From Kiritimatiellia bacterium (GTDB taxonomy: Bacteria > Verrucomicrobiota > Kiritimatiellia > JAAZAB01): a DNA stretch of 43,077 bases. A program made the position numbers and the translations under genes. The notes under the pieces were generated by a model, which worked only from the letters and a program-made list of their open reading frames with translations, had not been told where the DNA came from and did not search any database. This document shows, piece by piece, positions 1 through 43,077 of the stretch (position 1 is its first letter; each line of letters begins with the position of its first letter). Location: NCBI GenBank assembly GCA_028715905.1, contig JAQUQV010000017.1, positions 1-43,077 of the forward strand, read 5' to 3'.

Positions 1-1
1 T

Positions 2-142
2 GACGATCCGACCAATGACTTGAACGCCTACAAGTATCATTTGACTGCTCTCGCTGAATTAATCGTCGCTGCCTCCTTGAAATTAAAGGAAATGACGCTC
101 ATTCCATTATTACGCGGTCAGCTTCTGGCAACATGTTCATAA
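2..142 (+). CDS. C-terminal end of an unknown protein (cut by window edge)
   Basis: An open frame enters from the left edge and runs 46 codons to a TAA at 140-142. The visible tail is mostly helical and rich in leucine and alanine and ends ..RGQLLATCS. No family is recognised. The strong hairpin that follows 20 bases after the stop fits a real gene end, which is the main reason for calling it. Codon use is less GC-rich than in the genes to the right. Confidence 0.4.
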   Translation, partial: DDPTNDLNAYKYHLTALAELIVAASLKLKEMTLIPLLRGQLLATCS

Positions 143-161
143 CTCAGAAAATATTTGCAAT

Positions 162-190
162 AAAATCCTGCGCTTCTTGCGCAGAATTTT
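162..190 (+). terminator. Rho-independent-type terminator hairpin
   Basis: CTGCGC (168-173) pairs with GCGCAG (179-184) around a TTCTT loop, extended by AAAAT/ATTTT arms with one C-A mismatch. The 3' side is a T-rich run ending in ATTTTATT, so it can stop transcripts from the left-edge gene. The A-rich 5' arm would also give a U-tract on the other strand. Confidence 0.7.
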
Positions 191-207
191 ATTGATAACT
201 GTTTAAT

Positions 208-272
208 AGCCGAACCCCCGTCCGGCGATTTATATTTTGTCGTCCGGAAGCGACGCATAGGGATGCGGCTCC
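208..272. repeat. Degenerate copy of GTAGGAGCCG palindromic repeat family
   Basis: Begins AGCCGAACCCCCGTCCGGCGAT and ends ATAGGGATGCGGCTCC, matching the outer arms of the copies at 31052-31197 and 41531-41632 with several substitutions. The arms (AGCCG / CGGCT) are inverted, so the unit can fold. It lies in the gap between the terminator and the polysaccharide deacetylase stop. The remaining bases 191-207 and 273-333 show nothing else I recognise. Confidence 0.55.
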
Positions 273-333
273 ATCGCTCAAACATAATTGCCGCCTGTGG
301 CGGCCTGATTTCTGGCTGGCGGTTTTGCAGCCC

Positions 334-1218
334 TTACCGGAATATTCCGGTCAAATCGCGGCAGGAAAGAAATTCCGCGCCGCGCTGTTTCAGCAGGGTG
401 ATCAGCCGGTCAAGCTCCCGTGCCGCGCGTTGCCCGCAGTTTTTGACGATAAAAGGGTCGGGCTTGACCGACCCTTCCCCGAAATGAATAAGGCCCCGCG
501 GCATTTCATGAAATTCCCAGGGATGCATGTAAAAACAGAAGACCGGCGGCAGTTTTTTGCGCGCGTAAAATTCCAGCATGTTGTCAATGTGTTTCATCAG
601 CGCCGCGGCCCCTTTGGTTCTGAAAAGCGGCCATTGGTCGCGGTCGCGTCCGTATTTGTCCCTGCTTTTGATGGTCATGTCGGCAAAGTTCGGAATTTCA
701 AGGATCTTCATATTGCCTTCCTTGGTCCAGTCCTTGCGGCTGGGGTGATAGGGGGTCAGCCGTCTTTCGTAAAAATAGAGCGGGTAGGTGGCGTCCGCCG
801 TAAAGCCGAGGTCTTCCAGGGCATTGACCATGGCGGTGCTTCCCCAGAGGCGCGGCGCGCGGAAGGAAGTGGTTCTTTTTCCCAGCGCCCGGCTGACAAT
901 ATCGGCGGCCGTTTCAATCCGGCGGAAACATTCTTCCGGAAGCACGGGTTTCAGGCCGGGGATTGGAAAAAGCTCGTCGCCGATGGTTTCGTGGTAAAGC
1001 GTATGGCAGCCCACCTCGTGTCCGGCCTGGTCCGCCTTTTTCACAATCTGGGGATATTGCCTGGCGGCGTCGCCCACAAAAAAGAAAGTGGCCGTGATTT
1101 TCTGTCTGGCAAGCACCGCTAAAATGCGCGGTGTTCCCTTGAGCAGCCCCTCATAAAAAGGAGTCCAGCTGCCGATGTCCGTTTCCATGTCAAAACCCAG
1201 CACAACGATCGGTTTCAT
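334..1218 (-). CDS. Polysaccharide deacetylase family protein (NodB-like)
   Basis: The 294-residue protein has the NodB metal-dependent deacetylase signature: FDMETD at 9-14 with the catalytic/metal aspartates, the H-x3-H metal pair at His72 and His76, the RAPR motif at 120-123 and a late FYMHPWEF segment. Such enzymes remove N- or O-linked acyl groups from sugars or polysaccharides. There is no signal peptide, so a cytoplasmic substrate or an envelope precursor is likelier than mature polymer. It is the last gene of a minus-strand operon, three bases after rhaA. The true substrate is not visible; an allantoinase-like PuuE relative is possible. Confidence 0.85.
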   Translation of the reverse strand: MKPIVVLGFDMETDIGSWTPFYEGLLKGTPRILAVLARQKITATFFFVGDAARQYPQIVKKADQAGHEVGCHTLYHETIGDELFPIPGLKPVLPEECFRRIETAADIVSRALGKRTTSFRAPRLWGSTAMVNALEDLGFTADATYPLYFYERRLTPYHPSRKDWTKEGNMKILEIPNFADMTIKSRDKYGRDRDQWPLFRTKGAAALMKHIDNMLEFYARKKLPPVFCFYMHPWEFHEMPRGLIHFGEGSVKPDPFIVKNCGQRAARELDRLITLLKQRGAEFLSCRDLTGIFR

Positions 1219-1221
1219 TGT

Positions 1222-2490
1222 TTATTGTTTGGCGCGCCGCGTTAGAACGCCGCGTTCATATTTTTTTATTTCGTTTAACCATTCAATTCCGGCGGGAACT
1301 CCCTGCCGCCGGCAATACTCGTTCCAGACAATGCCGGCCGGCATGGTTTTTAATTCTTCCAGCAACGCCAGGCGTCCGGTGTGGTTTCCCCGCCGTTCCA
1401 TTTGCCGCAAGTTTGTTGCCGGCTCAAGCATGGCGGTCAGGAAAGCTTTCAACACGCCGCGCGCGGCGATCACCCATGCCGCGACGCGGTTAATGCTGGC
1501 GTCAAAAAAATCCAGGCCGATTTTCACGCGGCCAAGAAATCCGCCGCGGACAATTTCCTCGGCCAGGCCGCGCAGTTCGTCCGAAAGAATTGGCGCGTGA
1601 TCGCTGTCCCAGCGGATGCCGCGGCTGATATGCAGAAGGATGCCGTCAAGATACAACAGGAGCGCCGATAACTTGTCGGCCACCGATTCGGTCGGGTGAA
1701 AATGTCCCATGTCCAGGCAGAGCATTTTGCCGTTGGCGACCGCGTAACTTAAATAAAAGTCATAAGAACCGGCCACGTAGGCTTCCGAGCCGATTCCGAA
1801 CAGCTTGCCCTCAAGGGAATCAACGAGGTGGCGCGGGTTGAATTTCCGGGCAAAGATTTCATCCAGTGATTTTTTCAGAATTTCGCGCGGTTTTTTACGG
1901 TCAAACGGGATATCCTTGAAACCGTCCGGGATCCAGATATTGGTCACGCAAGGGGACCTCAATTTTCTGCCGATATCCGCGCCGATGCGCCGGCAGGCGG
2001 CCGCGTGTTCTATCCAGAACCTGCGACTGTTTTCGTTCCGGGCGGACAGAGTGAAGCCGGAAGCGGCGAGGGGATGGCCGAAAAATGTGCCGTTGAAATC
2101 CAGCCCGAGCCGGTTGGCCTGCGCCCATGCGATCCAGGCGGAAAAATCGCGCGTTTCAAGCTCGTTGCGTTGTTTTCCGGGCCGGCGCGGCTCGGCGTAA
2201 ATGGCGTGGAGGCTGACCCGGTGTCTCCCCGGGATCAGGGTGAGCGCCTTGTGAAGGTCGGCGCGCAATTCTTCCCCCGAGCGCGCCCGGCCGGGATAGG
2301 AGCCGGTGCAGACCAGCCCGCCGGAAATGCCGGTCTCGTTCAAAAAACCGGTAACGTCGTCGCCCTGCCAGCAGTTGAGCGCAATGTTTATTTTCCGCAA
2401 GCCGGCGATGGCCTGTTCCGTGTTCACGCCCAGGCGCGCGTATTGTTCGCGCGCCAGCCGGTAGATTTTTTCAACTCCTTTGTCCTTCAT
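1222..2490 (-). CDS. rhaA: L-rhamnose isomerase
   Basis: The 422-residue length equals the family norm (about 419). CWQGDDV at 40-46 is a hallmark N-terminal motif. LDMGHFHPTE at 259-268 and RWDSDHAP at 293-300 supply the metal-binding Asp/His residues of the TIM barrel. The enzyme converts L-rhamnose to L-rhamnulose in the cytoplasm. No rhamnulokinase or rhamnulose-phosphate aldolase lies nearby, so the rest of the pathway must be elsewhere. Its neighbours (DegT aminotransferase, amidohydrolase, deacetylase) are unusual partners for rhaA. The start ATG lacks a strong Shine-Dalgarno. Confidence 0.9.
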   Translation of the reverse strand: MKDKGVEKIYRLAREQYARLGVNTEQAIAGLRKINIALNCWQGDDVTGFLNETGISGGLVCTGSYPGRARSGEELRADLHKALTLIPGRHRVSLHAIYAEPRRPGKQRNELETRDFSAWIAWAQANRLGLDFNGTFFGHPLAASGFTLSARNENSRRFWIEHAAACRRIGADIGRKLRSPCVTNIWIPDGFKDIPFDRKKPREILKKSLDEIFARKFNPRHLVDSLEGKLFGIGSEAYVAGSYDFYLSYAVANGKMLCLDMGHFHPTESVADKLSALLLYLDGILLHISRGIRWDSDHAPILSDELRGLAEEIVRGGFLGRVKIGLDFFDASINRVAAWVIAARGVLKAFLTAMLEPATNLRQMERRGNHTGRLALLEELKTMPAGIVWNEYCRRQGVPAGIEWLNEIKKYERGVLTRRAKQ

Positions 2491-2515
2491 GGAAACCGCT
2501 TTTTGCCTTTTCGGG

Positions 2516-3385
2516 TTACCGGCGCAGCGGCGCCAGTTTCAACGCGTTGCCGGAATAAATTTTTTCCAGTGTTTCTTCCGGCAGAGCGAGGTTGTTCAAG
2601 AAATCCTGGTGCTTGTTGTCAAAATAATCGCGTCCATAGAGAATACGGTCCTGGAATTCCAGCAGGAAATCCCTGGCGAATTCCGGATCGCGGGTCAGAG
2701 CGTTCAGTCCGGACCCGGCCGAAATGTCGCAGTATAAATTTGGATATTGCCGAAGCATGGCGATCAGTTTGCCGCCCGGCGCGATTTTGCCCTTGGGATA
2801 GGCGGTTTTATCGTGCTGTCCATCGCCGGAGATATGCGCCCAGAATCCCGGGGCGTGGCCGCAGAAAATTGTTTCCGGGCATGCGCCGACCGCGCGTTCA
2901 AACGCTTCCAGGCCGCCTCCGTACCACCAGTTCGGCCGCGGATATGCGGCGCCGGTGTCAAATTCATAATCAATATGTGCGATAACCGGAACATGTTTTT
3001 CTCCGCAGAAACGGTAGAGGCGGAGGGCGTCCGGGTTGTCATACATCATTCTTAATTTAAGCTCGCCGCAGACGCGCGCGCCGTAGATTTCCATGGCGGC
3101 CTGCAGCTTGTCAATCGCCTCGGCCCGGCGCGGATCAGGGGCGTAACCCAGGACAAACCTGCCCGGCGCCCGTTCCGCGCAGGAAACACAGCGTGCAAAA
3201 GGAATCGGGCCGTTTGCTCCGCCCGCGTCGGGAACGACGTTGCCGTAGGCGGGCGCGTATTCGTCAACCGGGCATTCCCAGCTCAAAAGCCAGGCAGCGT
3301 CAATCTTGAAAAGGGCCATGTTGGCCAGGAATTTGTCCAGGTTGTGTCCGTGCCAGTCGGGATGGTTGTGAGCGTCAATAATCAT
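2516..3385 (-). CDS. Amidohydrolase family 2 (TIM-barrel metal hydrolase)
   Basis: The 289-residue protein opens MIIDAHNHP, giving the HxH metal ligands at His6 and His8. It later shows VIAHID, CGHAPGFWAH and a terminal LYGRDYFD aspartate segment, as in amidohydrolase-2 (PF04909-like) enzymes including lactonases and decarboxylases. Substrate is unknown; in sugar operons such proteins often act as sugar lactonases. It overlaps the upstream aminotransferase by four bases (ATGA), implying translational coupling, and precedes rhaA by 25 bases. Confidence 0.8.
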   Translation of the reverse strand: MIIDAHNHPDWHGHNLDKFLANMALFKIDAAWLLSWECPVDEYAPAYGNVVPDAGGANGPIPFARCVSCAERAPGRFVLGYAPDPRRAEAIDKLQAAMEIYGARVCGELKLRMMYDNPDALRLYRFCGEKHVPVIAHIDYEFDTGAAYPRPNWWYGGGLEAFERAVGACPETIFCGHAPGFWAHISGDGQHDKTAYPKGKIAPGGKLIAMLRQYPNLYCDISAGSGLNALTRDPEFARDFLLEFQDRILYGRDYFDNKHQDFLNNLALPEETLEKIYSGNALKLAPLRR

Positions 3386-4656
3386 CTGAATGCCCGTTCC
3401 GCTTTTGCCAGAATTTTGACGATATCATCGGCTTCGGTCTTGCCCCAGCTTTCAAAAGAGGTCAAAACAAAGTGGTCGTTGATGGCCTGCAGGGCGTTGG
3501 GGCAGTTAAACACGCGCGGCGCATTGCCTTTGTAAAGCGGCGAGGACCACGGCAGCCGGCTCGTTCCGAAAACGCGCCGGTTCTTGAACCAGTCGTGCAG
3601 GTGCGGCATGTGTTTATAGGATGGGGCGACGATTAATCCTTCGGCGGCCAGCGCCCGGCAGTAGGTTTCCTTGTCGCAGGTTACGGCTTCCGGATGAAAC
3701 CGGAGGCGCAGGAACCAGTAACTGGGTTTCCCCCCCTTGACTGTTTCCGGGAACGAAACGGAACGCAATCCGCTTATTCCCCTCTGAATCCATTGCGCCA
3801 TCCGCCGCCGGCGCTGGATAATGCCGGGCAGTTTTTTCAATTGCGCGCCGCCGATGGCCGCCGCCAGGTCGTTCAGGTTCAGATTCAGCGCGGCGACGCA
3901 GTTGGTTGAGCCGGGCGGCATGAAAAACGGCTTGCCGCGGTCGGCAACGCGCCGGGCCTGATGGTATATTTTTTTACTGCGGGTATAGACGATGCCGCCC
4001 TGTCCGCCGGTGCAGAAATGTTTTCCGAACATGGTGGAAAAAGCGGCCGCGTCGCCGAAGGTGCCCACCAGCCGTCCGTTAATCGTGGCGCCGTGGGCCT
4101 GGGCGCAGTCTTCCACCACCGGGATACGGCGTTTCCGGGCAACCCGCATTATGCCGTTCATGTCGGCCGGTTCGCCGTGGATATGGGCCACCAGGATGGC
4201 GCTGGTATGAGACGATATCATTTTTTCAATCTGTTCGGCGCCGGCGTTAAAACTGCCCGGGGCGGTGTCGGCCACGACGGGAATGCAATTCAGCAGGGGA
4301 ATCGGCATCATTCCGCCCGGATCGGTGATCGGGCTTACGATGATTTCGGTGAAAGGCTCAATATCCAGCGCGCGCAGGGCAGCGTAAACGGCGTTTGTGC
4401 CGGAATTGACGGCGTCCGCGTATCCGCCGCCCATGAAGCCGGCGAACTGTTTGCAAAACGCTTCTTCCTCGGGGCCGTTATAACCGAAAGCGTTGCCGGA
4501 TGCGATGGCTTTGTCAAACAGCCCGTCAACCGCTTTTTTTTCTTCTTTACCCAGCAGTTTTCTGGGCGGCCATGGCCGGGAACGGACCTTCGGGCCGCCG
4601 TGCAGCGCCAGTTTCGGGCAGGAGCAGGAAGTTTTGCGGGGTGAAGTGCGGCTCAT
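3382..4656 (-). CDS. DegT/DnrJ/EryC1/StrS family aminotransferase
   Basis: The 424-residue protein is a PLP-dependent fold-type I sugar aminotransferase-like protein. NSGTNAV at 84-90 matches the phosphate-cup region, EDCAQAHGA at 182-190 holds the PLP-ring Asp183, and FSTMFGKHF puts the Schiff-base lysine at Lys212 before a glycine-rich TGGQGG loop. An AAAGGA ribosome site lies seven bases before the ATG. Family members aminate keto-sugars; others are dehydratases. It heads the operon with amidohydrolase, rhaA and deacetylase, which suggests processing of an amino- or deoxy-sugar. Confidence 0.85.
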   Translation of the reverse strand: MSRTSPRKTSCSCPKLALHGGPKVRSRPWPPRKLLGKEEKKAVDGLFDKAIASGNAFGYNGPEEEAFCKQFAGFMGGGYADAVNSGTNAVYAALRALDIEPFTEIIVSPITDPGGMMPIPLLNCIPVVADTAPGSFNAGAEQIEKMISSHTSAILVAHIHGEPADMNGIMRVARKRRIPVVEDCAQAHGATINGRLVGTFGDAAAFSTMFGKHFCTGGQGGIVYTRSKKIYHQARRVADRGKPFFMPPGSTNCVAALNLNLNDLAAAIGGAQLKKLPGIIQRRRRMAQWIQRGISGLRSVSFPETVKGGKPSYWFLRLRFHPEAVTCDKETYCRALAAEGLIVAPSYKHMPHLHDWFKNRRVFGTSRLPWSSPLYKGNAPRVFNCPNALQAINDHFVLTSFESWGKTEADDIVKILAKAERAFR

Positions 4657-4704
4657 TATTTTTCCTTTCTATTTTGTATTTGCCGGAAGGGAGATGCCAG
4701 ATTG

Positions 4705-4911
4705 TCACTGAAGTCCCGGAATGCTGGGCGCACCCTCCCACGGCTGGGGCACGTTCCAGGGAATATCGGAAGAATTGTTTGTGGATGAACAGCCTTGCAG
4801 TCCGATGAACAGCGCGCCGGCCAGAATAATACAGAGGAAAACCCAAGCCGGTGATTTGGCGCGGCGCGGAATAAAAATATGTTTTCGTGAAACTTTCAAA
4901 ACATTAAACAT
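4705..4911 (-). CDS. Small predicted lipoprotein with IPWN..PQPWEG tail
   Basis: About 68 residues from the ATG at 4911 (a TTG at 4944 is an alternative start; neither has a good ribosome site). A basic N-terminus is followed by a hydrophobic stretch WVFLCIILAGALFIG and a lipobox LQGC, so the mature lipoprotein would begin at Cys and carry only about 30 residues: a serine/asparagine linker, then IPWNVPQPWEGAPSIPGLQ. I recall similar tails in small Verrucomicrobiota-type proteins, but cannot confirm this here. Function unknown; likely membrane-tethered. Confidence 0.6.
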   Translation of the reverse strand: MFNVLKVSRKHIFIPRRAKSPAWVFLCIILAGALFIGLQGCSSTNNSSDIPWNVPQPWEGAPSIPGLQ

Positions 4912-4976
4912 GCTCCGCTTTGCGGAAGCGCACAGCGGGAGCAAAAGTTTTCAGCCGCGGCCCGGAAAAAACCACT

Positions 4977-5858
4977 TCAATAGAGGATGCCGTCGCCGTT
5001 TTGGGGTATTGTCTGCTGCCAGTCATTGATAATTTCCGCCACGGCCAGATCGTTCGCTATGCTTGCGAGCCGCACTTTGCCGACCAATTTGTCCATCCGG
5101 TAGACCATCAGCTCCAGGTCCGGCGCGGCGGTCTTGATGCTTTCAGGCGTCAGGCGCAATATCAGGAAATTCCATTCGGGATTGACATAGGCCACAACCC
5201 CCTGCCGGCCTTTCGGAATGATTTTTTGCTGGAGTTCCGGGAAAGCCTTGACTTGCAGAATGCCGATTTTATCCTCCAGGACGGAGACCTGGTCGGTCAG
5301 GTCCTGGTTTTCAACTTCCATCTCTTCCAGCCGCGCTTTCATGGCGTCGGCGGTGGTGATCAATTCGCTCTTCTGGCGCTCCAGTTTGCCGATGGCCACT
5401 TCCTTCTCGCTGATGATATTGTTTTTTTCCGCGATGACGCCTTCCTGTTCCTTGATCTTTGCGTTGGCGGCGGCCAGTTCCAATTTGGTGTTTTTTAGCT
5501 CGTCCTGGGTTTTGGCCAGGGTCAGCTTGGTATCGGCCAGTTCGGAGCGGGTATTGTTCAGACAAACCAGCTGGCTCTGGGCGGCCGTTATCAACCGGTT
5601 CAGCGGTTCATCCATTGCGGGCGGTCCGCCGGGTTTTGATTTAAACGTTTTCAGTTGATCGTCCGGAATTGAAAACATGACGTTAGTGGCGCCTTCGTTT
5701 TCAATGGTGGCGGCGATTTTATGGATGGCGCTTTCAAGTTTCTGGGCGCGACCCTTGAGGGTTTCGCGTTGTTGGAAAAGGCGCACGGCCATTACCAGGG
5801 CAATAATACTCAACACCAGGGCGGCGGATATGGCAATCCTTGTAATCAGCCTAAACAT
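4977..5858 (-). CDS. Membrane-anchored coiled-coil protein of unknown function
   Basis: The 293-residue protein has an N-terminal hydrophobic anchor (about residues 8-26, IAISAALVLSIIALVMAV) and then a long heptad-like region (about 30-220) rich in Glu, Lys, Leu and Asn, e.g. LADTKLTLAKTQDELKNTK. The last 70 residues look globular (VAYVNPEWNFLILRL). The body probably lies in the periplasm. No catalytic motif is seen and no family is recognised. Its start is preceded seven bases upstream by a -10-like TTAAAT and has no Shine-Dalgarno, suggesting a leaderless mRNA. Confidence 0.7.
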   Translation of the reverse strand: MFRLITRIAISAALVLSIIALVMAVRLFQQRETLKGRAQKLESAIHKIAATIENEGATNVMFSIPDDQLKTFKSKPGGPPAMDEPLNRLITAAQSQLVCLNNTRSELADTKLTLAKTQDELKNTKLELAAANAKIKEQEGVIAEKNNIISEKEVAIGKLERQKSELITTADAMKARLEEMEVENQDLTDQVSVLEDKIGILQVKAFPELQQKIIPKGRQGVVAYVNPEWNFLILRLTPESIKTAAPDLELMVYRMDKLVGKVRLASIANDLAVAEIINDWQQTIPQNGDGILY

Positions 5859-5865
5859 ATTCTTT

Positions 5866-5894
5866 ATTTAATAACAGGAAGGCGGAAAAGTCAA
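5866..5894 (-). promoter_or_regulatory. Predicted sigma70-type promoter, leaderless arrangement
   Basis: On the minus strand TTGACT, 17 bases, TTAAAT, then only seven bases to the ATG at 5858. Transcription would start at or next to the start codon. Confidence 0.4.
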
Positions 5895-5981
5895 ATAATA
5901 TTTAAAAAAATAATTACTGGTTTTTTTTTGCCTCTCCTGTAGAATTAACCGTGTCTTTCAGAAACAACCGGGGGGCTTTTT

Positions 5982-6605
5982 ATGGCGTCGGTCAGCGCGT
6001 GGATTGTGCGGGAATATTTTGAAATGCTGGGATTTTTGATCATCCAGCCCTGCAAGTACGCGATCAGCGGCCGGCCGAAAAGGATTGAAGAGGAAACCGA
6101 CCTGATTGCTTTTAACCCGCTCGTCGCGGAGCAGTCCGTTCCCCCTCATATTTTATGGGTGACCGCTGATTTGAAAAAAATCGCGCGAGCCGTGATCGGC
6201 GTCTACGGCTGGCATACCGAGCGTTTTTACCCGGCCATGCTTGAAAATCTTCCGGAACTCGTCCGTTTTGCCGGCGAGGAATCGGCGCGCATGGCGTCCC
6301 GCCGGCTCGGCGGCGGCCAGATCGTGAAAATACTCTGCCTGCCCCAGCTTCCGGTCGCGCAGAAACTCAAGGATGACGCCTTGCGCCTTCTCAAGGCCAT
6401 GGGAATTGACGGGGTTCTTGAATTCCGGACAATACTCGCCGAAATAATCAGCCGCGTTGACAAAAACCGCAATTATGAAAAGTCGGACGTACTGCAGGTC
6501 GTCCGTATTTTTAAAAATTACGGCCTTTTCCGGGAGGCGCAACTGGAGCTTTTCAGCGGCCGGCGGAAAACCTGTCGCCGAAAGGAATCCGCCGTTGAGT
6601 CCTGA
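5982..6605 (+). CDS. Conserved-looking protein of unknown function
   Basis: 207 residues, no signal peptide or membrane span. A G-run (GGGGGG) six to seven bases before the ATG gives the ribosome site, and a -10-like TAGAAT lies at 5940-5945. The N-terminal third has the segment FLIIQPCKYAISGRPKRIEEETDL (split across two helices/strands by eye), and the C-terminus is strongly basic. I see no known catalytic motif. It directly precedes dprA by 17 bases and probably shares its transcript, which suggests a nucleic-acid role but does not show one. Confidence 0.65.
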   Translation: MASVSAWIVREYFEMLGFLIIQPCKYAISGRPKRIEEETDLIAFNPLVAEQSVPPHILWVTADLKKIARAVIGVYGWHTERFYPAMLENLPELVRFAGEESARMASRRLGGGQIVKILCLPQLPVAQKLKDDALRLLKAMGIDGVLEFRTILAEIISRVDKNRNYEKSDVLQVVRIFKNYGLFREAQLELFSGRRKTCRRKESAVES

Positions 6606-6622
6606 ATCCGCGAAGGCGGCGT

Positions 6623-7750
6623 ATGACCGAACGCGAAGCATATATTGCCCTTAATATGATGGAAAGCATCGGCCCGGTCGGGACGCGCGCGCTCGTTTCA
6701 TTGCTCGGCGCGCCGCAGTCCGTTTTTGAGGCTGCGCCGGAAAAACTGCTGGCCGCGCAGGGCATCGGGAAAGGGACGGTTGAAAACATTATCGCGCAGC
6801 GAAACAATGCGCGTCCCGGCGAGGAAATCAGGCGCGCCGCCGCAATGGGGGCGGCCATTATCACGCCGGCTGACGGCGATTATCCTAAAAGTCTCGCTCA
6901 AATCCACGATCCGCCCCTTGCCCTTTATGCCGTCGGAAGTCTGACGGCCTCCGACCGGCGCGCGATTGGCATTGTCGGTTCGCGCCGCACCACCATATAC
7001 GGCCGGGAAACCGCCGAGTCTCTGGCCTATCAGCTCGCGCACGCCGGTTTTACGGTGGTCAGCGGCCTGGCGCGCGGCATAGACACGGCGGCCCACCGCG
7101 GCGCGCTCAAGGCCGGGGGACGGACATTGGCCGTTCTGGGCGGGGGCCTGGATTGTGTCTATCCCCCCGAAAACAAACCGCTTGCCCGTGAAATCGCCCG
7201 TTCCGGGGCGGTTTTGAGCGAGTTCCCTCTTGGGAGAAAGCCGGATAAAACGACCTTTCCCATCCGCAACCGCATTATCAGCGGCCTTTCCATGGGCGTG
7301 GTGGTCGTTGAAGCGGGCTTGACAAGCGGCGCGCTGATTACCGCCAATCAGGCGCTTGAACAGGGGCGGTGCGTTTTTGCCGTTCCGGGCCGCATTGATT
7401 CGCCGGCCTCCAAAGGAACTCATCTCCTGATTAAAAACGGCGCCCGGCTGGTGGAAAATGCGGACGACATTCTGCAGGAATTTGAGTTTCTTATTCCGCG
7501 CTCGTCTCCGGCGGATTCAGCCGGCGCCGCGCCGGATAATTTTCTGCCGCCGCTTGACGACGATGAAAAAAAAATTGTCAGGTGCCTTGGCGAAGGCGAA
7601 AAGAACGTTGATGAGCTTATTCGCGGGACGGGGATCGGCGCGGACCGTTTCGGCGCTGTATTGCTGGCCCTTGAAATGAAAAGAATCGTGCGCCTTCAAC
7701 CCGGAAGGATGATTCATCTTGTCCGCAAAATCGTTCCGGGAGAAAGTTAA
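6623..7750 (+). CDS. dprA: DNA-processing protein DprA/Smf
   Basis: The 375-residue protein has a helix-hairpin-helix-like N-terminus (GIGKGTVENI near residue 50), the Rossmann-like DprA core with GIVGSRRTTIYG (116-127), SGLARGIDTAAHRG (147-160) and GGGLDCVYPPEN (173-184), and a C-terminal winged-helix segment ending at LVRKIVPGES. DprA loads RecA on incoming single-stranded DNA in natural transformation and is widely conserved. It is followed after two bases by the tyrosine recombinase gene, so the two are translated together. Confidence 0.93.
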   Translation: MTEREAYIALNMMESIGPVGTRALVSLLGAPQSVFEAAPEKLLAAQGIGKGTVENIIAQRNNARPGEEIRRAAAMGAAIITPADGDYPKSLAQIHDPPLALYAVGSLTASDRRAIGIVGSRRTTIYGRETAESLAYQLAHAGFTVVSGLARGIDTAAHRGALKAGGRTLAVLGGGLDCVYPPENKPLAREIARSGAVLSEFPLGRKPDKTTFPIRNRIISGLSMGVVVVEAGLTSGALITANQALEQGRCVFAVPGRIDSPASKGTHLLIKNGARLVENADDILQEFEFLIPRSSPADSAGAAPDNFLPPLDDDEKKIVRCLGEGEKNVDELIRGTGIGADRFGAVLLALEMKRIVRLQPGRMIHLVRKIVPGES

Positions 7751-7752
7751 AC

Positions 7753-8751
7753 ATGCCGGCTCCGAAAGGAAGTATTAAAATTCTGGAAGAAGACAAAGGC
7801 GTTGGCCATTTCCTTCGTTATCTGAAAGGCGAGCGCAACGCCTCGGCGCATACTATTGCCAATTATCTTTTTGATATCCGGCAGTTTGCGTTTCTGACCT
7901 GGGGCGGCGGCGCCCGGCCCCCTTATTCCTGGCCTGCAATTGATAAATTCGCGGCGCGCAAGTTTGTGGTCCAGCTTCAGAAAATGTCGGCCGGCGCCGC
8001 GACCATCGGGAGGAAAATATCCAGTCTCCGCTCTTTTTTTAAATTTTTAAGCCGGGAAGGATACGTCAAACAAAACCCTTTCGCCGGTCTTTTGTCGCCA
8101 AAGCGCAGAAAGGGCCTGCCGCGCGTTTTGACCATAGGCGAAGTCGGCCGGCTGCTGGATGCGCCCGGGGGGGACGATGTTTCCCGGCAGGAAGAGAAGA
8201 AAGGGGGAGACCGCCGTCGGCGGGCCTGGCTTGAATATGCCGTCTTGCGGGACAAGGCCGTGCTAGAGGTTTTATACAGCACGGGCATGCGCCTTGCCGA
8301 GCTGGCCGGCCTGGAAGAAAAGAACATTGACCTGCTGGCGGGAGTGATCAAGGTGCGCGGCAAGGGTAATAAGGAGCGGTTTTGCCCGATGGGCCGGCCG
8401 GCGGCCGCCGCGTTGTCGGCCGCGCTGCGCAAAAGGGGCGATATCGTTTCTTTTCTCCGTGTAAAAAAAGGAGCGTTGCCCTTGTTTATCGGCCACAGCG
8501 GCGGAAAACTTACGCCGCGTTCCATGGAACGGATGATGAAACGCTATCTGATCCAAGCCGGCCTCAACCCTGATATTTCTCCCCATGCCCTGCGCCATTC
8601 CTTTGCCACGCACCTGCTGGATGCCGGCGCCGACTTGCGCAGCGTGCAGGAATTGCTCGGACACTCCAGTCTCTCCACGACCCAGATTTATACCCATGTC
8701 AGCGTTGAACGCCTGAAAAAAGTATACGGCGAGGCGCATCCCAGGGCCTGA
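7753..8751 (+). CDS. xerC: Tyrosine recombinase XerC/XerD type
   Basis: The 332-residue protein has a SAM-like N-terminal core-binding domain (about 15-110) and a catalytic domain with Arg180 (TGMRLAEL), Lys204 (RGKGNKER), His278-x2-Arg281 (HALRHSFATH), His304 (LGHSS) and nucleophile Tyr313 (QIYTHV), so all residues needed are present. These enzymes resolve chromosome dimers at dif. Location after dprA is a common order for xerC/xerD. A 20-residue charged insert (about 140-158) is slightly unusual. Assignment to XerC rather than XerD is by context only. Confidence 0.88.
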   Translation: MPAPKGSIKILEEDKGVGHFLRYLKGERNASAHTIANYLFDIRQFAFLTWGGGARPPYSWPAIDKFAARKFVVQLQKMSAGAATIGRKISSLRSFFKFLSREGYVKQNPFAGLLSPKRRKGLPRVLTIGEVGRLLDAPGGDDVSRQEEKKGGDRRRRAWLEYAVLRDKAVLEVLYSTGMRLAELAGLEEKNIDLLAGVIKVRGKGNKERFCPMGRPAAAALSAALRKRGDIVSFLRVKKGALPLFIGHSGGKLTPRSMERMMKRYLIQAGLNPDISPHALRHSFATHLLDAGADLRSVQELLGHSSLSTTQIYTHVSVERLKKVYGEAHPRA

Positions 8752-8780
8752 GGGGGGCGAAAGAAAGAAGACAAAGAGAA

Positions 8781-10172
8781 ATGGAACGGATAATCTGGAC
8801 TTGTTATAATTTTCTTTTCGCAATCGGATATTTTCTGATCCTGCCGCGCTTTTTGTGGCGCATGTGGCGCCGCGGAGGCTATTTGCCCGCCTTTGGCCAG
8901 CGGTTCGGCATTTACGATGAATCCGTCCGGCAAAAACTTTCCTCGCCGCCGGCGCGTGTCTGGATCCATGCCGTAAGCGTGGGCGAGATTCAGGTGGCGC
9001 TGCGGTTCATGACGGAACTGCGGGCGGAAAAACCGGCCGTCAGATTCATCCTGACAACGACGACTTCCACCGCCCATGCGCTCGCCGGGAAAATGATGAG
9101 CCGGGGCGACCTCCTGCTCTATTTCCCGATTGACTTCCCCCTCGTGATCGGCCGCGTTTTACGAAGACTGAACCCGGCGGGACTGGTTCTCGTGGAGAGC
9201 GAGTTATGGCCGAACCTGGTCCGCCAGGCCGCCTCCCGGCGGATACCGGTCATGCTTTTGAACGGCAGGATTTCAAACCGTTCCTTCCGCGGTTACCGGT
9301 TTTTACGTCCGCTGGTGCGGAGAATTCTGGCGCATTTCACCATTCTCTGCGCGCAGAGTAAAACGGATGCCGGCCGATTGATTGAGCTGGGAGCCGACCC
9401 GGAGCGCGTGCGGGTAACCGGTTCGGCGAAATATGATATCGCCGGCGTTCCCTGTCCGGCCGGCGCTCAATTCGCCGGAAATCTTCGTGCGCTCGGATTT
9501 GGAGAGGACAAACTTCTGTTTGTCGGCGGTTCCACCTGGCCGGGCGAGGAAGCCGCCCTCCTGGAAATTTTTATCAAATTGCGCGGCCGGCATCCCGGCT
9601 TGCGCCTCGTTCTGGTCCCCCGCCATGCCGAGCGCCGGAAAGAGGTTATGGCGGAAATCGCGGCCAGCGGCCTCGCGTGCAGGCTGTGGAGCGAAGCTTC
9701 CCGCGTTATTCCCCGCAATTTTTCAGCGGATGAGAACCGGGTCCGCGTTGCGGGAAACAGTCCGTTCAATGATGTTCTCCTCGTGGATACCACCGGCGAA
9801 CTGCGGGCCTTTTATGCGGCCGCCGCCGTTGTCTTTATCGGCAAAAGCCTGGCCGCCAGGGGCGGACAGAATCCCATTGAAGCGGCGGCGTGTTCCAAAC
9901 CGGTTGTGGCCGGCCCGCATATGGAAAACTTTGACGCGGTCGTGGCCGATTTTCTTGAGGCCGGGGCGATTGTGCGGGTCGGCGGCGCCGGAGAACTGGA
10001 GCAGGTCGTCGGCCGTTTGCTGGGCGATGCCGGGGAACGCCGGCTTATCGGCGAGCGCGCCCGGCGGGTTGTGCTTGAAAAATCCGGGGCGCTCCGCGCC
10101 AGCACAAAATTTTTTCTGGACAGCCTTTCCGCCGATTCGCGTCCCGCCGCTTCTTGTGCGTTCCGGATTTAG
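8781..10172 (+). CDS. waaA: 3-deoxy-D-manno-octulosonic acid (Kdo) transferase
   Basis: 463 residues, a bit longer than E. coli WaaA (425). A hydrophobic N-terminal anchor (about 8-22) precedes the GT30 N-terminal domain with HAVSVGE at 63-69, whose Glu is the catalytic base. ESELWPN and NGRIS follow, and a GT-B C-terminal domain carries a sugar-nucleotide region with GGQNPIEAAACSKPVV. It transfers Kdo from CMP-Kdo to lipid A precursor at the inner membrane, so the organism makes LPS. The start ATG has only a weak AGAG ribosome site. Confidence 0.92.
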   Translation: MERIIWTCYNFLFAIGYFLILPRFLWRMWRRGGYLPAFGQRFGIYDESVRQKLSSPPARVWIHAVSVGEIQVALRFMTELRAEKPAVRFILTTTTSTAHALAGKMMSRGDLLLYFPIDFPLVIGRVLRRLNPAGLVLVESELWPNLVRQAASRRIPVMLLNGRISNRSFRGYRFLRPLVRRILAHFTILCAQSKTDAGRLIELGADPERVRVTGSAKYDIAGVPCPAGAQFAGNLRALGFGEDKLLFVGGSTWPGEEAALLEIFIKLRGRHPGLRLVLVPRHAERRKEVMAEIAASGLACRLWSEASRVIPRNFSADENRVRVAGNSPFNDVLLVDTTGELRAFYAAAAVVFIGKSLAARGGQNPIEAAACSKPVVAGPHMENFDAVVADFLEAGAIVRVGGAGELEQVVGRLLGDAGERRLIGERARRVVLEKSGALRASTKFFLDSLSADSRPAASCAFRI

Positions 10173-10312
10173 CCCGGCAATCCGGCCGCGGTTCTTCGTC
10201 CGGCCCACCGTTTTTTTAAATTTAAAGCGAAGATTACTCCTCGCCGGATAATTCCGGGAGTTTAAATCCGAATTTCAGCGGCGAAAAAAAATGAAAAAAA
10301 GCAAAAAAATCG

Positions 10313-10340
10313 TTGACATGTTTTCTTTCAGAGATAGATT
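10313..10340 (+). promoter_or_regulatory. Predicted sigma70-type promoter of the ATP-grasp/KamA operon
   Basis: A perfect TTGACA (10313-10318), 16 bases, and TAGATT (10335-10340) lie 42 bases before the TTG start at 10383. The gap 10173-10382 is A-rich just upstream (poly-A tracts at 10283-10308), which could act as an UP-like element. Nothing else is recognised in that gap. Confidence 0.6.
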
Positions 10341-10382
10341 TAATTTCAGCAGGGTTCTAAGTTAATCGTTCAGACAAAAGAA

Positions 10383-11447
10383 TTGAGCGAATCGTTGCAA
10401 GTAGCCCTAGTCTATAGCTCGAAAAAAAAAGCGCGGAAGGTGTTGGGCGGCGCCGGCCCGGACGGAGGGGACGCGCGGGCCGACCGTCCTTCCGATCTGC
10501 TGGTTGAGTATGACGGCGATAAAACCATTGCGGCCGTGGCCGGGGCCCTGGCGCGCCGTTTCCGCGTGACGCTTGTTGAGGCTGATGACCGGGCTTATTC
10601 CCGGTTGAAAAGAAACCGGCCCGACCTGGTGTTTAATATTTCCGAAGGTTTCCACGGTCCTAACCGCGAGGCGCATATTCCAATTATCTGCGAAATGCTG
10701 GGGCTGGCTTACACCGGCTCGGACGGATTAACGCTGGGTATTTGTCTGGACAAGGCCCGCGCGAAGGAAATCCTTGCTTTTAATGGCATTCCCACGCCGG
10801 CTTTTGCTGTTTGCGCGGACCCGCGCCGGTTGCATCACGGCAATCGGCTGCCCGTGCCGGCCATTGTCAAGCCGCTCAGGGAAGGATCCTCCAAGGGCAT
10901 CCGGAACGACAGCGTGGTTTTAAAGCGGAGCGATCTGCGCTCGCGCGTAAACGCGGTGATCATGCAATACCATCAGCCGGCCCTCGTGGAAGAGTTTCTG
11001 CCGGGCCGTGAGTTTACGGCCGGTGTTTTCGGCAATGCTCCCGATTTTGAAATCCTGCCCCTGATAGAGATCAACCACAAGTCCCTTCCCCCCCATGCCA
11101 ATCCGATCTATTCGTACGAAGCCAAGTGGGTGTGGGATTTGCCCGAAAGGCCGCTTGACATACTCGTCTGCCCCGCCCGGGTGCCGCCGCGTCTGCGCGC
11201 CCAGATTCATGCAATAGTAAAGCGGGCGCTGACGGTTCTGGGCGTGAGGGACTGGTGCCGCGTTGATTTGCGCCTGGACTCCGCCGGCCATCCGAAAATC
11301 ATTGAGTTGAATCCCCTGCCGGGGATCGCGCCGGACCCGCGCGATAATTCCGCTCTGCCCGCGGCCGCCCGCGCGGCCGGTTACAGTTACCATGAGCTTA
11401 TATTAAGGGTGGCGCAGGCCGCCATACAGCGACAGGATATCAGGTGA
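10383..11447 (+). CDS. ATP-grasp ligase, D-alanine-D-alanine ligase-like (paralog A)
   Basis: 354 residues from a TTG start without a clear Shine-Dalgarno; a second TTG four codons on is possible. It has the Ddl-like N-terminal fold (LVFNISEGFHGPNREA, then GLAYTGSDGLTLGICLDKARAK), an ATP-grasp glycine loop IVKPLREGSSKGI, a YHQPALVEEFLPGREF segment and the metal-binding IIELNPLPG near the C-terminus. This argues for an active carboxylate-amine ligase. It is not ordinary Ddl: no mur/fts genes are near, and it is paired with a paralog, a GNAT and KamA. The substrate is unknown; a beta-amino acid is inferred. Confidence 0.85.
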   Translation: MSESLQVALVYSSKKKARKVLGGAGPDGGDARADRPSDLLVEYDGDKTIAAVAGALARRFRVTLVEADDRAYSRLKRNRPDLVFNISEGFHGPNREAHIPIICEMLGLAYTGSDGLTLGICLDKARAKEILAFNGIPTPAFAVCADPRRLHHGNRLPVPAIVKPLREGSSKGIRNDSVVLKRSDLRSRVNAVIMQYHQPALVEEFLPGREFTAGVFGNAPDFEILPLIEINHKSLPPHANPIYSYEAKWVWDLPERPLDILVCPARVPPRLRAQIHAIVKRALTVLGVRDWCRVDLRLDSAGHPKIIELNPLPGIAPDPRDNSALPAAARAAGYSYHELILRVAQAAIQRQDIR

Positions 11448-12481
11448 AACGGCGCAAGAATAAAAAAATACTGGCGGCGGTCGTTTACGACGTCTTCATG
11501 CCGCGCCGTACGGCGCCGGACGAATTGGAAGCGGCCGCCATGGAGGAGGACGCGCGCTACGTGTGTGAAACGCTGGCCGCCGCCGGGTTGGAAGCGGTCG
11601 CGGCGCCGATTGACGGCAATATTTTGGCGGCCCTCAACGCCCTTAAAAAAATCAACCCGGCGGTGATTGTCAACCTGTGCGAATCTTTCCGAAATCGCTC
11701 TTCTTGCGAAGCGCAGGTTGCCGGTTTGTTTGAAATGGCCGGCTGGCCATGTACCGGCAACAGTTCAAACGCCCTCTGGTTGTGCGAGGACAAGTTCAGG
11801 GCCAAGGCGGTTCTGCAGTCCTGCGGCTTGCCGACGCCCAAAGGCTGGCTGGTGTCCGGCGAAAAAGATATTCCCGCCAAAGCAGATTTTCCGTTGATCG
11901 TGAAACCCAACTTTGAAGACGGCGGCATCGGCATCTATGCCGACTCGGTGGCTTATGATTGCCGGGCGCTGGCAAAACGGGTGAAACGCGTGATTTGCAA
12001 GTACCATCAGCCGGCGCTTATAGAGGAATTCATCAAAGGCCGGGAATTCAACGTGGCCTTAATTGAAATTCCGGGGAGCCGGCGGATCAAAGTTCTGCCC
12101 CTTTCGGAAATCAGTTTCGCCGGTCTGCCGCCGGATCTGCCGCGCGTGGTGGGTTACGAGGCAAAGTGGATTCAAAAACATCCTTTTTACAAGGGCACCA
12201 CGCCGGTCTGCCCGGCGAGAAACGTTCCCCCGGAAACGGCCAAACTGCTGCGCGCGCTGGCGCTTGAAACCTGGCGGGTTATGCGGCTCAACGGCTACGC
12301 CCGGATTGATTTCCGCGTATCGGCCGGCGGCCGGCCCTATATTCTTGACGTCAATCCCAATCCGGATTATTCCGCCGACGCCGGATTGGCCCGCTCGCTC
12401 GCGGCGGCCGGCATAAGTTTGCCGGATTTCTGGCGGGGACAGGTGGTCCTGGCTATGGAAAGCGGCAAAACAAACCCATGA
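11444..12481 (+). CDS. ATP-grasp ligase, D-alanine-D-alanine ligase-like (paralog B)
   Basis: 345 residues from a GTG that overlaps the previous stop by four bases. It shares CEDKFRAKAVLQSCGLPTPKG, YHQPALIEEFIKGREF and YEAKW with paralog A, showing an old tandem duplication. The glycine loop is changed to IVKPNFEDGGIGI (paralog A has REGSSKGI), and the terminal metal motif is LDVNPNPD. It should still bind ATP, but with a different substrate pocket. Two ligases in series suggest either successive additions to one molecule or a heteromeric enzyme. Confidence 0.85.
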   Translation: MKRRKNKKILAAVVYDVFMPRRTAPDELEAAAMEEDARYVCETLAAAGLEAVAAPIDGNILAALNALKKINPAVIVNLCESFRNRSSCEAQVAGLFEMAGWPCTGNSSNALWLCEDKFRAKAVLQSCGLPTPKGWLVSGEKDIPAKADFPLIVKPNFEDGGIGIYADSVAYDCRALAKRVKRVICKYHQPALIEEFIKGREFNVALIEIPGSRRIKVLPLSEISFAGLPPDLPRVVGYEAKWIQKHPFYKGTTPVCPARNVPPETAKLLRALALETWRVMRLNGYARIDFRVSAGGRPYILDVNPNPDYSADAGLARSLAAAGISLPDFWRGQVVLAMESGKTNP

Positions 12482-12969
12482 ACATCAGGGCCATGACGGA
12501 AAACGACCGGGCGGCGGTAGCGGAAGTCATCGGTTCCGCCGGCGTCTTTAGCGCGGAAGAGCAGCGAGTGGCAATTGAAATGATTGACTCATATCTGCGC
12601 CGGGACGGGGAAGACTATGATGTCGCGGTGGCGGAAGACGAAACCGGCCCGGCGGCCGGTTTTGTGTGTTACGGGCCAACCCCCCTCACGGAAGGAGTAT
12701 GGGATATGTACTGGCTGGCCGTTCATGGCGGCCGCCGGAAACAGGGATTCGGACGGGCCCTGCTGGCCTGGCTTGAAAAAACTGCGGAGGAAAAAAAGAC
12801 AAGGTTGATCGTGGTGGAAACCTCGTCCACTCCGCCCTACGCCGGCACCCGCCGTTTTTACGAACGGATGGGATACGCGGAAACGGCGCGTATCCGCGAT
12901 TTTTACCGCCCGGGCGACGACCGGATCATTTACTGCAAGTATTTGTTAAATCAGGGAGGCGTTTCCTGA
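12478..12969 (+). CDS. GNAT family N-acetyltransferase
   Basis: The 163-residue single GNAT domain has an acetyl-CoA loop region LAVHGGRRKQGFGRALLAW and a late RRFYERMGY motif. Start ATG overlaps the previous stop (ATGA). It is much shorter than AblB beta-lysine acetyltransferases as I know them (about 270 residues), so homology to AblB is not claimed, though the neighbouring KamA makes an amino-group substrate such as beta-lysine or a ligase product plausible. The C-terminus YCKYLLNQGGVS ends 28 bases before kamA. Confidence 0.85.
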   Translation: MNIRAMTENDRAAVAEVIGSAGVFSAEEQRVAIEMIDSYLRRDGEDYDVAVAEDETGPAAGFVCYGPTPLTEGVWDMYWLAVHGGRRKQGFGRALLAWLEKTAEEKKTRLIVVETSSTPPYAGTRRFYERMGYAETARIRDFYRPGDDRIIYCKYLLNQGGVS

Positions 12970-12997
12970 AAATTAAAGCACCAACCGGAGAAAGATA

Positions 12998-14131
12998 ATG
13001 CAAAATTGGCGAAAGTTAATGCGCAAAAGCCTGACGACGGCCGACGAAACGGCTGAAATTTTCGGGCTGAATCCCGAGGCGGTGAAACAGGTCGCATCCC
13101 GGTTCAGAATTCGCATCAATCCTTATTACTTGAGTCTGATCAAAGACAAGGGCGGGCCGCTTTACCGGCAGATTGTGCCCGACCCTGCCGAACTGGAAGA
13201 TAACTGCGGCATGTCGGACCCGCTCGCGGAGGAAGGCGATTCTCCCGTACCGGGCATTGTCCACCGCTATCCCGACCGGGTCCTGTTTCTCGTATCGCAC
13301 GAGTGTGCTTCTTACTGCCGCTTTTGCACGCGCAAGCGGATGGTCGGCAATCTGGCCAAAATGTATCCGCGTTTCATTGAAAACGGTTTGAAGTATATCC
13401 GCCTTCATCCGGAAATACGCGACGTGATTGTTTCCGGCGGAGACCCGCTGATGCTTTCCGATAATCGTCTGCATGCCGTTCTGAAAGAGTTGCGCGCCAT
13501 TCCCCACGTGGAAATCATCCGCATCGGCACGCGCGTCCCTTGTTTTCTGCCCCAGCGCGTCACTCCGGGGCTTGTCCGCATGCTTAAAAAACATCATCCC
13601 CTCTTCATGAACGTGCATTTTAATCACCCGGACGAGCTCACTCCCCAGGCCGGGCGCGCCCTGAACCTGCTGGCCGGCGCCGGTATTCCTCTGGGCAACC
13701 AGACGGTTCTGCTGAAGGGGGTCAATGACGATCCGGAAGTCATGAAAAAACTGATGCAGAAACTGCTGGTTTTCCGTGTCCGGCCGTATTATATCTACCA
13801 GGCCGACATGGTGGCCGGCACGGCCCATTTGCGCACCACGGTCCAGAAAGGTCTTGAAATCATTGAAGCCCTGCGCGGCTGGACATCGGGACTGGCTGTG
13901 CCGCATTTTGTCATTGACAGCCCCGGCGGCGGCGGCAAAATTCCGCTTCTGCCGTCTTACGTGGAATCCATCAGCGACAAGGAAGTCGTTCTGCGCAATT
14001 ACCGCGGCCGCCGGTTTGTTTATAAACAGGTTGCGGCTTCTCTTCCCGAGGAAAAACCGCCGCCGGCCGACGGCGGGGCTGAGGAGAAAAAATTATCCCG
14101 CCGACCTGCGGTCAACCCCGTGACCGCCTGA
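12998..14131 (+). CDS. kamA: KamA family radical SAM aminomutase, lysine 2,3-aminomutase-like
   Basis: The 377-residue protein carries the radical-SAM cluster motif at Cys103, Cys107 and Cys110 (CASYCRFC) and the PLP-lysine motif PGGGGK (Lys314). Asp270 (YIYQADMVAGTAH) and Asp307 (FVIDSPGGGGK) sit where lysine 2,3-aminomutase holds the substrate epsilon-amino group; glutamate aminomutase has Lys/Asn there. Lysine-to-beta-lysine activity is therefore the best guess. An EF-P-modifying EpmB role is possible, but no epmA or efp is in view. The last 35 residues (after about 345) are a charged, proline-rich tail. AGAAAG-type ribosome site before the ATG. Confidence 0.88.
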   Translation: MQNWRKLMRKSLTTADETAEIFGLNPEAVKQVASRFRIRINPYYLSLIKDKGGPLYRQIVPDPAELEDNCGMSDPLAEEGDSPVPGIVHRYPDRVLFLVSHECASYCRFCTRKRMVGNLAKMYPRFIENGLKYIRLHPEIRDVIVSGGDPLMLSDNRLHAVLKELRAIPHVEIIRIGTRVPCFLPQRVTPGLVRMLKKHHPLFMNVHFNHPDELTPQAGRALNLLAGAGIPLGNQTVLLKGVNDDPEVMKKLMQKLLVFRVRPYYIYQADMVAGTAHLRTTVQKGLEIIEALRGWTSGLAVPHFVIDSPGGGGKIPLLPSYVESISDKEVVLRNYRGRRFVYKQVAASLPEEKPPPADGGAEEKKLSRRPAVNPVTA

Positions 14132-14185
14132 AAAAGAAGATGATTTGTTTGGCGCCCTATCGTTATCGCAATAACACAATCATTC

Positions 14186-16348
14186 ATGAATGCCATCCGG
14201 CTCCGGCAATATTTTTTCCCCTTCTTTGCTTTTCTGGCCGGCGGCGCCTTGTTGCTCATGCTCCATACCCGCGGGCATGTGGTTGAACCTGTCTTTTTGC
14301 GCTACCTGCTGGTGTGGGCCCCCGTTGCCCTTTTTCTGGCCGCCGCGGCGCGTAAGGAATTTTCCGCGGCGGCGCCGGACTTTGCCCGGCCGGGCGCCAT
14401 CCTGCTCATCTTCATGGTTCTCTATCTCTTTTCCAGCAGTGCGGATTATCCCTGGTTTTATTTCCTTTCCTGGCTGCCGCGCAATACCTTCGGCTTCCAT
14501 CTGCTAGAATCCCAACTTGGCCGGTTCGTTCTGCTGACGGCGCTCATGGCGCCGTTCTTGATGGCGCGCGGGCGCTGGATAAAATTTGCCCTGCCGGTTA
14601 TCCTGCTTTACGCCGTTTTCTCCTCCGCCCATGCCTTCATCCGCGAGACGGGCGGCGCTTTCCTTTACCGCGACGATCATCCCTCCTTCCTTTTCCGGCT
14701 GCATGAATTTTGCGCCGCTTTTCCCAGTCCGGTCAATTACAATCCGTTCTGGAACGGCGGCCTGGTCTCAAATCATCCGGTTCTGACGGGGACGCCGGCG
14801 TTTGGCGTTTTTTTTCTGCCTTTTTACGGGTGGCTGCCGATTGAGCAGTGTTATACGCCGCTCATTGCGGTCGTTTTCATAGGCCTTGTGCCGCTGATGG
14901 CGCTTTTTTCCATGCGGCTGATCGGCGCCTCCTGGCCGGCGGCGTTCATTGCCGGCATTCTGGCGCTGGGCACGAGCCAGTTTTATTTTCTCTGGCTTTT
15001 GTTCTACGGCACGGTCGGGGCCGTTTTTTCGGCGGCCTGCCTGATGCCGGTGAGCGCGGTCCTGTTTCGCGCGCTCTTTTTAAACAAGCGTGAAAAATGG
15101 GCGGGGGTCATTCTGGTGAGCGGGGCCTGTTTCCTGCTGATGTGGCCGCCGAACGCCCTTCTGGCGGCGGTGTTACTGTTCGTTCTCCTTCTGAATTTCC
15201 GGAGGCTTTCGCGGCCGAATGTTTTTTTCCTGCTGGTTTGCGGCGCCATAATCATTTTACTCCAATGGCCGCAGATTTTTGAGATATCAAAGGAATTGCT
15301 GCAGGGATATTACGCGGGCGCGCCGGTTGTTTCTGAAAAGGTCCGCTTATCCGGGCTGTTTTTTAACGGTTACGGCAAGCTCGTTGATTATATCAGAATG
15401 GCGCATCCCCTGCTCATTTTCCTGGGGTTGGGCGGCGCCATTGCGGCGGTTGGCGTAAATTGCCGCCGTTGGTTTCTGCCCCTCATTCTATTCCTGCTTC
15501 TGCTCACAGGGTGGGGGCCGGAGCTTGCTCCGCAATTTCAGTTGTTCAGAATGATGATCCCGCTTTCTTTCGCCGCAGTCTTTCCGGCCGCGCTGGCGGC
15601 GGACGGAATCTTGCGCGCGCCCGGCGCGCGCTTCGCGCTTTTCCGCGCCGCCGTCATCGCCGTCCTGGTTGGCGGGGCGGTCAACACCGTTCTGCTGTTC
15701 GGCAATCATGCGCGGGCGCCTTATCAGACGATGTCTTCCGATGGTTACGCTTTTGCGGATTGGATCCGCGCCAACGCGCCCGAAGGGACGCGGGTTCTGT
15801 TTGCCGGGTCAACCGTGCACGGATATGACGGCGGTCATGTGGCTTTTCTGCCTTGCCTGACCGGGCGGGAAATGATGGCCTGCGACTATTATCATTTTTC
15901 GCCAACGGCCGTTGAATATGATTATCCGCCCCGGCCGTGGCGCGATAACGCGGAACTTTTCAACCGGTTCCTGGAGTTTTACAACATTTCGGTGATTACA
16001 ACCTTGCGCGACAACTGGAAAGAATACCTGCGTTCCCGTCCCGATGAGTATCGGGAGGGCCAATCGTTCGGCGAGGGGAAACCGCTCGCGTTTTTCCGCG
16101 TCGCGCGCCCGGCGCTATCGCAGTTTCTTGAAGGCGCCGGGCGGGTAAAAGCTTCGTTTAACCGGCTGGAAGTTGATTTAAACGGGACAAATGAGCGGGC
16201 CGTCATTAAATATAACTGGCAGCCCGGCCTTTTCGCCGATAAACCGGCGGAAATTTTCCCCTGTCCGGCCGGACCGGGGATCAGGCTGATCGGCATCCTG
16301 CCTCATGGCCGGACAAATATTGTCATCCGCTATAAATCATGGCCGTGA
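14186..16348 (+). CDS. Large multi-span membrane protein, GT-C/YfhO-like
   Basis: 720 residues with about 11-13 hydrophobic segments across the first 520 residues, then a soluble C-terminal part (about 530-720) predicted outside the membrane. The arrangement (VNYNPFWNGGLVSNHP in an early loop, FPAALAADGIL, later GSTVHGYDGGH) resembles YfhO/GT-C-type polyprenyl-linked glycosyltransferases. No catalytic residue can be assigned with certainty. It begins 54 bases after kamA without a clear Shine-Dalgarno and overlaps the next gene by ten bases. A role in adding sugars to envelope lipids or proteins is inferred. Confidence 0.7.
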   Translation: MNAIRLRQYFFPFFAFLAGGALLLMLHTRGHVVEPVFLRYLLVWAPVALFLAAAARKEFSAAAPDFARPGAILLIFMVLYLFSSSADYPWFYFLSWLPRNTFGFHLLESQLGRFVLLTALMAPFLMARGRWIKFALPVILLYAVFSSAHAFIRETGGAFLYRDDHPSFLFRLHEFCAAFPSPVNYNPFWNGGLVSNHPVLTGTPAFGVFFLPFYGWLPIEQCYTPLIAVVFIGLVPLMALFSMRLIGASWPAAFIAGILALGTSQFYFLWLLFYGTVGAVFSAACLMPVSAVLFRALFLNKREKWAGVILVSGACFLLMWPPNALLAAVLLFVLLLNFRRLSRPNVFFLLVCGAIIILLQWPQIFEISKELLQGYYAGAPVVSEKVRLSGLFFNGYGKLVDYIRMAHPLLIFLGLGGAIAAVGVNCRRWFLPLILFLLLLTGWGPELAPQFQLFRMMIPLSFAAVFPAALAADGILRAPGARFALFRAAVIAVLVGGAVNTVLLFGNHARAPYQTMSSDGYAFADWIRANAPEGTRVLFAGSTVHGYDGGHVAFLPCLTGREMMACDYYHFSPTAVEYDYPPRPWRDNAELFNRFLEFYNISVITTLRDNWKEYLRSRPDEYREGQSFGEGKPLAFFRVARPALSQFLEGAGRVKASFNRLEVDLNGTNERAVIKYNWQPGLFADKPAEIFPCPAGPGIRLIGILPHGRTNIVIRYKSWP

Positions 16349-19300
16349 GCGAATTACATTGCGGGGACATGGAGCGCGCGGCGGGGCGGAACAAAAAGGA
16401 AAACCTGCGCTCACTGCGTTTCGGCGGTAAAATTTTTATATGCCTGCTCTTGCTCGGCGCTGTCGTCCGCATTTACGGCGCCTGGCAATTGCGGTTTAAT
16501 CTCAATCCGGATGCCGGCATTGCGGCGCTTATGGCCGGCCACATGGCGGCGGGCAGGGATTTTCCCGTATTCTTCTACGGCCAGCCATACATGGGGAGTC
16601 TTGAGCCGCTGATCGGCGCCGTTTTCTGCGCGCTTTTCGGGACCAGCGGCTTTATGGCCGCCCTCGGCACGGCTTTTGCCGGCTGGCTCATTCTTTTCGC
16701 GGTTTACCTCTGGGCCAGAGACGCGCATTCTCCCGCCGCCGGTTTAATCGCAATGGCTTATTGCGTGATCGGGCCGTCCGGTTTTATTCACTACAACGTA
16801 TCCCCCCGCGGCGGATATATGGCCGCCATCCTGTTGAGCGCGTTGATTCTCTGGCTGAGTTCAAAATTGATTTCTGAAACGATGGCATCGTCAGCTGACC
16901 CGGAAAACCGGGGTGCGCAACGCCCCGTGTCCGGTTCGCTTTATCGCAAATGGTTTTTACTCGGACTCCTGGGCGGACTCGGCTGGTGGTCCAACCAATT
17001 GATTGTTTCCTCCCTCTTGACCGCCGCGCTGATGGCATCATTATTTCTCCGGGGGAAGGTTTTTTCGCGGAATACTCTTCTGGCGGCCATCGGGTTTTTT
17101 GCCGGGAGCCTGCCCTTCTGGTGGTGGAATGTCAACCACGGCTGGGAGTCGTTTGTCTTTGCCGGCTCGCTCGGCCGGACGCCTTTTCTGGCCGGTCTGA
17201 AGATGTTTTTTTCCAGCCGCATTCCCGACCTGCTTGATCTGAACCACGGTTCTTTGGGTTGGCGGATTGTTGGGGCGGCGGTTTATGCCGGCGCGCTTGT
17301 TTTTGTTTTGTTTTTCATGCGGCGCATGCTGAAAGGCCGTTCCGCCGGCCGCCGGGTTTATTTTGGGGCTTTGTTCGTGTTCATTCTCGTTTCCGGTTTC
17401 TTTTTCAGCATTTCGCATTTTGCCCTGATGAACACCTCCCGCTACCTTCTGCCGCTGGTGCCGGCCGTCGCCGTTGTCCTGGGGATCGCAACGGCGGAAA
17501 TGGCGGATAAAATAAAGGGGCGGATGAAAATATTAAGCTGCATCCCCCTGCTTGCGCTGGTGGCCGGCCAGTCCGCCGGTTTCTTGTGGCTGGCGCGCCG
17601 CGGCGCCGGCGAAGAGGCGTATCAACAACAGATTGAAGCTTGTGGAAATTTTCTCCGGTCCCGTCAAGTAGACGCCTGTTACGCTCCTTATTCCCGGCAC
17701 GCCTGGAATTTCGCGCTCAAGGAAAACATATGCTTTTGCGATCTGCCCACCGAGCGGTACCGGCCGTATATGCTTCGCGCCGAGCTGGCCGATAAAATCG
17801 CCGTGTTGGACAACCTGGGCGATATTGACAATTTTATCGCCAATTACGGCGGGCGCGCGGCCATTCTTTGGCGCGAAGGAACGCAGATCGCCTGCGATTT
17901 TGTTCCTCCCGGCGGCGGACTGGCGCCCGTTCCGGCCGAAGCCATTGTGTCAATCCGCGATTCGCTTGACCGCGACGTTTTTTCCGAAATAACCGACGGC
18001 AATATTCATACCGCCTGGGAAAGCGCCGCCGCCGGATGCGATGACGAATGGCTTGAGATTACCTTTAAAAATCCGCGCGAGGTCGCCATGTTGCGTCTGC
18101 TTTCCAGCCGATATCCCGGGAACTGGCAGATTGCCGGAGAGGACGAGCATGGCGTCCGGAGAAACCTGACGCCCTCCGTTGCAACGGCCGGTTATATCTG
18201 GTCCGGTCCGCGTCCTTACTGGAGTTACGGCCGGCCGGGATATCGTCTGGAATGCAGAATTCAGCCCGGAACATTCAAACGCCTGTGGCTGCACCGCCTG
18301 GAAAGCAATTCCTTGTTGCTGGAATTGCAGTTGTTTGGTCCGGCCCCCGCTCCGGCGAGCGAAGTGTCCGCGCTCAATGAATTGCTGGATGTCCTGCGCG
18401 AAAGGAATATGAAAAGATTGTATTGCGATCGTTGGCCGGCCAACGCGGTTTTTTGCGCGGCGCGGGGCGCGGTGGAAACCCCGCTTGATCCCGATGTGTT
18501 CGGCGGCGGCCCGCCGGTTTTAAGCGACGATATCCTTTTCACGCCCCGCACCGGCATCCTTGTCCGCGGAGAAGACGCCGGTTTTTGCGGGCGGGTCCTC
18601 CGTGAACGGATGATTGAAATGCGTTCCACAAAAATCGGGCCTTGGGTCCTTTTTGATTTCTCGCCCGGCAGAACGCCCGGGCAAAACACGGCCAGGCCGG
18701 GCAAATGGCTTCCGCATTACGGGAGGGATTGCGAATTGCATTGGGCGGGTTTTGGCTGTTTGGCTAAAAACAACAAGCGCTGGGCGGCTGAACTGGCGGA
18801 CCGGGCGGATTTTTGTTCGGCAAAAGGAGCGCCGGCCGCGGCCGTTGTTCTCCTGCAAAAAGCGCTGGAAACATGGCCGTTCTATCCGCCGGCCGTGGAA
18901 CGGCTGGCCCGTCTGGCGGCGGAGCATCCTTTCCCGCCTGTTCCGGAAGCCGGGCGCTGGATGGCCGAACTGAAAAAAATGCAGCCGGAAACCAGGGCGG
19001 AAATCAAATTTGACAACGGGGTTGAATTTGCCGGCATTTCGCTCTCCACCAATGAAATTGCGGCCGGCGGCAGTCTGACGGTGAAATATTTCTGGAAATA
19101 CCCCGTTGCGCCCCCGGCCGGCCGGCCCTGGGTTTTCGTGCATTTTTTGCGGGGTTGTGATATTTTTCAGGACGATCGCCCTTTGGAGCGGTTTCCGGGC
19201 GCGGAGTGTCAGCCGTTTCAGGAGCTTTTTATTGAAACCAGAAGTTTTACCGTCCCCCCGGCCGCGCCGGCGGGAGAATATTTTATACGAATAGGACTTT

Positions 19301-19431
19301 ACGACGCGGCCCGGTCGGATCAAAGACGCCTGGGCGTGAAATCCGTCCTGCCCAGCCGGTTGAATGCGGCGGAGCTTCCGGTCAAACTGACGGTGAAAAC
19401 GGAAAAAATAAAGACGAATGATGAAAGATAA
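16339..19431 (+). CDS. GT-C glycosyltransferase-like membrane protein with discoidin-like domain
   Basis: 1030 residues. Residues about 25-420 contain roughly ten membrane spans. The first loop NPDAGIAALMAGHMAAGRDFPVFF carries the acidic residue expected in the GT39/GT83 (PMT/ArnT-like) first loop, and FYGQPYMGSLEPLIGAVF follows. After the membrane part comes an F5/8 (discoidin)-like region around 540-680, with SEITDGNIHTAWES and WLEITFKNPREV, and then a beta-rich C-terminal part (about 890-1020; AGEYFIRIGLYD). The membrane half probably transfers a sugar from a polyprenyl phosphate; the appended domains may bind glycan. It overlaps both neighbours (10 and 14 bases). Confidence 0.75.
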   Translation: MAVSELHCGDMERAAGRNKKENLRSLRFGGKIFICLLLLGAVVRIYGAWQLRFNLNPDAGIAALMAGHMAAGRDFPVFFYGQPYMGSLEPLIGAVFCALFGTSGFMAALGTAFAGWLILFAVYLWARDAHSPAAGLIAMAYCVIGPSGFIHYNVSPRGGYMAAILLSALILWLSSKLISETMASSADPENRGAQRPVSGSLYRKWFLLGLLGGLGWWSNQLIVSSLLTAALMASLFLRGKVFSRNTLLAAIGFFAGSLPFWWWNVNHGWESFVFAGSLGRTPFLAGLKMFFSSRIPDLLDLNHGSLGWRIVGAAVYAGALVFVLFFMRRMLKGRSAGRRVYFGALFVFILVSGFFFSISHFALMNTSRYLLPLVPAVAVVLGIATAEMADKIKGRMKILSCIPLLALVAGQSAGFLWLARRGAGEEAYQQQIEACGNFLRSRQVDACYAPYSRHAWNFALKENICFCDLPTERYRPYMLRAELADKIAVLDNLGDIDNFIANYGGRAAILWREGTQIACDFVPPGGGLAPVPAEAIVSIRDSLDRDVFSEITDGNIHTAWESAAAGCDDEWLEITFKNPREVAMLRLLSSRYPGNWQIAGEDEHGVRRNLTPSVATAGYIWSGPRPYWSYGRPGYRLECRIQPGTFKRLWLHRLESNSLLLELQLFGPAPAPASEVSALNELLDVLRERNMKRLYCDRWPANAVFCAARGAVETPLDPDVFGGGPPVLSDDILFTPRTGILVRGEDAGFCGRVLRERMIEMRSTKIGPWVLFDFSPGRTPGQNTARPGKWLPHYGRDCELHWAGFGCLAKNNKRWAAELADRADFCSAKGAPAAAVVLLQKALETWPFYPPAVERLARLAAEHPFPPVPEAGRWMAELKKMQPETRAEIKFDNGVEFAGISLSTNEIAAGGSLTVKYFWKYPVAPPAGRPWVFVHFLRGCDIFQDDRPLERFPGAECQPFQELFIETRSFTVPPAAPAGEYFIRIGLYDAARSDQRRLGVKSVLPSRLNAAELPVKLTVKTEKIKTNDER

Positions 19432-21271
19432 AACAACACATATTCACGTCCTGGCGGACCACGTGATCAATAAAATCGCCGCGGGCGAAGTGGTGGAGCG
19501 GCCCGCTTCGGTGGTTAAGGAGCTGATGGAAAACGCGCTGGATGCGCGCGCTGGCAACGTTGACGTTGAAATCACCGCGGGCGGTAAAAGGCTGATTGCG
19601 GTCAGCGACAACGGCCTGGGCATGGACCGCAACGACGCGCTTCTTTCAATTGAACGGCACGCCACCAGCAAGATCAACGACGTGGATGATATTGAGAAAA
19701 TCGCCACGCTCGGATTCCGCGGCGAGGCCCTGGCGGCGATCTCCTCGGTTTCCCGTTTCACGCTCCGCACCCGCCGCGCGGATTCCCTCGCCGGGACCGA
19801 ACTGGTCATGGCCGGCGGGAAAATGCAGGATGTGCGCGAGGTCGGCTGCCCTCCCGGAACTCTGGTGGGGGTGCGTCATCTCTTTTTCAACGTGCCGGCG
19901 CGCCGGAAGTTTCTGCGGACGGAGCAGACGGAGGAAGCCCATATCCGCCAGGTTTTCATGATGTATGCTCTCTCCAATCCAAAAGTCGGCCTGCGGCTGA
20001 AAGCCGATAACCGGCTTGTATATAACCTGCCCGCCAACGCGACCGTGGAAAACCGCCTCGGCGATATCTTCGTTTCCATTTCAAAGAACGATCTCCGGCC
20101 GGTGGCCTGGTCGGCGCCGGGAACGCGCATCAGCGGTTATGCGGCTTTGCCTTCTTTAACCCGCGCCGACCGTTCCGAGCAGTATCTGTTTATCAACCGC
20201 CGTCCGGCTTCCGCCGCCCTGCTTGTCGGCGCCATTCGCGAGGGTTACCAGGGGCTCATTCCGAAAAACAGATATCCGGTGATATTCCTTTTCTTGGAAA
20301 TTAATCCCGACCTGGTGGACGTTAACGTTCATCCGGCCAAAAAAGAGGTCCGCTTCCGCAATCCGGGTGAAATACGCAACGCGGTTGCCATGGCCATCAG
20401 GGAGGCGCTTAAAAACCCGGGCTTTGTCCGCCCGTTTCCGGTCCCGTTTGCTTTTGCTTCGCCGTCCGGCGGCCGGACCGCGCCGGGCTTGTCGGCCGCT
20501 GGCGGCGACGGCCGGGAAATTCGGCCGTCCGGAACAATTGATTATGCGCGGCCGCGGAAACATAAACCTGGCGGCGTTGCGCCGGCGGCGTCCGTCCTGC
20601 CGCTTGCCGGTCATTTTGCGCCGGCCGCGAATGAAGGAACGGGTTCGGAGGAAGAAAACCAGAGGAAACCCTGGGCCTGGCGCCGGGTCGTAGGGCAGAT
20701 TGCCAATCTCTATGTGCTCATGGAAACCGAGGATGGACTGGTGCTGATGGATCCGCACGCGGCGCACGAACGGGTGCTCTTTGAGAAATTCATGGCGGAG
20801 GCCGCGCAAAACGCGGTGAAAAGCCAAACCCTCTTGATGGCGGAATCGGTGGTTCTTTCCCCTCCCGATGCCGTTTGCATCCGGCGCGCGATAACGGCGT
20901 TGCGGAAAATCGGGTTTGGCATCGCCGAATTCGGGCCGGACACTTTCCTGGTTGACGCCCTGCCGGCCTGTTTCGGCAATGTTGCCGCGCGGTCGCTGCT
21001 CATGGAAATAGCGTCAGCCCTGCATGAATTGTCCGGACGCTCCGCCGGCGAAGACGCGTTGAAGGAGCTGATTGCCCGGTCCGCCTGCCATGCGGCGGTC
21101 AAGGCCCACAGCCGCTTGTCGGAAAGCGAAATAGAACGCTTGATTTCGGAGCTGGAAAAGGCGGAAATGCCCTATACCTGCCCCCACGGCCGGCCGGTGA
21201 TTATTCATTTCTCATTTCAGGACCTGGCCAGGAAATTCGGCCGGAACGCGCCGCGCGGAGAATCCGGCTGA
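19418..21271 (+). CDS. mutL: DNA mismatch repair protein MutL
   Basis: 617 residues, full-length. The GHKL ATPase domain has LADHVINKIAAGEVVERPASV, KELMENALDA (Glu38 base), DNGLGM, TSKI and GFRGEAL. A variable linker (about 335-425) is Pro/Gly/Arg rich. The dimerisation domain has a DPHAAHERVLFE motif (from residue 445; usual form DQHAxxExxxxE, so Gln is Pro here), ACHAAVKAH and CPHGRP, indicating a nicking-competent MutL, unlike the E. coli type. mutS is not in the window. The start (ATG ATG) lies inside the end of the membrane-protein gene. Confidence 0.95.
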   Translation: MMKDKTTHIHVLADHVINKIAAGEVVERPASVVKELMENALDARAGNVDVEITAGGKRLIAVSDNGLGMDRNDALLSIERHATSKINDVDDIEKIATLGFRGEALAAISSVSRFTLRTRRADSLAGTELVMAGGKMQDVREVGCPPGTLVGVRHLFFNVPARRKFLRTEQTEEAHIRQVFMMYALSNPKVGLRLKADNRLVYNLPANATVENRLGDIFVSISKNDLRPVAWSAPGTRISGYAALPSLTRADRSEQYLFINRRPASAALLVGAIREGYQGLIPKNRYPVIFLFLEINPDLVDVNVHPAKKEVRFRNPGEIRNAVAMAIREALKNPGFVRPFPVPFAFASPSGGRTAPGLSAAGGDGREIRPSGTIDYARPRKHKPGGVAPAASVLPLAGHFAPAANEGTGSEEENQRKPWAWRRVVGQIANLYVLMETEDGLVLMDPHAAHERVLFEKFMAEAAQNAVKSQTLLMAESVVLSPPDAVCIRRAITALRKIGFGIAEFGPDTFLVDALPACFGNVAARSLLMEIASALHELSGRSAGEDALKELIARSACHAAVKAHSRLSESEIERLISELEKAEMPYTCPHGRPVIIHFSFQDLARKFGRNAPRGESG

Positions 21272-21276
21272 AATTG

Positions 21277-21312
21277 GCGCGCGGCCGGTATCTGATTTTT
21301 CCGGCCCGCGCG
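21277..21312. terminator. Strong GC-rich hairpin between convergent genes
   Basis: GCGCGGCCGG and CCGGCCCGCGC can pair with one bulge around a loop containing a T5 run. It sits in the gap between mutL and the convergent gene ending at 21349. There is no classic U-tract on either side, so termination is inferred from position and stem strength only. Confidence 0.35.
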
Positions 21313-21348
21313 TACCGTCAAAAATGCAGTTCAGCGCGGCAAGGTCGT

Positions 21349-21945
21349 TCAGGCGAACCGGTTTGCGGAACAAAACGGCAGGAATGTTCCGGAGGATGGA
21401 ATCCGGCGCTCGCGCGCCAAATGGGCGCGGAGTTCTTCATAGGCGAGCTTATAACGCTTGCGCTCCTCCTCGTTCATGTCTTCCAGGAGCGATCGCCGGA
21501 GGTCTTCCACCGGTTCTTGCGACAATTTGAAAAGGTGCGCCGCGTCGTCCAGCAGTTGTTCCCCGCTGCGCGCGAATTTTACCGTCTGGTTGATTTTGCC
21601 GCGCAGATGAAGAAACTGCCAGAGGGGGCTTTTGCGGTCGTCAAGTTGAAGTTCATTGTCCAGCAGAAGCCGCGCCGAATACATGCAGATCAGCATCATT
21701 CGGATAAAGGCCATGAACGATTCTTCCAGCGGATTGGTCCGGGTTGATTTTGCCGCCAGCGTTGAGTGCTCCAGCGCCGATTGGAGATAATAGAGGCTGC
21801 CTTCAATCAGTTGCACCCTGCGTTTCGCCGGTGTTTTTCCGGCGCATTCCTGAAAAAGCCGGCGGGATTTTTCAATAAAGGCGCTGCTTCGGGCCAGATG
21901 CACCGGCCGGTTCAAATCGTAAACCGAATTGGCGTTTTTGTTCAC
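21349..21945 (-). CDS. Hypothetical protein, helical, function unknown
   Basis: 198 residues, soluble and predicted almost all alpha-helical, e.g. RRVQLIEGSLYYLQSALEHSTLAAK and QSQ-poor charged helices toward EDMNEEERKRYKLAYEELRAHLARERR. No signal peptide and no catalytic motif. It is alone on the minus strand, converging with mutL and diverging from serS across a 100-base AT-rich gap. Codon use matches its neighbours. I do not recognise a family. Confidence 0.6.
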   Translation of the reverse strand: MNKNANSVYDLNRPVHLARSSAFIEKSRRLFQECAGKTPAKRRVQLIEGSLYYLQSALEHSTLAAKSTRTNPLEESFMAFIRMMLICMYSARLLLDNELQLDDRKSPLWQFLHLRGKINQTVKFARSGEQLLDDAAHLFKLSQEPVEDLRRSLLEDMNEEERKRYKLAYEELRAHLARERRIPSSGTFLPFCSANRFA

Positions 21946-22055
21946 CGTTGATTGGTCTTTCTCTCTGCTTGCAATTGATTGCTTTTAGTGCCATATTATC
22001 GCGACATAGGCAAGAAAAAAAGCGTTTGCATTAGGTTTTGCGGAGATTGACAAAA

Positions 22056-23345
22056 ATGCTTGATATCAAATTTATCCGTGAACATGAAACAGAAGTCCGG
22101 CAGGCCTTGGGCCGCCGCGGAGCAAACGTAAAGCTGGATGAATTGTGCGATGCGGACCGCGGCCGCCGCCGGCTCGTAACCGAAGCGGAGGCGTTAAAAC
22201 AACAGCGCAATGCGGCTTCCGAAGAAATCGGTCGGATGAGAAGGGAAGGTTTGGATACTGCCGCCCGTCAAAACGCGGTAAAAGATATCGGGGGGAAGAT
22301 TGCCGAGCTTGACCGTCTGGCGCGCGAAAAGGAAGAACAACTTGAAAAACTGCTTTTAAGCATTCCCAATCTGCCGCATTTCTCCGTTCCGGATGGTAAA
22401 GCCGGGCAGGACAATGTTGTCCTGCGCACGGAGGGCGCGCCGCGCGCCTTTGCCTTTCAACCCCGCACGCACCTTGAAATCGGCGAACAGCTCGGGCTTT
22501 TTGATTTTGCCCGGGCGGGCCGCCTGAGCCGGGCCGGGTTTCCGCTCTACGTCGGGGCGGGGGCCAGGCTTGAGCGGGCGTTGATTCGTTTCATGCTTGA
22601 TCTGCACGTCCGGCAACACGGTTATCTTGAAGTTGCGCCGCCCTTTGTCTGCAATTCGCCGGCCATGACCGGGACCGGCCAGCTCCCCAAGATGGCGGAG
22701 GATATGTATTTTGTTTCTTCGGACGACCTCTGGCTGATTCCCACGGCCGAGGTCCCGGTGACCAATATTTACCGGGAGGAAATCATTGAGCGTCCTTTGC
22801 CGATCAAGCTCGTGGCCTATTCGCCCTGTTTCCGGCGCGAAGCGGGCGCCGCCGGCAAGGAAACGCGGGGGCTTATCCGGGTGCATCAGTTTGACAAGGT
22901 TGAAATGGTTAAATTCGTGGAACCGGAAACTTCGTATGATGAGCTGGAAAAGCTGGTCAATGACGCGGAAGAGGTTCTGCGCGCCCTCGGCCTGACTTAC
23001 CGCGTGATGGCTTTGTGCGCCGGCGACTTGAGTTTTGCCGCCGCAAAATGCTATGACATTGAACTCTGGGCGCCCGGCCAGAACGCCTGGCTGGAGGTTT
23101 CATCCTGCAGTAATTTTGAATCATTCCAGGCGCGCCGGGCTAACATCCGCTGGCGGAACAGCAAAAAGAAAGTTGAATTTGTCCATACCCTGAATGGTTC
23201 CGGCGTGGCCTTGGCCAGGCTCGTGGTGGCGATTCTTGAAAATTACCAGCTGGCCGACGGATCTGTTGAACTGCCGGAGGCGCTCGTGCCCTACATGGAC
23301 GGCGTCCGGCGGATTGAAAAGGCCGCTCCCGGCGATCGTTTGTAA
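22056..23345 (+). CDS. serS: Seryl-tRNA synthetase
   Basis: 429 residues from the ATG at 22056, chosen over an upstream TTG at 22038 because GGAG (22042-22045) sits ten bases before it and MLDIKFIREH is the usual N-terminus. The long coiled-coil arm covers about 30-105. Class II motif 2 is YSPCFRREAGAAGKETRGLIR and motif 3 is NGSGVALARLVVAILENYQ. It charges tRNA-Ser in the cytoplasm. A TATTAT at 21994-21999 could be its -10 box. The gene stands alone. Confidence 0.95.
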   Translation: MLDIKFIREHETEVRQALGRRGANVKLDELCDADRGRRRLVTEAEALKQQRNAASEEIGRMRREGLDTAARQNAVKDIGGKIAELDRLAREKEEQLEKLLLSIPNLPHFSVPDGKAGQDNVVLRTEGAPRAFAFQPRTHLEIGEQLGLFDFARAGRLSRAGFPLYVGAGARLERALIRFMLDLHVRQHGYLEVAPPFVCNSPAMTGTGQLPKMAEDMYFVSSDDLWLIPTAEVPVTNIYREEIIERPLPIKLVAYSPCFRREAGAAGKETRGLIRVHQFDKVEMVKFVEPETSYDELEKLVNDAEEVLRALGLTYRVMALCAGDLSFAAAKCYDIELWAPGQNAWLEVSSCSNFESFQARRANIRWRNSKKKVEFVHTLNGSGVALARLVVAILENYQLADGSVELPEALVPYMDGVRRIEKAAPGDRL

Positions 23346-23432
23346 TGCTTGCGCGGATGCCGGGCGCTTTGCCTAATATTTTGCTTTGATAAATCGCAAA
23401 CAATCGGAATCGTCTCCAAAATTGGAGGTACA

Positions 23433-23944
23433 ATGAACTATCGCCCTGACCTTCTGGATGAAAAATCCCCCGGAAATATAAAGGTGGTTCAGCTTACAAC
23501 GGAAAAGGACGTACCCAGCTCGCATATTTACATGGAGGCCCCTGATGGTCTTTGATCTTGAAAAGCCCGCCGTAAAGCTCATCCTGCAGGGGCCGACCTG
23601 GTGCAACATTCATCCGCAGTATTGCCGCAGTGCCGCTGCGGACGCCAGCCATGATATTATGGTCCAGGAAAACCACGGCAATGTTGTCGACGCCCGGGGA
23701 GAACTACAGAAACTGGTCGGCGGAAACGGCGCGGATATTCACGTGATCCGCGACGACGGCACGAATTTCCGTAATATGCCGTGGGGCCGGGATGGAAACG
23801 AATTCTGTCAGGGACATCAGTGCTGGCGGGGACAGAGCACGTGGGCGATTACCGGCACGAGTGTCCGGGAGCCCCAAGAAGCACGGCTTTTTTAATTCGG
23901 ACGAATCGGGCCTTTTGCAGGCCTATATGGTTACCCTGGCCTGA
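23433..23944 (+). pseudogene. Decayed oligogalacturonate-lyase/TolB-like propeller gene
   Basis: Three fragments in three different frames read as one protein family. An N-terminus from ATG 23433 with GGAGG upstream includes QLTTEKDVPSSHIYMEA and stops early at 23555. A middle piece follows from about 23545 with HPQYCRS, IMVQENHGN, ADIHVIRDDGTNFRNMPWGRD and QGHQCWRG. The C-terminus FFNSDESGLLQAYMVTLA ends at TGA 23942-23944. These match the Ogl-type propeller family (about 400 residues) with large internal deletions and at least two frame changes. An intact gene would act on unsaturated galacturonides; this one cannot. Confidence 0.7.
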
Positions 23945-23970
23945 CCGGACCGGGTGCGCGGAAAAATTTC

Positions 23971-24969
23971 ATGAAAACGGCCATGTTCTGGCATACCGGC
24001 CAAGCGGGCCGGGTCGTTTGCGAGCTTTGTCCGCATCATTGCCGCATCACGGAGGGGCAAAGCGGCATCTGCGGCGTCCGGAAGGCGCAGGGCGGCAAAT
24101 TATACGCGGCCGGATACGGATTGATCTCGTCGGCGCACAACGACCCGATAGAAAAAAAACCGCTTTATCATTTTTATCCCGGCACGCAGATTTTCAGCGT
24201 CGGCGGGTGGGGTTGTAATTTCAAATGCAGATTCTGCCAGAACTGGACCATATCCCAGCAGGTTGACTTGAAAGGCAACGTGATTCAGCCCGAAAAAATC
24301 GTCGCCGCAGCCCGGGATGCAAATTCCAGGGGGATCGCCTACACTTACAACGAGCCGCTGATAAACGTTGAATTTATTGCCGAATGCGCGGCTCTGGCCC
24401 GCAAAACCGGTCTGTTTAACGTGCTGGTCACCAACGGCTACATTGAAAAGAAACCGGCGGAATTTATTCTGCCCCTGATTGACGCGCTCAACATTGACGT
24501 CAAAAGCATGGACGAAGAATTCTATAAAAAACAGTGCGCCGGGTCGCTTGCGCCGGTACTGGAATTCGCAACACAGGCGGTTGCGGCCGGGTGTCACGTG
24601 GAAATCACCTGCCTTATTATTCCCGGGTTGAACGACGCCGAGGAACAGATAAAACGGCTGGCGGAATGGACGCGTTCTAACCTTGGTGAAAAAACCCCGC
24701 TCCACTTGAGCGCCTATCATCCCGAATTCAAGCTGGAACTGCCGCCGACTTCGGCCGGAACCCTGGAACGCGCTTTCCGGTTGTGCCGGGAAAAACTGCT
24801 TTATGTGTACATCGGCAACCTGTTTTCCGATTCGGGACGGGATACGCTCTGCCCGCAATGCGGAAATTTATTGATTGCCAGGCGCGGATGCGGCGTCCGC
24901 GCCGCCGGCCTGAAGAAAAATCTTTGCGCCAAATGCGGCTGTGCGGCGGATGTTGTTACGGGCGCCTGA
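23971..24969 (+). CDS. amrS: AmmeMemoRadiSam-system radical SAM enzyme (AmrS-like)
   Basis: 332 residues. CELCPHHCRITEGQSGICGVR (17-37) is the typical N-terminal cysteine motif of this PflA-related family, the radical-SAM CxxxCxxC is at Cys82, Cys86 and Cys89 (CNFKCRFC), and YTYNEP and VTNGYI follow. The C-terminal 60 residues add a Cys-x2-Cys zinc-ribbon-like stretch (CPQCGNLLIARRGC...CAKCGCA). Partner genes (Memo and AMMECR1 family) are not in the window. Substrate is unknown; other family members are glycyl-radical activases. Confidence 0.85.
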   Translation: MKTAMFWHTGQAGRVVCELCPHHCRITEGQSGICGVRKAQGGKLYAAGYGLISSAHNDPIEKKPLYHFYPGTQIFSVGGWGCNFKCRFCQNWTISQQVDLKGNVIQPEKIVAAARDANSRGIAYTYNEPLINVEFIAECAALARKTGLFNVLVTNGYIEKKPAEFILPLIDALNIDVKSMDEEFYKKQCAGSLAPVLEFATQAVAAGCHVEITCLIIPGLNDAEEQIKRLAEWTRSNLGEKTPLHLSAYHPEFKLELPPTSAGTLERAFRLCREKLLYVYIGNLFSDSGRDTLCPQCGNLLIARRGCGVRAAGLKKNLCAKCGCAADVVTGA

Positions 24970-24982
24970 ACATCAGGAAACC

Positions 24983-25020
24983 ACGGCCGGGCGACCGGGG
25001 ATGAAATGCGCGCCGGCCGT
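24983..25020. terminator. Palindromic hairpin between convergent amrS and yidC
   Basis: ACGGCCGG (24983-24990) pairs perfectly with CCGGCCGT (25013-25020) across a 22-base loop. It fills the 68-base gap between the two converging stops. No clear U-tract on the plus strand, so its termination role is inferred. Confidence 0.35.
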
Positions 25021-25037
25021 TCCCCGCCGGAAAACCC

Positions 25038-26813
25038 TCATTTTTTTGCCGCGGCCGCGCGCGCGGTCCGTTTCTTCTGAATAAGCTGCTGAACAATGAC
25101 GATGCATTGATTGGCGGACCAGTAAAGAACCAAGGCCGAAGGCATCATGTAAAACATGACGAGCATCACGGCGGGCATGAAAAAAAGCATCATTTTCTGC
25201 TGATTCGGGTCGGTGGCGGGCATTAAAGATTGCTGCCAGGCCTGGCTGACGGCCATGAAAATCGGGAGAATATTCAACGGTATCGGCAGAACATCCGCAA
25301 AAAGTCTTTCCGGGGCGCTCAAATCGGTTACCCAGAGGAACGAGGCAAAGCGCAGTTCAACCGCGCTGCGCAGGACCACAAAGAGGGCGATAAAAACCGG
25401 GATCTGGATCAACATCGGCAGACAACCGCTGACCGGATTGACCTTGTGTTTGCGATAGAGGGCCATGGTTTCTTCCTGCAATTTCTTGGGATTATCCTTG
25501 TGCTTGGCCTTGATTTCCGTCATGAGCGGCTGCAACGCCTGCATCTTTTTCATGCTCTCGGTGCTCTTGTGGGTGAGCGGCCAGAATATGATCCGGATCA
25601 GGATGGTGAGCAGAATAATTGCCGCGCCGTAATTGGGAATAACATTGTAGGTTTTATTGAGCACGGTAAGCAGAAAGCGGCAGACCGGCGACCACATGCC
25701 GAACTCCATGACCTCTTCCTGGTGCAGCCCCAGCGTCCGTAAAATGGAATATTTTTTAGGCCCGACATACAATTTGAAGGTCCGGCATAAAGTCTCGCCG
25801 CCGTTCAGGGTTTTTGCGGATATCACTGCCGCGGCGGACACGTTTTGAATCTCGGCGTTTTTGGGCTTGAGCGCGGGGTTAAGGTCTTCGCCTTCAATAA
25901 CAATGCGTTCCGCCGCCAGGCGGTACCCGGCCGCCCCGCCCTCCGGCACAAGGATCTGGGTGAAAAATTTATTCTTAACGGCTATCCAGTCAACCGGCAT
26001 CTCCTCTTCCTGCTCAATTGTCTTGGGCAGAAAAGACATTTCCTTTTCCTTTTTGAAAGTTTTGAATAATTTTGCCAGTTTGCCCGCCCAGTGGATCACG
26101 CCTTCGCCGCCGCTGGCGGCCAGGGCGTCAATTCCGAGGTAATTCATGCCGCTCATCCGATATTCATGGGGCGGCGCCTGCATGGCGCCGGCCTGAACGG
26201 CATGTTTCGGAATAAGCCGGTCCGCGGCGGCGGTGTTGACAAATAAATCGCGCACTACCGCCTGGTATTGAGAGTTCAGTTCTATGGTCCGCGTCAAGCG
26301 CAGTCCGTCCGCGGTCTTGCTTTCCAAGACAACCGCCGCCGGGCTGTTGCTGACAACCCGAAAATCGTCATCCGCCGAAAATCCGGGCAGATTTTGATAG
26401 GTCAAGGCCGGCCGGCCGGCGAAATCAAGCGCCAGCGGCCCGCTGTCTTTTTCAACTGTCTGGCGGTAATCGGCGAACGTGGCCGAGACAATGCCGCCGC
26501 CCTGCGTGGATATCTCAAGGGAAACTCCGGTATTGGCCAGCGTCAATCGCTGTTCCGGCGTCCGCGCGGCCGGCTTTTTTTCCTGAGGCTGAACCGGCGG
26601 GATTGGTTCGGCCGGGATAACTTGCGCCGCTGTTACGGATGTTGTCGGCGAAAGCGCGGGAACGGGGAAACGAGTTGTTTCCGCCTGCCCGGCCGTTGGA
26701 AGCGTTTTTGCGGGGCCGGTTTCTTCAGGCGCAATCCAGCGCTTATAAAGAAAAGGCCAGGCCATCAAGAGGGCGAACAACACGGCGATAATCAGCAAAT
26801 CCTGTTTTTTCAT
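25038..26813 (-). CDS. yidC: Membrane protein insertase YidC
   Basis: 591 residues, the Gram-negative type. An N-terminal anchor (MKKQDLLIIAVLFALLMAWPFL) is followed by a long Pro-rich linker, a periplasmic P1 beta domain (about 90-350) and the conserved C-terminal insertase core. The core starts near GAAIILLTILIRIIFWPLTHKS, with KMQALQPLMTEIK, NPVSGCLPMLIQIPVFIAL and SANQCIVIVQQLIQKK. It inserts and folds inner-membrane proteins with or without Sec. It follows yidD by 33 bases, the usual gene order. Confidence 0.95.
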   Translation of the reverse strand: MKKQDLLIIAVLFALLMAWPFLYKRWIAPEETGPAKTLPTAGQAETTRFPVPALSPTTSVTAAQVIPAEPIPPVQPQEKKPAARTPEQRLTLANTGVSLEISTQGGGIVSATFADYRQTVEKDSGPLALDFAGRPALTYQNLPGFSADDDFRVVSNSPAAVVLESKTADGLRLTRTIELNSQYQAVVRDLFVNTAAADRLIPKHAVQAGAMQAPPHEYRMSGMNYLGIDALAASGGEGVIHWAGKLAKLFKTFKKEKEMSFLPKTIEQEEEMPVDWIAVKNKFFTQILVPEGGAAGYRLAAERIVIEGEDLNPALKPKNAEIQNVSAAAVISAKTLNGGETLCRTFKLYVGPKKYSILRTLGLHQEEVMEFGMWSPVCRFLLTVLNKTYNVIPNYGAAIILLTILIRIIFWPLTHKSTESMKKMQALQPLMTEIKAKHKDNPKKLQEETMALYRKHKVNPVSGCLPMLIQIPVFIALFVVLRSAVELRFASFLWVTDLSAPERLFADVLPIPLNILPIFMAVSQAWQQSLMPATDPNQQKMMLFFMPAVMLVMFYMMPSALVLYWSANQCIVIVQQLIQKKRTARAAAAKK

Positions 26814-26846
26814 GCGCGTTCCCGGAAAATATCAATTACAAAAAAT

Positions 26847-27071
26847 TCAATGCGGCTTTTTTGCCGGCACGGGATCAAAACCGCCGGGATGAAAAGGATG
26901 GCATTTGCACAACCTCCGGACCCCGAGAAACGTTCCCTGCCAGGAGCCCCATTGGCGGACGGCCTCTATAAAGTAGACGGAACAAGACGGATAAAAGCGG
27001 CAGCATTGACCGAAAAAAGGCCACAGGACCAGTTGATACAGCCGGACTAAAAATATTAAAATACCGCTCAT
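26847..27071 (-). CDS. yidD: Membrane protein insertion efficiency factor YidD
   Basis: 74 residues beginning MSGILIFLVRLYQLVLWPFFG, then CRFYPSCSVYFIEAVRQWGS and LGVRRLCKCHPFHPGGFDPVP, the full YidD signature with its conserved cysteines. It is a small amphipathic protein at the inner membrane that helps YidC. It lies between rnpA (ten-base gap) and yidC. Confidence 0.95.
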   Translation of the reverse strand: MSGILIFLVRLYQLVLWPFFGQCCRFYPSCSVYFIEAVRQWGSWQGTFLGVRRLCKCHPFHPGGFDPVPAKKPH

Positions 27072-27081
27072 AAAATTATTT

Positions 27082-27498
27082 TTACGTTATTTTTTTCGGC
27101 GGTAGAGCGCGCTCTTGCGATTCATTGCCGGCCAGTATGTCCGCCCTGGCCGCCAGCGAAATCAACTCCGCCCGGGCTTCGTCCCAGGACGCTTTGCCGA
27201 GCTTGCCGCGGGCCATCAGGACGACGTCGCATCCGCCCCGCAGGCGGTGGCGATGCAAACGGAACAATTCGCGCAACCGTCTTTTCGCGCGGTTCCTCTG
27301 CACGGCGCCGCCAATGCTCCGGCCGGCGACAACGCCCAGACGCAACGAGGCGTCAGTACCGTTCCTCAGCCACATGATCATCAAGCGTCCCGCGAAACGG
27401 CGGTTTTGCTCAAAAGTTTCCTGCAGCAGCTTGGCAGACTTCAAACGCTGTTTTCGGGATAATCCGCGATCCAGACGGCTGGTTTGAGGCAAAACCAA
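27082..27498 (-). CDS. rnpA: Ribonuclease P protein component
   Basis: 138 residues. The RNR motif RNRAKRRLRELFRLHR is diagnostic. The start is a TTG at 27498, supported by GGAGG at 27508-27512 nine bases upstream; other in-frame starts upstream lack this. It pairs with RNase P RNA to mature tRNA 5' ends. The gene is 105 bases after rpmH. Confidence 0.92.
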   Translation of the reverse strand: MVLPQTSRLDRGLSRKQRLKSAKLLQETFEQNRRFAGRLMIMWLRNGTDASLRLGVVAGRSIGGAVQRNRAKRRLRELFRLHRHRLRGGCDVVLMARGKLGKASWDEARAELISLAARADILAGNESQERALPPKKIT

Positions 27499-27603
27499 TT
27501 GGACATCCCTCCCTTTGGCATATATTGAGACACGGCGGATTCAATCTGTCCGCCTGCGCCGGCGGGAAACCCGGATTCCGAATTGAAGACCGGATAACCG
27601 GCC

Positions 27604-27738
27604 TCAAACCGTAAGCTTGGCGCGCCCTTTCCGGCGGCGGCGCGCAAGAACCTTGCGGCCGTCGGCGGTTGCCATGCGCGCCCGAAAACCATGTTTCCTT
27701 TTTCTCTTTTTAACTGAAGGTTGATAGGTGCGTTTCAT
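27604..27738 (-). CDS. rpmH: Ribosomal protein L34
   Basis: 44 residues read directly on the minus strand: [18 protein letters not shown], then [24 protein letters not shown] and TV, the canonical bL34 sequence. It is too short for common ORF cut-offs. It heads the rpmH-rnpA-yidD-yidC block and has a well-placed promoter upstream. No dnaA follows on the other side. Confidence 0.97.
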
Positions 27739-27787
27739 TTTTATTCAGCCATCGGATAATTTATTTTTATTCCGGAGTGCATTAGGC

Positions 27788-27815
27788 AGTTTAAATAATT
27801 CCCAAGTCTTGTCAA
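27788..27815 (-). promoter_or_regulatory. Predicted sigma70-type promoter of rpmH operon
   Basis: On the minus strand: TTGACA (27815-27810), 16 bases, TAAACT (27793-27788), about 50 bases before the rpmH ATG. Confidence 0.5.
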
Positions 27816-27828
27816 CCGAATTAGCGGC

Positions 27829-27856
27829 TTGACTTATCGGCGTAATGCCGCATTAT
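27829..27856 (+). promoter_or_regulatory. Predicted promoter of yqaA-like gene, leaderless arrangement
   Basis: TTGACT (27829-27834), 16 bases, CATTAT (27851-27856), then seven bases to the ATG at 27864. Its -35 box lies back-to-back with the rpmH promoter. Confidence 0.4.
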
Positions 27857-27863
27857 TCCGCGG

Positions 27864-28511
27864 ATGAATCAGACGCAGGAAAAGCCGGAGCGGCCCGGGA
27901 AAGCGTGGTATCTGCGGCCGTTTGCCTGGGGCAAGAGTCTTTACCAATGGGTCCTGCACTGGGTGGAAACTCCCTACAGCGCGCCCGCCCTTTTTCTTCT
28001 GGCTTTTTCCGAATCGTCCTTCTTTCCCATTCCGCCCGATGTCCTCCTCGTTGCGATGGCATTGTCCCTGCCCAGAAAGGGATTTTATTATGCCGCCGTT
28101 TGCTCGCTCGGCTCAGTGCTCGGCGGAATCGCGGGTTACGGCATCGGATATTTCTTCTGGGACGCCGTCGGCCAGCCGATCATTAATTTTTACCATGCCC
28201 AGGCGGCATACGAAACCGTGCAGAAAGCTTACCAGGAGAACGCTTTTTTTGCAGTGTTTACCGCCGCGTTCACGCCCATCCCGTTTAAAGTCTTTACTAT
28301 TGCCGGCGGCATATGCCACATAAGACTTTGGCAGGACCTGGTATTGGCCTCATTGATCGGCAGGTCTTTGCGTTTTTTTCTGGTGGCAACGCTTTTCTTC
28401 TTTTTCGGGCCTTCCATTAAGCGCTTTATTGACCGTTACTTTGAAGTCCTGACCATTATCTTCACCGTCCTGCTTATCGGCGGTTTCCTTGCCATCAAAT
28501 ACGTGTTGTAA
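27864..28511 (+). CDS. YqaA/DedA family (SNARE-associated Golgi) membrane protein
   Basis: 215 residues with about four to five hydrophobic segments. LFLLAFSESSFFPIPPDVLLVAMAL and the later AFTPIPFKVFTIAGGICH are the family's paired re-entrant motifs (E-x-SFFPIPPD and FTPIPFK). The family flips or transports lipids, notably undecaprenyl phosphate in DedA-type members; this substrate is an extrapolation here. It diverges from rpmH. No Shine-Dalgarno precedes the ATG and the -10 box lies only seven bases away, so the mRNA is probably leaderless. Confidence 0.85.
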   Translation: MNQTQEKPERPGKAWYLRPFAWGKSLYQWVLHWVETPYSAPALFLLAFSESSFFPIPPDVLLVAMALSLPRKGFYYAAVCSLGSVLGGIAGYGIGYFFWDAVGQPIINFYHAQAAYETVQKAYQENAFFAVFTAAFTPIPFKVFTIAGGICHIRLWQDLVLASLIGRSLRFFLVATLFFFFGPSIKRFIDRYFEVLTIIFTVLLIGGFLAIKYVL

Positions 28512-28658
28512 GTCGGTCCCCTGGAAACGGCCGCCAAGCATCAGCGCCCTCATGGAATATCAACTGATGGCCCCTCCGCCGGCGGAGTCAAACGGCATAT
28601 TGCCGTCTTAACGCCTTTCCGATAAGACATCTGCCCCTGGGCCGCGGCCAAAATTGCC

Positions 28659-29165
28659 TTAAAAATAGCAACGCACGCCCATTTTCATTCCGACGTCATA
28701 ATTCTTGGCCTCGCTGCCGTTGATATAGGCGTCTTCGCTGGCAAGATCATAATATAATTCCGTAAAAATCGCCACTTCCTCCGAGAGAAAGAACTTGGCG
28801 CCGCCGGTGAACTCAAAGTTGATGAAATTTTTGACGTAAAAATCGCCGAAGAAATACTGCAGTTTCAGGCCCACGTACGGCATCATGAAAATTTCCAGGT
28901 CCAGGTTGAATTCTCCGAACCCTCCAATGCCGTAGCCGAACTCCGAACCGTCATAGCCCCAGGCCAGCAGGCCGCCGGCCTCAATGTTATCCAGCACGAA
29001 ATAACCAAGGCCTGTGTCAAAAAGAAAATCAACCTTTCCGTTGGGATTATCAAAGTCCAGGTTGCCCCCCAGTCTCAATTCCAAGGTATCCTGCTGAATC
29101 GGCGTAGCCAAAGCCGACGCCGCAACAAACAATCCCGCAAATAGCGCTGTAATTCTTTTCTTCAT
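28659..29165 (-). CDS. Outer-membrane beta-barrel-like protein
   Basis: 168 residues from the ATG at 29165, which has AAGGAG six bases upstream (a TTG at 29180 is rejected). A signal peptide MKKRITALFAGLFVAASALA with an Ala-x-Ala cleavage site precedes alternating hydrophobic/polar strands rich in Gly, Phe and Tyr, and the chain ends in aromatic CYF, as in outer-membrane barrels. An eight-strand OmpW/OmpX-like fold fits the length. Function unknown. The 147-base gap to yqaA (28512-28658) contains two small palindromes (28574-28587 and 28591-28605) and nothing else recognised. Confidence 0.75.
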   Translation of the reverse strand: MKKRITALFAGLFVAASALATPIQQDTLELRLGGNLDFDNPNGKVDFLFDTGLGYFVLDNIEAGGLLAWGYDGSEFGYGIGGFGEFNLDLEIFMMPYVGLKLQYFFGDFYVKNFINFEFTGGAKFFLSEEVAIFTELYYDLASEDAYINGSEAKNYDVGMKMGVRCYF

Positions 29166-29286
29166 CCTTTTCTCCTTCAAAAATCAATTAAGCTTGTTGT
29201 TTCATCCGCCATGTTTTTTTTTCTGAACAATCGTATATTTAACCGATATCACCTCCCATCAATATTTAACCCGTCCGGGGAACGGA

Positions 29287-29340
29287 TGGTGGTGGGGGAT
29301 GGATTCGAACCATCGAAGTCGTAAGACAACAGATTTACAG
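29287..29340 (-). pseudogene. Truncated tRNA-Tyr (3' part from anticodon loop to CCA)
   Basis: On the minus strand the sequence runs CTGTAAATCTG (anticodon GTA), a long class-II variable arm, T-arm GATGG/CCATC with TTCGAAT, then CCCCACC A CCA. This is the 3' half of a tRNA-Tyr. The 5' acceptor strand GGTGGGG, the D-arm and the 5' strand of the anticodon stem are absent; homology ends at the anticodon loop (29340). Such fragments are left at the far end of elements that integrate into tRNA genes. The AT-richer stretch 29341-29483 has no gene. Confidence 0.75.
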
Positions 29341-29483
29341 CCCCCTCAAATTCCACATATTCCCAATAAATTCAATGACTGTGCCCTCTATTCAAGACAA
29401 ATTGTGCCCTTTTTCGGAACTGGATGCAACAAGGTTTTCTATGTCGCATTGCCGGAAGCTCATTTGCCGTATCATGAATCGGA

Positions 29484-30635
29484 TCATGTCCTGAGTCGGT
29501 TGACGTGGATAACCTTGGCGGGCGGGAAACCGTTGAAGGGGGTGGAGGAAGCCACGCTGTAAGCGCCGATATTTTCGCTGTAAAGCAAATCGCCGCGCTC
29601 AAGATTGCCCGGGAGTTCCTCGGCCATGGCGACCACGTCCAGCGCGTCGCAGGTGGGGCCAAAGACCGTGCAAATCTGTTTTTTGCCCCGTTTAAACGCT
29701 TTCAGGCGATATTGGCAGTGGTCAAAGATGATGCCTGAAAAAGTGTGGTAAACGCCGTCGTCAATGTAATAACAGAGCTTGCCGTTGCGCACGGCCTTGC
29801 CAATGATTTTTGCGACGGCGGTCCCGGCGGTGGCCGCCAGAAATCTGCCCGGCTCGGCCAGAATCTGGATGTTTTTCGGGAAAAGACGCTCAAGTTCGGT
29901 GTTGATGATTTTTGCCAGGTCGCGGAACGGTTTTACGGTCGCGTCGTAGGGCGCGGGAAAACCGCCGCCGATGTCCAGCAAAAACATTTTCGTATAACCG
30001 CGGTCTTTTGCTTCCTTGAAGACGTCGGCCGCAAGGTTGATGGCCTGCACATAGTTTTCAAAGTTGGTGGTCTGGCTACCGACGTGGAAGCTTAATCCCT
30101 CCACGATCAGGCCGGCCCGCTCGGCCGCGAGGATCAGATTCACGGCTTCGCCCGATTCCGCGCCGAATTTTGAGGAAAGCTCAACCATCGCGCCGGTGTT
30201 GGCGACTTTCAGGCGCAGGACGAGGCCGGCGTGCGGGGCATACTTTTTGATTTTTTGTATTTCCTCCGGGTTGTCGTAAGTTACCAGCGCCTTGTATTGA
30301 TCCAGCTCCCGCAGGGTTTCATTGGCTTTGATCGGATGGGCGTAAATGATTTTATCCCAGATCCAGTCCTGGCGCTGTCTGGCCGGCATGTTCCGGATGA
30401 GACTGTAAACGATCTTGAACTCCGGCATGGAGGCCACGTCAAAACTCGCGCCCGCTTCGTAAAGCGTCTTGACGATCGCGGGATCGGGATTAGCTTTGAC
30501 CGCGTAGTAGGCCTGGACGCGCGGCAGATGTTTTTTGAAGGCGGCGTAATTCCGGCGCAAAACATCATGGTCCACCGCGACCAAGGGGGTCCCATGCTTT
30601 TTTGCCAGTTGTTGGAGCTTCCTTAATGTCGCCAT
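29484..30635 (-). CDS. Ornithine/lysine-type PLP decarboxylase (fold type III)
   Basis: 383 residues. YYAVKANP puts the PLP lysine at Lys47; HVGSQ, DIGGGFP and EPGRFLAA bind PLP phosphate and substrate; GPTCDALD gives the catalytic Cys329 and the Asp that binds the substrate distal amine. This matches eukaryotic-type ornithine decarboxylases and bacterial lysine/ornithine decarboxylases for polyamine synthesis; ornithine versus lysine cannot be read off. Start ATG lacks a ribosome site; a -10-like TTAAAT lies seven bases upstream, as for two other genes here. Confidence 0.88.
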   Translation of the reverse strand: MATLRKLQQLAKKHGTPLVAVDHDVLRRNYAAFKKHLPRVQAYYAVKANPDPAIVKTLYEAGASFDVASMPEFKIVYSLIRNMPARQRQDWIWDKIIYAHPIKANETLRELDQYKALVTYDNPEEIQKIKKYAPHAGLVLRLKVANTGAMVELSSKFGAESGEAVNLILAAERAGLIVEGLSFHVGSQTTNFENYVQAINLAADVFKEAKDRGYTKMFLLDIGGGFPAPYDATVKPFRDLAKIINTELERLFPKNIQILAEPGRFLAATAGTAVAKIIGKAVRNGKLCYYIDDGVYHTFSGIIFDHCQYRLKAFKRGKKQICTVFGPTCDALDVVAMAEELPGNLERGDLLYSENIGAYSVASSTPFNGFPPAKVIHVNRLRT

Positions 30636-30642
30636 AAACCCA

Positions 30643-30672
30643 ATTTAAAATCAAAAGTTACCGCTAAGTTAA
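30643..30672 (-). promoter_or_regulatory. Predicted promoter of PLP decarboxylase, leaderless arrangement
   Basis: On the minus strand: TTAACT (30672-30667), 18 bases, TTAAAT (30648-30643), then seven bases to the ATG at 30635. Confidence 0.35.
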
Positions 30673-30702
30673 CGTATAGGAATTTCAATGTTGTCTATTT
30701 TT

Positions 30703-30760
30703 TGTAGGGGCTTCGCTCGTCGAAGCCCTCTGAAGGGGCGCGACAAGCACGCCCCCTACA
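30703..30760. repeat. Palindromic REP-like unit, TGTAGGGG ends
   Basis: Outer arms TGTAGGGG and CCCCTACA are inverted. Inside are two hairpins, GGGCTTCG/CGAAGCCC and GGGGCG/CGCCCC. Followed at 30778-30793 by a perfect GCCGCC-TTTT-GGCGGC stem-loop and at about 30792-30812 by GCCTTCA/TGAAGGC. These three stem-loops fill most of the space between the decarboxylase gene and tRNA-Glu. Confidence 0.65.
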
Positions 30761-30851
30761 TGCGAAAAATAACAGTTGCCGCCTTTTGGCGGCCTTCAGG
30801 TAGTATGAAGGCTCTTCTTATGCCCACTTGCGCATTTTTTTTGCAAAAAAA

Positions 30852-30926
30852 TGGCGCCCCCTACGGGAGTCGAACCCATCTTTCCAGGATGAGAGCCTGA
30901 TGTCCTGTCCGATAGACGAAGGGGGC
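30852..30926 (-). tRNA. tRNA-Glu (anticodon CTC), CCA encoded
   Basis: The minus strand folds into a complete cloverleaf: acceptor GCCCCCT/AGGGGGC, discriminator G, encoded CCA, D-arm TCGTCTATCGGACAGGAC, anticodon stem with loop CTCTCAT (anticodon CTC) and T-arm ATGGG-TTCGACT-CCCGT. It matches tRNA-Glu consensus closely. A run of eight T directly follows the CCA and could end transcription. Confidence 0.93.
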
Positions 30927-31051
30927 GTTTCGTTTTTTCATTTGTAAACCGTATCGGGTAAAGAATAAGAGCAGGCGCAGTCATGTCCAGCAAAATTATT
31001 GCCAAATAACAATTTGATACTCGCCGGCTGGCGCAAGCGCTTGAGGCGGAT

Positions 31052-31197
31052 CCGCCTGCGGAGGACAAAGTTGCCGCAAAAGAGCGCAAAATCGCGGGTA
31101 GGAGCCGAACCCCTGTTCGGCGATGCATCTGGTGTTTGGAATCGCCGCATGGGGATGCGGTTCGTCCGGAATCGCCGCATGGGGATGCGGCTCCTAC
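31052..31197. repeat. GTAGGAGCCG palindromic repeat, full copy with tail unit
   Basis: Shares a leader (CCGCCT..GAGGACAA..TTGCCGCAAAA) with the copy at 41531. The core starts at 31098 with GTAGGAGCCGAACCCCTGTTC and ends CGGCTCCTAC at 31197, a perfect 10-base inverted end. CCGAAC/GTTCGG and GCCGCAT/ATGCGGC form inner hairpins, the second one present twice in tandem. It is between tRNA-Glu and the kdgK stop in the 364-base gap 30927-31290, where I see no gene. Confidence 0.75.
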
Positions 31198-31257
31198 GTC
31201 TATCAAATACAGTTGCCGCTTTTGGCGACCTAATTTGCGTTTGATATTCTGCGGTTT

Positions 31258-31280
31258 CCCCGGTGTGCATTCAGCCGGGG
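31258..31280. other. Perfect stem-loop downstream of kdgK
   Basis: CCCCGG (31258-31263) and CCGGGG (31275-31280) pair around an 11-base loop, just after the kdgK stop at 31291. It has no U-tract on the minus strand, so it may protect the 3' end of the operon mRNA rather than terminate it. Confidence 0.4.
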
Positions 31281-31290
31281 TGTTTCATTG

Positions 31291-32322
31291 TTACCGCTGG
31301 ACCCGGCCGGAGGCGTCGCCGCCGGAAAGCGCTTCCACTTCCTTCGCCGTTGCGCGGTTGAAATCTCCGGGGATGGAATGTTTCAGACAGCTGGCCGCCA
31401 CCGCGAAGTTGAGCGCGTCTTCCGGAGTTTTGCCGGCAATCAGCGCGTAAATCAGGCCGCCGGCGAACGAATCGCCGCCGCCCACGCGGTCAACTATGTC
31501 CGTGATTTCATACTGCCGGCTGAGAATAAAGTTTTTCCGGTCGTTCAGGCAGGCGGCCCAGCCGTTCTGGTCGGCGCTGTGGCTGGAGCGGAGCGTGATG
31601 GCGATTGATTTGAGATTCGGGAAAGCGCTTAAGACCTTTTCGGTCAGTTCGCGATACATGTCTATGTTGAGTTTGCCTTTTTCAACCTTTACGCCGCTTT
31701 TGATGCCGAGCGATTTCTGGCAGTCTTCCTCATTGGCGATGCCGATGTCAACATGTTTCACGAGGCCGGTCATGATTTCCGGGGCGGTCTTGCCGTATTT
31801 CCATAATTTACCCCGGTAATTAAAATCGCAGGAGACGGTCAGCCCGTTTTGTTTGGCCGCCTTGACCGCTTCCAGCGCGAGATCGGCCGCTGATTGCGAT
31901 ATGGCCGGAGTGATGCCGGTGATGTGAAACCAGTTCGCGCCCGCGAAAGTTTTTTCCCAGTCAATTGCGCCGGGTTTGGCCAGCGCAATTGCGGAGCCCT
32001 CGCGGTCATAGACCACTTTTGATCCCCGTTGGTTGGCGCCGGTTTCCAGGAAATAAATTCCCAGCCGGCCCGCTCCCCGCGCGATTAATGAGGTGTCCAC
32101 GCCGAAACGCCGGAGTTCGGCGATGCAGCTTTCGCCTATCTCGTTCTTGGGGAGAACCGTTACAAAGGCTGCATTGAGGCCGAAATTTGCCAGGGAAACC
32201 GCCACGTTGGCCTCGCCGCCGCCGAAGGTGGCTTCCAGAACCGGCGACTGAAACAACCGTTCAAAACCGGGGGATTTCAGTCTCAGCATAATTTCACCGA
32301 AGGTGATCACTCTATTATTCAT
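31291..32322 (-). CDS. kdgK: 2-dehydro-3-deoxygluconate kinase (PfkB family)
   Basis: 343 residues from the ATG at 32322, chosen because AAAGGA lies nine bases before it; the ATG at 32340 has no such site. The N-terminus TFGEIMLRL and [15 protein letters not shown], and the C-terminal PfkB signature [13 protein letters not shown] with the catalytic Asp, fit KdgK. It phosphorylates KDG to KDPG, the substrate of the aldolase encoded just upstream (53-base gap). Other PfkB sugar kinases cannot be excluded, but the pairing makes this strong. Confidence 0.9.
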
Positions 32323-32375
32323 TATTATTGTTCCTTTCATATTGTATTTGAAACTTCATTGAACGTGCCTTCTTC

Positions 32376-33341
32376 TCACTTCCTTTGCAGCAGATGAATC
32401 GCAAACCCGCCGAATTCACCCTTCAAATACACGGCCCCATAAACGCCGCCGGCGTCTTTTTTGGCCGTGCTCATGTCCACCGCAACGCCCTTGCGTTCCA
32501 GCCAGGCCGCGGCCCGCGTTATGGAATTGGTGGTTACGGCGATATGCCCGTTGGTTCCCAGGCCCTTGCTCTTGTTGATCTCAAATCCCTTGCCGGCAAA
32601 GTTGGAGCTGTTGCCTTCTTTCAGGGCCAGGTTGAACATGGCGCTTAAATTCTTGGCCAACTCCAGGGATGATTCGGACCCGCTCATGTTGATGCCGATA
32701 TGGCCGAGATCAAATCCCAGCATGGCATTGATTGCCTCGCGTGTCAGCCGGGTTACTTCGTCAAATTTGCCGGTTTTGATGAGATCGTCCTTGACCATCC
32801 ATGTTCCGCCGCAGGCGAATACTTTTGGGAACAGAATATATTCGGCCAGGTTCTGGGCGGTGATGCCGCCGGTGGGAATGAATTTGACCGCGCTATAGGG
32901 CGCGCTCATGGCCTTCAGGGTTTTGAGTCCGCCAAAGGCGTCCGCCGGAAAAAATTTAAGCACGTCCACGCCGTGGTCAAGCGCCATCTGGATTTCGGTC
33001 GGGGTGGCAATGCCCGGCGTGACGGGCACTTGGCGCTCAACGCAATATTTCACAACCGCGGAACTGAAGCCCGGGGTAACGATGAATTTTGCCCCGGCTT
33101 TCAGGGCCTTTTCCGCCTGCGCAACATTTATCACCGTGCCGGCGCCCAGCAACACGTCGGGGCATTCCGCGGCGATTGCCTTGATGGCGTCTTCAGCCGC
33201 GGCGGTGCGGAAAGTGATTTCTGCCGCGGGCAGTCCGCCCGCGGCCAGGGCTTTTGCCAGCGGCACGGCGTCTTTGGCGTTATCAATTTTCACGACGGGC
33301 ACAATGCCCATCTCGTTGATTGTTTTCAGTGTATCCTGCAT
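32376..33341 (-). CDS. eda: KDPG/KHG aldolase fused to a VOC-like domain
   Basis: 321 residues, about 110 more than a normal Eda. Residues 1-205 are the trimeric class I aldolase with Glu41 and Arg45 (AEITFRT), GAGTV, VTPGF and Schiff-base Lys129 (DVLKFFPA). Residues about 210-321 form a second domain beginning DLGHIGINM and ending with GAVYLKGEFGGFAIHLLQ, with the strand/helix pattern of vicinal-oxygen-chelate (glyoxalase-like) half-domains. It splits KDPG to pyruvate and glyceraldehyde-3-phosphate. The extra domain's role is unknown. AAAGGA lies before the ATG. Confidence 0.88.
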   Translation of the reverse strand: MQDTLKTINEMGIVPVVKIDNAKDAVPLAKALAAGGLPAAEITFRTAAAEDAIKAIAAECPDVLLGAGTVINVAQAEKALKAGAKFIVTPGFSSAVVKYCVERQVPVTPGIATPTEIQMALDHGVDVLKFFPADAFGGLKTLKAMSAPYSAVKFIPTGGITAQNLAEYILFPKVFACGGTWMVKDDLIKTGKFDEVTRLTREAINAMLGFDLGHIGINMSGSESSLELAKNLSAMFNLALKEGNSSNFAGKGFEINKSKGLGTNGHIAVTTNSITRAAAWLERKGVAVDMSTAKKDAGGVYGAVYLKGEFGGFAIHLLQRK

Positions 33342-33370
33342 GTCTTATCCTTTCTGATTTTATTCAAGAT

Positions 33371-33403
33371 AGGCACAAAGGGGCAAAGGCAGAAGGCGCA
33401 AAG
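33371..33403 (+). repeat. GGCACAAAG repeat, copy A
   Basis: AGGCACAAAG followed by GGCAAAGGCAGAAGGCGCAAAG, a simple purine-rich intergenic repeat. The inverted copy is at 33481-33515 and a further copy at 37416-37442. Confidence 0.6.
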
Positions 33404-33480
33404 TAACGGATAAGAACAAAGCTATCTGAACATTTATCCTCTTGCATTTTCTCATTCTGGTTATTTGCTTCTTTCTCTTT

Positions 33481-33515
33481 CACTTTGTGCCTTTGTGCCT
33501 TCTGCCTTTGTGCCT
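33481..33515 (-). repeat. GGCACAAAG repeat, copy B (inverted)
   Basis: On the minus strand AGGCACAAAGGCAGAAGG followed by CACAAAGGCACAAAGTG. Inverted relative to copy A 78 bases away, so the eda to dehydrogenase gap can fold into a large imperfect hairpin. Confidence 0.6.
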
Positions 33516-33517
33516 TT

Positions 33518-34480
33518 TTATATCATATTCACTGCATATTTTGGTTTCCCGCCGCTCAAGACATCCCGGATGTTTTCCGCGGCCTTGCGTTTTAATTCGC
33601 TCTGGGCCTCTTCCGTGTACCAGCCCGTGTGCCCGGACACGGTTATGTTGTCAAGTTTCAGGAGAGGATTATCGGCGTTGACCGGTTCGGTGGCGAACAC
33701 GTCCAGGCCGGCGCTGTTTATCCAGCGTTCCGAAAGCGCCTTGTGAAGCGCGCGTTCGTCAACGATCGGGCCGCGGGAGGTGTTGATGAGAATAGCGGTC
33801 TTTTTCATTTTTTTGAACGCCTCTTCATTGAACATGCCGCGGGTTTTCTCGTTCAGCGGCATATGAATTGAAAAGAAGTCGCCCTCGCGCAGGGCGGTTT
33901 CAAGGTCAACCTTTTCGGCGCCGGCGGCGCGCACGGCAATTTCATCCAGGAAGGGGTCAAAAACCAGCGTGCGCCCCAATTGAAAGCCGGAGAGTTTGCG
34001 GTGAAAAATGCGGGCGATCTGGCCAAATCCGAAAAAAACAAAGGTTTTGTCCTTGACGCGCCACTGGGGCCCGTCGGCCTGCGTTTGCCAGATGCCCGCC
34101 TTGACCTGTTTGTCGCGCAGGGCCACCTTGCGGACACAGCTCATAAAGAGGGCAAATGCCTGGTCGGAAACGTCCTCGCCGCAGTAGTCCGGCACATTGG
34201 CGACCCAAATGTTTTTTTTCGTGGCGGCCTGCACGTCCACATTGTCGTAGCCGACGCCGTATCTTGAAATAATTTTGCATTTTTTCAGGGCGCCAATCAC
34301 CTTTGCGTTGATCGGCGGCAGGTTGACGATGATGCCGTCGGCGTTTTCACAGGCTTTTGCCAATTCATGCTGGTCGGCGCTTTTGGTAATAGTCGGCGCA
34401 ATGCCGAGGTTTGTCAGGACTTCGTTTTCCTCGTTGTAATGAGGATAACGGTCATCTGCAATAACGACTTTTTGGCTCAT
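33518..34480 (-). CDS. D-isomer-specific 2-hydroxyacid dehydrogenase family protein
   Basis: 320 residues. NAD-binding GFGQIARIF (GxGxxA type), TSRGPIVDE with the conserved Arg/Glu, and SGHTGWYTEEA with the catalytic His, as in CtbP/phosphoglycerate dehydrogenase relatives. A ribosome site AAGGGG precedes the ATG. The substrate is not determined; within this operon, reduction or oxidation of a sugar-derived 2-keto acid is likely. It is 28 bases after the lyase-like gene. Confidence 0.85.
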   Translation of the reverse strand: MSQKVVIADDRYPHYNEENEVLTNLGIAPTITKSADQHELAKACENADGIIVNLPPINAKVIGALKKCKIISRYGVGYDNVDVQAATKKNIWVANVPDYCGEDVSDQAFALFMSCVRKVALRDKQVKAGIWQTQADGPQWRVKDKTFVFFGFGQIARIFHRKLSGFQLGRTLVFDPFLDEIAVRAAGAEKVDLETALREGDFFSIHMPLNEKTRGMFNEEAFKKMKKTAILINTSRGPIVDERALHKALSERWINSAGLDVFATEPVNADNPLLKLDNITVSGHTGWYTEEAQSELKRKAAENIRDVLSGGKPKYAVNMI

Positions 34481-34508
34481 TTTTTCAGCCCCTTCATCAG
34501 TATTTTAC

Positions 34509-36332
34509 TCACGTCAACTCAACCCGCCAGCTGATCTGGCGCTGGTCTGTCCTGAAGCATCCGATCCGATAAATTCCATTGCGGTTGGGAGCGTCAAAAG
34601 GCTCGAGGTATTGTTCCGCAGAACCGGGGCTCAGACATTCTACCCGCAATGAATGTGCGGCGCATTTGACCGTAAATGAGCGCTCTTCCGCATGAATTTG
34701 TGAAGCCGTTCCGCCATTTGTCTTCAGCAGCGGAATCTGGACAAGGGTCTGAACCGCCGAAGCCGGCGGCGATGAGGTTATTTCAACGCCTGAGCCGGTT
34801 ATGCAATATTTTTCGTTCACCATCATGGTCGCTCCGGAATTGATGGTATAGGCTACAGAAAACCGGACCCTTTCCGGGCTTTCAACCAGGTCCGTGAGCT
34901 GAACATCAACAATTTCGCCGGACAAGTCGGAAAGCCAGATCGTTTTGCCATCCCGCGTTATCCAGCCAAGCCCCATGGCAATATTGCGGGGCGAAGCCGG
35001 CTCCGGCACGATATAATTGGGATGCGCCGCAATCGGAATGGATAAGCCCAATTCGGTCGGCGCTCCCTTGCGGTGGATGCGTCCCAATCCGGTGGCGTCA
35101 TAGTGGTGGTCGGCGCGCGTGTCAATTTCAATATGATATCCGCCGCAAGCGGCAAAAATCTTGTGAAAATCTTTCAATAATGGCAGCAGGTATCCGCCGA
35201 TTTCGGCCGGAGCCGGCGACTCCTTGATCGTGTCGTCCGCCAGGAGATGCGCAAAACCGAACTGGCTGGCAATCAGGAGAGAGTAAACGGCATAAAGCCC
35301 GTAACTCCGCTCGCGGCCGTGCTGGGTTTCGGGAGGGAATTCGTTCTTGGTGAAACGCAGCGGAGAAAGATCAAGCCAGCGTTTCACGCTCAAGGCGGCG
35401 AGCCGGGCGGCGCGTTTGAATGCTCCGGCCAGAATCTCGTTGCCCAATTCCTTATATCTGCTCGCCTCATATTCGCAAATTACGCTGATGATTGCCTCGT
35501 TGAAATTCTGTTGATTGCTCCTTCCGCCGAACGGCGCCTCGCCGGTTGACGACAAGTACATCAGGGTTGTCAGGCCGCCCCGCCGCAGCATTTCATCAAA
35601 GAAGGCGGCATGTTTACCCTTGTATCCTGCGGCAAATAAAAGCGAAAGGTTCATGCGGGGGGTCCAATCGTACGTCAAGGGATCATTGGGATCGCGGTAC
35701 ATGCCTAGTTCCGTAAAACGGCGCTTTTGCGTTTCAAGATGCCGCTCGATAAACGGCGTGTTGCAGGAAATGCCAAGCTGCTTTTTCATCTGCTCTCCGG
35801 CTATGGCAAACGTGACAACATTGTAAATATCTTCTGCTTTAGATTTTGAAAGAACGCAGGCATAATTTTTTTCCGGGTCGTATCCGCCAAGTTGCCGCCG
35901 CCATTTCTCCATCCTCGCTTTGTCGGTCTTATCCCGCATTGCAGACAATCCCCTGATAATTTCTTTCGGATAAAAATCCACTCTGCATGTATGCTTCTCG
36001 TAGGGTTGCGCAACCTCTTGGCAAATAGCGTCAAGGCCTCTGGTAAGATTATCGGTCAGGTCCTGGCAACGGCCGTTTTCCACAAGAGCCCCAAGCGCGC
36101 CCACGAAACGCGCCGTGGTAAATGGCAAAAAGATGGTATCGCTCTGCTCGAACGGATCATGGATTCTTCCGTCATTATCCTGGAGAACCACAAGCTGGCG
36201 CACAATGGGTTCGCTTAAGTCCAAATAGAAATCCTTGGTCAAGCCGGTAGGCTGCCAGGCAGCAGGACGCTGTCCATCGGAAAGCATCTGCTCAATTTTT
36301 CCATCAAGCGGATAAGCAACAGCATTGTTCAT
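34509..36332 (-). CDS. Unrecognised large enzyme, toroid plus beta-sandwich look
   Basis: 607 residues from ATG 36332, one base after the oxidoreductase stop; the frame stays open 91 codons upstream, but that part is low-complexity Trp/Pro/Arg and overlaps the other gene. No signal peptide. The first about 400 residues look alpha-helical with conserved-looking aromatic clusters (YDWTPRMNLSLLFAAGY, GEAPFGGRSNQQNFNEA, EIDTRADHHYDATGLGR). The rest is beta-rich. This resembles alpha-toroid polysaccharide lyases/heparinase-like proteins, with His and Tyr residues suited to beta-elimination. Not assigned to a family by sequence. Confidence 0.7.
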   Translation of the reverse strand: MNNAVAYPLDGKIEQMLSDGQRPAAWQPTGLTKDFYLDLSEPIVRQLVVLQDNDGRIHDPFEQSDTIFLPFTTARFVGALGALVENGRCQDLTDNLTRGLDAICQEVAQPYEKHTCRVDFYPKEIIRGLSAMRDKTDKARMEKWRRQLGGYDPEKNYACVLSKSKAEDIYNVVTFAIAGEQMKKQLGISCNTPFIERHLETQKRRFTELGMYRDPNDPLTYDWTPRMNLSLLFAAGYKGKHAAFFDEMLRRGGLTTLMYLSSTGEAPFGGRSNQQNFNEAIISVICEYEASRYKELGNEILAGAFKRAARLAALSVKRWLDLSPLRFTKNEFPPETQHGRERSYGLYAVYSLLIASQFGFAHLLADDTIKESPAPAEIGGYLLPLLKDFHKIFAACGGYHIEIDTRADHHYDATGLGRIHRKGAPTELGLSIPIAAHPNYIVPEPASPRNIAMGLGWITRDGKTIWLSDLSGEIVDVQLTDLVESPERVRFSVAYTINSGATMMVNEKYCITGSGVEITSSPPASAVQTLVQIPLLKTNGGTASQIHAEERSFTVKCAAHSLRVECLSPGSAEQYLEPFDAPNRNGIYRIGCFRTDQRQISWRVELT

Positions 36333-36333
36333 T

Positions 36334-37401
36334 TCATCCCCATCTTCCGCGCACTGCCTTGCCGCCGGCGTTGGCCTTGTACATGGCCTCAATGATTTCC
36401 ACGCAGGCCAGTCCCAATCGGCCGCTGCAGCCGTACATCGGCTCCTTGTCCTCCCGGACGCATTGCACGGCGCACGCCAGTTCGTCCACGTAGCCCAGGT
36501 TGTGAAATTCATCCACGGCCGGCTTTGTCCAGCCGAGGGTGTTGTCGGCCTTTTCAACGGCATAGCCGTAACCGGGGCGGGAATAAACATCCAGGCAGGA
36601 GCCAAGCGTCAGGTCGGCCTTGATGTTTCCGGCAGAACCGTAAATTTCAACCCGGTCTTCCATGCCGCCCACGGTGATGTAATTGCCCTCAATCAGCGCG
36701 TGTTCCCCGCCGGCGAATTTCATGATTGCCACGGAAAAATCCTCGCCGCTGTTCCGCTTGTGGACGTAATTGTCTTTGAGCCCGCCGTTGCATCTGGCAA
36801 AAACCTCCACCACCGGATTTTTGCCGCCTTTGGCCAGCAGGTAAAGCGCCCAGCCGATCGGGTGGATGCCAAGGTGAATAAGGCATCCGCCGCCGCAGGT
36901 TTTCTTGTTTCTGGCAAAGGGACTGTGCGTGCCGTTATGGCATTCCTTGGCCTTGACGTAGAGCGGCCGGCCAATGCCGCCTTCCTTGATGACGGTAACC
37001 GCGCGGTTCAGGGCCGGCGCAAAGCACCAGTCTTCGCCGTAAAATAACTTTACTTCTGCTTTTTTGCAGGCCGCCACCATGGCGCGGGCGTCTTGCGCCT
37101 TTGTGGCCAGGGGTTTTTCGCAAAAGACGTGTTTTCCGGCGCCGGCCGCGGCCAGGACAATGTCGTGGTGCAGGAAATTGGGCGCGCAGACCGAGACAAG
37201 GTCAATATCCTCTTTTGAGAGCATTTCGCGGTAATCCTTATAGACGCGCGGGATTTTCCATTTTTTGGCGAATGGCTCCAGGTTGTCAATGGCTGCCACG
37301 GCCTCCATGGAGACCGCGGGATTGCGGCGGTAGCTGTCGGCGTGGAAATCCGCCGCGAATTTTGAGCCCACGATGCCGACCTTGATTTTGTTGTTCATCA
37401 T
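36334..37401 (-). CDS. Gfo/Idh/MocA family oxidoreductase
   Basis: 355 residues from the ATG pair at 37401/37398; the upstream extension encodes the translated GGCACAAAG repeat and is rejected. VGIVGSKFAADFHADSY is the NAD(P)-binding Rossmann motif, and CEKPLATKAQDA has the EKP signature with its catalytic Lys. These enzymes oxidise or reduce sugar hydroxyls and often serve in uronate, inositol or amino-sugar pathways. Next to the lyase-like gene (one-base gap), so the two are co-translated. Confidence 0.9.
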   Translation of the reverse strand: MMNNKIKVGIVGSKFAADFHADSYRRNPAVSMEAVAAIDNLEPFAKKWKIPRVYKDYREMLSKEDIDLVSVCAPNFLHHDIVLAAAGAGKHVFCEKPLATKAQDARAMVAACKKAEVKLFYGEDWCFAPALNRAVTVIKEGGIGRPLYVKAKECHNGTHSPFARNKKTCGGGCLIHLGIHPIGWALYLLAKGGKNPVVEVFARCNGGLKDNYVHKRNSGEDFSVAIMKFAGGEHALIEGNYITVGGMEDRVEIYGSAGNIKADLTLGSCLDVYSRPGYGYAVEKADNTLGWTKPAVDEFHNLGYVDELACAVQCVREDKEPMYGCSGRLGLACVEIIEAMYKANAGGKAVRGRWG

Positions 37402-37415
37402 ATTTTTTTCTCTGT

Positions 37416-37442
37416 CACTTTGTGCCTTCTGCCTATGTGCCT
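37416..37442 (-). repeat. GGCACAAAG repeat, copy C
   Basis: On the minus strand AGGCACATAGGCAGAAGG followed by CACAAAGTG. It fills the 47-base gap between the double-GNAT gene and the Gfo/Idh gene. Confidence 0.6.
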
Positions 37443-37448
37443 GCTTTC

Positions 37449-38750
37449 TCATCCCTTCTCCGGGCCGGTTATACCCCAGAATTTTTCCTGCAGTTTTTCC
37501 CGTTCATATTCCATGAAAGCGGCGGTTTCAGTGTAATTGAGCGTGGACTTGTAAATCGTTTCGCGGAACGACTTGACCCGCGGCGAGTTTTTTTCCAGGT
37601 TTTCCGCCGCCGCAAACTGTTCAACCAGTTTGTCCGCCTCAGTGTAATGCACAAACTGATACATGCGGGTGAAATCGCGCGCCGGCTTGGCCGTCTTGAT
37701 CAGGCGGTGGCGGCTCGGTTTTTTTTCCTGGTCAAAGACCCGCTCCGCGTAGGCGCCCTTGTCGGCAAACTTGCCCTCGGGGGTGTCAATGAAGGCGGTC
37801 TTGTTGTTTTTATCCTTCATCAAAAATTGAGCGGCGGCAATGACAAGCGCGCGGGCTGTTTCATCGTTGTCGGCGATGAAGGGGCCGACAAACGGGCGGA
37901 TCCGGCCGGGGCGGGTGAAACAATAGCCCTTGATGACGCCGTTGTCGTCCCGGCAAACAAAACAGCCGCCCCCGCTGTCTTTGAAAAGTCCGCGCATGAT
38001 TTCGGCGCGTTCCACGAACGCGGAAGCATCGTAGCGGATGACTTCATTGAGGTCATTTTTCTTCACGGTAAAAACATGGTTGCGGTCATGTTTTTGCCCC
38101 GCAAATTCGGCCAATTCAAAAACCGAACGCCAGATGCGGTAGGAATTGACATACCCGACCGCGCCGTAGACCGTGTTGCCCATGGGGGTGGCGTCGAGGC
38201 CGTTGATGACTTTACCGCTGTCTAGCGCATATTTTACGCAACGTTGCATCATGGCATTGGCAATGCCCTGGCGCCGCGCCTCGGGGTGGACCAGAATCAT
38301 TCCAATCCAGGTCTTGTTGTCCCCGAGCGGCAAGGTAGAACAAGTGCCCAGCGGTATGTCAAAGTTTTTCCCAGTGAGTCTGGCCACAAAAGTGCCGTTT
38401 GGATCAAGATCCACCATGCGGTCAATATCGCGGTCGGTCTGGTTCCAGCCGGCGCGCATGGTCAGGAGGTGCATGACGTCGCGGTATTTTCCTATCTTTT
38501 CAAGGCTGAAAAATTTACCGTTGATTGCCTTGCTGTTTGCCGGCAGATCAACGCGCATTTTTTCCGGCACCCGGACTTTGATCTTTTTTCCGCTGCGGGC
38601 GATGATTTCAATCTCCCGTTCTTCCGCGAAGGGGTCGCCTCTGGGATTGCTCAGCCGGAAACAGCCGTAGAGCGTGTCAACGTATTTGTCCTTGCCTATT
38701 ATAATTTCGTTAACTTGATCTGGATGAGATTTCTTAATCAAAGTCTTCAT
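37449..38750 (-). CDS. Double-domain GNAT acetyltransferase-like protein
   Basis: 433 residues from ATG 38750; the longer open frame upstream overlaps the propeller gene and is rejected. The N-terminal GNAT domain (about 80-200) has IGMILVHPEARRQGIANAMMQRCVKYA, a clear acetyl-CoA loop, and the segment VYGAVGY. A second, YitH-like GNAT domain follows (about 220-330; CFVCRDDNGVIKGYCFTRPG). The last about 100 residues are unusual for a GNAT. The acceptor is unknown; it is encoded in a sugar-acid gene array, so a sugar or a pathway protein is plausible. Confidence 0.75.
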   Translation of the reverse strand: MKTLIKKSHPDQVNEIIIGKDKYVDTLYGCFRLSNPRGDPFAEEREIEIIARSGKKIKVRVPEKMRVDLPANSKAINGKFFSLEKIGKYRDVMHLLTMRAGWNQTDRDIDRMVDLDPNGTFVARLTGKNFDIPLGTCSTLPLGDNKTWIGMILVHPEARRQGIANAMMQRCVKYALDSGKVINGLDATPMGNTVYGAVGYVNSYRIWRSVFELAEFAGQKHDRNHVFTVKKNDLNEVIRYDASAFVERAEIMRGLFKDSGGGCFVCRDDNGVIKGYCFTRPGRIRPFVGPFIADNDETARALVIAAAQFLMKDKNNKTAFIDTPEGKFADKGAYAERVFDQEKKPSRHRLIKTAKPARDFTRMYQFVHYTEADKLVEQFAAAENLEKNSPRVKSFRETIYKSTLNYTETAAFMEYEREKLQEKFWGITGPEKG

Positions 38751-38769
38751 TATTTTTATATTTTGTGGA

Positions 38770-40080
38770 TTACATCCCTGTATAGATGGTTTCATTGTAA
38801 ATGGTCGGAATGGCCAGCGGTCGGCTGTTAGCATAGATGTAAACGCCTGAGACTCCATATAAGACGGCCTCGTCCCGGCTATCTCCCCATATATCCGCCG
38901 CCAGACCGTAATAACCAGCCGGGCCGTAGATATTTGTGATCCAGTCCGGCGCCACCTGCGGCGGGACCGGTCGTAAAGCCAGGGTGTCCGCCACTTCCCC
39001 CTCACCGTTATATACCACCGCCGGCTCGCCGTAGCCGCGGCTATACATCAATATCCCCTGCGGAGAGCCTGGTCCAAACCAGTTGATGGACGTGATTGCC
39101 GCACCCCAACTGCCTTCGGGTTGAACGCGCCGCCATATTTCCCGGCCCTCCAGATCGAACAAGCACAGAGTCGCCGGGGCGCGGCCGCCGGCCGGCAATT
39201 TTTCCCCGCGGTTGAGCGCCGCCACTTGCGTGGAGGAGTCGCCCCGGAAGTGTCCGGTCACCACGTGCTGCGCCTCGCGTAACGGTATTTTCCATAATTC
39301 CCGGCCATCGGTGGTCAGGCAATGCAATCCACCGTTGCCGAAGAGCAGATGCCAGGATCCATCCGGAGTTTTAACGGCGCAAGCGGCATCCTGATGCTGA
39401 TTGCCGGCGTCATGCTGAAAAAGCACCTTGCCGTTGTGATCTATCAGCGCGAACCCGACGAACACCTCATCGCATCCATCGCCATCCACGTCGGCCAGCG
39501 CCGGAAAATGTCCCGTTGAACCTTGATAGCGCCAGAGCACGCGCCCATCGTGCGCGACGCCCCACATGTTCCAGTAGCGGTCCTTGACCACCAGGTCCTC
39601 GCGGCGTCCGCGCCCTGTCAGATCCGCGAACAGAAAACAATCGTCGGCCGGGGCCGGCAAAGGGAGAGTGTCCTTCTGTTGCCCTGTGGCGGCATCCAGA
39701 ATCAGTAGCGTGGCCGAGCCCTCGTAGCGCGCAGCCCGTTCCCGGTGCCATACTTTCGGCTCATGCAGTTCGGCATATACGGCTTGACGAACCAGCAGCA
39801 CTTCGTTCCGGCCGTCGCCGTCCCAATCGTAGATTTGCACCGGCAGGTCGGAATAGATTCGTCCACATGCTTCGGCTGGACATCCCCATTGCCAGAGTCG
39901 CCGCCCCTCAATCGTTAATGCAGTTAAACCGGTGATCGCGCGTGTTTCAAAATGGCTGCGTGCGAAGAGCATGTCCGGCGCGCCATCGCCATTCAGATCG
40001 CCGACGCGCAGTGTGTTGGCGCAAAAATTATTCTTGCCTTCTTCGGTCGCCCCGATGTGCTTTACCAAGTGCATGGTCAT
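38770..40080 (-). CDS. FG-GAP/VCBS beta-propeller protein, rhamnogalacturonan-lyase-like
   Basis: 436 residues of tandem propeller blades with calcium-loop motifs DLNGDGAPDM, DWDGDGRNEV, DVDGDGCDEV and WGDSRDEAV. The ending VYIYANSRPLAIPTIYNETIY resembles the C-terminal part of PL11-type rhamnogalacturonan lyase propellers as I recall them, but no lyase catalytic residues can be named. It has no signal peptide, which is odd for a polysaccharide lyase. It may act on imported oligosaccharides, or be a binding/inactive relative. Overlaps the PreA-like gene by four bases. Confidence 0.7.
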   Translation of the reverse strand: MTMHLVKHIGATEEGKNNFCANTLRVGDLNGDGAPDMLFARSHFETRAITGLTALTIEGRRLWQWGCPAEACGRIYSDLPVQIYDWDGDGRNEVLLVRQAVYAELHEPKVWHRERAARYEGSATLLILDAATGQQKDTLPLPAPADDCFLFADLTGRGRREDLVVKDRYWNMWGVAHDGRVLWRYQGSTGHFPALADVDGDGCDEVFVGFALIDHNGKVLFQHDAGNQHQDAACAVKTPDGSWHLLFGNGGLHCLTTDGRELWKIPLREAQHVVTGHFRGDSSTQVAALNRGEKLPAGGRAPATLCLFDLEGREIWRRVQPEGSWGAAITSINWFGPGSPQGILMYSRGYGEPAVVYNGEGEVADTLALRPVPPQVAPDWITNIYGPAGYYGLAADIWGDSRDEAVLYGVSGVYIYANSRPLAIPTIYNETIYTGM

Positions 40081-41312
40081 GATTTTCTCCTCATATTAAT
40101 TGCCCCTTGCGGACAGATATCCGCGCAGGTTGAACACGCCAGGCATTTTTCCTTTGTGATGCGGCTCTTGCGGTCAATGATTTCAATGGCGTTGCAATGG
40201 CCGATTTTTTCGCACAGCCCGCAGCCGTTGCATTTTTCCAAATCAACCTCGGCGTAACCTGCATGCAGTGTTAGCTTGTCGGCGGGAGTGATTTTCTGCA
40301 TGGCAAGATCGCGGAAATCGCGGTAGCTTTTATAGCCGTGTCTATTCATGAATTCGCTCATTTGTTTAAGCCATTTGGGCAAAAAATCAAAACCGCGCAG
40401 CATGGTCTCGGTGCAGACTCCGAGCAAATCCGCGCCGCACATGATGAATTGAATCGCGTCCCTGGCCGAGGCGATCCCGCCCGTGCCCTGGATGAAGGGG
40501 GTGACGCCCGCTTTTTTACGGATCTCGTAAACGTCCCTGAGCGCAAGCGGCTTTATCCAGGGGCCGGAAAAACAGGCCATGGTGGGCTCGTCCTGAAGGC
40601 GGTAGGGGCCCTGGCTGGTATTTTCAATGTCAAATTCGGCGATGGCCAGACGGTTGGCGACCGAGACCACGCAGTCAATGCCCTTGTCAAAGCAGGCTTT
40701 GGCCACATCGGCGATCCGGCCGCCTTCGGGCGTGATCTTGACAAAGACCGGAATTTTGACCGCCTTTTTCACGGCTTCCGCGATTGTGCTGACGATGACG
40801 GCGTTCTGGCCCATGCTGGCGCCGGTCTGAGCCGTATTCTTTGCCTCTTTTTCAGAAAGGGCCACGTTGAAGGACATATTGGGGCAGCACATGTTGAGCT
40901 CAATGGCATGCGCGCCGGCCGCTTGGGCTTTTTTGGCCATGTCCTCCCAGCCGGTTGCGCTTTTGCCTACATAGGTAATGTTGGCAAAGAGCACAAGATC
41001 GCGCGTTGCCTTGCGCCCTTCCTCAATCAATTTCAGGCACTGGTCAAAAGTCAGGCGTTTTTCAGCGGTAAAGGCGTGATATTTTTCTTTGCCAAACCAG
41101 CGGTAGCGGGGCGGGAGACTGATGTAAGGCTCCGGGTCAAAGGCCAGTTTCAAGCTGGCGCCGGCCCAGCCTGATTCTTCGGCCAGGATCAGTTGCTCCT
41201 TCAATTTGACGGTGGGGCCGGAGGCCACGATGAAGTTATTGCGGAATTTCAGATTGCCGACGGTCAGCGATAGTTTCCCGTCATCCTGATGTTTTTGCGG
41301 TGTTTTTTTCAT
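40077..41312 (-). CDS. Dihydropyrimidine-dehydrogenase-like flavoprotein with ferredoxin tail (PreA-like)
   Basis: 411 residues. The N-terminus KLSLTVGNLKFRNNFIVASGPTV and ELNMCCPNMSF followed by KITPEGG resemble the FMN/pyrimidine TIM barrel of the DHOD/PreA family. The C-terminus has two 4Fe-4S motifs, CNGCGLCEKIGHC and CLACSTCADICP. It probably reduces or oxidises a ring or enone using an electron partner; a pyrimidine is not assured in this operon. GGAGG (41329-41333) sits 16 bases before this ATG but seven bases before an in-frame ATT, so an ATT start is possible. Confidence 0.8.
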   Translation of the reverse strand: MKKTPQKHQDDGKLSLTVGNLKFRNNFIVASGPTVKLKEQLILAEESGWAGASLKLAFDPEPYISLPPRYRWFGKEKYHAFTAEKRLTFDQCLKLIEEGRKATRDLVLFANITYVGKSATGWEDMAKKAQAAGAHAIELNMCCPNMSFNVALSEKEAKNTAQTGASMGQNAVIVSTIAEAVKKAVKIPVFVKITPEGGRIADVAKACFDKGIDCVVSVANRLAIAEFDIENTSQGPYRLQDEPTMACFSGPWIKPLALRDVYEIRKKAGVTPFIQGTGGIASARDAIQFIMCGADLLGVCTETMLRGFDFLPKWLKQMSEFMNRHGYKSYRDFRDLAMQKITPADKLTLHAGYAEVDLEKCNGCGLCEKIGHCNAIEIIDRKSRITKEKCLACSTCADICPQGAINMRRKS

Positions 41313-41364
41313 GGCATCAATCGTGTATCCTCCGGGCGGACATTTCCTTTTTGAGGCGATTTCT

Positions 41365-41370
41365 ATCATA
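41365..41370 (-). promoter_or_regulatory. Predicted -10 box of the sugar-acid operon
   Basis: TATGAT on the minus strand. The -35 region (41388-41393, CGCGGT) is poor and abuts the first 10-base direct repeat, as expected for an activator-dependent promoter. Confidence 0.4.
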
Positions 41371-41391
41371 ATGGCGGGATGTAATCCACCG

Positions 41392-41422
41392 CGATTTGCG
41401 AATATTTTTTCCCGATTTGCGA
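41392..41422. promoter_or_regulatory. Direct-repeat operator, CGATTTGCGA x2, 21 bp apart
   Basis: CGATTTGCGA at 41392-41401 is repeated identically at 41413-41422, a spacing of two helical turns, so both face the same side of the DNA. It lies 80-110 bases upstream of the PreA-like gene and touches the -35 region. The pattern resembles AraC-family activator sites; the regulator is not in the window. Confidence 0.5.
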
Positions 41423-41530
41423 CATGGGAAATCAAAACAAAAATGCGTCCGGCCGGGTGGATTATGGAAAACCGTCTTTCTGCGAAAGTCAGGTTGTTGC
41501 CGCTATTGCGCGTTCAGGCATGAGATTTTT

Positions 41531-41632
41531 CCGCCTACTGAGGACAATCTTGCCGCAAAAAAGCATAAAATTACGTAGGAGCCGAACCCCTGTTCGGCGA
41601 TGCATGTTTTATCGTCCGGAATCGCCGCATGG
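41531..41632. repeat. GTAGGAGCCG palindromic repeat, copy lacking right end
   Basis: Leader from 41531 (CCGCCTACTGAGGACAA, TTGCCGCAAAAAAGC) and core GTAGGAGCCGAACCCCTGTTC from 41575 match the copy at 31052-31197 and stop within GCCGCATGG at about 41632, so the right arm is lost. It lies in the 342-base gap 41313-41654, which otherwise holds only the control region. Confidence 0.7.
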
Positions 41633-41654
41633 TTCATTTTCTGGTATATATTGT

Positions 41655-42920
41655 TTATCGGAAGCCGCAAATAGTTCCGCTGTAAATGCATTCATAGGCG
41701 CCCATGTCCACCCGGCCGTAGCGGAGGCGCGCCGTGCCATCCAAATCAACCGAATTTGTCATCCAGTCCCGGTTTATGCCCGCGTTGACGCAGGGCGAGC
41801 CGGCCTTGAGGCGCCAATCGCCGGCGGCCTTATTCGCGAATTGGGGGTCGGATTCAATGTTGTTAACGCTGCCGGCGAGGATGGCCGATGAGTTCGTCGG
41901 AAAAACACAGCAGTTTGTGAAAATACCCCCGGCGCCCTCTATGGAATGAAGATTCTTGAAATGGTTGTCATAGATCACGCAGTTTTCAACCGTTGCCGTC
42001 TTGCCAACAGTAAAATACATTCCCCCGCCAACGTTACTATTCGCACAATAATTGCTTACGATCGTGCTGTTCTTTATCCAATACCCGCTTTCGTTAATCG
42101 TAACCGAGGCTAAATTACCGCTATTGACGGCAATCAGGCAATTGGCCAAATTACAATTCTGCACTCCGCCCGCGCCGGAAACAGAGGCGTTGTTGACCAC
42201 GGCACAGTTGGACAATACGGAATACCCCACCATAGAGCCACCGCCGCTGTTGTTTGAAATCGTGCAGTTGACGGCATTGCCATGATAGATTATTACGCCG
42301 CGCGCGGCGACGCTGTTATTGCCGTTGTTATTTTTGACGATCGTATTGCACATTGTGCCGTAATACACCCCGGCTCCATAGTAATACGCGGCATTGCCGG
42401 CAATCACGCAATTTGAGATTACAGGAGGAATACCCGGACTTGTGGACGGGCAATAAATCCCGCCGCCGTTACCGTCGGCGGATGAACTGACGCGCGTTGC
42501 GCCGTTCGTAATCGTGAAACCGATCAGCGTGCCCGCGGACATGTAGACGCACCGGACAGAATCAAGCCCGTTCGTCTGGCCGTTGGACGCCCACGCCCCC
42601 TTGATCGCGGTAACGGACGCGCCGTTCACGCTGGTAACCGTAATGGCGGAAGTAATTACCAGGCGATTGGTCAGAAGCGTGCCGGTTGGATAATTGGTTA
42701 GCCCGCCGGCCTCGTACACCCCGTTGCTCACCAGAACCGTATCCCCCTCCGTGGCCGCGTCCGCCGCCCACTGGATATTGCTGGCGGCGTTTTCCCAGCT
42801 CGTGTAGGGCTCAACGCTGAGCATGTTCGTGGCCGCGTAATGCGTGTCGCCGGAACACGCGCAAATGCCGAAAAAACATATCAACAAAACCGCGGTCAGG
42901 CCGATCAGATAATGTTTCAT
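41655..42920 (-). CDS. Secreted right-handed beta-helix protein, choice-of-anchor-Q-like
   Basis: 421 residues from ATG 42920, with a G-run ribosome site just before it. A signal peptide ends near LLICFFGICAC; the ICAC and following GDTHYAA suggest a lipobox, so a lipoprotein is possible. The body has many short Asn/Gly/Val-rich helix coils (NCVIAGNAAYYYGAG, SNCAVVNNAS). The C-terminal DPQFANKAAGDWRLKAGSPCVNAG and DLDGTARLRYGRVDMGAYE is the Q-type end motif common in surface proteins of Planctomycetes/Verrucomicrobia. It ends ten residues later without a sorting tail. Carbohydrate binding or lyase function is possible but unproved. Confidence 0.75.
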   Translation of the reverse strand: MKHYLIGLTAVLLICFFGICACSGDTHYAATNMLSVEPYTSWENAASNIQWAADAATEGDTVLVSNGVYEAGGLTNYPTGTLLTNRLVITSAITVTSVNGASVTAIKGAWASNGQTNGLDSVRCVYMSAGTLIGFTITNGATRVSSSADGNGGGIYCPSTSPGIPPVISNCVIAGNAAYYYGAGVYYGTMCNTIVKNNNGNNSVAARGVIIYHGNAVNCTISNNSGGGSMVGYSVLSNCAVVNNASVSGAGGVQNCNLANCLIAVNSGNLASVTINESGYWIKNSTIVSNYCANSNVGGGMYFTVGKTATVENCVIYDNHFKNLHSIEGAGGIFTNCCVFPTNSSAILAGSVNNIESDPQFANKAAGDWRLKAGSPCVNAGINRDWMTNSVDLDGTARLRYGRVDMGAYECIYSGTICGFR

Positions 42921-42946
42921 GATTGTATCCCCTTTTTGCCCTGATT

Positions 42947-42965
42947 TTGCGCGATTTCCGCGCAA
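42947..42965. other. Perfect hairpin between beta-helix gene and upstream gene
   Basis: TTGCGCG and CGCGCAA pair around ATTTC. It sits 11 bases from the stop of the upstream gene; without a U-tract it may be a weak terminator or an mRNA end protector. Confidence 0.4.
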
Positions 42966-42975
42966 TATTCGGATT

Positions 42976-43077
42976 TCAATTTGTTTGAAACTCAATAATC
43001 CTGATGCCGCCCGGCGGAACCGTGATTTCAAGCTCCGCGCCGTCCCGGGTGGTTTGCGCCTCTATCTCCCTGTTTTC
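42976..43077 (-). CDS. C-terminal tail of a protein cut by the right window edge
   Basis: The minus-strand frame gives 33 residues, the last 20 being AELEITVPPGGIRIIEFQTN and then TGA at 42976-42978. A final beta-strand of this kind (EITVPPGGIRIIEF) is common at the C-terminal beta-sandwich of glycoside hydrolases, but that is only suggestive. It reads in the same direction as the beta-helix gene, so the array continues beyond the window. Confidence 0.6.
   Translation of the reverse strand, partial: ENREIEAQTTRDGAELEITVPPGGIRIIEFQTN

Follow-up and report, generated by a model that had tools for sequence, protein, structure and literature searches.

In the account given with Islander (Hudson, Lau and Williams 2014, PMC4383910), the integrase of a genomic island splits its target tDNA, and the displaced fragment marks the far end of the element. 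According to that account, a 3′ tDNA fragment is located downstream of the intact gene; 3′ fragments were counted in 3760 of 3919 islands, the 5′ type in 159 of 3919, and 2083 were anticodon-centred. Footprints of this kind are already well known, and the locus described here leaves knowledge of the mechanism unchanged. A literature search returned no report on tRNA-associated genomic islands in Kiritimatiellota, and the locus is likely a mobile-DNA junction beside rnpA-yidC in this poorly studied phylum, representing one end of a possible island.

The stretch analysed (hereafter the window) is the complete contig C17 of a Kiritimatiellia bacterium, 43,077 nucleotides long and ending at position 43077, from an assembly of 2.67 Mb in 141 contigs. 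On its minus strand, the 54 bases at 29287-29340 correspond to nt 32-76 of tRNA-Tyr, a span that opens with the first anticodon-loop base and closes with CCA, and read CTGTAAATCTGTTGTCTTACGACTTCGATGGTTCGAATCCATCCCCCACCACCA. The reverse complement of 29287-29340 opens with the loop CTGTAAA, containing the anticodon GTA, so that the whole anticodon loop is present, together with the variable arm, the T arm, the 3′ strand of the acceptor and an encoded CCA. The variable arm has a paired stem (GTC/GAC), the T arm is perfect (GATGG-TTCGAAT-CCATC), and the acceptor strand CCCCACC is followed by A and then by CCA. Compared with the 3′ 54 nt of the intact tRNA-Tyr genes called by ARAGORN in relatives of the same family, identity amounts to 51/54 for G005, 51/54 for G007 and 49/54 for G008, confirming the identification in an earlier note on this DNA as the 3′ half of tRNA-Tyr ending at the anticodon loop. 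Of the three mismatches with G005 and G007, two compensate each other within a single variable-stem pair, which is G-C in those relatives and T-A in the window, and pairing of the stem is thereby retained. When the G005 54-mer was compared without gaps to both strands of a 400 kb background taken from the genome of the window, no position matched at more than 31/54; given the 49-51/54 found in relatives, a chance match is ruled out. With its stems paired and its CCA intact, the fragment is without visible decay.

ARAGORN and Rfam at gathering score report a single tRNA in the window, tRNA-Glu(ctc) at 30852-30926. A permissive Rfam scan of 29200-29450 reported no tRNA; it gave a sub-threshold match to RF04351 on the opposite strand (22.6 bits, gathering 68). 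As the intact tRNA-Tyr of G005 also matches RF04351 (22.9 bits), this match reflects the tRNA sequence itself. There is no 5′ half ahead of the fragment, and the sole minus-strand GGTGGGG in the window, at 42231, is not continued as a tRNA. A split or intron-bearing tRNA was considered and rejected, since a matching 5′ half is absent both upstream in the window and in the assembly and the fragment keeps the whole loop. Split-tRNA halves are divided at 37/38, unlike the complete loop found here.

We consider it most probable (roughly 0.6) that an element of the anticodon-loop class integrated into a tRNA-Tyr gene and left the fragment, the displaced 3′ end of that gene, at its distal junction, with the element to the right of the fragment and the 54 bases as the proposed att core. 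A tyrosine integrase would have recombined the att core of the element with the tRNA-Tyr gene; the resident 5′ half would have been completed with a 3′ half brought by the element, keeping one tRNA-Tyr intact, while the original 3′ half would have been displaced to the far end of the element. This far end would abut the resident omp-rnpA-yidC block. With its start at 29341, the element would continue to the right beyond 43077, making the DNA right of 29341 putative element DNA, and the intact tRNA-Tyr and the integrase would fall in an assembly gap.

Evidence for an integration scar, as proposed in the earlier note, comes from the break at the loop, from the lack of visible decay and from two further repeats of tRNA halves in this genome, one with an integrase between its copies; the intact tRNA-Tyr that the proposal predicted was not found in the assembly. 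The placement of the element to the right by orientation, claimed in the same note, agrees with the configuration rule for 3′ tDNA fragments as set out in the Islander account (PMC4383910). As in the anticodon-loop islands described there, the displaced tDNA fragment has its boundary at the anticodon loop (nt 32-76) and extends to the 3′ end, and its orientation puts the element upstream of the fragment. The type of fragment agrees with the published statistics, in which 3′ and anticodon-centred fragments were counted (PMC4383910). In contrast to those islands, the available sequence shows neither an intact target gene nor an integrase of the element nor its second boundary.

The two other half-tRNA repeats were first seen as two weak hits of a genome-wide tRNA covariance search, which gave 44 matches above cut-off. 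On C53, a 47-bp copy of the 3′ half of tRNA-Gly(gcc), 100% identical and beginning 3 nt ahead of the anticodon loop, lies 2.3 kb downstream of the intact gene at 615 and shares its orientation. This cassette (C53:615-3009) shares with the tRNA-Tyr fragment the exact 3′-half repeat, the break in the anticodon arm and the orientation, but it has its intact gene, is only 2.3 kb long and contains an ATPase_2/DUF234 gene, with no integrase seen. The second repeat involves an intact tRNA-Leu(taa) gene on the minus strand of C2 (82662-82745), whose 5′ half together with upstream DNA is present as a 336-bp direct repeat of 99.4% identity. The copies, at 82704-83039 and 101250-101585, are 18.5 kb apart, and an integrase gene (C2:83431-83940) lies between them. 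This element (C2:82662-101585) resembles the tRNA-Tyr case in its anticodon-arm break and direct repeat, but differs in its rarer 5′ fragment type, in the presence of an integrase and in its 336-bp repeat.

A survey of 601 kb of the genome (overlaps included) with the tRNAs located in those 601 kb yielded four partial matches of at least 40 nt at 100%: the Gly half, the Leu half, a contig overlap and a cut stretch. The last two were rejected as scars. The 44-nt 3′ half of tRNA-Arg(tcg) at the end of C50 belongs to a 127-bp overlap with C94, which has the intact gene, and the 40-nt half of tRNA-Pro(ggg) comes from an intact gene that runs past the edge of the analysed stretch. The Gly, Leu and Tyr cases suggest that anticodon-loop integration recurs in this genome.

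To the left of the fragment lies conserved chromosomal DNA, consisting of the resident genes yidC (25038..26813), rnpA (27082-27498) and omp (28659..29180), all on the minus strand, and a VTT-domain gene on the plus strand (27864-28511). The omp gene encodes an outer-membrane beta-barrel-like protein with a Pfam match below cut-off. A yidC search matched nine of the ten family genomes, own included. Four relatives (G005, G006, G007 and G009) have an omp orthologue beside yidC, 52-59% identical and adjoining rnpA-yidC, the contig of G007 ending inside omp. No omp was found in the examined yidC stretches of G001, G002, G003 and G008, G003 having the VTT gene without omp. For the four named loci with an omp relative, the labels of the source MAGs are Kiritimatiellaeota (2), Kiritimatiellae (1) and Verrucomicrobia (1). 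An alignment of the omp leaders of the window's own genome (G000), G005, G006 and G009 shows conservation ending about 30 bp short of the fragment: in the junction zone (29247..29286, minus strand), the leader word GGAGGTGATAT at 29247-29257 is conserved, after which similarity to relatives is unclear until the fragment begins. No tRNA was found upstream of omp in the examined stretches of G005, G006 and G009, and tRNA-Tyr did not adjoin omp in the examined stretches of relatives. An empty site, with an intact tDNA joined directly to the left flank, was not found in these stretches; none of the 58 genomes searched is of the same genus. Beyond omp, G005 has a sugar isomerase-like gene, a polysaccharide deacetylase gene and an alpha-L-rhamnosidase gene, and G006 has three large genes with no Pfam match.

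On the right, the fragment is followed by a spacer of 143 bp (29341..29483), the proposed end of the element, for which the assembly holds no second copy beyond matches of at most 24 bases. The word TGTGCCC occurs in the spacer just outside the fragment, at 29380 and 29403, 23 bp apart. In 400 kb of background the word is uncommon, with 33 single occurrences and one pair spaced no more than 40 bp apart, the word having been picked after being seen, and a pair of this type was absent beside the other tRNA elements examined. The two words are possible integrase arm sites, a post hoc lead.

Past the spacer, the first gene of the proposed element (29484..30635, minus strand) encodes a PLP-dependent decarboxylase-like protein of the Orn/DAP/Arg decarboxylase fold. 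Some members of the family and of the class share it, and it is 83-85% identical to the five family copies. In a tree it falls in a supported set of eight (98/97) with rows from its own family, f1, and from family f16; it is therefore a lineage gene and does not indicate foreign origin. The stretches around its relatives in G002 and G005-G008, 4 to 20 kb in length, gave one other match to a window protein, at 22% to the GFO/IDH protein. At 16 loci around decarboxylase relatives, tRNA-Tyr was present in none and another tRNA in two.

Between the fragment and the gene array further to the right lies the complete, low-scoring tRNA-Glu(ctc) (30852..30926, minus strand; 50.4 bits; ARAGORN, Rfam), a second and divergent tRNA-Glu with 87% identity over 53 nt to tRNA-Glu(ttc). 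The sugar-acid array itself, the possible cargo, occupies 31291..43031 on the minus strand and comprises PfkB/KDG-kinase-like, KDPG aldolase, 2-hydroxyacid dehydrogenase, GFO/IDH, GNAT, RGL11-like, DHO_dh-like and choice-of-anchor Q genes. The GC content of 29341-43077 is 0.545, which ranks at the 12th percentile when 60 background chunks, each 6.5 kb long, are taken as reference, and its tetranucleotide distance lies at the 60th and 87th percentile of the 60 chunks. The right side is within the compositional range of the genome and not clearly foreign, so that composition does not mark it as an acquired island. Genes of the array were not found beside the orthologous omp in the examined stretches of relatives. 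Neither composition nor the tree of the decarboxylase gene adjoining the fragment lends positive support to the suggestion that the sugar-acid array is part of an acquired island. Two weak matches (28% and 38%) between the tRNA-Tyr stretch of G007 and the window proteins at 36334-37452 and 41655-43031 were read as broad-family matches.

These observations bear on an explanation that accepts the fragment as a genuine att footprint and supposes that the element has since been lost or broken by rearrangement, leaving the decarboxylase gene, tRNA-Glu and the array as resident DNA of the lineage. The affinities of the first right-hand gene, the unremarkable composition and the fact that DNA beyond omp varies within the family in any case, as seen in G005 and G006, are all in line with this. 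However, the undecayed state of the fragment, with its paired stems and CCA, suggests a recent event, and islands can carry lineage genes too. We regard this explanation as unlikely, although it deserves to be taken seriously.

The tRNA-Tyr genes of relatives were compared as well. A pattern for half of tRNA-Tyr found matches in 21 of 58 genomes, a count that includes the window's own genome as well as G005-G008. The comparison of neighbourhoods is based on the four relatives G005-G008, five of the ten family genomes having given no tRNA-Tyr half match. Three of the four (G005, G006 and G007) have tRNA-Tyr after an SLT transglycosylase gene; the conserved upstream region of these three consists of the SLT gene and then an exo/endonuclease-phosphatase gene. 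Nothing downstream of tRNA-Tyr is common to G005 and G007. The SLT gene of G005, used as query in a search without positive control, found no match in the assembly of the window.

Extra half copies of tRNA-Tyr occur in two of these relatives. G005 has two 3′-half copies after the intact gene, in 62-bp steps with 12 bp between units (L093:9909-10210); a structured insert breaks the T loop of the second, whose parts BLAST lists apart. In the region of G008 concerned (L095 about 9380-10330), one 3′-half copy with a related T-loop insert lies about 0.5 kb downstream of the intact tRNA-Tyr, and the upstream tRNA-Tyr copy is broken after CTGT in the anticodon loop (CTGT/AAA) by a 30-bp double palindrome. 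The T-loop insert, roughly 90 bp long, is a dispersed repeat, since G008 also has it away from tRNA parts (80% over 91 bases). No extra half copy was found in G007, and the contig of G006 ends inside the gene. The copies in G005 and G008 concern the same tRNA as the fragment in the window and have their breakpoint in the same loop. They differ in lying beside the intact gene, in being tandem or interrupted by structured inserts and in their start: the extra 3′-half copies downstream of the intact genes (two in G005, one in G008) start at AAATCTG, the fragment at CTGTAAA.

Two further origins have to be weighed. The 3′ half may have been copied to omp without a site-specific integrase, by tandem duplication or by repeat-mediated or illegitimate rearrangement. 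That some half copies arise without a visible element is evident from the 62-bp tandem units of G005 and the 30-bp insert of G008, and tRNA-Tyr was not seen adjoining omp in relatives; the break at the loop, on the other hand, is as in integrase cores, and the Gly and Leu cases of the same genome resemble island ends, even though the Gly cassette is without integrase. Such an origin seems distinctly improbable to us. Alternatively, the tRNA-Tyr anticodon loop of the family could be a recurrent breakpoint at which half genes undergo repeated copying or interruption, partly through small palindromic units free of integrase that strike the loop (the 30-bp insert of G008, the 62-bp units of G005), with the fragment as a far-travelled product and not an ordinary island end, a proposal that we regard as very doubtful.

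The displaced-end reading with an element to the right requires an intact tRNA-Tyr gene. ARAGORN anticodons of the tRNA matches in the genome leave tRNA-Tyr and tRNA-Phe without a gene. Patterns for the tRNA-Tyr halves were run on the assembly with up to three mismatches: the 3′-half patterns found the fragment as the only copy, and the 5′-half pattern gave zero matches across the assembly. The check laid out in the earlier note, a search for an intact tRNA-Tyr sharing the 54 bases, accordingly came back empty by covariance search and half patterns alike, and the contig stops at 43077. Most likely, this essential gene lies in an assembly gap; such gaps are likely because tRNA-Phe is missing as well as tRNA-Tyr. 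The two ends of the window showed no overlap with the other stretches and contig ends compared from the same genome. For contigs numbered C43 and above, this comparison reached the ends of a minority, and for some larger contigs it included a single end.

Contig ends of this assembly overlap by exactly 127 bp, as seen in three measured pairs and in eight distinct pairs among 94 pieces compared, indicating that it was made with 127-mers. We infer that a 54-bp repeat is too short to produce a false join alone in such an assembly. This argues against a chimera in which a tRNA-Tyr end was joined to unrelated DNA, as do the lineage genes on both sides of the fragment; the draft state of the assembly, with its 141 contigs, and the missing parent tRNA would suit a chimera, which we nevertheless hold to be hardly credible. 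Three breaks with 127-bp overlaps, C57/C16, C30/C39 and C50/C94, lie in or beside tRNA genes (Met, Gly-tcc and Arg-tcg, respectively), and two of the three also adjoin integrase genes. Breaks at tRNA genes may reflect strain variation at integration sites.

The window contains neither an integrase other than a XerC-like recombinase nor the right boundary of the element. The recombinase gene (7753-8751) adjoins dprA and scores 307 against TIGR02224, for which the family cut-off is 335; it is probably a housekeeping gene rather than an island integrase. The genome has seven PF00589 matches: the XerC of the window, a top-scoring copy on C73 that is probably Xer as well, and five others. No more than 0.8 kb separates the integrase on C57 from tRNA-Met and the one on C60 from tRNA-Arg(cct), and a contig-end integrase piece on C50 adjoins tRNA-Arg(tcg). 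The genome-wide tRNA search reported no tRNA on C72, where an integrase of the phrog_1 type is found near an AbiEii-like nucleotidyltransferase gene (L136:65-949 and 1387-2556). C72 also carries a gene resembling uracil-DNA glycosylase, named by eye.
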